Of a stretch of DNA of 64,000 nt, positions 1-64,000 are shown in pieces (position 1 is the stretch's first letter; every line of letters begins with the position of its first letter). Both the position numbers and the translations under genes were made by a program. A model generated the notes under the pieces. It saw only the letters and a list, made by a program, of their open reading frames with translations. It made no database searches and was not told where the DNA came from. The stretch spans positions 434,001 to 498,000 of the forward strand of contig NZ_NERY01000002.1 in NCBI RefSeq assembly GCF_003063375.1, in the 5' to 3' direction. The DNA comes from Limnohabitans sp. MMS-10A-178 (GTDB lineage Bacteria > Pseudomonadota > Gammaproteobacteria > Burkholderiales > Burkholderiaceae_C).

Positions 1-220
1 CCACATCCTTGAACTTGGGCTTATCACGCAAAAATTCGTTGCTAATGCCATGAACCTTGAGGGCGTCTTCGTGGCTATCGCGCCCAGGGTTGAAGTAGAA
101 ATGCAAATTGTTGCCGGTGAGCTTGCGGTTGACCAGCTCAACACAACCCAACTCAATGACGCGGTCTCCGCCTTCAGCAGAGAGGCCTGTGGTTTCGGTG
201 TCTAGAAATAATTGGCGCAT
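1..220 (-). CDS. dnaQ: DNA polymerase III epsilon subunit (3'-5' exonuclease), 5' part only
   Basis: The reverse strand from an ATG at 220 reads MRQLFLDTETTGLSAEGGDR and continues in frame to the window edge, giving about 73 residues. DTETTG is the ExoI motif of the DEDDh exonuclease family, with the two metal-binding acids, and the following GDRVIELG stretch is typical of DnaQ. The protein is the proofreading subunit of the replicative polymerase. The gene lies 36 nt downstream of fdx on the same strand, so it may be read through from the isc operon. The C-terminal part is outside the window. Confidence 0.9.
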   Translation of the reverse strand, partial: MRQLFLDTETTGLSAEGGDRVIELGCVELVNRKLTGNNLHFYFNPGRDSHEDALKVHGISNEFLRDKPKFKDV

Positions 221-256
221 AAGCTAACTGTAAACGCAATCAAGCCGCGATGGCTT

Positions 257-595
257 TCAATGGTTCTCTTTAGCGTGGTTGATGGTGTACTTTGGAATTT
301 CGATCACCACGTCTTGCTTGCCCATAAATGCTTGGCAGCTCAAACGTGAGTTGGGTTCTAAGCCCCAGGCGCGGTCGAGCAAGTCTTCTTCTGTTTCTTC
401 AGCTTCGTTCAAGCTGCTCAAGCCTTCACGCACAATGACGTGGCAAGTGGTGCAGGCGCAGCTCATGTCGCAGGCGTGTTCAATGTTGATTTTGTTGTCA
501 AGCAAGGCTTCACAAATGCTGGTGCCAGAAGGTGCAGAAATTTGAGCGCCCTCTGGGCAGTATTCGGCGTGGGGCAATATTTTGATAACGGGCAT
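257..595 (-). CDS. fdx: ISC-type [2Fe-2S] ferredoxin
   Basis: A 112-residue adrenodoxin-type ferredoxin. Cys42, Cys48, Cys51 and Cys87 match the four cluster ligands of the ISC ferredoxin; Cys46 is an extra cysteine inside the loop. It supplies electrons to IscS/IscU during de novo Fe-S cluster assembly in the cytoplasm. It is the last gene of the isc operon, 27 nt after hscA, in the conserved order of proteobacteria. The length is normal for the family. Confidence 0.95.
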   Translation of the reverse strand: MPVIKILPHAEYCPEGAQISAPSGTSICEALLDNKINIEHACDMSCACTTCHVIVREGLSSLNEAEETEEDLLDRAWGLEPNSRLSCQAFMGKQDVVIEIPKYTINHAKENH

Positions 596-622
596 TTTGT
601 ATTTCTTTAGAAAGCAGTGAGC

Positions 623-2509
623 TTAAAGGCTCTGGATGTTTTGGCCAGACAATGCTTTTTGAATGCTGTGATTCATGCGTTCGGCCGCAAAGGCTTCGGT
701 GGCTTGTGCCAAGGCTTGTGTGGCATCTTCTACCGCCTGCGCATCTTGCGATGAGTCGACTGTTTGGCGCAAAGCCAACATGAGTGAATCAATTTGCGCA
801 CGATCAGCAGCACTGAGCAATTGACCATCTGCATGGAGTGCACTCTGGGTGGCCAGCAACATGCGATCGCCATCCACTCTAGCCTCAACCAGTGCCCTTG
901 CCTTCATGTCCACTTCGGCGGTTGTAAAACTGTCTTGCAGCATTTTGGCAATTTGATCATCGCTCAAGCCATAAGAAGGTTTCACATCAATTTTGGCCTC
1001 GACGCCACTGATTTGCTCTTTGGCAGCAACGCTCAGCAAACCATCTGCATCCACCGTAAATGTCACGCGAATGCGTGCTGCGCCTGCTGCCATTGGCGGA
1101 ATGCCCCGCAATTCAAAACGGGCCAAGCTTCGGCAGTCCACCACCAAATCGCGCTCGCCTTGCAACACGTGCAATGCCAACGCAGTTTGACCGTCTTGGT
1201 AAGTGGTGAAGTCTTGGGCCATGGCCGTGGGAATGGTTTGGTTGCGCGGGATGATGCGCTCCACCAAACCGCCCATGGTTTCAATGCCCAAGGACAAAGG
1301 TATGACATCGAGCAAGAGCAAATCGCCAGCCGAGTCGTTGCCAGCCAATTGATTGGCTTGAATGGCAGCGCCCAAGGCCACTACTTCGTCGGGGTTCAGA
1401 TTGTTAAGCGGTGGCTTGCCGAAAAAGGCGGCTACCGCTTCTTGCACTTGCGGCATGCGCGTAGAGCCGCCCACCATGACCACGCCTTGAATGTCTTCAG
1501 CTTTGATTTTGGCATCGCGCAATGCCTTCTTAACAGCAGACATGCATCTTGCAGTGAGTGCCGAAGTTGCTTCGTTGAATTGAACACGTGTGAGTTTCAC
1601 TTCGTGGCTTTGTGATGCATGTGTCCATACCAAAGAAACGTCAGGTGAATTGGTCAAAGCCTCTTTGGCTGCACGTGCTGCCGCTTTCAATCGGGTTTTG
1701 TCTTCAGCACTGAGGCCAGCTTGTATGTCAGACAAACCCATGGATGCCAAGGCTGCGTCTGCCAGTGCGTGATCGTAGTCGTCACCACCTAAAGCTGAGT
1801 CGCCTCCGGTGGCCATTACTTCAAATACGCCACGCGTTAAACGCAAGATAGAAATATCAAAGGTACCGCCGCCCAAATCAAACACCGCATAAATGCCTTC
1901 GCTGGCGTTGTCCAAGCCATAGGCAATAGCGGCTGCTGTGGGTTCATTGATAAGTCGCAACACATTGATACCAGCCATTTGGGCTGCATCTTTGGTGGCT
2001 TGGCGCTGTGCATCATCAAAGTAGGCGGGTACGGTTATCACTGCGCCATGAAGGTCATCGTTGAAGGTGTCTTCGGCACGATAACGCAGAGTAGCCAAAA
2101 TTTCGGCACTGACTTCAACAGGCGACTTATTGCCTTGCACAGTTTGAATTGACAACATGCCTTTGGCGCTGGCGCCTTCTGGCTGCGCAAACTTGTAGGG
2201 CAGTTTTTCGGGATGCGCTATGTCAGACAAGCTGCGACCCATGAATCGCTTGACAGAGGCCAATGTGTTTTCAGGATCTTGCGCGGCATTGGCCACAGCT
2301 TCTTGGCCAATTTGACGGCCTTGTCCGGGCAAATAACGAACCACAGATGGCAAGATCACTTGGCCTTTGTCATCGGGCAAACATTCGGCTACGCCATTGC
2401 GCACAGATGCTACCAAGGAGTGTGTGGTGCCAAGATCGATGCCTACGGCAATGCGCCGTTGATGAGGGTCTGGTGCTTGACCAGGTTCTGAAATTTGTAA
2501 AAGAGCCAT
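623..2509 (-). CDS. hscA: Fe-S assembly Hsp70 chaperone HscA
   Basis: A specialised Hsp70 that, with the J-protein HscB, helps release the cluster from IscU. The N-terminal ATPase domain starts at [10 protein letters not shown], with the second phosphate-binding signature FDLGGGTFD and the [11 protein letters not shown] motif. The substrate-binding domain follows. I chose the ATG at 2509 ([10 protein letters not shown]...) because it gives about 628 residues, near the usual 616-620, and leaves 13 nt to hscB. The longer frame starting at 2572 would run into hscB. Neighbours are hscB upstream and fdx downstream. Confidence 0.95.
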
Positions 2510-2522
2510 TGCGAATTTGTTT

Positions 2523-3062
2523 TTAACTAGAGGCGTCGAGTTGGTGTTGCACTTCTTGTGCAAATTTTTCAATGAACATGAGCGCTCTAACCTGACCTAC
2601 CGCTGCGGGAAAATTGTGTTCGACATCAATCAACTTGGCAATTTGCTTCAAAGCTTGCGCATGCGACGCATCCACCTCGTCCAACAGCTTTTCCAAAGCC
2701 TTATCTTTGGCGTCATTCGCTTTGAGTGCTTTGCAATCGTCTAGCGCTTCACGCCACTCCATTTGCTGCATCAAAAACGCAGGCGGCATGTTTGTGTTGT
2801 TTTCAGCGTTGACAGCGGCGCCGTTTAACTCACACAAGTAAGCGGCACGTTTTAAAGGGTCTTTGAGTCGGTTGTAGGCTTCATTGATGCGCACAGACCA
2901 TTGCATGGCAATGCGCTGAGCAGCAGCACCTTCAGAAGCAAATCGATCGGGATGGGCTTCGCGCTGCAATGACTTCCACTGAAGGTCTATTTGCGAGCGG
3001 TCTAGCTCAAAGGCCGTAGGCAAGCCAAACAGCTCGAAGTCTGACGCCTGCAGAGAGATCAC
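2523..3062 (-). CDS. hscB: Fe-S assembly co-chaperone HscB (J-domain protein)
   Basis: A 179-residue protein with an N-terminal J domain carrying HPD at residues 37-39, and a C-terminal helical domain rich in acidic and leucine residues that in the family binds IscU. It stimulates the HscA ATPase and delivers IscU to it. The start codon overlaps the iscA stop by 4 nt, which implies translational coupling. Length and position in the operon are typical. Confidence 0.94.
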
Positions 3063-3382
3063 ACGCGGAACGATTCGCCACAGCCGCAGCGATCGCGCTC
3101 ATTGGGGTTGTTGAAACGGAAACCTTCGTTCAAACCTTCGCGCACAAAATCGAGTTGGGTGCCATCGATGTAGGCCAAGCTTTTGGGATCAATGAGCACC
3201 TTCACGCCATGGTCTTCAAAGACCACGTCTTCGGGGGCCACTTCGTCTACGTATTCAAGCTTGTAGGCCAAACCAGAGCAGCCCGTGGTTTTGACGCCTA
3301 AGCGCACACCCACGCCTTTGCCGCGTTTGGTGATGTAGCGCGACACGTGCCGCGCTGCTGCTTCAGTTAAAGAGATGGCCAT
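3059..3382 (-). CDS. iscA: A-type Fe-S carrier IscA
   Basis: A 107-residue HesB/IscA-family protein with the three conserved cysteines: Cys35 in TTGCSG, and Cys99 and Cys101 in the C-terminal CGCGESF motif. A-type carriers receive clusters from scaffold proteins and pass them to apo-targets, especially [4Fe-4S] enzymes. It sits between iscU (24 nt upstream) and hscB (4-nt overlap), the normal place in the operon. Confidence 0.95.
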
Positions 3383-3406
3383 TGTTGAGTTCCGGCAAAC
3401 GCTGCA

Positions 3407-3796
3407 TTAAGCAGTTGCGTGTTTTTTCTTGTAGTCTTCGACAGCGGCTTTGATGGCGTCTTCGGCCAAGATAGAGCAGTGAATTTTGACGGGTGGCAAG
3501 GCCAACTCTTCGGCAATTTCGCTGTTTTTCAAAGCGGCTGCTTGGTCTAATGTTTTTCCCTTCACCCACTCGGTGACCAGTGAGCTGGAAGCAATGGCAG
3601 AACCACAGCCATAGGTTTTAAAACGCGCATCTTCAATCACGCCTGTAACGGGGTTGACCTTGATTTGCAATTTCATGACATCGCCGCAGGCGGGCGCGCC
3701 CACCATGCCGGTGCCCACATCTTCATCGCCCTTTTCAAAAGAGCCCACGTTGCGGGGGTTTTCGTAATGATCAACAACTTTTTCGCTGTAAGCCAT
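3407..3796 (-). CDS. iscU: Fe-S cluster scaffold IscU
   Basis: A 129-residue scaffold protein. Ligands Cys37, Asp39, Cys64, His106 and Cys107 are all present, and LPPVK at 100-104 is the peptide recognised by HscA. IscU builds [2Fe-2S] and [4Fe-4S] clusters from sulfur delivered by IscS. It is 32 nt downstream of iscS. Nothing departs from the family pattern. Confidence 0.97.
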   Translation of the reverse strand: MAYSEKVVDHYENPRNVGSFEKGDEDVGTGMVGAPACGDVMKLQIKVNPVTGVIEDARFKTYGCGSAIASSSLVTEWVKGKTLDQAAALKNSEIAEELALPPVKIHCSILAEDAIKAAVEDYKKKHATA

Positions 3797-3828
3797 GATT
3801 TAACTTCCTTATTCTGTTGGTGAAAAAC

Positions 3829-5049
3829 TCAGTGCGCAGCCCACTGAATGGTGCTGAGGTCGACGCCGTCTTTGTACATTTCCCACAAAGGGCTGAGTTC
3901 GCGCAGTTTTGCCACATTGGCTTTGATGGTTTCGATGGCGAAGTCAATTTCGGCTTCGGTGGTCCAACGGCCCACGGTCATGCGCAAGCTGCTGTGCGCC
4001 AATTCGTCGCTGCGGCCCAAGGCGCGCAACACATAGCTGGGCTCTAAGCTGGCAGAGGTACAGGCAGAGCCAGAAGACACAGCCAAACCTTTGATGCCCA
4101 TGATGAGCGACTCGCCTTCAACATAGTTGAAGCTCATGTTGATGTTGTGGGGCACGCGCTTGGAGGGGTGACCATTCAAGAACACTTGCTCAACATCTTT
4201 GAGTCCATTGATGAGGCGCTCCTGCAAGGCCTTGGCCTTGGCAATATCTTGATCCATTTCGAGTCGAGCAATGCGGAAGGCTTCGCCCATGCCCACACAT
4301 TGGTGCGTAGGCAAGGTGCCAGAGCGCATGCCGCGCTCGTGGCCACCGCCGTGCATTTGCGATTCAAGGCGAATGCGCGGTTTGCGGCGCACATACAAAG
4401 CGCCAATGCCTTTGGGGCCGTAGGTTTTGTGTGAAGCCAAGCTCATCAAATCGACTGGCAACGTGTTGAGGTCGATTGGCAATTTGCCAGTGGCTTGCGC
4501 GGCATCGACGTGAAAAACGATACCCTTTTCGCGGCAGATGGCGCCAATGGCAGGAATGTCTTGAATTACACCAATTTCGTTGTTGACAAACATCACGCTA
4601 ACCAAAATGGTGTCGGGGCGCAAGGCTGCCTTGAACACATCGAGGTTGAGCAAGCCGTCGTCTTGAACGTCAAGGTAAGTGACTTCAAAGCCTTGGCGCT
4701 CAAGCTCGCGCATGGTGTCAAGCACGGCTTTGTGCTCGGTCTTGACCGTAATAAGGTGCTTGCCGCGAGTTTTGTAAAACTGAGCAGCGCCCTTCAAGGC
4801 CAAGTTGTTGGATTCGGTGGCACCGCTGGTCCAGACAATTTCGCGGGGGTCGGCACCGATGAGGTCGGCCACATCTTGGCGGGCTTTTTCAACAGCCTCT
4901 TCGGCTTCCCAGCCCCAAGCGTGGCTGCGAGAAGCGGGATTGCCAAAGTGCTCGCGCAACCAAGGAATCATGGCGTCGACCACGCGCGGATCACACGGGT
5001 TGGTGGCGCTGTAGTCGAGATAAATGGGGAAATGAGGTGTGGAGTTCAT
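3829..5049 (-). CDS. iscS: Cysteine desulfurase IscS
   Basis: A PLP-dependent class V aminotransferase-fold enzyme that removes sulfur from L-cysteine for Fe-S clusters and tRNA thiolation. The start at 5049 ([20 protein letters not shown]) gives 406 residues, matching the usual 404. The reading frame continues upstream to 5244, but that part would overlap iscR and is unlike the family. The PLP lysine is in [12 protein letters not shown] and the catalytic cysteine loop is [12 protein letters not shown]. The gene is 13 nt downstream of iscR. Confidence 0.96.
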
Positions 5050-5062
5050 GCTTGAAAACTTC

Positions 5063-5599
5063 TCAAGATTTTGCAAAAGTATTGCCCAAAGCAAATACCG
5101 AATTGGGGCCGTTGACGCGGATGGGTTGAACCACAGGCATGGCAGAAATGGCACGCTTGATGGCTGGCTTGTCTTCAATGGTGTGGCCTGCTGCCAATTG
5201 GTCGTCGACCAATTTCTGTAAATTGACAGAGTCCAAAAACTCAACCATGCGGGAATTCAGAGCAGACCACAGGTCGTGGGTCATGCAACGGCCAGTGCTG
5301 CCATGACAATTTTCTTTGCCGCCACAATGGGTGGCGTCGATGGGCTCGTCTACCGACAAAATAATGTCGGCCACTGTAATGTCGGAGGCTTTTTTGGCCA
5401 ATGTGTAGCCACCACCAGGGCCGCGGGTGGACTCTACCAACTGATGGCGACGCAGTTTGCCAAACAGTTGCTCAAGGTAGGACAAGGAAATTTCTTGCCT
5501 TTGGCTAATGGCTGCCAAGGTGACTGGGCCTGAATGCTGTCGCAGGGCCAAGTCGATCATGGCGGTCACTGCAAATCGACCTTTGGTGGTAAGGCGCAT
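5063..5599 (-). CDS. iscR: Fe-S sensing Rrf2 regulator IscR
   Basis: A 178-residue Rrf2-family winged-helix regulator. Cluster ligands Cys92, Cys98 and Cys105 and the nearby His108 fit a [2Fe-2S] IscR. The recognition-helix region STRGPGGGY is typical. IscR represses the isc operon when loaded with its cluster, so autoregulation at the upstream promoter is expected. The C-terminal tail ends [10 protein letters not shown]; a similar tail occurs in the second Rrf2 protein of this window (33802-34317). Confidence 0.95.
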
Positions 5600-5665
5600 G
5601 GCTTTTTCCTAGGTTGTTGACTAATTTGCTCGACTATAGCAGAACTTGAGCGGATTAGTCGGATT
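5600..5665 (-). promoter_or_regulatory. isc operon promoter region with candidate IscR operator
   Basis: The region between iscR and uvrB. GACTAAT at 5619-5625 and its reverse complement ATTAGTC at 5654-5660 form an inverted repeat. A further CGACTATA at 5631-5638 reads TATAGTCG on the operon strand and could contain the -10 element. GACT/AGTC half-sites resemble the core of type 1 IscR sites. No strong -35 was seen, so the exact promoter is uncertain. Confidence 0.45.
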
Positions 5666-5688
5666 ACAAAATGAAGGTCTTTATCCGC

Positions 5689-7812
5689 TTAAGCCTTCAA
5701 GACCACCACGTTGTCGGTGCCTGGTGCCCCAAAGGCTTGGGCCTTGAGCATCTGGAGCTGGTCTCGAACCTGTGCGGCCTTTTCGAAATCGAGGTTTTTG
5801 GCGTGTTCCATCATTTGCTTTTCCAGTTGCTTGATGGCCTTAGAGATGTCCTTCTCGCTCATCTCCTCCACCTTCGCGCGCTGCACCGCGGCCAATTCCA
5901 AACGTTCGGCCTCTTTGCCAGCCTTTTCACTATAGACACCGTCAATCAAGTCGCGAACCTCTTTCACGATGCTGCGCGGCGTGATGCCCATGGCCAAGTT
6001 GTGAGCCACCTGCTTGGTGCGTCGGCGCTCAGTTTCACCAATGGCCTTGGTCATGGAGTCGGTCATGCGGTCGGCATACAAAATGGCTCTGCCATGGAGG
6101 TTTCGGGCCGCACGGCCAATGGTTTGAATCAGGCTGCGCTCTGAACGCAAGAAGCCTTCTTTGTCAGCATCCAAAATGGCCACCAAAGAAACCTCGGGAA
6201 TGTCCAAACCTTCGCGAAGCAAATTGATACCCACTAAAACATCGAATGCGCCAAGTCGCAAGTCGCGCAAAATTTCGACGCGCTCAACAGTGTCCACATC
6301 GGAGTGCAAATAACGCACCTTGACGCCGTTGTCCGACAGGTAATCGGTGAGTTGCTCCGCCATGCGTTTGGTGAGCGTCGTGATCAGCACCCGTTCGTGT
6401 TTGTCTACGCGTATGCGAATTTCTTGCAGCACATCGTCCACTTGGTGGATGGCCGGTCGCACCTCAACTTCGGGATCGACCAAGCCTGTGGGCCTGACCA
6501 ATTGCTCTACCACTTTGCCTGCATGTGTGATTTCGTAATTGGCTGGCGTGGCAGACACAAAAATGCACTGTCGCATTTTGGTTTCAAATTCTTCAAACTT
6601 AAGGGGCCGATTGTCAAGCGCACTGGGCAATCGAAAACCATATTCCACCAAGGTGGTTTTGCGAGCCCGGTCTCCGTTGTACATGGCATTGAGCTGGCCA
6701 ATCATTTGGTGGCTCTCGTCCAAAAACATGATGGCATCAAGAGGCATGTAGTCGGTCAATGTACTTGGGGCCGCACCAGGTTCTGCGCCAGACAAATGCC
6801 GCGTGTAGTTTTCAATGCCTTTGCAGTGCCCTACTTCGCTGAGCATTTCCAAATCGAATCGGGTGCGCTGCTCCAAACGCTGAGCCTCCACCAATTTACC
6901 CATGCCCACCAATTCTTTGAGACGTTCGGCCAATTCAATTTTGATGGTTTCGACAGCGGCCAACACTTTGTCGCGCGGCGTGACGTAATGGCTGGAGGGA
7001 TAGACTGTGAAGCGGGGAATCTTTTGGCGAATGCGACCGGTCAGTGGGTCGAACAACTGAAGGCTTTCAACTTCGTCGTCAAACAACTCAATGCGCACTG
7101 CCAATTCAGAGTGTTCTGCTGGAAACACATCGATGGTGTCACCCCGAACTCGAAACTTTCCACGGCTGAAATCTTGGTCATTGCGCTGGTACTGCATGCG
7201 AATGAGTTGGGAGATCACATCGCGCTGACCTACCTTATCGCCCGTGCGCAAAGTCATGATCATGCGGTGATAACTTTCGGGCTCGCCAATGCCGTAAATG
7301 GCCGACACAGTGGCCACAATGACCACGTCGCGACGCTCCATCAAACTCTTGGTGCAAGACAAACGCATTTGCTCAATGTGCTCGTTGATGGCGGAATCTT
7401 TTTCAATGAACAAATCGCGCTGCGGCACATAAGCCTCAGGCTGGTAGTAGTCGTAGTAGCTGACGAAATACTCCACCGCATTTTTGGGAAAGAATTCCCT
7501 GAACTCTGAGTACAACTGTGCGGCCAATGTTTTATTGGGTGCAAACACAATGGCAGGCTTGCCCATTTGAGCAATGACGTTGGCCATCGTGAAGGTCTTG
7601 CCAGACCCCGTCACACCTAGCAAGGTTTGAAACACTTCGCCATCGTTCAAGCCTTCCAACAAGCCTTCAATGGCCGTAGGTTGATCACCTGCTGGCGGAT
7701 AGGGCTGGTACAGCTCGAAGGGAGAGCCTTCGTATTGCACAAACTGCCCTTCTGGTGCAACAAATGGAACCGCTTCGAGGACAACTTCAGGGGTGACGGG
7801 TAATACGGCCAT
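5689..7812 (-). CDS. uvrB: Excinuclease ABC subunit B
   Basis: A 707-residue nucleotide excision repair helicase-like protein. It opens the helix at lesions found by UvrA and hands over to UvrC. Walker A GVTGSGKT is at residues 66-73, the beta-hairpin is in [12 protein letters not shown], the DEAD-like FLDESH follows, and a C-terminal UVR domain that binds UvrC is present. The chain is about 30 residues longer than E. coli UvrB because of a non-conserved N-terminus before [16 protein letters not shown]. It stands alone, divergent from the aminotransferase gene. Confidence 0.97.
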
Positions 7813-7868
7813 GGAACTTCTTGAGATGTGTCAATTGGCGGCAAAAATGGGGGAAAGAGCCGTTAAAA

Positions 7869-7899
7869 TTAGGGGGAACCCTAAAGCCTAACCTAGGTT
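7869..7899. repeat. Two short palindromes in the uvrB/aminotransferase intergenic region
   Basis: TTAGGG-GGAA-CCCTAA at 7869-7884 is a perfect 6-bp inverted repeat, and AACCTAGGTT at 7890-7899 is a perfect 10-bp palindrome. Both lie 60-90 nt upstream of the aminotransferase ATG and could be operator sites or a leader hairpin. No known family site was recognised. Confidence 0.4.
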
Positions 7900-7956
7900 T
7901 TGGTTTTCTGCCAGTTAGCAACAGTTTTTCGCAACACCCTACAAGGACTTTTTTTC

Positions 7957-9153
7957 ATGTCTCTGTTTACCGCCGTCGAAATGGCCCCCCGCGACCCTAT
8001 TTTGGGTTTAAACGAACAATTTGCAGCCGACACCAACCCCAACAAAGTGAACCTGGGCGTGGGTGTTTATTTCGACGACAACGGCAAACTCCCGCTACTT
8101 CAGTGCGTGCAAGCGGCCGAAAAAGCCATGATGGACAAACCCAGTGCCCGCGGCTATTTGCCCATCGATGGCATAGCCGCCTACGACGCAGCCGTAAAAA
8201 GTTTGGTTTTCGGTGCCGACAGCGAGCCCGTTAGTTCTGGCCGCGTGGCCACAGTGCAAGGCATTGGCGGTACAGGCGGCCTCAAAATTGGCGCAGACTT
8301 TTTGAAAAAGGTCAGCCCCAACGCCAAAGTCATGATTTCAGACCCCAGCTGGGAAAACCATCGCGCCTTGTTCAGCAGCGCTGGTTTTCAAGTCGAAAGC
8401 TATGCCTACTACGACGCTGAAAAACGCGGCGTCAACTTTGATGGCATGTTGGCCAGCCTGAACGCCGCGGCTGCAGGCACCATTGTGGTACTGCACGCGT
8501 GCTGCCACAACCCCACGGGCTACGACATCTCCTCTGCCCAATGGGATCGGGTGATAGCGGTGATCAAGGCCAAAAACCTCACCGCATTTCTTGACATGGC
8601 CTATCAAGGCTTTGGCCACGGCATTGCCGAAGACGGTGCAGTGGTTGGCAAGTTTGTGGCTGCGGGCCTCAACTTCTTTGTATCCACCTCTTTTTCAAAG
8701 AGCTTCAGCTTGTATGGCGAACGCGTCGGCGCTTTGTCGGTTGTTTGCGCCGACAAAGAAGAATGTGGTCGCGTTCTCAGCCAGCTCAAAATTGTCATTC
8801 GCACCAACTATTCCAACCCACCAATCCACGGCGGCGCGGTGGTGGCCGCTGTTTTGGCAAACCCCGAGTGGCGTGCAACCTGGGAAAAAGAATTGGGAGA
8901 AATGCGAGTTCGCATCAAGGCCATGCGACAAACTTTGGTCGATGGACTAATTGCCGCTGGCGTGAAGCAAGACATGAGCTTCATTACCACCCAAATTGGC
9001 ATGTTCAGCTACTCTGGTTTGAACAAAGACCAAATGGTGCGTTTGCGCTCTGAATTTGGCGTCTATGGCACCGACACAGGCCGCATGTGCGTGGCCGCTT
9101 TGAACAGCAAAAACATTGATTATGTTTGCCAGTCCATTGCCAAGGTTGTCTAA
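7957..9153 (+). CDS. Aromatic/aspartate aminotransferase (class I)
   Basis: A 398-residue PLP-dependent class I aminotransferase of the AspC/TyrB type. It moves amino groups between aspartate or aromatic amino acids and 2-oxoglutarate. Motifs include NLGVGVYFDDNGK near the N-terminus, CCHNPTG, the PLP lysine in STSFSKSFSLYGERVG, and the substrate arginine near the C-terminus (TGRMCVAAL). The ATG at 7957 with AAGGA at 7943 was chosen over the ATG at 7900. TyrB and AspC cannot be told apart from sequence alone; VFYD-type neighbours give no further hint. Confidence 0.9.
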   Translation: MSLFTAVEMAPRDPILGLNEQFAADTNPNKVNLGVGVYFDDNGKLPLLQCVQAAEKAMMDKPSARGYLPIDGIAAYDAAVKSLVFGADSEPVSSGRVATVQGIGGTGGLKIGADFLKKVSPNAKVMISDPSWENHRALFSSAGFQVESYAYYDAEKRGVNFDGMLASLNAAAAGTIVVLHACCHNPTGYDISSAQWDRVIAVIKAKNLTAFLDMAYQGFGHGIAEDGAVVGKFVAAGLNFFVSTSFSKSFSLYGERVGALSVVCADKEECGRVLSQLKIVIRTNYSNPPIHGGAVVAAVLANPEWRATWEKELGEMRVRIKAMRQTLVDGLIAAGVKQDMSFITTQIGMFSYSGLNKDQMVRLRSEFGVYGTDTGRMCVAALNSKNIDYVCQSIAKVV

Positions 9154-9203
9154 ATTTAATTACACGGTATACGGAGTTAGTGTCACTTATGTGAATTTAA
9201 TTA
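9153..9203. repeat. Direct repeat AATTTAATTA
   Basis: AATTTAATTA occurs at 9153-9162 and again at 9194-9203 in the AT-rich gap upstream of the PHB depolymerase gene. The first copy overlaps the aminotransferase stop codon. It could mark a regulatory site or be chance in an AT-rich gap. Confidence 0.3.
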
Positions 9204-9242
9204 GGTGTGCGACTCCACTTTTCTTGCACCACAACTGCTATA

Positions 9243-9256
9243 TTGCTGCAGTGCAA
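9243..9256. promoter_or_regulatory. Candidate PhaR-type operator upstream of phaZ
   Basis: TTGCTGCAGTGCAA has TTGC/GCAA arms around CTGCAG and lies 22 nt upstream of the phaZ ATG. The PHB-sensing repressor PhaR of related bacteria binds TGC/GCA-rich inverted sites near phasin and PHB genes. The link is by resemblance only; no phaR gene is in the window. Confidence 0.3.
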
Positions 9257-9277
9257 TAAACTAAGGGGTTTCAAGCC

Positions 9278-10618
9278 ATGCTTTACCAAATCTACGAAAC
9301 TCAACGCTCTTTCATGGAGCCCTTTGCAGACTTGGCCCATACCGCCGCCAAGATGTACAGCAATCCGCTGAACCCCTTCGGCCAATCGCAATTGGCTCAC
9401 CGCATGTCGGCAGGCTATGAACTGATGCACCGCTTGGGCAAAGATTATGTCAAGCCCGAGTTTGGCATTCACACTGTGCAAGTTGGCAATGTCGATGTCG
9501 CCATTCATGAGCGCATTGAAATTGACAAACCATTCTGCGAGTTGCGCAGATTTAAACGCTTTAGCGACGATGCTGCAACTTTGACTGGGCTGAAGGGTCA
9601 GCCCGCTGTGCTCATTGTGGCGCCTTTGTCGGGCCACTACGCCACTCTGCTGCGTGACACCGTGAAGACCATGTTGAAAGATCACAAGGTTTACATCACC
9701 GATTGGAAAAACGCTCGTTTGGTGCCCTTAACTGAGGGTGAGTTTCACCTTGATGATTATGTGAACTATGTTCAAGAGTTCATTCGACATTTGCAAAGTA
9801 AGTACGGCAACTGTCATGTGATTAGCGTCTGCCAGCCCACGGTACCCGTGTTGGCTGCTGTGTCACTCATGGCATCACGCGGGGAAACCACACCTTTGAC
9901 GATGACCATGATGGGCGGCCCCATTGATGCGCGCAAATCGCCAACAGCTGTCAACAATTTGGCCATGAACAAAAGCTTTGAGTGGTTTGAAAACAATGTG
10001 ATTTACAAAGTGCCCGGCAACTTCCCAGGTGCTGGCCGCCGCGTTTATCCTGGTTTCTTGCAGCACACCGGGTTTGTGGCCATGAACCCCGATCGCCATG
10101 CCTCAAGCCATTACGATTACTTCAAAGATCTGATCAAAGGCGATGACGCTAGCACTGAAGCGCACCGCAAGTTCTACGACGAGTACAACGCAGTGCTCGA
10201 CATGGATGCCGACTATTACTTAGAAACCATCAAGACCGTTTTCCAAGACTACAAATTGGTGAATGGCACATGGGATGTAAAAAGCGTCAAAGGCAAACAA
10301 GAGCTGGTCCGCCCACAAGACATCAAGACCACCGCTTTGCTCACCGTTGAAGGTGAGTTAGACGATATTTCTGGTTCTGGTCAAACAGCAGCAGCTCATG
10401 GTTTGTGCAGCAGCATTGCACCCAAAAACCGCCAGCACTTGGAAGTGCCAGGTGCCGGTCACTATGGTATTTTCAGTGGTCGCCGTTGGCGCGATGTGGT
10501 GTACCCCGAAGTGGTCAAATTCATTTTGGCGCACAACGGTACCAGCGCCGCTAAAAAAGCACCAGCCAAGAAAACAGCCAAAGTAGTTGCCAAAAAAGCG
10601 CCCGCTCGTCAAAAGTGA
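9278..10618 (+). CDS. phaZ: Intracellular polyhydroxybutyrate depolymerase
   Basis: A 446-residue alpha/beta-hydrolase of the PhaZa1 class that mobilises stored PHB. The nucleophile is the cysteine Cys185 in [10 protein letters not shown], as in Cupriavidus PhaZa1, rather than serine. The catalytic Asp and His are expected in ELDDISG and [10 protein letters not shown]. No signal peptide is present, consistent with granule association in the cytoplasm. The last 25 residues form an unusual Lys/Ala/Pro tail ([20 protein letters not shown]), like tails of histone-like and granule-associated proteins. The stop overlaps the next gene by 4 nt. Confidence 0.92.
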
Positions 10619-11274
10619 GCACGCTGGCTAACCGCATCCTAGATGCGCTGCCTCAAACGCAGTGCACTCGGTGTGGCTATCCAGATTGCAAGGCCTACGC
10701 GCAGGCCATTGCATCAGACCAAGTTCCCATCAATCAATGTCCACCGGGTGGCGCCGAAGGCGTAGCCATCTTGGCAGAGCTCACGGGTCAGCCCGTTGTG
10801 CCTCTGAATGTTGAACATGGCCAAGAAGGCCCCATGACTGTGGCCGTCATAGACGAAGCTTGGTGCATTGGCTGTACGCTGTGCATCAAGGCCTGCCCTA
10901 CAGACGCTATTTTGGGCAGTCACAAGGTCATGCACACCGTGATTGAATCGGCTTGCACAGGTTGCGATCTGTGCTTACCCGTATGTCCTGTCGATTGCAT
11001 TGAGATGGTGCCTGTCTCGGGCAACAAAACTGGTTGGAATGCGTGGTCTACAGAACTGGCAGCTCAAGCTCGCCAACGCTACGAGTCTCGACAAATTAGG
11101 TTGGTGCATGAAGAACGCGAGCATGCACGCAGGCTTGAAGCCAAAGCCGCCATGAAACTGGCGGACCTAGAAACTCATACCTATGCAAACGAAAACGCAG
11201 AAACAGAAATGGCTCGCAAGCGAGCCATTATTGAAGCGGCTTTGGCAAAAGCCAAAGCTCGGCAAGTGAAGTAA
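10615..11274 (+). CDS. RnfB-like soluble ferredoxin, three Fe-S motifs
   Basis: A 219-residue protein starting at a GTG that overlaps the phaZ stop (GTGA). Residues 16-40 carry a four-cysteine motif (CTRCGYPDC...C) as in the Fe-S domain of RnfB/RsxB. Two CxxCxxCxxxCP ferredoxin motifs follow near 83-95 and 113-125 ([12 protein letters not shown] and [12 protein letters not shown]). The N-terminal membrane anchor of true RnfB is absent and no rnfA, C, D, G or E gene is nearby, so it is probably a soluble electron carrier. The C-terminal 75 residues are charged, Ala/Lys/Glu-rich and probably coiled. Confidence 0.8.
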
Positions 11275-11283
11275 GTTGCGTGC

Positions 11284-11775
11284 TTAGGCGTACTGCGCTG
11301 CCAATGCCGCAAATGCTTTAGTCACTTCCTCTGGCGCTTGAACCAACTCAATTAAAACGCCCTCGCCACCAATGGGCAACTCCTCGTTGCCCTTAGGGTG
11401 AATAAAGCAAATGTCAAACCCTGCAGCGCCTTTGCGAATGCCGCCAGGCGCAAAACGAACACCTTGTTGCCCTAACCATTCCACGGCCTCTGGCAATTTG
11501 TCGACCCACAGACCGACATGGTTCAGTGGTGTTGTGTGCACCGCAGGCTTCTTTTCAATGTCAAGAGGTTGCATCAAATCGACCTCTACTTTGAAAGGAC
11601 CCGAGCCAATGGCACAAATGTCTTCATCAACATTTTCACGATCGCTTTTGTAGGTGCCTGTCATTTCCAAACCGAACAAGTCAACCCAGAGTTTTTGCAA
11701 CTTGACTTTGTCGGTACCACCAATGGCTATTTGTTGAATGCCTAAGACTTTGAAAGGACGTTGTGTGGCTTTCAT
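11284..11775 (-). CDS. VOC-family protein, probable methylmalonyl-CoA epimerase
   Basis: A 163-residue glyoxalase/VOC-fold protein, last gene of the propionate operon and overlapping pccA by 4 nt. FIHPK at 125-129 followed by GVLIELVQ at 139-146 is the usual ending of methylmalonyl-CoA epimerases. The expected metal ligands are present as Gln69, His86 and Glu143, but the first His (LDHIAI in the family) is Gln15 here (GIQQIAI). The position between mutase and carboxylase genes fits interconversion of (S)- and (R)-methylmalonyl-CoA. The His-to-Gln change leaves other VOC activities possible. Confidence 0.6.
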
Positions 11776-13823
11776 GCTTCAAACTCCACAATCACTTGGT
11801 CTACCGTCAATGACTCGCCTTGTGAAGCCATGACTTTTTTAACCACGCCGTCGTGCGCTGCAAACAAAATGTTTTCCATCTTCATGGCTTCAATCACAGC
11901 CACACGCTCCCCAGCTTGAACTTTCTGACCAGGCGCAACAGCCACATTGACCAGCAAACCTGGCATGGGCGACAACACAAAACGGCTCATGTCTGGCGGT
12001 GTTTTGAAGGGCATCATTTGATGCAATTCAGCCATGCGCGGCGAAACCACAAGCGCTTCAATGCGGGTACCATTGTGTTGAACTTGCAAAGCCAATGGAT
12101 TCTTAGGCGTGCCACGCTCAACCTGAGCCGTAAATGGCTTGCCATTGACAGTGCCACTGATTCGCACATCGTTCAAGCGCGAACGGCTTTCAATAATGTA
12201 GTGGTTCTCACCCACCTTGATAATGGCTTTGCCGCTCTGACCACGAAACTCATCAACGTGCACTCCGATGTAGCGGTTGTCGCCTTTGGCGCCCAACACA
12301 ATCACGCTGTAGTCATGACCAATTTGAACGTCATAGCCAGGTAATTGACCGCTGAGGTTGGCTGCACGCTCGCGTGATTTGCGACGCACAAATGCTGCCA
12401 AAGCAACCAAGAAATCGGGGTCGTTGTGAGGCACGTCTTCAGCGCGGAAACCATGAGCATAGTTTTCTGCAATGAAGCCTGTGTTGAAATCGCCAGCCAC
12501 AAACTTGGGATGTGCCAACAAAGCTGCTTGGAAGGGAGTGTTGGAGCTGATGCCGCGAATGATGAATCCGTTGAGAGCTTCGCGCATTTTGGCAATGGCC
12601 TCGTTGCGGTCAGTGCCATGAACAATTAGTTTGGCAATCATGGAGTCGTAGTACATGGGGATTTCGCCGCCCTCTTGTACACCCGTGTCCACTCGAACGC
12701 CCAACAGGTCTTGGGTGTTTGACTGGAACATGGTTTGCACAGGCGTTTGAAAGCGCACCAAGCGGCCTGTGGAAGGCAAGAAGTTGCGGAAAGGATCTTC
12801 TGCATTGATGCGGCACTCAATGGCCCAGCCGTTGCGCTTCACATCGGCTTGGGTCATGGGCAGTTTTTCGCCATTGGCCACACGGATCATCATCTCCACC
12901 AAGTCAATGCCTGTGATGGCTTCTGTCACGGGGTGTTCCACTTGCAAGCGGGTGTTCATCTCAAGAAAGTAGAAGCTCTGGTCTTTGCCCACCACAAACT
13001 CCACAGTCCCTGCAGATTGGTATTTCACGGCTTTTGCCAAAGCCACTGCTTGCTCGCCCATGGCAATGCGAGTGGCATCGCTGATGAAGGGTGAAGGCGC
13101 TTCTTCAATCACTTTTTGGTGACGGCGCTGAATTGAGCACTCGCGCTCGTTCAAATAAATCACGTTGCCATGACTGTCACCCAACACCTGAATTTCAATG
13201 TGACGGGGTTCTTCTACAAACTTTTCAATGAACACGCGGTCATCGCCAAAAGAGTTGCGCGCTTCGTTGCGGCACGAAGTGAAACCTTCAAAGGCTTCTT
13301 TGTCGTTGAAGGCCACGCGCAAACCTTTGCCACCCCCACCTGCGGAAGCTTTGATCATGACGGGGTAGCCAATGCCTTTGGCAATTTCAACGGCTTGTTC
13401 AGCCGTGTCAATGGCTTCGTTGTAACCTGGAATGGTATTGACCTTGGCTTCGTTGGCCAACTTCTTAGAAGCAATTTTGTCGCCCATGGCGGCAATAGAG
13501 AAGTGACGGGGGCCAATAAAGGCAATGCCTTCATCTTCGCAGCGTTTAGAAAACGCTTCGTTTTCAGACAGAAAACCATAGCCGGGGTGAATCGCTTGTG
13601 CGCCTGTGGCTTTGGCAGCTGCAATGATTTTGTCGGCTACCAAGTAAGACTCACGCGATGGGGCTGGGCCTAACAACACGGCCTCATCGGCCAGCATCAC
13701 ATGACGTGCTTCTTTGTCGGCTTCGGAATAAACGGCAACTGTGGCAATGCCCATCTTCTTGGCCGTTGCAATCACGCGGCATGCAATTTCACCGCGGTTG
13801 GCAATCAAAATTTTGGTAAACAT
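11772..13823 (-). CDS. pccA: Propionyl-CoA carboxylase alpha subunit (biotin carboxylase + BCCP)
   Basis: A 683-residue biotin-dependent carboxylase subunit. The N-terminal biotin carboxylase domain starts [14 protein letters not shown], the ATP-grasp glycine-rich loop is [10 protein letters not shown], a linking BT-type domain follows, and the C-terminal biotinyl domain carries EAMKMEN with the modified lysine. It carboxylates biotin for transfer to propionyl-CoA by PccB. The substrate choice rests on the scpA/meaB context; acetyl-CoA or methylcrotonyl-CoA carboxylase alpha subunits look similar. Confidence 0.9.
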
Positions 13824-13872
13824 GTATTTCTCCTAATGGCGTATGAGGTTCAAGCGATATCGGTCAAGCCAC

Positions 13873-15405
13873 TTAGAGTGGAATGTTGCCGTGCTTGCGC
13901 CATGGGTTTTCAACTTTCTTGTCTTTCAACATCACCAGTGAGCGGCAAATGCGCTTGCGTGTTTCGTGCGGCTGAATCACGTCATCAATGAAGCCGCGCG
14001 CACCTGCTACAAAGGGATTGGCAAAACGGTCTTTGTATTCGGCTTCACGCGCAGCCAACTTCACAGGATCGTTTTTGTCTTCGCGGAAAATAATCTCCAC
14101 AGCGCCTTTGGCGCCCATCACGGCAATTTCAGCATTGGGCCAAGCGAAATTCACATCGCCGCGCAAATGCTTGGAGGCCATCACGTCGTAGGCACCGCCA
14201 TAGGCTTTGCGCGTGATGACCGTGATTTTTGGCACAGTGCACTCTGCGTATGCGTAGAGCAACTTGGCACCATGCTTGATGATGCCGCCATATTCTTGCG
14301 AAGTACCGGGCATGAAGCCAGGCACATCTACAAAGGTAATCACTGGAATGCTGAAGGCATCGCAGAAGCGCACAAAGCGTGCGGCTTTAATGGAGCTCTT
14401 GATGTCCAAACATCCAGCCAACACCAAAGGTTGGTTGGCAACAATGCCAACGGTCTGGCCTGCCATACGCGCAAAACCAATGAGAATGTTTTTAGCGTAG
14501 TCGGGTTGCAGCTCAAAGAAGTCACCGTCGTCAACGGTTTTTAAGATGAGCTCTTTCATATCGTAGGCTTGGTTGGCATTCAAGGGCACCAGTGTGTCCA
14601 AGCTATTGTCTTGACGGTCTGTAGGGTCACCACTGGCGCGAACAGGCGCTTTTTCGCGGTTGTTCAAGGGCAAGTAGTTGTACAAACGGCGCAGCATGAG
14701 CAAGGCTTCGACGTCGTTTTCAAACGCCATGTCGGCCACACCGCTCTTGGTGGTGTGCGTAAAGGCACCACCCAATTCTTCAGCTGTAACTTCTTCGTGG
14801 GTTACGGTCTTAACCACTTCAGGGCCCGTGACGAACATGTAAGAGCTGTCTTTCACCATGAAAATAAAGTCGGTCATGGCAGGCGAATACACCGCACCAC
14901 CGGCCGATGGACCCATAATCATGCTGATTTGTGGAATCACACCACTGGCCATTGCATTGCGCTGAAACACTTCTGCATAGCCGCCCAAAGATGCCACGCC
15001 CTCTTGAATTCGCGCACCGCCTGAATCGTTGAGGCCAATAACGGGAGCGCCCACCTTCATGGCTTGGTCCATGATTTTGCAAATCTTCTCTGCGTGCGAT
15101 TCAGACAAGGCGCCACCAAACACCGTGAAGTCTTGGCTGTACACAAACACCAATCGGCCATTGATCATGCCGTAGCCAGTGACTACGCCGTCACCTGGTA
15201 TTTTGTTGTCTTGCATGCCAAAGTCTGTGCAGCGGTGCTCAACAAACATGTCCCACTCTTCAAAGGTACCTTCGTCTATCAACACCTCTAGGCGCTCACG
15301 TGCTGTGAGCTTGCCTTTGGCGTGTTGAGCATCAATGCGCTTTTGTCCACCGCCCATGCGTGCTGCAGCCCGCTTTTCTTCAAGTTGTTCAATGATGTCT
15401 TGCAT
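13873..15405 (-). CDS. pccB: Propionyl-CoA carboxylase beta subunit (carboxyltransferase)
   Basis: A 510-residue carboxyltransferase that moves the carboxyl group from biotin to propionyl-CoA, giving methylmalonyl-CoA. It shows the crotonase-fold oxyanion motifs [15 protein letters not shown] and [12 protein letters not shown] and the typical start [13 protein letters not shown] chose the ATG at 15405, preceded by purine-rich AGAAGAAAG. An ATG at 15441 in the same frame overlaps the meaB stop by 4 nt and could also be used. It pairs with pccA 49 nt downstream. Confidence 0.92.
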
Positions 15406-15437
15406 GATTAACTTTCTTCTCTTCTGTTCAGGATGTG

Positions 15438-16463
15438 TCAATTTTGAGGAAAACCAGTCGCTTGATAAGCGGCCAGGAGTTGTCTTGCCGCAGTGGATGC
15501 AGGCACTTTGCCTGAAATCACCGCCTGTGAAAGCTCAGGCAACAGTGCCTGAACATTGGCCTGTGATCTGAAATTCTGTTTCAAGCCAGCATCGATGCGT
15601 TCCCACATCCAAGATTGGGCTTGACCTTGCCTGCGCCGCTCAAACTTTTGATTGGCAAGTTGGAGTCGTTTGAATTTCAATATGCGGTGCCAAAAGCTGT
15701 CAACGCCTTGATTCAAAAGTGCGCTAATTTGAATCACTTCTGGATGCCAAATTTCTTCATCAAAATGCGCATGGTCTGGATGACCGTGCATGCCCAGTAA
15801 ACGCAAGGCGCTGGTAATTTGAGCTTCAGCGCGAGTAGCTGCTGAGGCGTCAATGTCGGCTTTGTTGATGACCACTAAGTCGGCCAATTCCATCACACCT
15901 TTTTTGATGGCCTGCAAATCGTCACCGGCATTTGGCAATTGCATGAGTACAAACATGTCTGTCATATTGGCCACTGCGGTTTCGCTCTGCCCTACCCCCA
16001 CAGTTTCCACAATGACCACGTCATAACCTGCGGCCTCGCACACCAACATGGCTTCGCGGGTTTTTTCAGCCACACCGCCCAAAGTGCCACTGGAAGGGCT
16101 GGGGCGGATATAGGCTTTCTCGTGAACGCTGAGTTGCTCCATGCGGGTTTTGTCGCCCAAGATGGAGCCTCCAGAAACAGTGGACGAAGGATCGATGGCC
16201 AACACCGCCACACGGTGACCTTGCGCTATTAAAAACAAGCCCAGGGCTTCAATGAAGGTTGACTTACCCACGCCAGGTACACCACTGATACCGAGGCGAA
16301 ATGACTTGCCAGAATGCGGCAACAAGCTGGTGAGCAATTCATCCGCCAGCAAACGATCTGCAGGCAGCGTGGACTCGAGCAAGGTGATGGACTTGGCCAT
16401 GGCGCGGCGTTGTACCGCAGGCTGACCCTGCAAGACACCTTGAATCAGGTCTTGAGGCCTCAA
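15438..16463 (-). CDS. meaB: Methylmalonyl-CoA mutase-associated GTPase MeaB
   Basis: A 341-residue G3E-family GTPase (ArgK/MeaB). Walker [10 protein letters not shown] is near residue 60, with DPSS switch region, ETVGVGQSE and the NKAD base-recognition motif. It guards and reloads the cobalamin cofactor of methylmalonyl-CoA mutase. The start overlaps the scpA stop by 4 nt and the stop meets the alternative pccB start, so the four genes are tightly coupled. Confidence 0.95.
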
Positions 16464-18616
16464 CCTAAAGCCTTTTTAATTTGCTCCAAAACATCTTTGG
16501 CGCTGGCTGGAATGGGAGTGCCAGGGCCGTAGATGCCCTTCACGCCCGCTTCGTACAAAAAGTCGTAGTCTTGGCGGGGAATGACACCACCCACAAACAC
16601 GATGATGTCGTCTGCACCCTGCTTTTTCAGTTCTTCAATGATGGCAGGCACCAAAGTTTTGTGGCCTGCAGCCAAGGTAGAAACGCCCACTGCGTGCACG
16701 TCGTTTTCAATGGCTTGTCGGGCGCACTCTTCGGGTGTTTGGAACAAGGGGCCCATGTCGACGTCAAAGCCCAAATCGGCAAACGCGGTAGCCACCACTT
16801 TGGCGCCGCGGTCGTGACCGTCTTGACCCAACTTGCTGATCATGACGCGTGGACGGCGGCCCTTGGCATCGGCAAATTCGTTGATCTCTTTTTTCAGTTG
16901 GTCCCAGCCTTCGGCTGAGTCGTAGGCAGCAGCGTACACACCAGTCACCTTTTGCGTATCGGCGCGGTGGCGCCCAAAAACTTTCTCGAGCGCATCGGAT
17001 ACTTCACCCACCGTGGCGCGCAATCGAATGGCTTGAATGCTGAGGTCGAGCAAATTGCCTTGACCACTTTCAGCTGACGCGGTGAGTGCATCTAATGCAG
17101 CTTGCACCTTGGCGCTGTCGCGTGTGGCTCTAATTTTCTTCAAGCGATCAATTTGACCATCACGCACTTTGACGTTGTCGATGGCCAAGATGTCGATGGG
17201 ATCTTCTTTGGCCAGCTTGTATTTATTGACGCCCACAATGACGTCTTTGCCAGAGTCAATGCGTGCTTGTTTTTCTGCGGCGGCTGCTTCAATTTTGAGC
17301 TTGGCCCAACCGCTGTCTACAGCCTTGGTCATGCCGCCCATGGCTTCCACTTCTTCAATGATGGCCCAAGCTTTGTCGGCCATTTCTTGTGTGAGCGATT
17401 CCATCATGTAGCTGCCAGCCCATGGGTCAATCACGTTGGTAATGTGGGTCTCTTCTTGAATGATTAGCTGCGTGTTGCGGGCAATACGAGAGCTAAATTC
17501 TGTGGGCAAAGCAATGGCTTCGTCAAAGCTGTTGGTGTGCAACGATTGCGTACCGCCAAACACAGCAGCCATGGCTTCAATGGTGGTGCGCACCACATTG
17601 TTGTAGGGGTCTTGCTCGGTGAGCGACCAGCCAGACGTTTGGCTGTGCGTGCGCAGCATAAGGCTTTTGGGGTTCTTGGCATCGAAACCCTTCATGATGC
17701 GGCACCAGAGCAAACGCGCCGCGCGCATCTTGGCAATTTCCAAATAGAAATTCATGCCCACCGCCCAGAAGAAGGACAAGCGGCCTGCAAAGTCGTCAAC
17801 GTCCATGCCTTTAGCAATGGCAGTTTTCACATACTCTTTGCCGTCTGCCAGCGTAAAGGCCATCTCAAGGGCCTGATTGGCACCGGCCTCTTGCATGTGA
17901 TAACCCGAAATGGAAATTGAGTTGAACTTCGGCATATTCTTAGCCGTGTACTCAATAATGTCGCCAATGATTTTCATCGACGGCTCGGGTGGGTAAATGT
18001 AGGTGTTGCGCACCATGAACTCTTTCAGAATGTCGTTCTGAATGGTTCCAGACAATTTGTCTTGACTCACGCCCTGCTCTTCGGCGGCTACCACGTAGCC
18101 TGCCAGCACGGGCAATACCGCGCCGTTCATGGTCATGGACACAGACACCTTGTCGAGGGGAATCTGGTCGAACAAAATTTTCATGTCTTCAACTGAGTCG
18201 ATGGCCACGCCAGCCTTACCCACATCGCCAGTGACACGAGGATGGTCTGAGTCGTAGCCGCGGTGAGTGGCCAAATCGAACGCCACTGACACACCTTGAC
18301 CGCCGGCTGCTAAAGCCTTGCGATAGAAAGCATTGGACTCTTCTGCAGAAGAAAACCCGGCGTACTGGCGAATGGTCCAAGGGCGCACCGAGTACATGGT
18401 GGCTTGAGGGCCACGCAAGAAAGGCTCGAAGCCTGGTAAGGTGTTGGCATATGGCAAAGCCGCTGTATCTTCTGCCGTGTACAAAGGCTTGACCGAAATG
18501 CCATCAGGCGTTTTCCAGTTGAGGGCTTCGACGTTGCCACCGGGCGCAGACTTTTGTGCGGCGCGCATCCAATCTTCTAGTTGGGCGTTCTTGAACTCGT
18601 TCTTGGCCTGGGTCAT
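16460..18616 (-). CDS. scpA: Methylmalonyl-CoA mutase, single-chain
   Basis: A 718-residue adenosylcobalamin enzyme that converts (R)-methylmalonyl-CoA to succinyl-CoA. The N-terminal TIM-barrel contains the substrate-binding [12 protein letters not shown]. The C-terminal B12 domain begins near residue 588 and carries the base-off motif Asp599-x-His601-x-x-Gly604. The size matches the homodimeric ScpA type, not the alpha/beta heterodimer. It is the first gene of a five-gene operon with meaB, pccB, pccA and the epimerase-like gene. Confidence 0.96.
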
Positions 18617-18659
18617 TTCGACAAATCCTGAATATGATTCATAATTATTGATGCAAAAT

Positions 18660-18678
18660 ATTGTACCTGCCTTACAAT
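18660..18678. promoter_or_regulatory. Candidate GntR operator, divergent scpA/gntR promoter region
   Basis: ATTGTA (18660-18665) and TACAAT (18673-18678) form a perfect 6-bp inverted repeat with a 7-nt spacer. It lies between the divergent mutase operon (start 18616) and the GntR regulator (start 18723). FCD-type GntR regulators commonly bind TTGTA/TACAA inverted repeats, so this is the expected operator for the neighbouring regulator. Confidence 0.6.
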
Positions 18679-18722
18679 CGGCAAAACGCCCACTTTAGGC
18701 CAATTTCAACGTTTTATCCACC

Positions 18723-19391
18723 ATGTCCGTTCTTGTAGCCGTCCCATCCTTGGCGCCCCGTGCGCTTTATGAAGAAGTTGCCGAACTCATTCGGCAGCGC
18801 ATTTTCAGTGGAGAACTAGAGCCCGGCAGCTGGATTGATGAGCTGCAAATTGCCAAGGCCTACGGCATCAGCCGCACCCCTTTGAGGGAAGCCTTGAAGG
18901 TTTTGGCGGCTGAAGGCTTGATCACCATGAAGGTTCGACGCGGCGCCTACGTCACAGAAGTTTCTGAAAAAGATCTGCGCGATGTTTATCACTTGCTTAG
19001 CCTATTAGAAAGCGATGCAGCCGCAGTGGTAGCCCAAACTGCTTCCCCTGCAGACTTTAAGAAACTTCAATCACTTCATTCTGAATTAGAAGCTGCAGGC
19101 AAGCCAGGCAAAGAAAAACACGACAAGTTTTTTGAAGTGAACGAAGCGTTTCACATGTGTTTGCTAGAGCTCTCGCAAAACAAATGGCGCGATCAAATGG
19201 TTGCCGATTTGCGCAAAGTGATGAAGCTCAACAGGCACAACTCGCTGTTTAAAACAGGGCGAATTACGGAGTCGCTTCAAGAACATCAAGCCATCATGGC
19301 CGCTTTGTTGGCCAAAGACCCCTTGGCCACTTCAGCGCGCATGCGTGAGCATTTTGCCAATGGTCTAACGGCTGCCAGTACTTCACCCTAA
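18723..19391 (+). CDS. GntR-family regulator (FadR/FCD type), likely regulator of the propionate operon
   Basis: A 222-residue protein with an N-terminal winged helix (LYEEVAELIRQRIFSGELEPG..., then GISRTPLREALKVLAAEGLI) and a C-terminal all-helical FCD ligand domain. It is transcribed divergently from scpA, with a good operator candidate in between, so it probably represses or activates the propionate operon in response to an acyl-CoA or organic acid. The ligand cannot be read from sequence. Its stop overlaps the convergent dusA stop by 4 nt. Confidence 0.88.
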   Translation: MSVLVAVPSLAPRALYEEVAELIRQRIFSGELEPGSWIDELQIAKAYGISRTPLREALKVLAAEGLITMKVRRGAYVTEVSEKDLRDVYHLLSLLESDAAAVVAQTASPADFKKLQSLHSELEAAGKPGKEKHDKFFEVNEAFHMCLLELSQNKWRDQMVADLRKVMKLNRHNSLFKTGRITESLQEHQAIMAALLAKDPLATSARMREHFANGLTAASTSP

Positions 19392-20398
19392 GCGGGCACC
19401 TCTGCGCCCTTGGCCAACGCCACTCGCGCTATGGCCATCACTTCTCGAGGCGGCATAGGTTTGAGCTTGTGATTGCTCCAAACCTGACGCCACAAGCGCC
19501 CGCCTCTTTGCCCATGGTAAAGACCCAGCATATGGCGTGCTATGGCATACCAAGGACATGCATCTTCTTTGAAAGCCCGCTCCATGTATGTCACCATGGC
19601 CTCTTCCACCGCTTCTCGCGTGATGACTGATGCAGGCGCTTTAAAGAATTGCTCATCCCATGTGGATAAGAGCCAAGGGTTGTAATAAGCCTCACGACCC
19701 AGCATGACGCCATCAACCTCATTCAAGTGCGCTTCGATTTGATCATTGGTGGTGATGCCACCATTGATGGCAATGGTGAGAGCAGGAAAATCTTTTTTCA
19801 ATTGGTAGGCCAACTCATATCGCAGAGGTGGAATTTCGCGATTCTGTTTGGGCGACAAACCCTGCAACCACGCATTGCGCGCATGCACAATGAACACACT
19901 GCAGCCTGCTTCTTTCACTGTACCCACAAAGTCACGAACAAAATCGTAGCTTTCAATTTGGTCAATGCCAATGCGGTGCTTCACGGTGACTGGCACCGAG
20001 ACCACATCGACCATGGCCTTCACGCCATCGGCCACCAACTGTGGCTCGTTCATGAGACAAGCACCAAAAGCGCCGCGCTGCACACGGTCGCTGGGGCAGC
20101 CGCAGTTCAAATTGATTTCGTTGTAGCCCCACTGCTCACCCAGCTTGGCGGCAAAGGCCAAGTCGGCGGCGTCGCTGCCGCCCAACTGCAAAGCCACAGG
20201 ATGCTCCTCGGCATTAAAGCGCAAATGGCGCTCAACACTGCCGTGACGGATTGCACCGGTGGTGACCATTTCGGTGTAAAGCAATGTGTTTTGCGACAGC
20301 AGACGGTGGAAAAATCGGCAATGGCGATCGGTCCAGTCCATCATGGGCGCTACAGACAGGCGCCAAGGGCTAAAGTTGATCAATAATTTTTCATTCAC
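19388..20398 (-). CDS. dusA: tRNA-dihydrouridine(20/20a) synthase DusA
   Basis: A 336-residue flavoenzyme that reduces uridine in the tRNA D-loop. It starts with SVAPMMDWTDRHCRFF, typical of DusA, and the catalytic cysteine is Cys101 in NLNCGCPSDRVQ. The FMN-binding motif is near the centre of the barrel (INGGITTND) and GREAYYNPWLL follows. The match to DusA rather than DusB or DusC is good. It is convergent with the GntR gene. Confidence 0.93.
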   Translation of the reverse strand: MNEKLLINFSPWRLSVAPMMDWTDRHCRFFHRLLSQNTLLYTEMVTTGAIRHGSVERHLRFNAEEHPVALQLGGSDAADLAFAAKLGEQWGYNEINLNCGCPSDRVQRGAFGACLMNEPQLVADGVKAMVDVVSVPVTVKHRIGIDQIESYDFVRDFVGTVKEAGCSVFIVHARNAWLQGLSPKQNREIPPLRYELAYQLKKDFPALTIAINGGITTNDQIEAHLNEVDGVMLGREAYYNPWLLSTWDEQFFKAPASVITREAVEEAMVTYMERAFKEDACPWYAIARHMLGLYHGQRGGRLWRQVWSNHKLKPMPPREVMAIARVALAKGAEVPA

Positions 20399-20567
20399 AC
20401 GCTAATGATAATTAAAAAAAGAATGCTTCCATCAAAACGGCAGTTAAACAACAAGCATTCAGAAGAAGCTTGCAATCCCTTTCAAACGAGCGGAATCTAC
20501 AAATTGGCCGCCAATTCGTGGCACGATGAGACAATAGAGATACTTTAGTTAAAGGGACATCTCAGTT
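20399..20567. other. Intergenic gap with no recognised element
   Basis: A 169-nt AT-rich gap between the divergent dusA and nfeD-like genes. It must hold both promoters, but I see no clear hexamers, repeats or hairpins. Confidence 0.4.
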
Positions 20568-20990
20568 ATGAACGAATCAACTATTTGGTGGCTCATTGCA
20601 GGCTCGCTTGTTGGCATAGAGCTTATGACTGGCACTTTCTACTTGCTTATGCTCGCCATTGGCGCCGCAGCAGGTGCCATCGCTGCCCACGCTCAGTTAG
20701 GTTTCACAACACAACTGATCACAGGGTCGGTGGTCGGTGGACTGGCCGTTATTTTGTGGCGCATTTATTCCTTGCAAAAATTGAAGTCTCATCCAGAAGA
20801 AATTCCTGCTCAGCACTTAGATGTGGGTGAAACCGTGGAAGTGCATGAATGGCTCAGCAACGGAACCGCACAAGTAAAGCACAGGGGCGCCAACTGGACG
20901 GCTATTTGTGCAGAGGGAGTTCCGCAAGAACTGGGTGTTTACCAAATTCAAAATATTCAAGGCAACACTTTGGTGCTGCACAAAAGTTAA
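20568..20990 (+). CDS. NfeD-family membrane protein
   Basis: A 140-residue protein with two or three hydrophobic segments in the first 70 residues (WWLIAGSLVGIELMTG, LLMLAIGAAAGAIAA, ITGSVVGGLAVILW), followed by a soluble OB-fold-like domain with a V-E-V-x-E-W strand pattern. It is a short NfeD without the protease domain. Such proteins work with SPFH proteins in membrane microdomains, and the SPFH gene is 30 nt downstream. Confidence 0.85.
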   Translation: MNESTIWWLIAGSLVGIELMTGTFYLLMLAIGAAAGAIAAHAQLGFTTQLITGSVVGGLAVILWRIYSLQKLKSHPEEIPAQHLDVGETVEVHEWLSNGTAQVKHRGANWTAICAEGVPQELGVYQIQNIQGNTLVLHKS

Positions 20991-21020
20991 GTCAACGTCA
21001 GCTACTTAGAAAGAAAAATC

Positions 21021-21935
21021 ATGGAAATTGCAATCGTCCTCTTGGCCATTGCGGTCTTGTTTATCATCAAAACAGTCAAGGTCGTGCCACAGCAAAACGC
21101 ATGGGTGGTCGAGCGATTGGGCAAGTACCACGCTAGCCTCACACCTGGTCTTAATTTTGTGGTGCCTTTCATAGACAAAGTCATCCAAAAGCACAGCCTC
21201 AAAGAAATTCCACTCGACGTTCCCAGTCAGGTTTGCATCACGCGCGACAACACGCAATTGCAAGTCGATGGTATTTTGTATTTCCAAGTCACCGATCCAA
21301 AGCTTGCCAGCTATGGCTCTTCCAACTACATCATTGCAGTCACGCAGTTGGCTCAAACCAGTTTGCGTAGCGTGATTGGCAAACTTGAGCTCGACAAAAC
21401 CTTTGAAGAGCGCGATATCATCAATGCGCAAGTAGTTGCCGCCATTGATGAAGCAGCCCTCAACTGGGGCGTCAAAGTATTGCGCTACGAAATCAAAGAC
21501 CTCACACCGCCTGCCGAAATTTTGCATGCCATGCAATCGCAAATTACAGCAGAACGCGAAAAGCGAGCCCTTATTGCCGCGTCTGAAGGTCGTCGACAAG
21601 AACAAATCAACATTGCCACGGGTGAACGTGAAGCCTTCATAGCGCGCTCAGAGGGTGAAAAACAGGCTGTCATTAACAAAGCAGAGGGCGATGCCGCTTC
21701 CATCATGGCTGTGGCAGAAGCCACCGCGCAAGCCATTGAGCGCATTGCGGCCGCCATTCAAAAGCCTGGCGGCGAACAAGCTGTACAACTAAAAGTGGCC
21801 GAGCAAGCTGTTCTCGCCTATGGCAAAGTGGCTCAAGACTCCAAAACCACGCTCATCGTGCCAAGCAATATGACAGAGGTATCAGGACTCATCGCTTCGG
21901 CCATGCAAATGGTAGGCACTGGCAAAAACGCTTAA
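21021..21935 (+). CDS. qmcA: SPFH/band 7 protein, QmcA/paraslipin type
   Basis: A 304-residue stomatin-like protein. One N-terminal membrane segment (residues 1-20) is followed by the SPFH domain, with VPQQNAWVVERLGKYH and the DNTQLQVDGI motif, then a long alanine/glutamate-rich coiled coil. These proteins form large membrane-anchored rings that organise membrane domains and membrane proteases. The partner is the NfeD gene just upstream. The symbol follows the E. coli paralogue and is given by similarity. Confidence 0.88.
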   Translation: MEIAIVLLAIAVLFIIKTVKVVPQQNAWVVERLGKYHASLTPGLNFVVPFIDKVIQKHSLKEIPLDVPSQVCITRDNTQLQVDGILYFQVTDPKLASYGSSNYIIAVTQLAQTSLRSVIGKLELDKTFEERDIINAQVVAAIDEAALNWGVKVLRYEIKDLTPPAEILHAMQSQITAEREKRALIAASEGRRQEQINIATGEREAFIARSEGEKQAVINKAEGDAASIMAVAEATAQAIERIAAAIQKPGGEQAVQLKVAEQAVLAYGKVAQDSKTTLIVPSNMTEVSGLIASAMQMVGTGKNA

Positions 21936-22014
21936 GCAAGCGCTCAAGGCTACATTTAACTTGAGCGAAGCCATTGTGGTATTTTACGAGACTTGTCTTG
22001 TAAGGTACCTCAAT

Positions 22015-22944
22015 ATGTCTCTGCCCTTGAACCTCATACGCCGCGCTTTGCTGATATGCGGAATAGGCCTGCTTGCCTTCTGTTCAGCCCATGCCCAGGG
22101 ACCTGTGCGTGTGGGGTCAAAGATAGATACCGAAGGCAAGTTACTTGGCAACATCATTGTGCTTGCGCTTGAAGCCAACGGCATCAAAACTGAAAACAAG
22201 TTATCGCTTGGCAACACCAAGATTGTTCGCACCGCCCTTCTTTCGGGTGAGATTGATCTCTACCCCGAATACACAGGCAACGGTGCTTTCATGCTGGGTG
22301 CTGAAAAAAATCAAGCGTGGAAGAGCTTGAGAGCAGGCTACGAATTGGCCAAAAAAATCGATTTTGAAAAAAATAAAATCGTATGGCTTGAACCTGCCAA
22401 TGCCAACAACACCTGGGCAATCGCTGTGCGCAAAGACCTCGCTACTGCCAACCAACTTCGCACCATGGAAGACTTAGGACGCCACATCACCAAGGGCGGT
22501 ACATTTAAATTGGCTGCATCGGCTGAGTTCATGGAGCGAACAGACGCCATGCCTTCATTCCAGGCTGCCTACGCATTTAAACTGCGTGCTGACCAAGCGC
22601 TTGTTTTGGCAGGCGGTGACACAGCAACCACAATCAAAGCTGCCGCAGAAAAAACATCAGGGGTGAACGCAGCCATGGCTTACGGTACCGACGGATCCTT
22701 GGCTGCTTTAGGTCTTATCGTTATGGAAGACCCAAAAGGTGTGCAGCCCGTGTATGCCCCAGCACCGTTGGTGCGTGAGGAAGTTCTCAAGCGTTATCCC
22801 GCTATTGCCACCATTTTGGCTCCCATCTTCAAATCCCTCGATACAACCACCCTGCAAATGCTGAATGCACGCATTCAACTGGAAGGCCAAGATCCACGCA
22901 AAGTGGCAACCGGCCATCTCCAAAGCAAGGGATTTCTGAAATAA
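22015..22944 (+). CDS. osmF: Osmoprotectant (glycine betaine-type) ABC transporter, substrate-binding protein
   Basis: The ATG at 22015, preceded by TAAGG, gives a 309-residue protein with a signal peptide (MSLPLNLIRRALLICGIG, cleavage after AHAQ region). The frame continues upstream to a TTG at 21961, but that would hide the signal. The mature protein is an OpuAC/QAT-type binding protein (GSKIDTEGKLLGNII, YPEYTGNGAF). It is the first gene of a four-gene transporter resembling E. coli yehZYXW. Whether betaine, choline or another quaternary amine is bound is not decided here. Confidence 0.85.
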   Translation: MSLPLNLIRRALLICGIGLLAFCSAHAQGPVRVGSKIDTEGKLLGNIIVLALEANGIKTENKLSLGNTKIVRTALLSGEIDLYPEYTGNGAFMLGAEKNQAWKSLRAGYELAKKIDFEKNKIVWLEPANANNTWAIAVRKDLATANQLRTMEDLGRHITKGGTFKLAASAEFMERTDAMPSFQAAYAFKLRADQALVLAGGDTATTIKAAAEKTSGVNAAMAYGTDGSLAALGLIVMEDPKGVQPVYAPAPLVREEVLKRYPAIATILAPIFKSLDTTTLQMLNARIQLEGQDPRKVATGHLQSKGFLK

Positions 22945-22952
22945 GCATCGCA

Positions 22953-24128
22953 ATGGGACTCTCGCTTGTCCATCGCTGCAATCCGGTGCTGGCGCTCTAT
23001 TTGCTACTAGCACTTGGTGCCGCGTACGGCTTGCCCTTTGTGCGAGTTGCGCCAAATCGACTTGTGTCTGGCGAGCCTGTTTTTTTAAGTGATGCCTTGT
23101 TGCATCTCAATGGTCAACTGATCGTTCCGCTGCTTTTGGCCCTATTCACTCTGCTGAGCGTGGCAGCTTTGCAACCCAGAAAGCGCATCACTCAAGTTTT
23201 GGTTTTTTTGGCAATGGCCGCTGCCCTTGCCTGCTTGTGGTTGCTAGCAGGCCACATTGCCAACAACGCAATTGAAACCCAAAATTCTTTTGCTCGCACA
23301 GCATTGGGCGCTGGATTCTGGGCGCTGGGGGCTTTGGCCTGGTTGATTGGCATTGATGCCGCGGATCGACTTCAATTAACAACACTCCCGCGCCTGCTTT
23401 TACAAATTGCGCTATTGCTGCCGCTATTACTTTCATTGAGTCAGGGTTTGAACTTGTCTATCGCGCAGGAATATGCCAATCACAGCGATGTTTTTGGGCC
23501 TGCCATTTTGCGTCATCTTCAAATTGTGATGCTGGCCGTCGCACCAGCCTTGGTCATTGGTTTGCTGCTGGCCTGGCGCATGTCCAAGAATAGAGAATTG
23601 CGTCAAGCAATTTTTCCAGTTCTCAATGTGCTTCAAACCATTCCATCTATTGCCCTGTTTGGCCTGCTCATGGCACCATTGGCTTGGATAGCTTTGCAAT
23701 GGCCAGCTTTAAGCCGCGCAGGCATTGGCGGTGTTGGCATTGCGCCGGCAGTGCTCGCCTTGCTGATGTATGCCTTGCTGCCCATTGCTCGCTCGGCGCT
23801 GGCTGGTTTAGAGCAAGTTCCTGCAGAGGCTGTTAATGCGGCCCGCGCTATGGGCATGTCATCGCGCCAGATATTGTGGGAAGTAGAGTTGCCACTGGCA
23901 CTGCCTGCACTTTTCATAGGATTGCGAACTGCAGTGGTACAAACCACAGGCCTAGCGGCAGTCTCTGCTCTCGTGGGTGCTGGTGGTTTGGGTCAAATTA
24001 TGTTTGACGGGCTCTTTAGTGCTGCCAACGAACTGGTCATACTGGGTGTGATCCCCATCGTGCTTCTGGCCATGTTGGCAGACACTGCATTTAAATTGCT
24101 GGGTTCCTTATTCTGGACAAGCCCATGA
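22953..24128 (+). CDS. yehY: Osmoprotectant ABC transporter permease (YehY-like)
   Basis: A 391-residue permease. The N-terminal half has several additional membrane segments, as in YehY. The C-terminal half is a BPD_transp_1 domain with the EAA loop AARAMGMSSRQILWEVELPL. It is 8 nt downstream of the binding-protein gene, and its stop overlaps the ATPase gene by 4 nt. It forms the membrane channel together with the second permease at 25059. Confidence 0.85.
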   Translation: MGLSLVHRCNPVLALYLLLALGAAYGLPFVRVAPNRLVSGEPVFLSDALLHLNGQLIVPLLLALFTLLSVAALQPRKRITQVLVFLAMAAALACLWLLAGHIANNAIETQNSFARTALGAGFWALGALAWLIGIDAADRLQLTTLPRLLLQIALLLPLLLSLSQGLNLSIAQEYANHSDVFGPAILRHLQIVMLAVAPALVIGLLLAWRMSKNRELRQAIFPVLNVLQTIPSIALFGLLMAPLAWIALQWPALSRAGIGGVGIAPAVLALLMYALLPIARSALAGLEQVPAEAVNAARAMGMSSRQILWEVELPLALPALFIGLRTAVVQTTGLAAVSALVGAGGLGQIMFDGLFSAANELVILGVIPIVLLAMLADTAFKLLGSLFWTSP

Positions 24129-25066
24129 TCATCAAGTTTCAAAATATTCGCAAGTCTTATGGTGCACAAGCAGCCATTGCAGACTTCAATTTAGAGATCC
24201 AAAAGGGCGAACTACTGGTACTGCTGGGACCCTCAGGTTCTGGCAAATCGACTATTCTCAAAATGATCAACCGCATGGTCAGCCATGATGAAGGCCAAAT
24301 TTTTTTCCAGGGCCAAGAAGTCAATAGCTTTAACGTGCAAGACCTGCGGCGTCGCATGGGATATGCTATTCAGTCAGTGGGTTTATTTCCACACAGAACT
24401 GTTGCTCAGAATATTGCCACTGTACCCAAGCTTTTGGAATGGGATTCCCAACGTGTGGAAGCGCGTGTCAATGAGTTACTAACATTGCTAGCAATGGATC
24501 CCACGCAATACGCCAATCGCTATCCGCACCAACTCTCGGGCGGACAGCAGCAACGGGTCGGCGTAGCGCGAGCACTGGCCGCCGATCCAGATGTGCTTCT
24601 CATGGACGAGCCCTTTGGCGCTCTCGACCCAGTAACGCGAGCCGCCTTGCAAGTGGCGCTCCAACAGATTCAGCAATCAACCGGTAAAACCATCCTGTTT
24701 GTCACCCACGACATCGATGAAGCTATGTTGCTGGCAACACGCATCGCGCTGCTGAATCAAGGGCGTATCGTGCAGCTAGGCACACCCCTTGAATTGCTGC
24801 AGCAACCTGCCAACGACTTTGTTGTCAATTTCTTGGGGCGCGCAGATTTGGGGCTGCAACAACTTTCATTTCGGTCCATTGCTCCCTATGTCATACCGAT
24901 TGAAGGCACGCCACCCACTCACGTCATCGCCCATTCAGCCACACTCAGAGAAGCCATTTCGTGTATGGCAACACTTCATGTGTCTGCGCTGTGCGTACTG
25001 AAAGAAGACGGCACACTGCTGGGGCAGGTGCGGGCCGCCGATTTGCTAGAGAACAATCATGTCTGA
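24125..25066 (+). CDS. yehX: Osmoprotectant ABC transporter ATP-binding protein (YehX-like)
   Basis: A 313-residue ABC ATPase. Walker [10 protein letters not shown] is near residue 38, the signature [15 protein letters not shown] and Walker [13 protein letters not shown] follow. The last 70 residues look like a single degenerate CBS motif, the part that senses ionic strength in OpuA-type transporters. It overlaps both permease genes (4 and 8 nt), so the operon is tightly coupled. Confidence 0.88.
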
Positions 25067-25850
25067 GTTGCTCGCTTATCCAGCTCAAGCGCCTGGCCGA
25101 GGTGCTAAGCGGCTGGGCTTGAGCTTGAGCTTGGGCGCACTTTTGCTGCTGGCTTATGGTTTGCCTTATTCTCAGCCGCTGTTTGCAGCTTTATTTCCCG
25201 ACCTAGCGCGTCCGGTTTATTTGCAAGAGCCAATGTCAGTGTTAATGTGGCAGCACATTGGGCTGGTGTTGGTGTCGAGTTCTATTGCTGTGATCATTGC
25301 AACAGTAGCAGCACTGGCCACCACGAGCAAAACGGGGCTCGCCTTCAAACCGGCGATGGAAATGCTGGCCGGTATGGGTCAAACTTTTCCGCCCGTGGCA
25401 GTGTTGGCAGTGGCGGTTCCAGCTGTTGGTTTTGGCGAGCTTCCTGCGCTCATTGCCTTGTCAATTTTTGGTGTTCTGCCAGTGCTTCAGGCTACTATGG
25501 CAGGACTGGCTTCAGTGCCACCTTCCGTGCTAGATTCAGCGCGCGCGATGGGCATGACGCCACGGCAAATATTGACTGAAGTTCAGATGCCATTGGCCCT
25601 TCCACTTTGGCTGGCTGGTGTGCGAACCTCCGTTGTCGTGAACATAGGCACTGCCGCCATTGCATCCACTGTGGGCGCCAAAACACTTGGCTTGCCCATC
25701 ATCATTGGTCTGTCTGGCTTTAATACAGCTTATGTTCTACAAGGTGCCATGATGGTGGGGCTGCTGGCCATTGCAGCCGACTTAGCGTTTGACGAATTAG
25801 CCCTCGCCCTGCATGGCTCAGCAAATTCAGGCGTTGACAATCAAGCGTGA
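25059..25850 (+). CDS. yehW: Osmoprotectant ABC transporter permease (YehW-like)
   Basis: A 263-residue inner-membrane permease with about six hydrophobic segments and the EAA loop [20 protein letters not shown]. It is the short partner of the longer permease at 22953. Its 3' end overlaps the convergent selD gene by 24 nt (25827-25850), so the two transcripts are complementary at their ends. Confidence 0.86.
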
Positions 25851-26879
25851 ATTTTGCGCTTCACCAATATGCCCCACAACGGCAGCGTCATGGAAGCCAT
25901 GCCGGTTAAAAATAGCCAGAACCTCAGGCACTGTATCTGGCGAACAAGTGACCAACAAGCCACCGCTTGTTTGAGGGTCGGACAAAAGAGCTTGGCATTC
26001 GGCCGGTAAGCCACTGTCAAGGCTAATCTCCTTGCCATAGCCATCCCAGTTTCGACCTGACGCGCCAGTCACATTGCCATCTTTAAACAAAACAGGCACA
26101 TTGGGCAACAAAGGCACATCAGCCCATTTGATGTAGGCCGTGAGCTTGGCACCTCGCGCAATTTCCAGGGCATGACCAGCCAAACCAAACCCTGTGACGT
26201 CTGTGAGTGCGTGTACGCCTTTTAATTCAGCCAACTCAGGACCAGGCGTGTTGAGCTTGGTGGTGTTTGAAATCATAGACTCATAGCCGGCGGCATCGAG
26301 AACTTCTTTTTTAAGCGCAGCTGACAAAACACCCACACCAATAGGCTTGCCTAGCACCATGACATCGCCAACGCGAGCGCCATCGTTTCGTTTAACGCGA
26401 TCAGGGTGAACCAATCCCAGTACAACCAAACCATAGATGGGCTCAACTGAATCAATGGTATGACCGCCGGCAATAGGAATACCTGCTGTGTTGCAGACCG
26501 AAGCACCGCCTGCCAGAATTTTTCCAATGGTTTCTGTTGACAATACATTGATTGGCATTCCTACCAAAGCCAATGCCAAGATGGGCTTTCCACCCATGGC
26601 ATAAACATCGCTAATGGCATTGGTAGCCGCAATACGCCCAAAATCATAAGGATCATCTACGATGGGCATGAAGAAGTCAGTGGTTGCAATCAAGGCTTGA
26701 TGATCGTTGAGCTTGTAAACAGCCGCGTCATCTGCAGTGGCAATACCGACCATCAATTCTGGTGGAATCGGCATTTGGAGTGTGCCTTTGAGAATTTCGG
26801 ACAAAACTGCAGGGGCAATTTTGCAACCACAGCCGCCGCCATGCGAGAGTGAGGTCAACCGGGGTTCAGACTGATTCAT
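25827..26879 (-). CDS. selD: Selenide, water dikinase (selenophosphate synthetase), SenC/SelD
   Basis: A 350-residue enzyme that makes selenophosphate from selenide and ATP. The N-terminal glycine-rich active-site loop reads [12 protein letters not shown]; the active site uses Cys, not selenocysteine. The following AIRM-type domains carry [21 protein letters not shown] chose the ATG at 26879; another in-frame ATG at 26897 is less like the family. It lies 48 nt after senB on the same strand. No selA, selB or selenoprotein gene is seen here, and the senB/senA/egtD context indicates the selenoneine-pathway role (SenC). Confidence 0.93.
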
Positions 26880-26927
26880 GGAATTTCCTTGATGCAAAAA
26901 ATAGGGGTCGCTTGAAGCCCCAAAGAC

Positions 26928-27971
26928 TCAAGCCAAAAGACGCGCCGCAATGGCGCTTTCTACAATTGTAAGCAAGGCTTTGCGTTCGTGCTCAGCTGAA
27001 AATAAAGGCGCGCGCTGAGCGCATTGGGCTTTTAACAAACTTGCAAAATGGGCGTCTTGGCGAAAACGAACAAGCATGTTGGCAAGGGCCGTGGCGTCCC
27101 CCACTGGAAACAACCCTGCATAGTCTTCGCCAAGCATCCCCACATTTCCAGCTATGCGCGATGCAATAACAGGAACCCCACTGCAAATAGCTTCCATGAT
27201 CACGTGCGCCCCACCCTCCATCACGCTGGTATGAACTAGCACGTGGGCAAGCTGAATTTGATGGCGAGTTTGGGGGTAGCTTAAGGCACCTTTAAACTGA
27301 TATTGGGGGTAAAGGGATGCGGTTTTTTCAGCCATATTTGCCAACGCTTGATCGTGCGCGGCACCAATGTGCTGAATTTGAATATCCCGATGCTTCGCTA
27401 ACAGTGCTGCAGCTTCAAACAAAGTGCGCGGCGATTTTTCCTCACGCAGATGGCCCACCATCACAACTCTTGTAGTACGCCTTGTTTTAGCCAAGGTCAA
27501 ACGGGATGTGGTTGACTGCAGAACCACCGATGTTTTGGCCTGGAGTGACTCCGGCAATTCCTGCAGCCCCATGGACTGCAACACGATCAGCCGTGAGGCA
27601 AACTGGAGGGATTGTTGAGCATTTTCGTCGTGCTTGATATCGCGGTACAAATCAGTACCCGTTAGCACCACCACCAAACCTTGGGAGCCATGCATTGCAT
27701 GCCAAGCTGCAATCGATGAATGACTGCGACGCGCATGCAATGCAATTAAAACCGTGTCTAGTTTTGAGCCGTCCCACTCACTAAGAAGGCGAACCCGAAA
27801 ATTCGAACTCAACAGCTGGCGATAACGCTTGGCTGTTTGCCAGTTACCGTTGTTGGCACTGGCAAGGGCTGGACTTACAATGACAACGGTTTGTTTGGCA
27901 GATTGGGGGCGAGTAACTTCTGATTTAAGCATCTTTTTTTGAAGTAACTTCGGACGAGTAGCTTGTTTCAT
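26928..27971 (-). CDS. senB: Glycosyltransferase, probable selenosugar synthase SenB
   Basis: About 347 residues, GT-B-type glycosyltransferase. The core starts TVVIVSPALASANNGNWQTA, and the C-terminal nucleotide-sugar half has EGGAHVIMEAICSGVPVIAS. In the described selenoneine pathway, SenB couples selenophosphate and a UDP-sugar to give a selenosugar. Position between selD/senC and senA supports this. The N-terminal 25 residues are Lys/Arg-rich and not obviously part of the fold; in-frame starts are TTG 27980, ATG 27971 (chosen) and ATG 27932. Only 40 nt separate it from the divergent senA. Confidence 0.85.
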   Translation of the reverse strand: MKQATRPKLLQKKMLKSEVTRPQSAKQTVVIVSPALASANNGNWQTAKRYRQLLSSNFRVRLLSEWDGSKLDTVLIALHARRSHSSIAAWHAMHGSQGLVVVLTGTDLYRDIKHDENAQQSLQFASRLIVLQSMGLQELPESLQAKTSVVLQSTTSRLTLAKTRRTTRVVMVGHLREEKSPRTLFEAAALLAKHRDIQIQHIGAAHDQALANMAEKTASLYPQYQFKGALSYPQTRHQIQLAHVLVHTSVMEGGAHVIMEAICSGVPVIASRIAGNVGMLGEDYAGLFPVGDATALANMLVRFRQDAHFASLLKAQCAQRAPLFSAEHERKALLTIVESAIAARLLA

Positions 27972-28011
27972 ATTCACCAACCAAGCATATCGAAAAGGAC
28001 AAAAGCAATCA

Positions 28012-29193
28012 ATGCGTCATGTAAATATCCTGACACTGTCAAAGGCTCTTGCACACCTTCGTGAGCAGACACTCAACTCATTTGATTGCTATTTGAGCAA
28101 TAACATGCTCACCGTCCCCCACAAAGCAGGGCTCAATCCGCCGGTCTGGGAATTAGGGCATGTGGCATGGTTTCAAGAATATTGGATTGGTCGCAATTTA
28201 CAACGCTCCAAAGGTCTAGCCTGCGATGTTTCGCTGGCTCGCAACGCATCGATTCTCTCCGAAGCCGATGTGTGGTTCGACAGTGCCAAGGTTGCTCACG
28301 CAACGCGCTGGGATTTAAAGCTCTTAACGCCACAACAATGCATTGCATACGCCAATGAGACTTTGGCTCAAACACTTGTCCTTTTGCAACAAGAAAATGA
28401 CAACAGCCCCGCGCTTTATTTCTATTGGCTGGTGCTGCAGCATGAGGCCATGCATTTAGAGGCAAGTGCCTATATGGCGCAATCATTGGGTCTGCCCTTC
28501 AAAGCACATTGGCAGCAAAGGGCTGAACATCATGAGAAGCTTCAAACAACACAAATAAGCCCACAACAAAGTCAATCGAATGAAAACACTGCACACGTGC
28601 CATCACAAGTTTGGAAGCTAGGTTCTCAGATTTCAAATCTTGATGTGAATGAAAATTCATTTTGCTTTGACAACGAATTGAAAGAAAAGAGTTGCACGAT
28701 TCAAGCCTTTGATATTGCATTGCAGCCTGTCAATTGGTCGCAGTATTTAGAATTTACCAATGCCACGGGGTATAGGCTTCCAAAATACATTCGAAAAACA
28801 AACACTGATTTTGAAACAGAGGTTTTTGGTAAGTGGCTGCCTTTGAACAAGCATACACCAGCAGTGCACCTGTCGTGGCACGATGTTCAAGCTTACTGTG
28901 CTTGGGCCCAGTGCCGTTTACCTACAGAAGCAGAGTGGGATTGCGCGGCCAAAACAATCGAAGGCTTTCAGTGGGGTGACGTTTGGGAATGGACTCAAGA
29001 CACATTCACACCCTATGACGGCTTTGTGGCACACCCCTACACCGAGTATTCAGAGCCTTGGTTTGGAACACACAAAGTATTAAGAGGCGCCTCTCATACC
29101 ACTCACTCGTTCTTGCGGCATGTCAATTATCGAAATTTCTTTACGCCAGAACGCGACGATATTTATTCAGGCTTTAGAACCTGCGCTCTTTGA
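28012..29193 (+). CDS. senA: EgtB-like nonheme iron enzyme, probable selenoneine synthase SenA
   Basis: A 393-residue protein with an N-terminal DinB-like domain and a C-terminal FGE/sulfatase-modifying-factor domain, the EgtB layout. The predicted iron ligands are His50 (WELGHVAWFQ), His144 and His148 (QHEAMHLEA). The C-terminal domain has RLPTEAEWD and GDVWEWTQD and ends in GFRTCAL. SenA joins hercynine to a selenosugar through a C-Se bond. EgtB itself, the sulfur enzyme, is the main alternative, but selD and senB next door favour SenA. AAAAGGAC provides the ribosome-binding site. Confidence 0.85.
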   Translation: MRHVNILTLSKALAHLREQTLNSFDCYLSNNMLTVPHKAGLNPPVWELGHVAWFQEYWIGRNLQRSKGLACDVSLARNASILSEADVWFDSAKVAHATRWDLKLLTPQQCIAYANETLAQTLVLLQQENDNSPALYFYWLVLQHEAMHLEASAYMAQSLGLPFKAHWQQRAEHHEKLQTTQISPQQSQSNENTAHVPSQVWKLGSQISNLDVNENSFCFDNELKEKSCTIQAFDIALQPVNWSQYLEFTNATGYRLPKYIRKTNTDFETEVFGKWLPLNKHTPAVHLSWHDVQAYCAWAQCRLPTEAEWDCAAKTIEGFQWGDVWEWTQDTFTPYDGFVAHPYTEYSEPWFGTHKVLRGASHTTHSFLRHVNYRNFFTPERDDIYSGFRTCAL

Positions 29194-29209
29194 TCGATAT
29201 CGATCAAAG
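29188..29209. repeat. Perfect 22-bp palindrome at the senA/egtD junction
   Basis: CTTTGATCGAT (29188-29198) is followed directly by its exact reverse complement ATCGATCAAAG (29199-29209), with no spacer. It covers the senA stop codon and lies 10 nt from the convergent egtD stop. No T-tract follows on either strand, so it is either a factor-assisted bidirectional terminator hairpin or a protein-binding site. Confidence 0.75.
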
Positions 29210-29218
29210 TCCTTCTGG

Positions 29219-30196
29219 CTAACTGGCCCAAAACAAAGCGTATTGCGACTTTTGATCTGTCCAATGCTGAACGCTTGTAAATCCCGACTTGTGCAATTGA
29301 GCCGTGAAATTGTCAATCGACCATTTGTAAGAATTTTCAGTGTGGATGGTTTCGCCTTGTTTGAAAAAGCGTTGCTGGCCATGCCACTGAACAGTTAGAT
29401 TTCGTTTGGCTTGCAAATGCATTTCGATGCGCGACTCTTGCACATTAAAAAGTGCAATGTGCTGCCAATCGCGCACATCAAAATCTGAACCCAACAATTG
29501 ATTGGCTCTTCTGAGCACGTTCAAATTAAAGGCAGCAGTGACGCCTAAGTCATCTGCATAGGCTCGCTCTAGTGAGCCAGTGTCTTTCACCAAGTCAATG
29601 CCAATGATGAGTCCTGAACCCGGCTGACCTTTTTTGCAAAGAACGGCAACTCTTTCCAAAAAATACAAAGCCTCTGTGGGATTGAAGTTTCCCAAACTGG
29701 AACCAAGGTACAAAGCTAGCAGCGGCTCTTGCGTCAGTTGTTGTTGAAGTTTTTCTGGAAATTGAAGGGAATTTGAAAAATCCATGCCCACACCGACCAC
29801 ATCGACTTCAGGGTATTTGGCCTGTAAATCTTTTAAGTGGTTAGAGAGATAGTCAACAGAAATATCAACCGCAATATAAGTTGAGGGCATGGAGTGAGAA
29901 AACAAATTAACTGCTTTCTCGCAATTGCCGGAACCAAGGTCAACCCATGTGGCCTGCTTGGGAAATTGCGCATGAATGTCGTGCGCTTGTTGCGTGAAAA
30001 TCTGCAACTCGGTTCGGGTTGGGTAGTATTCAGGCAGCAAGGTAATTGCGTCAAACAAGACCGAACCCATCTCATCGTAAAAGTACTTGGGGGACAAGGT
30101 GGCCTGAGGGCAAAGCAAGCCTTGGCTCAGTTCTTGAACATTGGCATCTTTGTTTTCTTTGTGTATGTCAAAAAACAGGGGCTCTTTGAATTGCAT
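29219..30196 (-). CDS. egtD: L-histidine N-alpha-methyltransferase EgtD (hercynine synthase)
   Basis: A 325-residue SAM-dependent methyltransferase of the EgtD family. LPEYYPTRTE carries the conserved substrate-binding tyrosine, and WVDLGSGNCEKA is the SAM loop. It trimethylates histidine to hercynine, the precursor of both ergothioneine and selenoneine. It follows the ABC transporter genes on the same strand (24 nt after the second permease) and is convergent with senA. Confidence 0.93.
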   Translation of the reverse strand: MQFKEPLFFDIHKENKDANVQELSQGLLCPQATLSPKYFYDEMGSVLFDAITLLPEYYPTRTELQIFTQQAHDIHAQFPKQATWVDLGSGNCEKAVNLFSHSMPSTYIAVDISVDYLSNHLKDLQAKYPEVDVVGVGMDFSNSLQFPEKLQQQLTQEPLLALYLGSSLGNFNPTEALYFLERVAVLCKKGQPGSGLIIGIDLVKDTGSLERAYADDLGVTAAFNLNVLRRANQLLGSDFDVRDWQHIALFNVQESRIEMHLQAKRNLTVQWHGQQRFFKQGETIHTENSYKWSIDNFTAQLHKSGFTSVQHWTDQKSQYALFWAS

Positions 30197-30220
30197 CAGT
30201 CTCTCTTTGAATGTGTTGGA

Positions 30221-31084
30221 TTAACGGTTTAGCCATCGCCTCAGACCAAAGCTCAGCGCATCGACACATGCCACCATGAGCAGCATTGCACCCAAAATTG
30301 TCGCGGTCTTGTTCATGAGAAACAAACCCATATTGAATGACAACATCTGTCCCAAGCCGCCAGCACCCACAACCCCCAAAACGGCGGCAGCTCGAATGTT
30401 GTTTTCCCAGCGGTACAAGGTATAACTCATTAACTGCGGCAAGACCTGTGGCAAAGTGGCGTAAGCAAATACGCGCAACGGCCCCACCCCTTGCGTGCGT
30501 AACGCATCACCAGGACCGGTGGGTATGTTTTCCATAGCCTCTGCAAACAGCCGTCCCAACACACCGCTTGTGTGAAGGGCCAGAGCCAGGGTGCCTGCCA
30601 TGGGTCCTAGGCCTGCAGAAATTAACAAGAGTGCCGCCCAAACCAATTCGGGAATGGCTCGCAAGGCGTTCAGCAGCCAATGGGTGGGGCTGCGCAGCCA
30701 AGCTGAGTCTTGTTGAGAGATTCGGCTTGCGGGCACAGCTAAGGCCAAGCCCAAAACTGCAGCCATGATGGTGCCAAGCGCTGACATGGCCAGTGTTTCC
30801 CATGCTGCCAACACAACCTTATTGACAAACTTAGGCGATAGGTCGGGCGGAAAAAACTCCGCCATAAACCGGTACATGCTGCGGCCAGCCTCTAGTGAAG
30901 CAAAGGCCGCCCAATCTAGATTCAAAGACACAAAGCTTGCAACAACCAGCAGCAGCAAAGCGACGCTGAACCAGCAAGCTCTGCATCTGGCATTGAACAA
31001 GGGTGGCGGCAGTTTGTAGGGTGGGTTGGCCGCCTCTCGGTAAAAGGATTTTGACAAAAGCTCGACTGAGGTCTTGGGTTTCAC
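30221..31084 (-). CDS. PhnE-like ABC transporter permease (second), selenium locus
   Basis: A 287-residue permease with about six membrane segments and a C-terminal RWENNIRAAAVLGVVGAGGLGQ loop typical of phosphonate-type (PhnE) permeases. The true start is the GTG at 31084, which overlaps the upstream permease stop by 4 nt (GTGA). The frame continues open to 31498 but there it lies inside the first permease and encodes nothing permease-like. It probably pairs with the permease at 31081 as a heterodimeric channel. Confidence 0.85.
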   Translation of the reverse strand: MKPKTSVELLSKSFYREAANPPYKLPPPLFNARCRACWFSVALLLLVVASFVSLNLDWAAFASLEAGRSMYRFMAEFFPPDLSPKFVNKVVLAAWETLAMSALGTIMAAVLGLALAVPASRISQQDSAWLRSPTHWLLNALRAIPELVWAALLLISAGLGPMAGTLALALHTSGVLGRLFAEAMENIPTGPGDALRTQGVGPLRVFAYATLPQVLPQLMSYTLYRWENNIRAAAVLGVVGAGGLGQMLSFNMGLFLMNKTATILGAMLLMVACVDALSFGLRRWLNR

Positions 31085-31941
31085 GACAAAGCCCTCCTCA
31101 GCCAGGCACTCACACTGTCGGCCAATGCCACCAGCACAATGAAAATCAGGAGCAAAGTGGCAACTTCGCCGCCATTGAACATCTTCATTGAATTGTCTAA
31201 CTGCTGACCCAATCCTCCTGCACCCACAAAACCCAATACGACCGATGACCGAATAGCGCATTCCCAACGGTACACCGTGTAGGAAGCCAACTCGGCAGCA
31301 TGAGTGGGAAGCAAGGCGTAAACAAAGGCTTGCAGACGTCCACTGCCGTTGCGCATCAGGGTGTGGGTGGCATGGCTCTCGCCACTTTCCAAGATTTCGG
31401 CATAAACTTTTCCAAGCATGCCGCCATATGTGAGTGCAATGGCAAGAACACCCGCCGTTGGACCTAGGCCTACAACGCGCACAAAGACCAGTGCCCATAC
31501 TAGTTCAGGAATGCTGCGCAACAAGATCAAAGTGGCGCGCACGCACCAGCGCAGCACAGCCGGCCAGCGATCCATTCGACCCGTCAACGCAGACAGCGAC
31601 AACACACGAGTCGCCATCAAGCTCATGGGTATAGCCAACATCAAAGCCAGAGTGACGCCTGCGGTTGCCATGGCAACAGTACGCCAAGTTTCTTTGACAA
31701 CCATTTGCATGAATTCAGCGTTGTAGACCAAGGGCCAAAAGCTGGCCAAAAAATCGCGACTTACTTTTAGATTTTCAGGCTCCCACAACACCCATGGGCG
31801 AAATTCGGTGGCCACACCCAGTGGCCAGAGAAGCAACAGGGCAAAAGTCAGCCAAAAAATTCTTGAGGAAAAATCTGGATCGCGAAGCTTGCCTGCTATT
31901 GCTAGATTGGCTTGGGGCAAGTTGGTAGCAGACATATTCAC
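31081..31941 (-). CDS. PhnE-like ABC transporter permease (first), selenium locus
   Basis: A 286-residue inner-membrane permease of the phosphonate/phosphite type, with hydrophobic segments through the chain and the loop YRWECAIRSSVVLGFVGAGGLGQQ near the C-terminus. It is 25 nt downstream of the ATPase gene. Two different permeases in one transporter operon are known in PhnE systems. The predicted cargo is a small oxyanion; see the binding protein at 32837. Confidence 0.85.
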   Translation of the reverse strand: MNMSATNLPQANLAIAGKLRDPDFSSRIFWLTFALLLLWPLGVATEFRPWVLWEPENLKVSRDFLASFWPLVYNAEFMQMVVKETWRTVAMATAGVTLALMLAIPMSLMATRVLSLSALTGRMDRWPAVLRWCVRATLILLRSIPELVWALVFVRVVGLGPTAGVLAIALTYGGMLGKVYAEILESGESHATHTLMRNGSGRLQAFVYALLPTHAAELASYTVYRWECAIRSSVVLGFVGAGGLGQQLDNSMKMFNGGEVATLLLIFIVLVALADSVSAWLRRALS

Positions 31942-31966
31942 AGGCCAGTAAAAAAACCTGCTGGTC

Positions 31967-32821
31967 TTAGCGGCAGTGCATCACGACAGGCGCAGGCACA
32001 AGCGAGTTTTGATCAGACTCAGCCAGTAGGGCATCGCGCCCAAACTCTTGCGCCTGTTCGTCATCTTGCTCTTGCTGTTCATACAAGTTTGCAAGCCGTT
32101 CTCGGGTAACCTCTGCAGATGGCAAATCAAAAACCATCTGGCCTTTAAGCAAACCAATGATGCGATCGAAGTGTGTCAGGGCCATGTCGACCTGATGCAA
32201 GGTGGCAACCATGGTGATTTGTCGCTCACGCGCAAGCCTCACCAATGCCGTCATGGCGATGCGAGCGCGCATTGGATCAAGCGCAGACAAAGGCTCGTCA
32301 ATCAACCACAAACTGGCGGGCGATAGCAAAGCACGGGCCAATCCAACACGTTGCCGCTCTCCACCAGAAAGGCGGTCTACCCTGTCGAACAACTTGTCAC
32401 TCAGGTCAAAGTGGCTGAGAGCTTCGTAGGCTGCTGGAATGTCTGCTGGATAAAACAGCGAGCGCAAGCTGGCAGCCAAGCTCATGGCTGGCAATCGACC
32501 TGCTAAAACCGAGGTCACAACTCGTTGACGCGGTGGCAAGGGCGGCACTTGAGGCGCTAGAAACAATCGACCGCGCAAGAGACGAAGCTCATGGCTTGAC
32601 AAACGCCAGGGTGATTGCCCCCCCAAAAGCAATTCACCACCGGTGGGTTGCTGCGCACAAGAAAGCACTTGCAGCAAGCTAGTTTTGCCGGCACCAGAGG
32701 GGCCGATGATGGCCACCTGCTCACCGGCGCTGAGTTGAAGGCTTATCCCTTGCAAAGCCGGAGGTGCATTGGCCGCTGCAGATGGGTGGCGAGCCTGAAG
32801 GCCCTGAAGCTCAATGTTCAC
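31967..32821 (-). CDS. PhnC-like ABC transporter ATP-binding protein, selenium locus
   Basis: A 284-residue ABC ATPase with Walker A GPSGAGKTS near residue 40, signature LSGGERQRVGLARAL, Walker B LWLIDEPLSALDP and the H-loop in VATLHQVDMAL. The pattern is that of PhnC. The C-terminal 35 residues are acidic and variable. It lies 15 nt downstream of the binding-protein gene and powers uptake through the two permeases that follow. Confidence 0.88.
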   Translation of the reverse strand: MNIELQGLQARHPSAAANAPPALQGISLQLSAGEQVAIIGPSGAGKTSLLQVLSCAQQPTGGELLLGGQSPWRLSSHELRLLRGRLFLAPQVPPLPPRQRVVTSVLAGRLPAMSLAASLRSLFYPADIPAAYEALSHFDLSDKLFDRVDRLSGGERQRVGLARALLSPASLWLIDEPLSALDPMRARIAMTALVRLARERQITMVATLHQVDMALTHFDRIIGLLKGQMVFDLPSAEVTRERLANLYEQQEQDDEQAQEFGRDALLAESDQNSLVPAPVVMHCR

Positions 32822-32836
32822 GGGTGAAATACCCGT

Positions 32837-33697
32837 TTATTGGAGTAAGCCCGCGCTGCGAGCAGCAGACTCTAAACCTTTGTAATTTTCAGGCGAGGTA
32901 GACACATAGCGGGTGGCGCGATTGAGCTTCAGTATTTCGGCATGCTCTGGGTTGGCAGGGTTCAGTGCGAGCAAGGCCGCCTTGATTTTTTCGCGTTGTT
33001 GAATGGGCATGTCAGCATGCACAGACCAGTTGTAATTGAAGTAGCTTGGTGTGGTGAAAAACACATTCACATCTTGAGTGTTGACCTTGTTTTCGGTCAC
33101 AAATTTTTGCCAAACTGTAATGTCTAGCGCAGCCGCATCAACTTTGCCACTCACCACGGAAGCAATGGTGGCATCATGCGCACCGCTGTAAGCAACGCGC
33201 TTGAAATCTTTTTCAGGATCGATGTTGGCTTGCAACAAAAAGCTTCTTGGCATGAGATGGCCAGAGGTGCTGCTTTGGGAGCCGAAAGATATCTGCTTGC
33301 CCTTCATGTCTGCCAAACTCTTGATACCAGAGTTGGTTTTGGCAATGAACACCGACTGAAACTTGGTGTCTTCCTCGCGCTGCGCCAAAGGCACAATTTT
33401 GCCACCGGAACGAATGCTGGCCTGAACAAAAGTAAAGCCACCAAACCAAACCAGGTCGACTTTTTTGTTAACCAGCGACTCCACGGCAGCGGGGTAGTCG
33501 GTCACTGGGGTGAATTGAACCTTCATGCCCAGTTGCTTTTCCAAGTAAGTGGCAAGCGGGGTGAACTTGCGAATCTGCTCGGTAGCCGCTTCCTCGGGAA
33601 TGGTAGTCACCCTGAAGGTGGTCTGAGCTTGTACGTGCGTCATGGCTGAAATGGCCAAAGTAAGGGCGCACACAAAGGATGAAAGGAGTTTGTTCAT
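32837..33697 (-). CDS. PhnD-like periplasmic binding protein, putative selenium oxyanion (selenate) ABC transporter
   Basis: A 286-residue protein with signal peptide MNKLLSSFVCALTLAISAM (cleavage near VQA) and a PhnD-type binding fold: FRVTTIPEEAATEQIRKF, TPVTDYPAAVESL, DLVWFGGFTFVQA, SFGSQSSTSGHLMPR. From memory, one PhnD clade has been named putative selenate-binding protein because it keeps occurring beside selD and other selenium genes, and these motifs and the neighbourhood fit it. Phosphonate, phosphite or another oxyanion remains possible. It heads the transporter-egtD gene string. Confidence 0.75.
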   Translation of the reverse strand: MNKLLSSFVCALTLAISAMTHVQAQTTFRVTTIPEEAATEQIRKFTPLATYLEKQLGMKVQFTPVTDYPAAVESLVNKKVDLVWFGGFTFVQASIRSGGKIVPLAQREEDTKFQSVFIAKTNSGIKSLADMKGKQISFGSQSSTSGHLMPRSFLLQANIDPEKDFKRVAYSGAHDATIASVVSGKVDAAALDITVWQKFVTENKVNTQDVNVFFTTPSYFNYNWSVHADMPIQQREKIKAALLALNPANPEHAEILKLNRATRYVSTSPENYKGLESAARSAGLLQ

Positions 33698-33801
33698 GTC
33701 GAGAAATTCGCTGTTAGGAGTTAAAAATCAATATGTATCCGAGACTTGGGTCATTTTAGGTGCAATGCCAACCAAGCAAATTGTTTTGTAAAAAGTGATT
33801 T

Positions 33802-34317
33802 CTAAGCAGCTTGTAAATTTAAAAAATTCGACAGGTTAAAAACAGAGTTGGGGGCTACAGGTATCAGTGCTGCAGGCAGTGGTTTGAAGTTCATGGCCAT
33901 AGACTTGCTTGGCTTTGAAGAAGCCGATTCAGGCATTTCACTCAATAAATCGACAAGCAGGTAATTTTGAAGAAATTCTTTTTCAAACTGATGCGCCTGT
34001 TCAGAAACCAGATTGGTTAAAAGCCACTCCGGTGAAGATTGGGTTTTGTGGGTGCACGCATTGGAAAAACCAAAGCCACTGATGACGTCCCAGACTGAGA
34101 GGTCATGCAAGGATGCAACCAGTTTGTAGCCACCACCAGGCCCACGAGTTGCCTGCACTAAACCTAACTCTCTGGCATCTTTCAAAATGCCTTCGATGTA
34201 AGACAAAGAAACACCTGTAGCAGTAGCGAGGGAGTCCGCCGTAGTGGTTCTGTGGCTTGGGGTGCTGGCGATGTGCGCAATGACTTTTAAACCCAGGGAA
34301 GCACGTTTACTGATCAT
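33802..34317 (-). CDS. Rrf2-family regulator without an Fe-S ligand set
   Basis: A 171-residue winged-helix Rrf2 protein. The DNA-binding half matches IscR ([30 protein letters not shown]). In the ligand region only one cysteine remains (Cys88, NACTHKT), so it cannot hold an IscR-type three-cysteine cluster as a monomer. Its C-terminal tail APNSVFNLSN resembles that of IscR in this genome ([10 protein letters not shown]). It is the first gene upstream of the PhnD-like gene on the same strand, 104 nt away, and is a good candidate regulator of the selenium locus. Confidence 0.82.
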   Translation of the reverse strand: MISKRASLGLKVIAHIASTPSHRTTTADSLATATGVSLSYIEGILKDARELGLVQATRGPGGGYKLVASLHDLSVWDVISGFGFSNACTHKTQSSPEWLLTNLVSEQAHQFEKEFLQNYLLVDLLSEMPESASSKPSKSMAMNFKPLPAALIPVAPNSVFNLSNFLNLQAA

Positions 34318-34424
34318 TTGAACTCCTATTCAAGACAAACGGAATTTATCATGCATAACTTTAAAATTACTCAATTATGTGAAATAATTCAATAAATCTA
34401 CTCAAAATCAATTCAAAAACAAAT
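34318..34424. promoter_or_regulatory. AT-rich divergent promoter region, rrf2/merR
   Basis: A 107-nt gap, very rich in A and T, between two divergent regulator genes. Several TATAAT-like hexamers are possible, so no single promoter can be chosen. It probably holds both promoters and regulator-binding sites. Confidence 0.4.
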
Positions 34425-35414
34425 ATGGATCACAAAAAATTAAGCAATCTGCATAAGATTGGGGCTGTTTCAAGCCTTAGCGGTGTTCCAACCCCTACCC
34501 TGCGCGTTTGGGAACAGCGGTATCAAACTTTTCAGCCTCAAAAAACCGAAAGTAAGCATCGCCTGTTCACAGACGACGATGTTTTGAAGGCCACCTTGCT
34601 AAAACGACTCACAGAACAAGGTCATGGCATCAGCAATATTGCAAATCTTTCCACCACCGACCTGAACAAATTACTGCAACAACAACAAGAAACAAATCAA
34701 AGAAAAGCCAGAACAGGACTTCAGGGACAGTCTGCTTCTGTGGCGGTCATTGGACTGACTCTTGCCGCAAGAATTGAATCCAAAAAATTCACATTGAGTT
34801 TTAACAATCAAGCGATTCGCATCACCGACATCTTTAGCAACCTGACTGAAGCGCTCGCAGCGACCTTTCAAACAAAAACACAAATTTTGCTCATTCACAC
34901 TAACTCTTTGGATGCAGCAGTTCAGGTTGACATTCATCGCTTGGCAAAGTTAAACAACAGCTTGCAAGTCATTGTTCTCTACAACTACGGACAAGAACCC
35001 GTCATTGATTCGATGAAACGCAGCGGAATGATTGTTCGACGGGAACCTATCAGCGATTCAGACTTAGCCGACCTCATCAACTCTCTGCGAGTTGTAGATA
35101 CCCAATCAAGCGCAGCTCATTTGCCATCAGGTACCGTTATTCCTGCTAGGAAGTACGACGATATTGAACTCATGCGCGTTGCGGGCATATCGAGTGATAT
35201 CTTGTGTGAATGTCCGCGTCATGTTGCAGAAATCATCACGCAACTTGCAAGCTTTGAACAGTACAGCCGAGATTGCTTGAACAAATCAACAGAAGACGCG
35301 CACCTTCATTCCTACCTCAGTACGGTCTCAGGTTCTGCCAGGGCACTATTTGAATCTGCACTTGAAATGGTGGCCAAACACGAAGGCATCGATTTGCGAG
35401 CGTTGTCAAAGTAA
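34425..35414 (+). CDS. MerR-family regulator with a degenerate cobalamin-type domain, probable light-response regulator
   Basis: A 329-residue protein with an N-terminal MerR helix-turn-helix (IGAVSSLSGVPTPTLRVWEQRYQTFQPQ, arginine-rich wing as in CarH/LitR). The middle region resembles the Rossmann part of B12-binding regulators, but the DxHxxG motif is reduced to DIHRLA with no glycine. The C-terminal ILCECPRHVAEIITQL...ARALFESALEMV region is a helical domain of unknown function. It lies 27 nt upstream of the photolyase gene, the usual partner of light-responsive MerR proteins. Confidence 0.78.
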   Translation: MDHKKLSNLHKIGAVSSLSGVPTPTLRVWEQRYQTFQPQKTESKHRLFTDDDVLKATLLKRLTEQGHGISNIANLSTTDLNKLLQQQQETNQRKARTGLQGQSASVAVIGLTLAARIESKKFTLSFNNQAIRITDIFSNLTEALAATFQTKTQILLIHTNSLDAAVQVDIHRLAKLNNSLQVIVLYNYGQEPVIDSMKRSGMIVRREPISDSDLADLINSLRVVDTQSSAAHLPSGTVIPARKYDDIELMRVAGISSDILCECPRHVAEIITQLASFEQYSRDCLNKSTEDAHLHSYLSTVSGSARALFESALEMVAKHEGIDLRALSK

Positions 35415-35441
35415 TTGCGCTCCCTTTAGCAAGATCCTCAC

Positions 35442-36962
35442 ATGAGCTACGAACTGGTTTGGTTCAAACGCGACTTGCGCTGGGAGGATCATGCCGCTTT
35501 GGCGCAAGCGTCTCGAAAGGGCCCTGTGCGATGCATCTATGTCATCGAGCCCGATCTTTGGCTGCAGCCCGATTCAGCTCTTCAACATTTTGAGTTTGTC
35601 AGGGAGTCATTACAGGCTTTGGACAGGCACTTGAGAGCTCAGGGCGGTTGCATTGAAATCTTCACGGGCGAGCTGCCCGATGTCCTGCAACAAATTTGGC
35701 AAGACGCACCCTTTGCAAATCTTTATTCGCATGAAGAAACTGGCAATGCCTTTACCTATGCACGCGATTTGAAAGTAGCTTCGTGGTGTCAGTCACAAGC
35801 AGTGACTTGGCATGAGTTCCCTCAATTTGGCGTTGTGCGAGGTCTGAAGGATCGCAATCTGTGGCAAAGCGCATGGGAGCGGCATATGTCGGCTCCCATC
35901 TGTACGGCAGTGAAATTGCGGTTCTGGCAAGCGCCACCCCACGCTGCCATGGTCATGCAAGCACCACCCCACTTGAAACACAATCCGCCAAGACGGCAAC
36001 GTGGCGGACGACCCTTGGCCAAGGCAACCCTCGATAGTTTTATCAATGCTCGCAGTATTGGCTATCGTGGCGGCATTTCTTCGCCATTGTCTGCGCCAGA
36101 TGCGTGCTCAAGGCTTTCCGCTTACTTGTCTTGGGGTTGCATCAGTATGCGAGAAGTGGTGCAGCACACTCGAGCGCAATTGGCCTCCTTGCCACCGCAA
36201 GCCAGCCGACACAAAGCGGGCTTAACAGCATTTTTAAGCCGACTCTATTGGCATTGTCACTTCATTCAAAAACTCGAAAGTGAACCCAGAATTGAGTGGA
36301 ACAACATGCACAGAGGCTATGACATGCTTCGTGAAAATGAGTTCAATCAGGCGCACTTTGAAGCATTGAAAGCGGCACAAACAGGCTGGCCAATGGTGGA
36401 TGCCTGCGTGGTCATGTTGCGTGAAACCGGATGGCTGAATTTCCGCATGCGGGCCATGTTGGTTTCTGTTGCAGCCTATCCTCTTTGGCTCCATTGGCGG
36501 CCCGTCGGTGAATGGCTTGCAACGCAATTTTTGGACTATGAACCTGGCATTCATTGGAGTCAATTGCAAATGCAATCTGGCACTACGGGCATCAACACCA
36601 CTCGGGTGTACAACCCCATCAAGCAAGCCCAAGATCACGATCCACAAGGCAAGTTCGTCAGGCGCTGGCTTCCTGCCATGCGTAGCGTTCCTGATACTTG
36701 GCTGTTTGAGCCTTGGATGATGCCTCAACGCGAGTTAACAGATGCAACTCAAATGCCACAAATTGTGCCGCCCTTGGTTGAACTTGCGGCTGCAACCAAA
36801 ACTGCCAAACATCGCGTTCATGAGAGACGTCGTGACCCTGAGGTTAAGGCGGGGAAGAAGGCTGTGATTGACAAGCATGCTTCACGTCAGGGGTTTCGCT
36901 CATCTAAAAAAACAGCCATCGAGCAAAGCTCTCACGCCAAACAAATGGGATTTGATTTTTAG
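35442..36962 (+). CDS. Cryptochrome/DNA photolyase family protein
   Basis: A 506-residue flavoprotein. The N-terminal antenna domain begins ELVWFKRDLRWEDHAAL; the FAD domain has YWHCHFIQ, TGWPMVDACV, GWLNFRMRAM, TGINTTRVYNP and a C-terminal Lys/Arg-rich tail of about 70 residues. In the loop around 365-380 (DYEPGIHWSQLQMQSG) the usual W-x-W/Y by the flavin appears as Q-L-Q, so the standard electron-transfer tryptophan seems absent. It may repair cyclobutane dimers or act as a photoreceptor with the upstream MerR gene. The exact subfamily is not decided. Confidence 0.85.
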   Translation: MSYELVWFKRDLRWEDHAALAQASRKGPVRCIYVIEPDLWLQPDSALQHFEFVRESLQALDRHLRAQGGCIEIFTGELPDVLQQIWQDAPFANLYSHEETGNAFTYARDLKVASWCQSQAVTWHEFPQFGVVRGLKDRNLWQSAWERHMSAPICTAVKLRFWQAPPHAAMVMQAPPHLKHNPPRRQRGGRPLAKATLDSFINARSIGYRGGISSPLSAPDACSRLSAYLSWGCISMREVVQHTRAQLASLPPQASRHKAGLTAFLSRLYWHCHFIQKLESEPRIEWNNMHRGYDMLRENEFNQAHFEALKAAQTGWPMVDACVVMLRETGWLNFRMRAMLVSVAAYPLWLHWRPVGEWLATQFLDYEPGIHWSQLQMQSGTTGINTTRVYNPIKQAQDHDPQGKFVRRWLPAMRSVPDTWLFEPWMMPQRELTDATQMPQIVPPLVELAAATKTAKHRVHERRRDPEVKAGKKAVIDKHASRQGFRSSKKTAIEQSSHAKQMGFDF

Positions 36963-36976
36963 AATGGCCCATGAAA

Positions 36977-36996
36977 AACCCCGCCGAAGCGGGGTT
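36977..36996 (-). terminator. Rho-independent terminator of phaCAB
   Basis: AACCCCGC-CGAA-GCGGGGTT forms a perfect 8-bp stem with a tetraloop. On the minus strand it is followed by a run of T (GGGGTTTTTCAT), so it ends the phaB transcript, and it may also stop the photolyase transcript arriving from the other side. Confidence 0.85.
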
Positions 36997-37029
36997 CTCT
37001 GAGTATGGACCCAATGCCTCAAAAGGCAA

Positions 37030-37767
37030 TTAGCCCATGTGCAAACCGCCATTGACGGAGAAGTCTGCACCAGTGGCATAGCCACCTTCTTCAGACGCCA
37101 ACCAAGCAATGATGGAAGCAATTTCGCTGGGCTCACCCAAGCGCTTGACAGGTACAGTGGCCACAATTTTTTCGAGCACATCAGGGCGAATGGCTTTGAC
37201 CATGTCGGTACCAATGTAGCCAGGGCTGACAGTGTTCACAGTCACGCCTTTGGTGGCCAACTCTTGAGCCAATGCCATGGAGAAACCATGCATGCCAGCT
37301 TTGGCTGCAGAGTAGTTGGTTTGACCGGCTTGACCTTTTGCTCCGTTCACAGAGGAAATATTCACAATTCGGCCCCAGCCTTTTTCTACCATGTCGGCCA
37401 CCACTTGCTTGGTAACGTTGAACATGGAATTGAGGTTGGTCTCAATCACAGCGTCCCAATCTTCGCGTGACATTTTCAAAAACATGCGGTCTTTGGTAAT
37501 GCCAGCGTTGTTGACCAACAGGTCGATGGTGCCGTGCTCCGCCTTGGCCTTGGTAAAGGCTTCCACTGTTGAGTTCCAATCGCCCACATTGCCCACGGAA
37601 GCATAGAACGTGAAACCCAAAGCTTTTTGCTCGTCGAGCCACTTGGTGAAATCGCGTGTTGGGCCGCAACCGGCAATCACCTTGAAACCCTCCTTGTGAA
37701 GACGCTGGCAAATAGCGGTACCAATGCCGCCCATACCTCCTGTGACGTATGCTACTTTTTGACTCAT
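37030..37767 (-). CDS. phaB: Acetoacetyl-CoA reductase (NADPH)
   Basis: A 245-residue short-chain dehydrogenase. It reduces acetoacetyl-CoA to (R)-3-hydroxybutyryl-CoA, the monomer for PHB. The cofactor loop is VTGGMGGIGTAIC, the catalytic Ser-Tyr-Lys set is in NISSVNGAKGQAGQTNYSAAKAG, and NNAG follows the usual pattern. It is the last gene of phaC-phaA-phaB, 42 nt after phaA and before a strong terminator. Confidence 0.95.
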   Translation of the reverse strand: MSQKVAYVTGGMGGIGTAICQRLHKEGFKVIAGCGPTRDFTKWLDEQKALGFTFYASVGNVGDWNSTVEAFTKAKAEHGTIDLLVNNAGITKDRMFLKMSREDWDAVIETNLNSMFNVTKQVVADMVEKGWGRIVNISSVNGAKGQAGQTNYSAAKAGMHGFSMALAQELATKGVTVNTVSPGYIGTDMVKAIRPDVLEKIVATVPVKRLGEPSEIASIIAWLASEEGGYATGADFSVNGGLHMG

Positions 37768-37809
37768 GATGTTGTCTCCTATGTTGAAAATTTTGACTGT
37801 CTGAAAATA

Positions 37810-38988
37810 TTAACGCTCGAGCGCCAAGGACACGCCCATACCGCCGCCGATGCAAAGTGCGGCCAAGCCTTTCTTGGCATCGCGGCGCTGCATTTCATGC
37901 AGCAAGGTGACCAAAATACGGCAGCCTGACGCACCAATGGGATGACCAATGGCAATGGCGCCACCGTTCACATTGACGCGTGCAGGATCGATGTCCAAGG
38001 CTTTGTTGACTGCACAAGCTTGTGCGGCAAAAGCCTCATTCAACTCAAACAAATCGACATCGCTGGCTTTCCAACCTGCGCGCTGCAAAGCTTTTTGTGA
38101 TGCGGGCACGGGGCCCATGCCCATGGTGGCTGGATCCAAACCGCTGGTGCCAAAAGAAGCAATGCGAGCCAAGGGCGTCAAACCCAAGGCAGCTGCCTTC
38201 TTAGCAGACATGACCACCACAGCAGCCGCACCGTCATTGATGCCTGAGGCGTTGCCCGCAGTCACAGAGCCGGCTTTGTCAAAGGCGGGACGCAAACCAG
38301 CCAAAGCTTCTGCATTGGTTTTCTTGTTGATGAACTCATCGGTGTTGAACACCAAAGGATCGCCTTTGCGCTGTGGAATGAGCACATCGACAATTTCGTC
38401 TTTGAATTTGCCTGAGTCTTGCGCAGCGCTGGCTTTTTGTTGGCTGCCGAGTGCCAAAGCATCTTGCATGTCGCGAGAAATGTTGTGCGCTTTAGCCACA
38501 TTCTCGGCAGTGATGCCCATGTGATACTGGTTGTAAACATCCCACAAGCCATCCACAATCATGGAGTCGACCATGTTCCAGTTGCCCATGCGCTGGCCAT
38601 CGCGAGAGCCCATCACCACGTGGGGCGATGCGCTCATATTTTCTTGGCCACCTGCCACCACAATTTCACTGTCGCCCCAAGCCACAGCTTGCGCAGCCAA
38701 CATGACCGCTTTCAAACCAGAACCGCAAACAGCGTTGATGGTGAGTGCAGGCGTTTCTTTGGCCACACCCGCCTTCATCATGGCTTGTCGAGCAGGGTTT
38801 TGGCCTGAACCAGCTGCCAAAACTTGGCCCATGATGATTTCGCCAATTTGATCCATGCTCAAACCAGCACGCGCTATGGCTTCGCGAATGGCAATGCTGC
38901 CCAATTCGGGGGCTGAAACTTTGGCCAATGAGCCACCAAACTTACCCACAGCAGTGCGAGCTGCTGAAACAATGACGATATCTTCCAT
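37810..38988 (-). CDS. phaA: Acetyl-CoA C-acetyltransferase (beta-ketothiolase)
   Basis: A 392-residue thiolase that condenses two acetyl-CoA to acetoacetyl-CoA. The acylated cysteine is in [14 protein letters not shown], the second catalytic cysteine in ALCIGGGMG and the histidine in [10 protein letters not shown]. It lies between phaC and phaB, so its main role is PHB synthesis. Confidence 0.95.
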
Positions 38989-39026
38989 TTGTCTTCCTTT
39001 GTTAAACGCAATTTAAATTGTTGAAA

Positions 39027-40745
39027 TTAGGCACGCGCCTTCACATAGCGGCCTGGCGCAGCTTCAATGGTTTTGAATTTGGCATCTTTACCATAGTGTT
39101 TGGGTGCAGCAATTTGTTTGCCTGCATGTGACTTCAACCAATCCGACCAATCGGTCCACCAGCTACCAGGCAATTCTTTGGCACCAGCAATCCACTCATT
39201 GGCAGTGGCGGGAAATTTGCCGTCCTCGCGCAACCAGTGGCTGCGCTTCTTGGCTTCTGGCGGATTGATCACGCCGGCAATATGGCCCGATGCACCCATG
39301 ACAAATCGCTTCTTACCAGGAAGGTGCTGAGTGGATGCATAAGCACCACCAATGGGCACGATGTGGTCTTCGCGCGAGCCATAAATGTAAACAGGCATAT
39401 TGACCTTGCCCAGATCAATGGCCTCGCCGCACACAGTGACAGCACCAGGACTCACAAATTTGTTTTCCAAATAGGTGTTGCGCAAATACCAAGCATAAAA
39501 GGGGCCTGGCAAGTTGGTGGAATCGCTGTTCCAGTAGAGCAAGTCAAATGGTGGGGGCGATTCACCTTTGAGGTAATTGCCCACCACATAGTTCCAAACC
39601 AAATCGTTGGGGCGCAAGAAACTGAAGGTCGATGCCAAGTCTTGACCTTTGAGCAGACCACCCTGCCCCATTTGCATTTCGCGAAACTTGACAAAGTTTT
39701 CGTCGATGAACACATCGAGCACGCCCGTATCGGTAAAGTCGATCAGGGTGGTGAGGAAGGTGGCACTGGCTACAGGCTTTTTTCCGCGAGCTGCCAAAAC
39801 TGCCAAGGCATTGCTCAAAATAGTACCGCCAACGCAAAAACCCAGGGCATTGATTTGCTTGGCACCTGTGATATCTTGAACTTGGCTGATGGCTTTGATG
39901 GCAGCATTTTCAATGTAGTCATCCCAAGACTTTTGCGCCATGCTTTCATCGGGATTGCGCCAGCTGACCACAAATGTTCGGTGCCCTTGGCTGACGGCGT
40001 AGCGAATAAAGGAGTTGTTGGGTTGCAAATCAAGAATGTAAAACTTGTTGATGCAAGGGGGTACCAACAAAAATGGTTTTTCATAAACCTTGGCGGTCAG
40101 AGGCTTGTACTCAATCAGTTGAAAAAATTCATTTTCAAAGACCACAGCACCCTCAGTGGTGGCCACATTTTCTCCAACCACAAACTTGCTCTCGTCTGTC
40201 ATGGACACGTGCCCTTGCTGCATGTCGTGCAACAAGTTTTGAATACCTTTGGCCAGGCTTTCACCTTTGGTTTCAATCGCTTTCTTTTGCGCTTCTGCAT
40301 TGAATGCCAAGAAGTTGCTGGGTGCTGAAGCTGCAACCCACTGCTCTACAGCAAACTTGATTTTGTTGTGTGTGTGTTCGTCGGCCTCTACGGCCTCTGC
40401 CAAACCCATTAGGGTTTTGGCATTGAGCAAATAGGCTCCGGCTGTGAAAGCCGCCATCGGATTTCCTGTCCATGCATCACTGGAAAATCGGCGATCTTTG
40501 ATATCGTGTTTGGACTCAAGGCCATGATTCCAAAGCGCGGTGGCTTCTTCTAAATAAGTGGCCTGTAATTCCTTCAACTTTTCCTGAGAAAAAGAAATTT
40601 GTGGGACAGCATTTTCGGCAGGAGGCACAATGCCACCCAGATCCATGGTTTGAAAAGTTTGCATGGCCTGACCCCAGCTTTTGGCCAGGTTCTGCTGAAA
40701 CTCTTCGCTGGCGCGTGACCAAAATTCATTGTTTGAATTTGTCAT
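39027..40745 (-). CDS. phaC: Class I poly(3-hydroxyalkanoate) synthase
   Basis: A 572-residue synthase that polymerises (R)-3-hydroxybutyryl-CoA on granule surfaces. The lipase-like box GFCVGG places the catalytic cysteine at about residue 304; Asp and His follow in GSREDHIVPIGG and MGASGHIAGVINPP. The ATG at 40745 was chosen because GGGGGGATC precedes it; the frame also reads from 40778. The length is that of a class I synthase needing no second subunit. A phaZ depolymerase lies 30 kb away in this window. Confidence 0.95.
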   Translation of the reverse strand: MTNSNNEFWSRASEEFQQNLAKSWGQAMQTFQTMDLGGIVPPAENAVPQISFSQEKLKELQATYLEEATALWNHGLESKHDIKDRRFSSDAWTGNPMAAFTAGAYLLNAKTLMGLAEAVEADEHTHNKIKFAVEQWVAASAPSNFLAFNAEAQKKAIETKGESLAKGIQNLLHDMQQGHVSMTDESKFVVGENVATTEGAVVFENEFFQLIEYKPLTAKVYEKPFLLVPPCINKFYILDLQPNNSFIRYAVSQGHRTFVVSWRNPDESMAQKSWDDYIENAAIKAISQVQDITGAKQINALGFCVGGTILSNALAVLAARGKKPVASATFLTTLIDFTDTGVLDVFIDENFVKFREMQMGQGGLLKGQDLASTFSFLRPNDLVWNYVVGNYLKGESPPPFDLLYWNSDSTNLPGPFYAWYLRNTYLENKFVSPGAVTVCGEAIDLGKVNMPVYIYGSREDHIVPIGGAYASTQHLPGKKRFVMGASGHIAGVINPPEAKKRSHWLREDGKFPATANEWIAGAKELPGSWWTDWSDWLKSHAGKQIAAPKHYGKDAKFKTIEAAPGRYVKARA

Positions 40746-40780
40746 GTGCTGATCCCCCCTTATTTTGAATATCGACACTC

Positions 40781-41050
40781 ATGTACATCGTTGCAATTGC
40801 TTGGATTTATGTTGCTCTCATGATGAGCGTGGCTGAAGCCACGAACACCAATGGCACTGTACTAGGAGGCATTGTGACCTTCATTCTTTACGGGATCCTT
40901 CCAACATCAATAATTATTTACATCATGGATGCACCCCGTCGCAAGCGGAACAGATTAGCACGTGAACGTGAAGCTTTTGAGGCGAACAAACCCCAAAATG
41001 ATTCCAAAACAGAGGCTGCCTTGCCTCAGCCACCAGAACCTAAGCTGTAA
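40781..41050 (+). CDS. Small membrane protein of unknown function, divergent from phaC
   Basis: An 89-residue protein with two hydrophobic segments (about residues 3-17 and 27-48), a basic patch MDAPRRKRNRLARERE and a Pro/Gln-rich tail. I do not recognise the function. The start is only 35 nt from the phaC start on the other strand, so the two promoters must overlap. The 3' end overlaps pgeF by 11 nt. No good ribosome-binding site is visible. Confidence 0.65.
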   Translation: MYIVAIAWIYVALMMSVAEATNTNGTVLGGIVTFILYGILPTSIIIYIMDAPRRKRNRLAREREAFEANKPQNDSKTEAALPQPPEPKL

Positions 41051-41831
41051 TCCAGATGTAAGCGGCCATTCGCCCTGCGCCGCCCTTGAGCAAGGCATCA
41101 CGACGGTGCGAGTGGTATTGAGTTTCTTGGCGATAGGTGCACCAAGACAGTGAGCTGTCGTTGCCGCAAATGACTTCAAAGCCCGCTGCTTTTAGGCGCC
41201 AGCGGGCTAGGCCTGCCAAATCGGCCCAATACTTGCCATGACCTTTGGCCACGAACAAATTCTCTAAAGCCTTTTTTTCTTTGGGAGAATTCAGATGGGT
41301 GAGGAAGGCTTGAACCACATCCTCGCCCACTTCGAAGGCTGTAGGTCCAATACATGGGCCCAGCCACGCGATGCAATCGGCAGCACGCAGTCCTTGTTCT
41401 TTTGCACCCTCTGACAGTGTTTCCACCACACCCTGACCAGCCAATCCTGCCAGCCCTCGCCAGCCAGCATGGGCAGCTGCAACCCACTTGAACTTTGGAT
41501 GACATACCAAAATGGGCAAGCAATCTGCTGCCATGACGCAGCATGCAACACCGTTATGCGTGGTCCAGGCCACATCGGCCTCTAGCCCAGGCGGCGTCTG
41601 GTGGTCAATGCCAAGGCCTTTCACACCGTGCACCTGCCTGAGATACACCGCCGGCACACCCATGGCACTTTGTACCAAGCCACGGTTGTTCAAAACATTT
41701 TCGGAGCTGTCGCCAGAAAACAGACCCAAATTGAGGCTGTCCCAAGGCTGGGGAGACACCCCACCTTGGCGAGTGGTCATGAGCGCCCTCACGAACGAAG
41801 GGGCAGGCCAATCTGGGGAAAATCCGATCAA
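41040..41831 (-). CDS. pgeF: Peptidoglycan editing factor / polyphenol oxidase family (YfiH)
   Basis: A 263-residue DUF152 protein. Conserved metal-binding residues are in AADCLPILVCHP, AAHAGWRGLAGLAG and AWLGPCIGPTAFEVG. The family, formerly called laccase-like, removes L-Ser wrongly placed in cell-wall peptides and also shows purine nucleoside phosphorylase activity in some members. It is convergent with the small membrane gene and 4 nt downstream of the GST gene on its own strand. Confidence 0.88.
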   Translation of the reverse strand: MIGFSPDWPAPSFVRALMTTRQGGVSPQPWDSLNLGLFSGDSSENVLNNRGLVQSAMGVPAVYLRQVHGVKGLGIDHQTPPGLEADVAWTTHNGVACCVMAADCLPILVCHPKFKWVAAAHAGWRGLAGLAGQGVVETLSEGAKEQGLRAADCIAWLGPCIGPTAFEVGEDVVQAFLTHLNSPKEKKALENLFVAKGHGKYWADLAGLARWRLKAAGFEVICGNDSSLSWCTYRQETQYHSHRRDALLKGGAGRMAAYIWITA

Positions 41832-41835
41832 GTCA

Positions 41836-42471
41836 TTACTCGGCGTCAGGGCAAGCAGAAGGCTGCGCCTTTTGGAAGGCTTCCAATTTCATGCATGCAT
41901 CAAATGCAGCCATCGTGAGAGGCAAGCCATCAAAGCTGACAGCAAACCTTTTGCCATTGAAGATTTGCGGAACCAAGCAGCAATCGGCCAATGTTGGGGT
42001 ATGACCAAAACAATAAGTTGACTTCGGACCCTGAGCCAACTGACGCTCAAAAGCTTCTAGGCCGTCCCTCACCCAGTGGCGATACCAAGTATTTTTTTGT
42101 TCCTCGTCCAAACCGAGTGTGCCACTCAAGTACTTCAAAACACGCAAGTTATTAATCGGGTGAATTTCGCAGGCAATGGATTGCGCTAAGGCGCGAACAC
42201 GTGCCCTGCCCAACGCATCGCTTGGAAGAAGTGCGGGCTCTGGGTGTGTCTCATCAAGGTACTCAATGATGGCCATGGATTGGCTAAGGTGCTCACCATC
42301 TACTACCAGGTTGGGCACCAAATTGTCTGCGGCGACGCTGCTGTAGGCCGCTTGCTTGTGCTCACCCTTGGCAATGTGGACTGGGATATATTCGAAGGGC
42401 AAGCCCTTCAAATGCAGTGCAATTCTGACGCGAAATGAAGCGGAGGAACGGAAGTAGTTGTAAAGTTTCAT
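41836..42471 (-). CDS. maiA: Maleylacetoacetate isomerase / zeta-class glutathione S-transferase
   Basis: A 211-residue two-domain GST. The N-terminal thioredoxin-fold has the zeta signature SSASFRVRIALHLKG with the active-site serine pair, and a C-terminal helical domain follows. It would isomerise maleylacetoacetate in tyrosine or homogentisate breakdown. No other gene of that path is nearby, so the substrate rests on family alone. I chose the ATG at 42471 (MKLYNYF); one at 42477 is also possible. It is divergent from aat, 23 nt away. Confidence 0.85.
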   Translation of the reverse strand: MKLYNYFRSSASFRVRIALHLKGLPFEYIPVHIAKGEHKQAAYSSVAADNLVPNLVVDGEHLSQSMAIIEYLDETHPEPALLPSDALGRARVRALAQSIACEIHPINNLRVLKYLSGTLGLDEEQKNTWYRHWVRDGLEAFERQLAQGPKSTYCFGHTPTLADCCLVPQIFNGKRFAVSFDGLPLTMAAFDACMKLEAFQKAQPSACPDAE

Positions 42472-42494
42472 AGGCATTAGCATAAACTGGAAAC

Positions 42495-43256
42495 ATGTCG
42501 GCCGACACCCTGCAAACTCATCTCCCATGGATTGAAAGCCATAACCCACTCCCCTCGGTTGAAAACGCTTGGGGCACAGACACTGACGCTCCCGGTTTAT
42601 TGGCCGCAGGTGCAGACTTAGGGGTCGATCGCCTGCTTGAGGCCTACTCCAAGGGGGTTTTTCCTTGGTACAACCCCAACCAACCCGTCCTGTGGTGGAG
42701 CCCAGACCCCAGAATGGTGCTCCAAATTCGCAACTTTAAGTTGCACCGTTCGCTTCGCAAAACACTCAGTCGATATGCGGCACAGCCTAATTTTGAACTG
42801 TGCTTTGATCGGGCCTTTGATGAGGTTATTGAGGCTTGCGCAAAAAGCCCCAGGGAAGGACAAAATGGGACCTGGATCGTGCCTGACATGGTGAAAGCCT
42901 ATCAAGCCTTGCATCGCGCAGGATTTGCACACAGCGCTGAGACATGGCTGGATGGCAAGTTGGTGGCTGGACTTTATTTTGTCTGCATTGGCAAAGCAGT
43001 TTTTGGTGAGTCGATGTTCAGCACCCTGAGCGATGGTTCCAAAATGGCACTGGCAGCCCTGGTTCATGTCTGCCAACATGAGGGTATTCAAGCCATTGAC
43101 TGCCAACAAAACACGGCCCACTTGGCATCGATGGGAGCACAAGAAATGACAAGGTCTGCGTTTTTAGAACTCAGTGTTCCAGCCCTCACGCAGGCAAGCC
43201 CTGATTGGAAAAATGCCCAAATAGACTGGGATCTTTGGCGGACAGTTGCCCCATGA
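42495..43256 (+). CDS. aat: Leucyl/phenylalanyl-tRNA--protein transferase
   Basis: A 253-residue GNAT-like enzyme that adds Leu or Phe to N-terminal Lys or Arg of proteins, marking them for ClpAP through the N-end rule. Typical motifs are [35 protein letters not shown] and GESMFS. Its stop overlaps the next gene (bpt) as ATGA, so both transferases are co-translated. Confidence 0.94.
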
Positions 43257-43999
43257 CGCACCTCAAAGATCTTCCTTTCAGCACCCTGCAGTTTTATGCC
43301 ACCGCGGCCTACCCGTGCAGCTATTTGGAGGGCCGCGAAGCACGATCACAAGTCGCAACACCCAGTCATTTGATTCAAAACGATGTTTACTCAGACTTGG
43401 TGGCGCGTGGCTTTCGAAGAAGCGGGCTCTTTACATACCGTCCCTACTGTGATGGCTGTCAGGCCTGTGTACCTCTGCGCGTTTTGTGCCAAGAGTTCAA
43501 ACCCAACAAAAGTCAAAGCCGTGCTTACCAAAAACACAAGCATTTGGTCGCCAGGGTCTCTCGCCTAGGATTTGAATCTGAGCATTACGACCTTTATTTG
43601 AGGTATCAAAACAGCCGACATGCTGGCGGGGGGATGGACCACGACAGCGTTGAACAGTACAAACAGTTTTTGTTGCAAAGCCGCGTCAATTCAAGACTTG
43701 TCGAATTCAGAGAGCCCAGCGTCAATGGCCATTTAGGCGAGCTCAAAATGGTCAGCATTGTCGATATGCTGAACGATGGACTTTCTGCTGTTTACACCTT
43801 TTATGCACCAGAGGCCCATGCCAGCTTTGGAACCTACGGCGTACTGTGGCAAATTCAGCAAGCCAAAGAACTGGGGCTGGCTTACGTGTACATGGGGTAT
43901 TGGATTGGTGCCAGTCCCAAAATGCAATACAAAGAACGTTTCAAGCCATGCGAGAGTCTTCAGCATGGCGAATGGAAAGCTCACCTCAGCTTGCGCTGA
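43253..43999 (+). CDS. bpt: Aspartate/glutamate leucyltransferase (bacterial N-end-rule Bpt)
   Basis: A 248-residue protein related to arginyl-tRNA-protein transferase (ATE1). The N-terminal cysteines appear in [12 protein letters not shown] and [11 protein letters not shown]; the catalytic region has [16 protein letters not shown] and [15 protein letters not shown]. Bpt adds Leu to N-terminal Asp or Glu. The ATG at 43253 overlapping the aat stop is clearly the start; the frame open from 43205 lies within aat. Confidence 0.92.
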
Positions 44000-44005
44000 G
44001 TTCTG

Positions 44006-44025
44006 AGATCTGACAGCTCAGATCT
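44006..44025. repeat. Inverted repeat downstream of bpt
   Basis: AGATCTGA-CAGC-TCAGATCT is a perfect 8-bp stem with a 4-nt loop, 6 nt after the bpt stop. There is no following T-run. It may be a weak terminator or an RNA-stability hairpin. Confidence 0.5.
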
Positions 44026-44128
44026 ACCCAAACGCAATTTCATCTTGTAAAATAAAATTTCGCAATGTCTTACCAGTGGCTCTGAATGGAAGACTTTTTT
44101 GCTTTGAAATTGACCGAGGTTGAGTCCC

Positions 44129-44905
44129 ATGAGAAAAGCTGAAGCACATCAGCCTGTCGCGCCCACCATCCAAGTGATCGAACGGCTCTTTTCGCTGATG
44201 GATGTCTTGGCTTCAAGGGAGGATGCCATTTCGTTGAAAGAAATCAGCGAAAAAACTGGGCTTCACCCCTCCACAGCACATCGCATTTTGAACGACCTCA
44301 CCATTGGCCGATTTGTCGATCGACCAGAACCGGGTAGCTACCGTCTGGGAATGCGTTTGTTAGAGTTGGGCAATATGGTGAAGGCACGCCTCAATGTGAG
44401 AGACGCCGCTCTGGCTCCCATGCGTGATTTGCACAAACTCATTCAACAGCCAGTCAACTTGAGTATGCGCCAAGGCGATGAAATTGTTTACATTGAACGT
44501 GCCTACAGCGAGCGCTCGGGCATGCAAGTGGTCAGAGCCATTGGTGGCCGTGCACCGCTTCACCTAACCTCTGTGGGCAAGTTGTTTTTGTCAGTCGATG
44601 AGCCCATGAAAGTTCGAAGCTATGCCACTCGCACCGGCTTGAACGGTCATACCAAAAATAGCATCACACAATTGCCCATCTTAGAGCGAGAGCTTTCCAA
44701 AGTGAGGCAATATGGCATTGCACGCGACAACGAAGAGTTGGAATTGGGCGTTCGTTGCATTGCAGCAGGCATCTACGACGATCAAGGCAAACTTTTGGCT
44801 GGGCTTTCTATATCAGCCCCGGCCGATCGATTGGATGAAGCTTGGTTGACCAAGCTTCAATCTACCGCTGAAGCTATCTCCCAAGCGCTGGGCTACAAAG
44901 AATGA
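44129..44905 (+). CDS. IclR-family transcriptional regulator
   Basis: A 258-residue regulator with an N-terminal winged helix (ISLKEISEKTGLHPSTAHRILNDL) and a C-terminal effector domain (GGRAPLHLTSVGKLFL, then GLSISAPADRL). The ATG at 44129 is preceded by GAGG at 44115. It stands alone between bpt and a terminator, so its target is not evident. IclR proteins usually control catabolic genes in response to aromatic or organic acids. Confidence 0.88.
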   Translation: MRKAEAHQPVAPTIQVIERLFSLMDVLASREDAISLKEISEKTGLHPSTAHRILNDLTIGRFVDRPEPGSYRLGMRLLELGNMVKARLNVRDAALAPMRDLHKLIQQPVNLSMRQGDEIVYIERAYSERSGMQVVRAIGGRAPLHLTSVGKLFLSVDEPMKVRSYATRTGLNGHTKNSITQLPILERELSKVRQYGIARDNEELELGVRCIAAGIYDDQGKLLAGLSISAPADRLDEAWLTKLQSTAEAISQALGYKE

Positions 44906-44910
44906 AAAAA

Positions 44911-44937
44911 AACCCGTCAATGACGGGTTTTCTTTTT
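44911..44937 (+). terminator. Rho-independent terminator after the IclR gene
   Basis: AACCCGTC-AAT-GACGGGTT followed by TTCTTTTT; the stem begins 6 nt past the stop. A-runs upstream make it usable in both directions, so it may also end the convergent pbpG transcript. Confidence 0.85.
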
Positions 44938-44952
44938 GGCCGCTAGCAAGAT

Positions 44953-46074
44953 TTAACCGGCATTTTTGACCATCGCCACTTCGGTTCGGGCATTCTGATT
45001 TTCCACCCAACGTCTAACTCTCTCTGCATCTGCAATGCGGCTCAACTTACCGGCCGAGTCTAGAAAAACCATGATCAATTGACGACCCGCAACCTTGGTT
45101 TGCATGACCAGGCACTGACCTGCTTCGGAGATGTAGCCCGTTTTTTGCAAACCGATGTCCCAGTTAGGACTTTTGACAAGGCGATTGGTGGTGTTGTACT
45201 GAAGGGTTCGACGACCCACGGCCACTTCTCGGCCGTGTGAGGTGGAGAGCTCGCGCAACAAAGGCACGTTGTAAGTGGCACTTACCAACACAGCCAAATC
45301 GTTGGCGTTGGACTGATTGCGACTTGACAAGCCCGTGGGCTCCACAAAATGAGATGACAGCATGCCAAGCCCTTTGGCACGCTCATTCATGGCTTTGACA
45401 AACGAAGACAAACCGCCAGGGTAGGTGCGACCCAATGCATGGGCTGCACGGTTTTCACTGGACATCAAAGCCAAATGCATTAAATCACCTCGGCTCAATA
45501 CAGAGCCCACTGCCAAACGCGAGGTGCTGCCCTTTTCCGTGTCAACATCTTCTTGAGTGATGGTGATCATGTCGTTGTGCGACAAATTGGCATCACTGAT
45601 GACCAAGGCAGTCATGAGCTTGGTTAAGGACGCAATGGGCAAAACGGCATTGTCGTTTTTGCGAATCAGAACTTCATGGGTGTCTTGGTCAATGACCAGC
45701 GCCACACTAGAGCGCAAATCGAGATCGTCATTGCCCTGTTGCAAGCCCGCTAAATGGCCATGTGAAACTCTGGTGCTTTGTGCCTTGGCATTAACGACTT
45801 TGCGAGTGTTGTTGGTGGCTTTAGCGCTATTTTTAGCATTTCCAGCAGCTTTAGCTTGACCTGCGGGTTTGGTATTGGCTGCTGATTTGCTGCTACCGGC
45901 TGTTTTTCCATTACCGGCTGGTTTTGCATTACCAGTTGATTTTGAAGAATTCGCAGGCTTTCGGGGCTTGTCGTTTTCAGCGGCTTGTGTTGAAAAAGAC
46001 ATTGGAACCAGCAAACACAATGAAATGCATAAGCCGATGGCACGATGTGAAAAAAAGCTATGAAGAGACGTCAA
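44953..46074 (-). CDS. pbpG: D-alanyl-D-alanine endopeptidase (PBP7/8-like)
   Basis: A serine peptidase of the S11 family acting in the periplasm on peptidoglycan crosslinks. Active-site motifs are SLTK, SSEN and KTG (QKTGYI). The signal peptide lies near HRAIGLCISLCLLVPMSFST and a low-complexity Lys/Ala/Asn/Gly linker of about 55 residues with repeated NAKPAG/SKSAANTKPAG units follows. The frame is open to 46215, but there it crosses the leuA terminator, so translation must begin later; the TTG at 46074 after AAAGAAAG is my best choice (about 373 residues). Start confidence is moderate. Confidence 0.82.
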   Translation of the reverse strand: MTSLHSFFSHRAIGLCISLCLLVPMSFSTQAAENDKPRKPANSSKSTGNAKPAGNGKTAGSSKSAANTKPAGQAKAAGNAKNSAKATNNTRKVVNAKAQSTRVSHGHLAGLQQGNDDLDLRSSVALVIDQDTHEVLIRKNDNAVLPIASLTKLMTALVISDANLSHNDMITITQEDVDTEKGSTSRLAVGSVLSRGDLMHLALMSSENRAAHALGRTYPGGLSSFVKAMNERAKGLGMLSSHFVEPTGLSSRNQSNANDLAVLVSATYNVPLLRELSTSHGREVAVGRRTLQYNTTNRLVKSPNWDIGLQKTGYISEAGQCLVMQTKVAGRQLIMVFLDSAGKLSRIADAERVRRWVENQNARTEVAMVKNAG

Positions 46075-46147
46075 AACAATACTTTCTTTGGCCAAAGTCA
46101 GTGGCAATTTGGCGAGTGTAATAGAAACTTGACGTAGTGTACATAAA

Positions 46148-46187
46148 TAAAAAAAGTCGCGCAAGATCAACACCTTGCGCGACCTTC
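46148..46187 (-). terminator. Rho-independent terminator of leuA
   Basis: On the minus strand GTCGCGCAAG and CTTGCGCGAC form a perfect 10-bp stem with an 8-nt loop, followed by a run of seven T. It lies about 35 nt past the leuA stop and upstream of pbpG, separating the two. Confidence 0.92.
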
Positions 46188-46221
46188 TTGAAGACATTCT
46201 GAAGCCTTCTGACAAACTCCC

Positions 46222-47760
46222 TTAACCTTGCGCAGCCACTCTGTCAGCTTTGCTTTGCAACTTATTCAAGGCACTCAAATAGGCCTTGGCGGAAGCCACA
46301 ATGATGTCAGGATCTGAGCCAACGCCGTTCACCACACGACCACTGTTTTGCAAGCGAACCGTGACTTCACCTTGGCTTTCGGTCGATCCACTGATGGCAT
46401 TAACAGAATAAAGCACCATTTCAGCACCGCTTTCTACGATGGATTCAATGGCTTTCAAAGATGCATCAACAGGCCCGTTGCCGTCCGACTTGCCATGGAC
46501 TTCTTTGCCTTGAATCGTGAAAACAACGGAAGCTTGAGGCCGTTCGCCCGTTTCGCTGTGTTGCGACAAAGAGACATAAGCATATTGCTCTTTATCCTGG
46601 CTAACGCTTTCATCGCTCACCAAAGCCAAGATGTCTTCGTCAAAAATTTCGCTTTTGCGATCGGCCAATTCTTTGAATCGCGCAAAAGCTGCATTCAACT
46701 CTGATTCGCTTTCAAGCACCACGCCAAGTTCTTGCATGCGTTGCTTAAAGGCATTGCGGCCACTCAATTTGCCCAACACAATTTTGTTGGCAGACCAACC
46801 CACATCTTCAGCGCGCATGATCTCGTAGGTGTCGCGCGCTTTGAGCACGCCATCTTGGTGAATACCTGAAGCGTGTGCAAAGGCATTGGCGCCCACCACC
46901 GCTTTGTTGGGCTGCACCACAAAACCCGTGGTTTGACTCACCATGCGGCTGGCCGCCACGATGTGGATCGGGTCGATGTTCATCTCAAGTCCAAAATAGT
47001 CTTTGCGTGTTTTCACCGCCATGACGATCTCTTCTAAAGAGCAGTTGCCTGCGCGCTCGCCCAAGCCATTGATGGTGCATTCAACTTGACGTGCACCGCC
47101 CAACTTAACGCCCGCCAAACTGTTGGCCACCGCCATGCCTAAGTCGTTGTGGCAATGGACAGACCAAATGGCTTTGTCAGAGTTGGGAATTCGTTCGCGC
47201 AAAGTCTTGATGAATTGACCGTACAACTCAGGCACCGCATAACCCACGGTATCTGGCACATTGATGGTGCTGGCTCCTTCTGCAATTACGGCTTCAAGCA
47301 CTTTGCACAAAAAATCCATGTCACTGCGGTAGCCATCTTCTGGGCTAAATTCGACATCGGCCACCAAATTGCGTGCAAAACGCACAGATTGTTTCGCCTG
47401 CTCAAACACCTGATCGGGCGTCATGCGCAGTTTCTTTTCCATGTGCAAAGGTGATGTGGCAATGAAGGTGTGAATGCGGCCACTGTTGGCGCCTTTCAAA
47501 GCTTCGGCAGCTCTAGAAATATCACGGTCATTGGCGCGTGACAAAGAGCAGATGGTGGAGTCTTTGATGGTATTGGCGATGGCTTGGACCGCTTCAAAGT
47601 CGCCATTGGAGCTGGCTGCAAAACCCGCCTCAATGACGTCAACGCGCAATCGCTCTAATTGACGCGCAATGCGCAGTTTTTCGTCACGGGTCATGGATGC
47701 GCCAGGCGATTGCTCACCATCACGCAATGTCGTGTCAAAAATAATCAATTTATCAGCCAT
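46222..47760 (-). CDS. leuA: 2-isopropylmalate synthase
   Basis: A 512-residue enzyme, first committed step of leucine synthesis, condensing acetyl-CoA with 2-ketoisovalerate. It starts [18 protein letters not shown], metal-binding and GxGERxGN motifs follow ([15 protein letters not shown]), and the C-terminal LeuA dimer domain for leucine feedback is complete. Transcription is probably controlled by the leader peptide and attenuator 50-150 nt upstream. Confidence 0.96.
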
Positions 47761-47807
47761 TTTTCACTCCTGGTTTGAAAACTTCAAAAACAATTCTGAA
47801 ATAAAAA

Positions 47808-47835
47808 AAGCCCGCTGCGTTTGGCATACGGGCTT
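47808..47835 (-). terminator. leuA attenuator terminator
   Basis: On the minus strand AAGCCCG and CGGGCTT pair across a 14-nt loop (with a possible inner TGC/GCA extension), followed directly by TTTTTTT. It stands between the leader peptide and leuA, 48 nt before the leuA start. ACGGGC in the leader (47875-47870) can pair with GCCCGT of the terminator arm (47833-47828), which would be the antiterminator. Confidence 0.85.
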
Positions 47836-47858
47836 CTTGGGAAATTGAACAGCGTGCG

Positions 47859-47912
47859 CTATACATCCCGCCCGTGGGGCGTCAGCAGTAGAGCTAGCAA
47901 ATTCGTTTTCAT
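47859..47912 (-). CDS. leuL: leu operon leader peptide
   Basis: A 17-residue reading frame, MKTNLLALLLTPHGRDV, ending in TAG. Five of residues 5-10 are leucine (codons TTG, CTA, CTA, CTG, CTG, with one Ala between). Next come a GC-rich segment and the attenuator terminator. This is the normal layout of leucine attenuation: stalled ribosomes at the Leu codons favour the antiterminator and leuA is made. The ribosome-binding site is weak and the promoter must lie in or before the end of pssA. Confidence 0.82.
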   Translation of the reverse strand: MKTNLLALLLTPHGRDV

Positions 47913-47941
47913 GGAAATACTGTATCACAACTTTGGCAAAA

Positions 47942-47958
47942 CTTCATCATTGATGAAG
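47942..47958. repeat. Inverted repeat at the pssA stop
   Basis: CTTCATC-ATT-GATGAAG, a perfect 7-bp stem with a 3-nt loop, overlaps the last codons of pssA, 30 nt upstream of the leuA leader peptide. It might be a binding site near the leuA promoter or part of the leader RNA. Confidence 0.45.
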
Positions 47959-48762
47959 GCCGCGTTCATCAGGGTCTTCTGTCGACGTGCTGATCACGCT
48001 GGTAGGTTCACCTTTGAAACGGCGCCATGCATAGAGGGCGTAGCCGCTTAAGCCATACATCACGAACAAGCCAAACAAGACCATGGGCGGGTGAATGTTG
48101 ACGGCTGCAATGCCCAAAGCAATGAGCACAATGACCGCAAAGGGCACGCTTTGCTTCATGCTGACATCTTTGAAACTGTAAAAAGGCGCGTTGGTAACCA
48201 TGGTGAGGCCAGAAAACAAGGCCACCACAAACATGGGCCAGGCCATGCTGGCGGGTGCCACTTCTGCATCGGACATGATGGCAATGAAGCCCATCACCAG
48301 CGCAGCGGCTGCTGGTGATGGCAGCCCCTGAAAAAATCTTTTATCAACAACGGCGGTGTTGACGTTAAAACGCGCCAAACGCAAAGCTGCGCATGCGCAG
48401 TAAACGAAAGCAGCAATCCAACCCCAACGGCCCAAACCTTTGAGGGACCACTCATAAGCAATGAGCGCAGGCGCAGCGCCAAAGGAGACCATGTCGGACA
48501 AAGAGTCCATTTGTTCTCCAAAGGCACTTTGTGTGTTGGTCATGCGGGCCACTCGGCCATCGAGACTGTCGAGCACCATGGCGCAAAAAACCCCAATGGC
48601 AGCCATGTCGAAGCGGCCATTCATGGCCATCACGATGGCATAAAAGCCACCGAACAGGGCTGCCAACGTGAACAGGTTGGGAAGCACGTAAATGCCCTTG
48701 CGGGGTTTACGAACTTGACCCGCCTGATCGGCGTCGTCGGGGTTTTCAGTGCCATCGTGCAT
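47947..48762 (-). CDS. pssA: CDP-diacylglycerol--serine O-phosphatidyltransferase
   Basis: A 271-residue membrane enzyme that makes phosphatidylserine, the precursor of phosphatidylethanolamine. The CDP-alcohol phosphotransferase signature is complete: DGRVARM followed by GEQMDSLSD, with both catalytic aspartates. About seven membrane segments are visible. It lies between ilvC and leuA, 46 nt after ilvC, an arrangement kept in many Burkholderiales. Confidence 0.93.
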   Translation of the reverse strand: MHDGTENPDDADQAGQVRKPRKGIYVLPNLFTLAALFGGFYAIVMAMNGRFDMAAIGVFCAMVLDSLDGRVARMTNTQSAFGEQMDSLSDMVSFGAAPALIAYEWSLKGLGRWGWIAAFVYCACAALRLARFNVNTAVVDKRFFQGLPSPAAAALVMGFIAIMSDAEVAPASMAWPMFVVALFSGLTMVTNAPFYSFKDVSMKQSVPFAVIVLIALGIAAVNIHPPMVLFGLFVMYGLSGYALYAWRRFKGEPTSVISTSTEDPDERGLHQ

Positions 48763-48808
48763 GCGACAGTTCTTTCAGGTTAAGCGGCAAACAAAATAAG
48801 TGACCTGA

Positions 48809-49837
<1,029 letters not shown>

Positions 49838-49860
49838 TCAAAAATTATTCAAAATGGGTT

Positions 49861-50352
49861 TTAGGCGCGCAAGATGCGCTCACCCCGGCCAATGCCACAG
49901 GCACCAGTACGGACTGTTTCAAGAATGGCGCTGCGGTCGAGTGCTTCCAAAAATGCATCGTTTTTGGCTTGGTCGCCCGTTAGCTCCACGGTGTAGCTTT
50001 TGTCGGTGACATCAATCACACGACCCCGGAAGATATCGGCCATCCGCTTCATCTCTTCACGTTCTTTGCCCACTGCGCGAACCTTGACCAGCATCAGCTC
50101 GCGCTCGGTGTAGGCCCCTTCAGTGAGGTCAACCACTTTGACCACTTCAATGAGGCGGTTCAGGTGCTTGGTAATTTGTTCAATGACGTCGTCTGAACCA
50201 GCGGTTTGAATGGTCATTCGGGACAGGCTGGGATCTTCGGTAGGGGCCACACTGAGAGACTCAATGTTGTAGCCACGAGCGGAGAACAGGCCGACCACCC
50301 GTGACAATGCGCCGGGTTCGTTTTCAAGTAAAACTGCGATGATGTGTTTCAT
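49861..50352 (-). CDS. ilvH: Acetolactate synthase small (regulatory) subunit
   Basis: A 163-residue protein with an N-terminal ACT domain (HIIAVLLENEPGALSRVVGLFSARGYNIESLSV) that binds valine for feedback inhibition. The ATG at 50352 matches the family start. The catalytic large subunit gene lies 92 nt upstream. Confidence 0.95.
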   Translation of the reverse strand: MKHIIAVLLENEPGALSRVVGLFSARGYNIESLSVAPTEDPSLSRMTIQTAGSDDVIEQITKHLNRLIEVVKVVDLTEGAYTERELMLVKVRAVGKEREEMKRMADIFRGRVIDVTDKSYTVELTGDQAKNDAFLEALDRSAILETVRTGACGIGRGERILRA

Positions 50353-50444
50353 GTGCGATTCCTCTTCTCGCCGCCCTCCCCTGCACACGGTAATGTGCAG
50401 GCTTGGCGGTCAATAGATTCTTCTTTAGTTAATTCAAAAGGGGA

Positions 50445-52229
50445 TCAAAGGTCTTCAGGGCTGAGCAACATTTCTGTAATGCCCTTGCCTGCTTGAACCA
50501 TTGGGAACACGTTTTCTGTGGGATCGGTGCGGAAGTCCATGAACACTGTGCGATCTTTGAGCTTGCGAGCTTCGCGCAATGCTGGCTCAACGTCTTCAGG
50601 TCGTTCAATGAGCATGCCCACGTGGCCATAAGCCTCGGCCAGCTTAACGAAGTCGGGCAAGGCATCCATGTAGCTGTGGCTGTAACGACCCGAGTATTCA
50701 ATTTCTTGCCACTGTCGAACCATGCCCAAATAGCGGTTGTTCAAGGACAAAATTTTGATGGGCGTGTTGTACTGCAAACAGGTAGAAAGTTCTTGAATGC
50801 ACATTTGCACAGAGCCTTCGCCCGTGACGCAAAACACTTCAGACTCCGGCTTGGCCAACTTGATGCCCATGGCATAAGGAATGCCCACACCCATGGTGCC
50901 CAAACCGCCAGAGTTGATCCAGCGACGGGGTTCGTCAAACTTGTAGTATTGGGCTGCCCACATTTGGTGCTGGCCGACATCTGATGTGACGTAAGCATCG
51001 GCATCTTTGGTCATGTCGTACAAAGTTTGGATGACTTTTTGGGGCTTGATGACCTCGGTGTTTTCACTGTCGTATTTCATACAGTTGCGTTGACGCCATC
51101 CATCGATGGTAGACCACCAAGCGCCCAGCGAATGGTTGTCGGGTTTGAGGCCTGACTCTTTGATCATGGCGATCAGTTCAATGAGGACGTCTTTGACATC
51201 ACCCACGATAGGCACATCAACTTTCACTCGCTTTGAAATGCTGGAGGGGTCGATGTCGATGTGAATAATCTTTCGCTCGTTTTGCGCAAAGTGTTTGGGG
51301 TTGCCAATGACGCGGTCGTCAAAGCGTGCGCCCACGGCCAACAATACATCGCAGTGTTGCATGGCGTTGTTGGCTTCCCACGTGCCGTGCATTCCCAGCA
51401 TGCCCAGAAATTTGGGGTCGGTGGCAGGAAATGCGCCAAGACCCATGAGCGTGTTGGTGACGGGGTAGCCCAGCATGTTGACCAACTGGCGCAATTCTGC
51501 TGAAGCATTGCTCAAAAGAACGCCACCACCCGTGTAAATGTAGGGACGCTTGGCAGCCATCAGCAATTGGAGGGCTTTGCGAATTTGGCCACTGTGGCCC
51601 TTGCGCACTGGGTTGTAGGAGCGCATTTCAACGGATTCAGGATAGCCGTGATAAGGCACCTTGTTGAAAGATACGTCTTTTGGAACATCGACCACGACAG
51701 GACCGGGGCGGCCACTGCGGGCAATGTGAAAGGCCTTCTTCATGATCATGGCCATGTCGCGGGCATCTTTGACCAAAAAGTTGTGTTTGACAATAGGACG
51801 GGTAATGCCTACGGTGTCGCACTCTTGAAAAGCATCTAGGCCAATGGCCGCAGTGGGAACTTGCCCGCTGATGATGACCATGGGAATGCTGTCCATGTAG
51901 GCAGTGGCAATTCCCGTTACGGCATTGGTCAGGCCAGGCCCGGACGTGACCATGGCAACACCGACATCGCCAGTGGCCCTTGCATAGCCGTCGGCTGCGT
52001 GCACGGCAGCTTGCTCGTGGCGAACCAGCACGTGCTGAATAGTGTCTTGTTTGAAGAAGGCGTCGTAGATGTGCAACACTGCACCGCCTGGGTAACCCCA
52101 GATGTACCTGACGTTCTCGGCTTGGAGGGCTTTGACGAGGATTTCGCCTCCCCGCAATTCGGCGGGAGACGACGAGGCTGCAGCGGCAGCATGGGCCGCA
52201 TTGGCCATTTCAGCTTTGGAGATTTCCAT
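50445..52229 (-). CDS. ilvB: Acetolactate synthase large (catalytic) subunit
   Basis: A 594-residue ThDP- and FAD-dependent enzyme that condenses two pyruvates, or pyruvate with 2-ketobutyrate. It has the N-terminal RYIWGYPGGAVL, the glutamate that activates ThDP in VRHEQAAVHAADGYARATG, and the C-terminal metal/ThDP motif GEGSVQM...NN. I chose the ATG at 52229 after AAAGG; the frame also opens with a TTG at 52235. An alanine-rich N-terminal 25 residues precede the conserved core. It heads ilvB-ilvH-ilvC. Confidence 0.95.
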   Translation of the reverse strand: MEISKAEMANAAHAAAAASSSPAELRGGEILVKALQAENVRYIWGYPGGAVLHIYDAFFKQDTIQHVLVRHEQAAVHAADGYARATGDVGVAMVTSGPGLTNAVTGIATAYMDSIPMVIISGQVPTAAIGLDAFQECDTVGITRPIVKHNFLVKDARDMAMIMKKAFHIARSGRPGPVVVDVPKDVSFNKVPYHGYPESVEMRSYNPVRKGHSGQIRKALQLLMAAKRPYIYTGGGVLLSNASAELRQLVNMLGYPVTNTLMGLGAFPATDPKFLGMLGMHGTWEANNAMQHCDVLLAVGARFDDRVIGNPKHFAQNERKIIHIDIDPSSISKRVKVDVPIVGDVKDVLIELIAMIKESGLKPDNHSLGAWWSTIDGWRQRNCMKYDSENTEVIKPQKVIQTLYDMTKDADAYVTSDVGQHQMWAAQYYKFDEPRRWINSGGLGTMGVGIPYAMGIKLAKPESEVFCVTGEGSVQMCIQELSTCLQYNTPIKILSLNNRYLGMVRQWQEIEYSGRYSHSYMDALPDFVKLAEAYGHVGMLIERPEDVEPALREARKLKDRTVFMDFRTDPTENVFPMVQAGKGITEMLLSPEDL

Positions 52230-52250
52230 ATTCAACCTTTGTGAATTTCT

Positions 52251-52334
52251 CTAACGAAAAACCTTGGGTGCTCTTTTGCAGGACTCTTGTGAAGTTGCAT
52301 CAGAACTTAAGACCACCAACATGAGCCTGCGCAT
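52251..52334 (-). CDS. Possible ilvB leader peptide
   Basis: A 27-residue frame starting MRRLMLVVLSSD between the ilvB promoter and ilvB. Residues 4-9 contain three Leu and two Val (LMLVVL), the amino acids made by the pathway. No strong terminator lies between it and ilvB; a short AAGTT/AACTT hairpin is inside the frame and GGTTTTTCG follows. The ribosome-binding site is weak. It may be a regulatory upstream frame or chance. Confidence 0.45.
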   Translation of the reverse strand: MRRLMLVVLSSDATSQESCKRAPKVFR

Positions 52335-52389
52335 GTGAGCACTTTGGCCGGATGGTGATCCGTTTGCGTTTTTTCAATTGCAACCAAGC

Positions 52390-52395
52390 ATTATA
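52390..52395 (-). promoter_or_regulatory. ilvB promoter, -10 element
   Basis: TATAAT on the minus strand, a perfect -10 hexamer, followed by GC. The region 17 nt upstream (TGGATT) is only a weak -35. Transcription would start near 52383, about 150 nt before ilvB, leaving space for the leader frame at 52334-52251. Confidence 0.6.
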
Positions 52396-52455
52396 GGGGG
52401 TCAGAATGCCATAATCCAGTTCGCACAAAATGAGTGCCGAAATTGGTTTCTAACT

Positions 52456-53022
52456 TTGGCCACCGAACAAGAACTTTCTGATTTCCTCAAAACCACGGAG
52501 AAGCGAGCCTTCAAACGCACGCTGTATCACGTGCGCAATGAGGAATCTGCCTTGGACATTGTGCAAGACAGCATGATCAAGCTGGCCACCCACTACGGTG
52601 ACAAGCCGGCAACAGAGCTGCCCATGCTCTTTCAGCGAATCTTGTCCAACACCACACTCGATTGGTTTCGCCGCCAAAAAACCCGCAACGCCCTGTTTTC
52701 AAACATGAGCGACTTTGGCACGGATGCCGAAGGTGAAGATTTGGACTTTTTGGAGAATTTAGGGGGGCTGAGCGAGCCAGGTCTGGGTGAAAGTGCGGAA
52801 GATTTAACACAACGGAAACAAATTTTTCATCAAATTGAGGCAGAAATACAAGAATTGCCGCCACGTCAACGAGAAGCCTTCCTGCTGCGTTATTGGGAGG
52901 AAATGAACCTTTCTGAGACGGCAGTTGCCATGGGCTGCACTGAAGGCAGTGTCAAAACTCACTGTTCTCGGGCTGTTCAAGCGCTGAGTAAAGCACTTCG
53001 CGCCAAAGGATTTAACAAATGA
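52456..53022 (+). CDS. ECF-type RNA polymerase sigma factor
   Basis: About 188 residues if started at the TTG at 52456 (LATEQELSDFLKTTEKRAFKR), where family similarity begins; the frame is open from a TTG at 52378, which would cover the ilvB -10. Region 2 is in NEESALDIVQDSMIKLATHY...LDWFRRQ; region 4 in LPPRQREAFLLRYWEEMNLSETAVAMGCTEGSVKTHCSRA. It heads an operon with a DUF3619 membrane protein, a DUF3106 secreted protein and an RDD protein. The regulon is unknown. Confidence 0.85.
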   Translation: MATEQELSDFLKTTEKRAFKRTLYHVRNEESALDIVQDSMIKLATHYGDKPATELPMLFQRILSNTTLDWFRRQKTRNALFSNMSDFGTDAEGEDLDFLENLGGLSEPGLGESAEDLTQRKQIFHQIEAEIQELPPRQREAFLLRYWEEMNLSETAVAMGCTEGSVKTHCSRAVQALSKALRAKGFNK

Positions 53023-53462
53023 AATCGAACGCCATTTCAAACCTACATCGTGTTGACCAGGTGGGTCAGGCTATTGCACGCCAGCTCAACGAACACGCTA
53101 TCGATCTGCCTCACGACATCAGCGAGCGCTTGCGGGTGGCCAGAATGCAAGCCGTTGCAATGCGAAAGCCTGAGCCTTTGCGCGTCCTCGCTCCCCAGTT
53201 GGCCCCTGCCATCGGCACCAGCATTGGCAATCTCGATGAAGGTTTGAACTTGTGGAGTCGCCTCGCCTCAGTACTGCCACTAATCGCTTTGCTTTTTGGT
53301 TTGGCCACCATTCACGTTTTTCAAAATGAGTTTCGCGCCAACGAAATTGCCCAACTTGATGCCGAACTGCTCACAGACGACCTTCCTCCCAGCGCGTATA
53401 CAGACCCTGGTTTTTTAATCTTTCTCAAGTCCAACCCAGCTGACCCCAAAGGCTCCGATTGA
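53019..53462 (+). CDS. DUF3619 membrane protein, possible anti-sigma factor
   Basis: A 147-residue protein starting 4 nt inside the sigma factor gene. The N-terminal 85 residues are hydrophilic and likely cytoplasmic, one membrane segment is at about 88-102 (LASVLPLIALLFGLATI), and the C-terminal 45 residues are acidic and likely periplasmic. The topology and coupling to the sigma gene suggest an anti-sigma role, but no known anti-sigma motif is visible. DUF3619 has no established function that I know of. Confidence 0.75.
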   Translation: MKSNAISNLHRVDQVGQAIARQLNEHAIDLPHDISERLRVARMQAVAMRKPEPLRVLAPQLAPAIGTSIGNLDEGLNLWSRLASVLPLIALLFGLATIHVFQNEFRANEIAQLDAELLTDDLPPSAYTDPGFLIFLKSNPADPKGSD

Positions 53463-54070
53463 TGCTTTCGCGCGCTTTTGCTGCTGTTTTCATTGCTTCC
53501 TTAGTGTGGGTTGGAGGGCTTGCGTTTGCGCAAAACGCACCCCCGCAAACAGACCCAAACAGCTCGACCAAAGTGGCAAATTCACATTGGCAAAATTTAA
53601 CGCAATCGCAAAAAAAGGCTCTTGCGCCCCTTGCGCCCCATTGGGCTCAAATTAGCCTCGCCCAAAGGAACAAATGGTTGGTCATGTCAAACAATTTTGA
53701 CAATTTATCGCCACGCGAACAAGCAACGCTACACAACAGAATGGCCGATTGGGCTGCGCTCAGCCCCCAACAAAGAGCCCAAGCACGTCTCAGTTTCAAC
53801 GAAACCAAGACCCTTGGGTCTGATCAAAAGAAAAGCCAGTGGGAGGCCTACCAAGCCCTCAGCCAAGACGACCGAAAAAAACTGGCAGCTCAGCAAACCA
53901 CCAAAATTCAAGGTGCAGCCACAGCCTCACAGGCCCCCTCGCCTCAAAAAGTCATTCCTTTGCAGGGTAAATCACCACCTACAGAGAGTGCCAACAAATC
54001 CGTGCCCATCATTGTGATCGACAAAAAAACATTGCTGCCAACCACAGTGGTCGCACCCGAGGGCACCTGA
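53462..54070 (+). CDS. DUF3106 secreted protein
   Basis: A 202-residue protein with a signal peptide (LSRAFAAVFIASLVWVGGLAFAQ). The mature chain has three or four repeats of the type W-x-x-L-[ST]-x-x-[QE]-[RQ]-x-x-L/A (WQNLTQSQKKALAPL, NFDNLSPREQATLH, DWAALSPQQRAQAR), the DUF3106 pattern, then a Gln/Pro-rich tail. The start ATG shares its A with the preceding TGA. It might be a periplasmic sensor for the sigma/DUF3619 pair, by analogy with other ECF systems. Confidence 0.75.
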   Translation: MLSRAFAAVFIASLVWVGGLAFAQNAPPQTDPNSSTKVANSHWQNLTQSQKKALAPLAPHWAQISLAQRNKWLVMSNNFDNLSPREQATLHNRMADWAALSPQQRAQARLSFNETKTLGSDQKKSQWEAYQALSQDDRKKLAAQQTTKIQGAATASQAPSPQKVIPLQGKSPPTESANKSVPIIVIDKKTLLPTTVVAPEGT

Positions 54071-54071
54071 G

Positions 54072-54614
54072 TTGAGCGAAGTACCCATCCAGCAAGATGA
54101 GCAAGCTAAAGTTCCATCGGAAAGCTCAAACCCTTTAACCACCCCTTCCTTGAGAAGGCGGATGGCTTGTTGGTTTTATGAAGGCATGTTGTTGTTTGGG
54201 GTGGTCTTTGTGGCTGGCTACTTGTTTGGCACGCTCAGCCAAACCAAGCACGCCCTAGACAATCGACACGGACTTCAAGCATTCTTGTTTCTAATCTTTG
54301 GCATTTATTTCACTTGGTTGTGGTCCAAGGGTCAAACACTGGCTATGAAAACTTGGCACATTCGCGTGGTGGATGCCAAAGGCCAGCCCCTCACTCAAGC
54401 GCGCGCGCTCTGGCGGTATGTTCTGAGCTGGGTTTGGTTTTTGCCCCCCATCGTCTTGGCTTACCCCTTCAAACTCCCACCCGCTGCGGTGGGCTTGCTC
54501 ATTTTGGTCTGGGTCTTTGTGTGGGCTCTTTCTAGTCGTTTTCAAATACGTCGACAATATTGGCATGACGTCTGGGCCGGTACGCAGCTGGTGGATGTTC
54601 AAAAGAAACCCTGA
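54072..54614 (+). CDS. RDD-family membrane protein
   Basis: A 180-residue protein with four hydrophobic segments. The RDD hallmark residues occur in SLRRRMACWFYEGM and in QTLAMKTWHIRVVDAKGQPL. It starts at a TTG at 54072, 1 nt after the DUF3106 stop, so it belongs to the same operon. RDD proteins are poorly defined; some act in ion or osmolyte transport. Confidence 0.8.
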   Translation: MSEVPIQQDEQAKVPSESSNPLTTPSLRRRMACWFYEGMLLFGVVFVAGYLFGTLSQTKHALDNRHGLQAFLFLIFGIYFTWLWSKGQTLAMKTWHIRVVDAKGQPLTQARALWRYVLSWVWFLPPIVLAYPFKLPPAAVGLLILVWVFVWALSSRFQIRRQYWHDVWAGTQLVDVQKKP

Positions 54615-54636
54615 AATCCACCGCCACCTTCGCGCC

Positions 54637-55026
54637 ATGACCACTGACAATGTGAATCCCCAAAAGGCCCGAAAGGGACTGTCCAGAATTTTCCACGCGG
54701 GTGGCTACTCCCTAGCAGGACTCAAAGCAGGCTGGGGAGAGACAGCGTTTCGTCAAGAAGCTTTACTTGCCATTTTCCTCATTCCGGCTGCCTTTTGGCT
54801 AGGGCAGACTTGGGTAGAAGTAGCCCTATTGTGTGGCTCCGTTATTTTGGTCATGGTGGTTGAGTTGCTCAATACCGGCATTGAAACAGCCATCGACCGC
54901 ATTGGCACAGAATGGCATGCTTTGTCCAAACGCGCCAAGGATATGGGAAGTGCTGCTGTGCTTCTCAGCCTTCTTCTCTGTCTGGGAATTTGGGGTACAG
55001 CCATTTGGAACTACATCCATGCCTGA
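54637..55026 (+). CDS. dgkA: Diacylglycerol kinase
   Basis: A 129-residue integral membrane kinase of the DgkA type that recycles diacylglycerol to phosphatidate. The signature EALLAIFLIPAAFWLG...VELLNTGIETAIDRIG contains the catalytic glutamates. Three membrane segments are visible. The ATG at 54637 was chosen for family length (about 120); the longer frame overlaps the RDD gene. It overlaps the next gene by 8 nt. Confidence 0.93.
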   Translation: MTTDNVNPQKARKGLSRIFHAGGYSLAGLKAGWGETAFRQEALLAIFLIPAAFWLGQTWVEVALLCGSVILVMVVELLNTGIETAIDRIGTEWHALSKRAKDMGSAAVLLSLLLCLGIWGTAIWNYIHA

Positions 55027-55606
55027 TCCTAATTTTTCACTTTGCGTTTACTGCGGCTCTAAACCTGGCGATGAACCTGCCTTCACAGAGTCTGCTGTTC
55101 AAGTGGGGCAATGGATAGCCCAGCACGGCGGGCAACTGGTCTATGGCGGTGGCAGAAATGGCCTGATGGGCGTTGTGGCAGACGCTACGCTAGCGGCGGG
55201 TGGCCGGGTGGTGGGGGTTATTCCTCGCGCCTTGGTAGAAAAGGAATGGGCTCACAACGGTTGCACCGAACTGCATGTGGTTGAAAACATGCACGAGCGC
55301 AAAAGCATGATGGCTGAACGCGCAGATGCCTTTCTCGCTTTGCCAGGCGGTATTGGCACCTTCGAAGAATTCTTTGAAGTATGGACTTGGCGTCAGTTGG
55401 GCTATCACAACAAGCCCATTGGCCTCTTAAACTTGAACGGCTACTACGACCCCTTATTGACGTTCCTCAACAGCGTTGTTAAGCAGCGATTTATGGACAC
55501 ATGGCAAATGGACCTCATTCAGTCAGATTCTGATGCCCATCAGTTGTTGCCCCGCTTGATACAAGCTGCAGGCATGCCAACGCCCTTCCTGAGTCAGGCC
55601 ATTTAA
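55019..55606 (+). CDS. LOG-family protein (TIGR00730 Rossmann-fold nucleotidase)
   Basis: A 195-residue protein with the two family motifs LPGGIGTFEEFFEVWTW and the N-terminal VYCGSKPG...YGGGRNGLMG. Members hydrolyse nucleoside 5'-monophosphates to base and ribose phosphate; some release cytokinins. The start ATG at 55019 lies inside the end of dgkA. The biological substrate in this organism is unknown. Confidence 0.9.
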   Translation: MPDPNFSLCVYCGSKPGDEPAFTESAVQVGQWIAQHGGQLVYGGGRNGLMGVVADATLAAGGRVVGVIPRALVEKEWAHNGCTELHVVENMHERKSMMAERADAFLALPGGIGTFEEFFEVWTWRQLGYHNKPIGLLNLNGYYDPLLTFLNSVVKQRFMDTWQMDLIQSDSDAHQLLPRLIQAAGMPTPFLSQAI

Positions 55607-55609
55607 AGC

Positions 55610-57645
<2,036 letters not shown>

Positions 57646-57649
57646 ACAG

Positions 57650-58831
57650 GTGAAGGAATTCAATTCCAACAATTATGTCATTGAGGTGCTCAATTCGATG
57701 CACGATGTTTCTGCGAAGGATTGGGATTCTTTATTGGGTCAACAAACCGAGGCGACCCCCTTCATGTCCCATGCTTACCTCTGCGCCATGGAAGACAGCG
57801 GATCAGCCTCCGCCAAATCAGGTTGGAAACTTTGCCTACTGACCTTGAGACATTCAGCGCTTGGCACCAAAGGCACGGGGGGTGGTCGCTTGGCTGGCGC
57901 TGCGGCGCTTTACATCAAGCCTCATTCTTACGGGGAATATGTATTCGATTGGGCTTGGGCAGACGCCTACCAAAGGCACGGTTTGAACTACTACCCCAAG
58001 GCCGTTGCTGCTGTGCCGTTCACCCCTGTGCCAGGCTCCCGCTTGTTGGCGGACTCTCCTGCCAGCCAATCTGCCCTCTTGTCGGCCATGGTTGAGTTGG
58101 CCCAGCAAGAAGGCTGGTCATCTTTGCATGTGCTGTTTTTGTCCAATGAAGAGGTCAAGGCCACTGAGGCAGCAGGCTGGCTCAGCCGGCACACGGTGCA
58201 GTTTCACTGGCACAACGATTCGTACACGGATTTTGAGCATTTTCTGGGGGCCATGAACCAGGAAAAACGCAAAAAAATAAAGCAAGAAAGAAGGAAAGTG
58301 AGCGAGGCCGGCGTGACTTTCAAGGCTTTTGAAGGCGCGCAAATTCAAAGCACCGATTGGGACTTTTTTTACAAATGTTATTCACAAACCTATTTTGAAC
58401 ATGGCAATGCCCCCTATCTCAGCCGAGAATTTTTTCAAGGCATGCAAGACCATATGGCACAAAACTGGGTTCTGTTCATTGCTGAAAAAGACGGGCAACG
58501 CATTGCATGTAGCTTGATTGGACTGTTCAACCAAGTGGCCTACGGACGCTACTGGGGGGCATTAGAGCGTGTCGATTGCCTTCATTTTGAGGCTTGCTAT
58601 TATCAACCTATAGAGTGGTGCATTCGCCAAGGCGTTGTTCGCTTTGAAGGGGGCGCTCAAGGTGAGCACAAAATGGCCAGAGCACTTTTACCCGTCAAGG
58701 CCAACAGCGCGCACTGGCTTGCGCACCCAGGTTTTGCCGATGCCGTCGAAAGGTATTTAGAAAAAGAAGGCCACGGCGTGCAAGCCTACTTAGAAAACTT
58801 GGAAGCCCGATCACCTCTGAAGCTGAAGTGA
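57650..58831 (+). CDS. GNAT-fold peptidoglycan-associated protein (DUF482 family)
   Basis: A 393-residue protein that looks like the DUF482/FemAB-like group: tandem GNAT domains with WAWADAYQRHGLNYYPKAV, NQEKRKKIKQERRKV, RYWGALERVDCLHFEACYYQ and GAQGEHKMARALLPV. The family has been linked to peptidoglycan or secreted-peptide modification, with the function not proven. The start GTG at 57650 lies 4 nt from the divergent nadE start; an ATG at 57698 with GAGGTG upstream is the alternative. Confidence 0.8.
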   Translation: MKEFNSNNYVIEVLNSMHDVSAKDWDSLLGQQTEATPFMSHAYLCAMEDSGSASAKSGWKLCLLTLRHSALGTKGTGGGRLAGAAALYIKPHSYGEYVFDWAWADAYQRHGLNYYPKAVAAVPFTPVPGSRLLADSPASQSALLSAMVELAQQEGWSSLHVLFLSNEEVKATEAAGWLSRHTVQFHWHNDSYTDFEHFLGAMNQEKRKKIKQERRKVSEAGVTFKAFEGAQIQSTDWDFFYKCYSQTYFEHGNAPYLSREFFQGMQDHMAQNWVLFIAEKDGQRIACSLIGLFNQVAYGRYWGALERVDCLHFEACYYQPIEWCIRQGVVRFEGGAQGEHKMARALLPVKANSAHWLAHPGFADAVERYLEKEGHGVQAYLENLEARSPLKLK

Positions 58832-58852
58832 TCGGTCTGGGCTGAATTAGGC

Positions 58853-59389
58853 TTAGGCGTTGGCTTTTTGGTAGTTTGCAATGCCATCCAAGATTTCTTT
58901 CTTGGCCGACTCTGGGCCTTCCCAACCCAAAATCTTGACCCACTTGCCCACTTCCAGATCTTTGTAGTGCTCAAAGAAGTGCGCAATGGTTTTCAAACGC
59001 AAGGGGTTCAAATCTTCAGGCTTTTGCCATTGGGTGTAGATTGACAAAATTTTGTCGGTGGGGACAGCCAAAATTTTTCCATCTTCGCCAGCCTCGTCAA
59101 GCATTTTCAAAATACCAATGGGACGGCAAGGCACCACAACACCCGGGATCAGAGGCACAGGGGTAATGACCAACACATCAACCGGATCGCCATCACCACT
59201 GATGGTTTTGGGCACATAACCATAGTTGGTTGGGTAGTGCATGGCGGTGCTCATAAAGCGGTCGACAAAGATGGCGCCAGTGGCTTTGTCAACCTCGTAT
59301 TTCACAGGGTCGGCGTTCATCGGAATTTCGATGATGACGTTGAATTGTTCGGGAACTTTGCTGCCGGGGGTAACGTTGTCTAGGGACAT
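58853..59389 (-). CDS. ppa: Inorganic pyrophosphatase, soluble
   Basis: A 178-residue class I pyrophosphatase with the metal motif [10 protein letters not shown] and [15 protein letters not shown]. It hydrolyses pyrophosphate from biosynthesis in the cytoplasm. It lies back-to-back with the membrane pyrophosphatase gene hppA, 209 nt apart. Confidence 0.95.
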
Positions 59390-59418
59390 TTTTCAGAAAT
59401 ATAAAAAGTTGAAGTAAA

Positions 59419-59433
59419 CCTAAGAAGCTTAGG
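59419..59433. repeat. Inverted repeat in the ppa leader
   Basis: CCTAAG-AAG-CTTAGG, a perfect 6-bp stem with 3-nt loop, 30 nt upstream of ppa. It may be part of the ppa 5' untranslated region or an operator. Confidence 0.4.
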
Positions 59434-59529
59434 ATTAACCCCGATTTTACTTTCACAGGGCTTGCTTCTTCCAAACATTGCCCTTTTAATGCTTTAGTTG
59501 GCCAATCAACTCCTTCTGGAGGCGAGGAA

Positions 59530-59590
59530 GCAACGCAGGGAGGTGTACCTCAAGCGTTGCACCTCCTCCTAGCAGTAAAAAACTAAGGAG
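59530..59590 (+). promoter_or_regulatory. Structured leader of hppA with alternative pairings at the ribosome-binding site
   Basis: Three pairings compete. (1) GCAACGC (59530-59536) with GCGTTGC (59554-59560), enclosing GAGG-TGTA-CCTC. (2) GGAGGTG (59539-59545) with CACCTCC (59560-59566). (3) CTCCTAG (59566-59572) with the Shine-Dalgarno segment CTAAGGAG (59583-59590), one bulge. Pairings 1 and 3 can coexist and hide the ribosome-binding site; pairing 2 would expose it. This is inferred from base complementarity only, and no known riboswitch class was recognised. Confidence 0.45.
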
Positions 59591-59598
59591 ATTGATTT

Positions 59599-61665
59599 AT
59601 GACAGGCAACTCAGCGTTGATTTTGGCGCTCGTTTGCGGGCTCATCGCCGTAATTTATGGCGTTTGGGCACGCGGTTGGATTTTGGCCCAAGACCCTGGC
59701 AATGCCCGGATGCAAGAAATTGCAGCCGCCATTCAAGCAGGTGCTGCGGCTTATCTGGCCAGACAATACAAAACCATTGCCATCGTAGGCGTCGTCTTGG
59801 CCATCCTCATGGGTGTGTTCTTAGACAGCTTGACAGCCATTGGCTTCGTCATTGGTGCCGTTTTATCTGGCGCCTGCGGCTTCATTGGCATGAACATTTC
59901 GGTTCGAGCCAATGTGCGCACCGCGCAAGCGGCTACCAAGGGCATTGGCCCTGCCCTCGACGTTGCCTTCCGTGGCGGCGCCATTACCGGCATGCTGGTG
60001 GTGGGCTTGGGTCTGTTGGGTGTGACAGGCTTTTACTGGTTCTTGGCTGGCAATGGCAACCACACTCCCGACCTTAAGTTGTCTGCCATCTTGAATCCCC
60101 TCATTGGCTTTGCCTTTGGCTCCTCCCTCATTTCCATCTTCGCCCGTTTGGGCGGTGGCATCTTTACCAAGGGTGCAGACGTGGGTGCAGACTTGGTCGG
60201 TAAGGTGGAAGCTGGCATTCCAGAGGATGACCCTCGCAACCCCGCCGTGATTGCCGACAACGTGGGCGATAACGTGGGCGATTGTGCCGGCATGGCCGCT
60301 GACTTGTTTGAAACCTACGCAGTCACCTTGATTGCCACAATGGTCTTGGGCTCACTTCTCATTGCTGGCGCGCCTGGCAATGCCGTGATGTACCCCCTCG
60401 CCCTGGGCGCAGTGTCCATTTTGGCCTCCATCATTGGTTGCTTCTTTGTCAAAGCCTCACCTGGCATGACCAACGTGATGCCCGCCTTGTACAAAGGTTT
60501 GGCCATTGCAGGCGTTTTGTCACTCATCGCTTTCTACTTCGTCACCATCTGGATCATGCCGGACAACGCCATTTCGGCCACCGGCAGCCAAATGAAGTTG
60601 TTCGGTGCTTGCGCCGTCGGCTTGGTTTTGACAGCCGCCTTGGTGTGGATCACTGAGTTTTACACAGGCACCCAATACAGCCCTGTTCAGCACATTGCAC
60701 AGGCATCTACAACTGGCCACGGCACCAACATCATTGCCGGCTTGGGCGTTTCAATGCGCTCCACAGCTTGGCCCGTGATTTTTGTGTGCATGGCCATTTT
60801 GGCGTCTTACAACCTGGCTGGTTTGTACGGCATTGCCGTGGCGGCCATGTCCATGCTTTCCATGGCCGGCATTGTGGTGGCTTTGGACGCATATGGCCCT
60901 ATCACCGACAACGCTGGCGGTATTGCCGAAATGGCAGAACTGCCCAGCAGTGTGCGCGACATCACAGACCCCTTGGACGCTGTGGGCAATACCACCAAAG
61001 CTGTGACCAAAGGCTATGCCATTGGCTCTGCAGGTTTGGCTTCCTTGGTCTTGTTTGCCGACTACACCCACAAACTTGAAACTTATGGCAAAGCCATTTC
61101 CTTTGACTTGTCCGACCCCATGGTCATTGTGGGCTTATTCATTGGTGGCCTCATACCTTACTTGTTTGGCGCCATGGCCATGGAGGCTGTAGGCCGTGCA
61201 GCGGGCGCGGTGGTGGTTGAAGTTCGCCGTCAGTTCAGCGAAATCAAGGGCATCATGGAAGGCACTGCCAAGCCAGAATACGGCCGTGCTGTTGACATGC
61301 TGACCACTGCGGCCATCAAAGAAATGGTTATCCCCAGCTTGCTGCCAGTGGTGGTACCCGTAGTGGTGGGCCTGGTTCTGGGCCCCAAAGCCTTGGGCGG
61401 CCTGCTCATGGGAACCATTGTGACCGGCTTGTTTGTGGCTATTTCCATGTGTACCGGCGGCGGTGCTTGGGACAATGCCAAGAAATACATCGAAGACGGT
61501 CATCACGGCGGCAAAGGCTCAGAGGCGCACAAAGCCGCTGTGACCGGCGACACCGTGGGTGACCCCTACAAAGACACAGCAGGCCCCGCCATCAACCCCT
61601 TGATCAAGATCATCAACATTGTGGCCCTGCTCATTGTGCCTTTGATGATGCAATTCCACGGCTAA
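59599..61665 (+). CDS. hppA: Membrane H+-translocating pyrophosphatase, K+-independent type
   Basis: A 688-residue membrane pyrophosphatase with about 16 membrane segments. The active-site signature [18 protein letters not shown] followed by [17 protein letters not shown] is complete. In [10 protein letters not shown] the lysine after GNTT marks the K+-insensitive H+-pumping class; K+-dependent forms have alanine. The enzyme stores pyrophosphate energy as a proton gradient. It follows a structured leader and ends in a strong terminator. Confidence 0.95.
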
Positions 61666-61684
61666 ACCAAGCCTTTAGCAACAC

Positions 61685-61719
61685 AAAGCCCGGTCATGGC
61701 AACATGATCGGGCTTTTTT
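61685..61719 (+). terminator. Rho-independent terminator after hppA
   Basis: AAAGCCCGGTCATG-GCAA-CATGATCGGGCTTTTTT: a 13-14 bp stem with one G-T or mismatch position and a GCAA tetraloop, then a six-T tail, 20 nt after the hppA stop. Confidence 0.92.
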
Positions 61720-61782
61720 ACGCGCAAAATACAGGCATGCAACTCAACTTGATTCACAACCATTCCGTAGCTGGGGCTCCTT

Positions 61783-62940
61783 GTGTCTGAACGCGTCATT
61801 CCCATCATCAGTCAGCCACTCGGAAATTTGCCTGTTCCAGAAATCTTACCTGCTGACGCTTGGCAATCAGGTCAAGCCCTTCGCGATCAAAGAAACCGGC
61901 CATTGCGCGATTTGCGAATCAGCGTGACGGACCGATGCAATTTCCGTTGCAGTTATTGCATGCCCAAAGAAATTTTCAACAATGACTACGTGTATTTGCC
62001 GCACAGCGCATTGCTCAGCTTTGAGGAAATCACACGCACTGCGCAGAGCTTCATTGAGCTGGGCGTTGAAAAGATTCGCCTCACGGGTGGCGAACCCTTG
62101 CTGCGCAAAAATTTAGAAATATTGATTGGGCAATTAGCCGCCTTGAAAACGCTTGATGGCCATCCACTGGACATTACGCTTACCACCAACGGCTCGTTGC
62201 TGGCTCGCAAAGCTCAAGCACTTAAGGATGCCGGTCTGAAACGGGTCACGGTAAGCTTGGACGGTCTAGACGACACCATTTTTAAACGCATGAACGACGT
62301 GGACTTCCCAGTCAGTGATGTGCTTGAAGGCATCGAAGCCGCCAAAGCAGCCGGGCTTGGCCCCATCAAAGTCAACATGGTGGTCAAGCGGGGTACCAAC
62401 GAACAAGAAATATTGCCCATGGCGCGGTATTTCAAAGGCAAAGGCATTGCACTTCGTTTCATTGAGTACATGGATGTGGGTGCAACCAATGGTTGGCGTA
62501 TGAACGAGGTCATGCCCAGTTCCGACATCCTGAAGCTTTTGCAAGCCGAAATGTCACTCATGCCGCTGAAAGCCAGCCAAGCCGGCGAAACAGCCGAACG
62601 CTGGGGCTATCTGAATGAACATGGCAAGCACGAAGAAGCCTTGGGTGAAATTGGTTTCATCAGCAGCGTCACCAAGGCCTTTTGCAGCGATTGCAATCGC
62701 GCACGCTTAACCACGGAAGGTCAGCTTTATTTGTGTTTGTTTGCCACGCAAGGCTACGACCTCAAACCACTGGTCCGAAGTGCAACAGACCCCAAGGCTT
62801 TGACGCAAGCCATTGCGGCCATTTGGGCACAAAGAGATGACAGATACTCCGAATTGCGCGTCTCGGAGCCCATGACGGACAATGACGCAGCACCCAGCAG
62901 CACCAAACGCAAAGTCGAGATGAGTTACATCGGTGGCTGA
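61783..62940 (+). CDS. moaA: GTP 3',8-cyclase (molybdenum cofactor step 1)
   Basis: A 385-residue radical SAM enzyme. It converts GTP to 3',8-cyclo-GTP in Moco synthesis. The N-terminal [4Fe-4S] motif is CNFRCSYC, the C-terminal cluster cysteines are in [20 protein letters not shown], and the chain ends in IGG. A GTG at 61783 is the most upstream reasonable start. The chain carries about 45 extra residues before the family core ([11 protein letters not shown]). It heads moaA-mobA-moeA. Confidence 0.94.
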
Positions 62941-62971
62941 CTGAGTTGCAAGCTAAGAAACACTTTTATTT

Positions 62972-63595
62972 ATGAACGATCTCAGCATCACAGGTTTGAT
63001 TTTGGCTGGTGGCCGCGGTGCTCGAATGGGCGGCGTCGACAAAGGATTGCAAAACTTCAATGGGACGCCACTCACCCTCCACACCCTCATGCGACTGCAA
63101 ATGCAAGACGCAGTGACTGTGTCTGAGATGATGATTATTGCCAACCGAAATTTGTCGGCCTACGAGTCTTTTGGCGTTCAGGTCTGGCCCGACAGCACCG
63201 ATAACTTTGCCGGACCGCTTGCTGGGTTTTTAACGGGACTGGAGCGTTGCGAAACAGACTTGCTTCTCACCGTTCCCTGCGACAGTCCTTTGTTCCCATT
63301 GAATTTAACGCAACGCTTGCTGGACACTTTAATCGCTGAAGATGCCGAGATCGCAGTGGCCGCTGCCAAAGAGGAAGACGGCAGTGTTAGAGCGCAACCT
63401 GTCTTTTGCTTGATGCGAGTGAGTTTGTTGGAAAGCCTTGTGAAGTTCATGCAATCGGGGGGCCGAAAAATTGATGCGTGGACAGCTCAGCACACAACAG
63501 TGCTGGTGCCCTTTGATACCGACGATGTCGATCCAAGAGCTTTCTTCAATGCCAACACCCTGGATGAATTGCACCGCTTAGAACAATCCAAATGA
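62972..63595 (+). CDS. mobA: Molybdenum cofactor guanylyltransferase
   Basis: A 207-residue nucleotidyltransferase that attaches GMP to molybdopterin. The GTP-binding loop is [19 protein letters not shown] and the metal-binding VPCDSPLFP follows. It lies 31 nt after moaA and overlaps moeA by 4 nt. MobA implies the cell makes bis-MGD enzymes such as nitrate or formate dehydrogenases. Confidence 0.93.
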
Positions 63596-64000
63596 CACAC
63601 TCACCGTCACTGGCTGACATTGCGGCCAAACTAGAAGCCTATGACCCTCAAGCGTTGCCAGTCAGCGAAGTCTTGAAGTTTTTGGATCTATTGCTTGAAC
63701 CTGTTCAAGACTCGGAATCGGTTGATATCTTCGCAGCACTGGGCAGAGTCACATCGCAAGACGTCATCAGCCCAATCAATGTGCCTCCCCATGACAACTC
63801 TGCAATGGACGGATATGCCTTTGACGGCACTGCATTGAACAAGACGCAAGCCTTGTCGCTCAAAGTCGTTGGCACTGCTTTGGCCGGTAAAGCTTGGCAA
63901 GGCGAGGTCCATGAAGGCGAATGCGTGAAGATCATGACGGGCGCCATCATGCCTCAAGGCTTGAACACGGTGGTGCCTCAAGAGCTTTGCAAGATGACTG
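63592..64000 (+). CDS. moeA: Molybdopterin molybdotransferase, 5' part only
   Basis: The ATG at 63592 overlaps the mobA stop (ATGA). The frame reads [20 protein letters not shown] and continues to the window edge, with the MoeA signatures [15 protein letters not shown] and [19 protein letters not shown]. MoeA inserts molybdate into adenylylated molybdopterin. About 136 of the usual 400 residues are in the window. Confidence 0.93.

Follow-up and report, generated by a model that had tools for sequence, protein, structure and literature searches.

The locus analysed here probably joins a selenoneine cassette to an importer of an inorganic selenium oxyanion, the cargo of the importer being putative. 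It lies in a 64,000-nucleotide stretch of Limnohabitans sp. MMS-10A-178 DNA (the window), in which gene families were scored by NCBIfam and Pfam profiles against curated cut-offs. The nine genes named in an earlier reading of the letters alone (the sequence-only reading) were all present as profile matches. The selenoneine set that it had proposed (SenA, SenB and SelD) is borne out by family matches, matches to solved chains, a SenA tree and diagnostic residues. The nine genes, an additional neighbouring transporter and a stretch that is absent from a related locus (L184) are as follows.

21961-25850, plus strand: OsmF/Yeh-type transporter, beyond the nine named genes; its binding protein matches the OsmF equivalog at 455 bits (cut-off 400)
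25827..26879, minus strand: selD/senC, stand-alone selenophosphate synthetase of the Cys type, motif GGGCGCK; NF002098 538 bits (cut-off 299), TIGR00476 420 bits
26928..27980, minus strand: senB, selenosugar synthase; TIGR04348 419 bits (cut-off 300), solved SenB chains at E 1.8e-103 to 5.1e-100
28012..29193, plus strand: senA, selenoneine synthase; NF041186 431 bits (cut-off 420), TIGR03440 (EgtB) 186 bits (cut-off 360), tree and diagnostic residues
29219..30196, minus strand: egtD, L-histidine N-alpha-methyltransferase; TIGR03438 349 bits (cut-off 290.9)
30221..31084, minus strand: PhnE-type permease 2, adjoining egtD; TIGR01097 255 bits (cut-off 216.7) on 30221-31027
31081..31941, minus strand: PhnE-type permease 1; TIGR01097 200 bits, just below the cut-off of 216.7
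31967..32821, minus strand: PhnC-type ATPase of the importer; best family TIGR02315 at 194 bits, below the cut-off of 266, and PF00005
32837..33697, minus strand: substrate-binding protein of the importer; TIGR04553 358 bits (cut-off 250), nearest solved chains 7s6g, 5lq5 and PtxB
33802..34317, minus strand: Rrf2 regulator gene; TIGR00738 64 bits (below 73.3), PF02082 63.6 bits (cut-off 30)
21936..33799, no strand: 11.9-kb stretch absent from L184 between aligned flanks (blastn, window 18001-40000 versus L184)

The minus-strand genes run in the order Rrf2, binding protein, ATPase, permease 1, permease 2 and egtD. Because the five genes from the binding protein to egtD lie on one strand with spacings of 15, 25, -4 and 24 bases, they look like one operon and would be co-expressed. 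The negative spacing is a 4-base GTGA overlap between the stop of permease 1 and a probable GTG start of permease 2 at 31084, as read from the letters. The description of a PhnDCEE-like transporter running into egtD is thus accurate, the two being 24 bases apart on the same strand. The senA gene is divergent from senB and convergent with egtD, 25 bases away. The start of senB is probably internal to the called frame because the family match begins only at residue 32. The selD gene lies 48 bases downstream of senB, and its 3' end overlaps the last gene of the OsmF/Yeh-type transporter by 24 bases. Promoter and terminator counts did not exceed those of shuffled sequences beyond noise (5 versus 6.9 and 16 versus 12.7, respectively), and Rfam gave no match within window positions 20000-38000. 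The source organism of the locus is a freshwater bacterium.

The SenB and SelD proteins have the residues expected of their families. SenB retains N20, T23, H58, D86, Q131, R155, K158, E231, H235 and E239 and has Glu at the position of V157, as counted by hand on an alignment with solved chains; the reference residues are those tested in Variovorax SenB, according to the available part of the source (PMC10891094). SelD has the Cys active site attributed to it (GGGCGCK) and is the one SelD above cut-off in the genome (G000), with 420.5 bits at the locus and 57.4 bits for the next match. The lack of a nearby selA extends to the whole of this genome, where SelA was not found by search. SelA, by whose presence we judged the selenocysteine system, was above cut-off in 0/25 genomes and in 1/14 of a control set; the 25 genomes comprise 24 with senA-like matches and G349, whose match is an EgtB. 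SelU and SelD (above cut-off) were each found in 25/25 of the same genomes, and SelU of G000 lies at C2:341541-342461. Given SelU, part of the selenophosphate should go to 2-selenouridine in tRNA, which makes tRNA selenation a further user of the same SelD. The proposed flow of selenium to a small molecule rather than to selenoproteins therefore stands as regards SelA, yet a tRNA branch must be added to it.

We also identified differences in how SelD is encoded. The protein is stand-alone in loci of the window type, and the SelD match falls within an open frame of 774-820 amino acids in 17 other genomes; the long frame of L149 is a TIGR03169-SelD fusion. The N-terminal TIGR03169 domain was not above cut-off in G000, G307, G353, G355 or G349.

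The importer is assigned through its binding protein, a member by score of TIGR04553 (358 bits versus 250), which NCBIfam names putative selenate ABC transporter substrate-binding protein and classes as hypoth_equivalog; selenate as cargo is thus a putative label of the family. The nearest solved relatives of the protein are the phosphite/phosphonate binding proteins 7s6g, 5lq5 (Pm_PhnD) and PtxB (5o2j), with which it shares the fold family, ligand residues and tyrosine cap. The Pm_PhnD ligand residues Y46, S126, T127, S128 and H158 and the capping Y206 are kept in 43/43 family sequences and correspond to Y68, S143, T144, S145, H174 and Y222 in the window. By contrast, the positions of Pm_PhnD D13/N176/D205 vary among the 43 sequences: 23 have E/D/N, 19 have D/N/D and one has D/S/D. 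The window protein has E35/D192/N221 there, as do 22 others of the 43. Two further residues, E36 and N223, are invariant in 43/43, whereas Pm_PhnD has Q and H at these sites.

PtxB has affinities of 0.17 uM for phosphite and 46.8 uM for phosphate, and the D205 carboxylate of Pm_PhnD holds the protonated ligand, according to the portion of the source available (PMC5700983). The replacement of D205 by N221 removes this carboxylate and could therefore suit an oxyanion that is fully ionised, such as selenate. The invariant capping tyrosine would favour three-oxygen, phosphite-shaped ligands, selenite included. Selenite is a pyramidal ion that resembles phosphite in shape. With a pocket of the phosphite type, selenite appears as plausible a cargo as selenate; the same retained residues mean that phosphite or phosphonate is also compatible with the sequence. 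The joint change from D/N/D to E/D/N at positions that in Pm_PhnD hold the ligand or the capping tyrosine may mark a retuned pocket. The 23 E/D/N sequences form the clade of the window protein in the tree and are not independent events. Furthermore, adjacency to selD or sen genes is also seen for proteins of the D/N/D type (e.g., L127, L134 and L144), and the selenium link therefore does not depend on the switch.

To relate the importer to selenium genes more widely, we surveyed 300 genomes of the order, of which 65 had SenA, 66 TIGR04553 and 87 SenB above cut-off. The senA gene and the binding protein were found together in 32 genomes, senA alone in 33, the binding protein alone in 34 and neither in 201. 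Their association had an odds ratio of 5.7 (p 2.9e-8), senB and TIGR04553 occurred together in 36 genomes (odds ratio 4.3, p 9.7e-7) and senA and senB in 60 (odds ratio 92), all three values ignoring kinship. Counted by hand, TIGR04553 lies no more than 20 kb from senA, senB or selD in at least 14/66 genomes from 8 families (G000, G003, G049, G058, G076, G102, G113, G166, G171, G179, G269, G275, G280 and G298). This number is a lower bound because the position of SelD was known only for 34 genomes plus a handful of others, and fragmented assemblies are common in the set. If a random gene lay that close at an assumed 1 to 3%, the probability of at least 14/66 by chance would be 5e-15 to 8e-9. 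Three of these genomes (G058, G166 and G171) lack any senA or senB above cut-off and have the TIGR04553 gene directly beside selD, in divergent orientation.

Such linkage bears directly on the strongest alternative, in which the selenoneine genes are real and the importer is just a frequent neighbour with a phosphorus cargo (phosphite or a phosphonate). The solved relatives and the fully conserved Pm_PhnD-type ligand residues and cap speak for such a cargo. Furthermore, senA and senB are both missing above cut-off from 27/66 binding-protein genomes (a few of them have weaker SenB-like matches), and 10 proteins tested from the surroundings of sen-less importer copies included no member of a selenium family. 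Against it stand the recurrent close linkage to sen genes or selD in 8 families, three times beside selD alone, and the almost constant linkage at senA loci of the genus. We therefore regard a phosphorus cargo as unlikely, though serious enough to be weighed, and prefer an importer of a selenium oxyanion. An importer exclusive to selenium was considered from co-occurrence and set aside as weakly backed: SelD was found in 29/34 binding-protein genomes without senA and in 21/34 controls (p 0.053), the controls being hand-picked from low handle numbers and not random. Nor was TIGR04553 confined to selenium-using genomes, since 5/34 of those without senA had no SelD above cut-off; four of these genomes are assembled in several contigs, and the fifth, G205, is in one contig and has a copy that scores low (282 bits). 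A more ambitious proposal, which we advance tentatively and hold to be somewhat less probable than its opposite, is that the TIGR04553 importer is a high-affinity system derived from phosphite importers, dedicated to selenium oxyanions and placed several times beside selD or sen genes. Its cargo may then be selenite rather than selenate, and the route from uptake to metabolite would form one removable block.

The neighbourhood recurs in the genus. SenA was above cut-off in 21 of the 60 genus genomes drawn, and we read 23 senA loci besides the window, 20 of them above cut-off and those of G307 and the partial G353 and G337 below; L090 was left out because its match is an EgtB. The egtD gene is present at 22/23 of these loci, the importer at least partly at 20/23 and the binding protein at 19/23. 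The locus with only part of the importer is L087, where the contig stops; the contigs of L089 and L152 also break off within the locus, and L147 has no importer in the stretch read. L087, L088, L166 and L182 resemble the window in having egtD after the importer on one strand, and the 17 other genus loci that show both genes have egtD on the strand opposite to that of the binding protein. The combination of sen genes with egtD and a selenium-labelled importer is real, but the sequence-only reading overstated it as special to this locus: most genus senA loci read have it, and NCBIfam already names the binding-protein family for selenate.

Proteins of the window differ unevenly from their counterparts at the other sen loci of the genus. 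The binding protein is 79-91% identical, against 41-44% for SenA, 54-57% for SenB and 48-51% for EgtD, and for this reason a chimera with a foreign sen set was suspected. This candidate was rejected, since common descent, with window-type and genus rows kept together, was not rejected for EgtD (p-AU 0.534) or SenA (p-AU 0.532), and the SenB tree already groups these rows (support 79). SenA also diverges fast inside the window type (72-73% identity to L166 and L087). SelD alone is clearly of a different type, stand-alone in the window and fused to TIGR03169 in relatives.

The borders of the cassette can be read from L184, a locus of a Comamonadaceae MAG that aligns to window positions 18001-21935 and 33800-39998 at 82-85% identity (blastn). 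Between these flanks L184 has about 0.5 kb in place of window 21936-33799, with its OsmF/Yeh-type, sen and importer genes, and it keeps an Rrf2 gene 80% identical to that of the window. This empty site is compatible with gain or loss of the block, the absence being stated for the locus only. It also bears on the idea that the Rrf2 protein is a dedicated regulator of the cassette, suggested because in the window its gene precedes the binding-protein gene by 104 bases in the same orientation, an order shared by L182 and L183. Copies with at least 60% identity occur in 9/60 genus genomes, 4/9 with a senA match and 5/9 without (three of the latter, G316, G329 and G303, are 66-77% complete), and in 8/9 a divergent MerR gene adjoins Rrf2. 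Among the 23 other genus senA loci, L088 is the only one with a match, leaving 22 without, four of which are cut by contig ends. In L187, Rrf2 and the binding-protein gene are about 4 kb apart, with three other frames between them. Rrf2 is thus not kept with sen genes and lost without them. It is half of a MerR-Rrf2 pair that also occurs in genomes with no senA match, and the Rrf2 gene is kept in L184, where the cassette is missing. We judge the gene to be a resident neighbour flanking the cassette and a dedicated regulator to be quite unlikely; Rrf2 could nevertheless affect the operon through read-through or binding.

The OsmF/Yeh-type transporter raises a similar question on the other side of the locus. 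It adjoins selD in the window, L166 and L182 and falls inside the stretch missing from L184, and betaine-like products would suit its family, so that it might be the real partner that moves hercynine, betaine or selenoneine. Its binding protein, however, matches the OsmF equivalog, the transporter stands beside MerR without sen genes in L190 and L191, and it is absent beside L087, a locus of the same type. We consider such a partnership improbable.

The score of SenA exceeds the NF041186 cut-off by only 11 bits, the proteins of two close relatives (G307 and G353, the latter partial) are below that cut-off, and EgtB proteins reach 349-405 bits on the same model. Among solved chains, two SenA entries come closest (E 1.4e-100 and 2.1e-100), followed at a distance by OvsA (6.7e-45 and 2.9e-42) and EgtB (9.6e-20 or weaker). 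A quick maximum-likelihood tree (n=58) split 8 EgtB from 50 SenA sequences at support 100, with the window protein among the SenA. Diagnostic positions were those at which at least 90% of 51 SenA sequences (window included) agree on one residue and at least 85% of 8 EgtB sequences on another; the window protein has the SenA letter at 18/18. It shares with ergothioneine EgtB the histidines H50, H144 and H148 and the overall fold family, but differs in its separate clade and at the 18 diagnostic positions. No EgtB (TIGR03440) was above cut-off in the whole G000 genome. The grouping of SenA and SenB with sulfur EgtB and ordinary glycosyltransferases, which the sequence-only reading named as a refuting outcome, was not seen, as judged for SenA by the tree and for SenB by family score and residues. 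That the protein is instead EgtB- or OvsA-like and makes ergothioneine or ovoselenol is very improbable, the narrow margin over the SenA cut-off (431 versus 420) and the high EgtB scores on that model being outweighed by the EgtB model score (186 versus 360), the tree, the diagnostic residues, the far greater distance of OvsA than of SenA among solved chains and the neighbouring egtD, which points to hercynine as substrate.

Taken as a selenoneine cassette with a selenium importer, the locus would encode a continuous route. The importer (binding protein, ATPase and two permeases) would bring in selenite or selenate, which cell thiols or other reductases could reduce to selenide. SelD would convert selenide to selenophosphate, SenB would place the selenium on a UDP-sugar and EgtD would convert histidine to hercynine, the supply role proposed for it and supported by its TIGR03438 score. 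SenA would then join hercynine and the selenosugar, with release of the antioxidant selenoneine, and the same SelD would serve SelU for 2-selenouridine in tRNA. The enzyme steps are predicted from the family of each protein together with published studies of SenA, SenB and SenC from Variovorax.

How bacteria take up trace selenium by dedicated systems is poorly defined, and the available part of one report (PMC11448449) states that SenA and SenB had not been shown to produce selenoneine in vivo. With uptake, hercynine supply and synthesis side by side, the locus offers a single genetic target for both questions. The sen pathway and the selenium label of the TIGR04553 family are already known. 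A literature search found no paper on a TIGR04553 importer within sen clusters among the partial texts it returned, which is weak evidence of absence. New here are the genome survey, the empty site of L184 and the phosphite-type pocket that makes selenite as plausible as selenate. The published reference is the three-gene SenA/SenB/SenC cluster of Variovorax paradoxus (PMC9814287), also described in the accessible portions of PMC10702425 and PMC10891094. The window has the same SenA, SenB and SelD/SenC families but, compared with the cluster as presented in those portions, adds an adjoining egtD and a four-gene ABC importer.

Three features of the window flank the sen genes or their importer:

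21961–25850, plus strand: betaine-family ABC transporter of the OsmF/Yeh type
33698–33801, minus strand: TTGRCATTGCACYTAAAATGAMCC block upstream of the importer binding-protein gene
34425–36962, plus strand: gene for a MerR-type regulator, then a photolyase/cryptochrome-family gene, divergent from the Rrf2 regulator gene

The TTGRCATTGCACYTAAAATGAMCC block is common to the window and two loci of other genomes (L182 and L183) and is a possible promoter or operator. Pairing of MerR with Rrf2 occurs widely across the genus, and the pair may have a light-related role. The final gene of the OsmF/Yeh-type transporter overlaps selD by 24 bases in the window. This transporter also adjoins sen genes in L166 and L182; in L190 and L191 it adjoins a MerR gene without sen genes.

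Additional genes lie within or beside the sen or importer loci of relatives:

L149, 5720–8158: TIGR03169 pyridine-nucleotide oxidoreductase fused to SelD
L156, 2750–8465, and L158, 2816–8531: three-gene set between senB and senA
L187, 6143–9751: importer separated from Rrf2 by frames that encode a Trans_reg_C-domain protein, a TPR protein and a HupE/UreJ-type membrane protein

The large member of the three-gene set in L158 is a CusA/CzcA-type heavy-metal efflux pump, and the set perhaps exports selenium or metal. In some loci of the genus (e.g., L149, 12470–16248), senA and egtD are separated by a taurine-dioxygenase-like gene together with genes for a TRAP transporter.

The senA, senB and selD cluster of L123, L125 and L129 also contains a true EgtB gene, which suggests that a single source of hercynine may feed the synthesis of both ergothioneine and selenoneine there. 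In L127 and L128, selD, senB, EgtB, egtD and the importer are grouped at one locus, and the same genomes encode SenA proteins above the cut-off at separate loci (L116, L115). The form of SelD also differs, being fused to the TIGR03169 oxidoreductase in relatives but stand-alone in sen loci of the window type.
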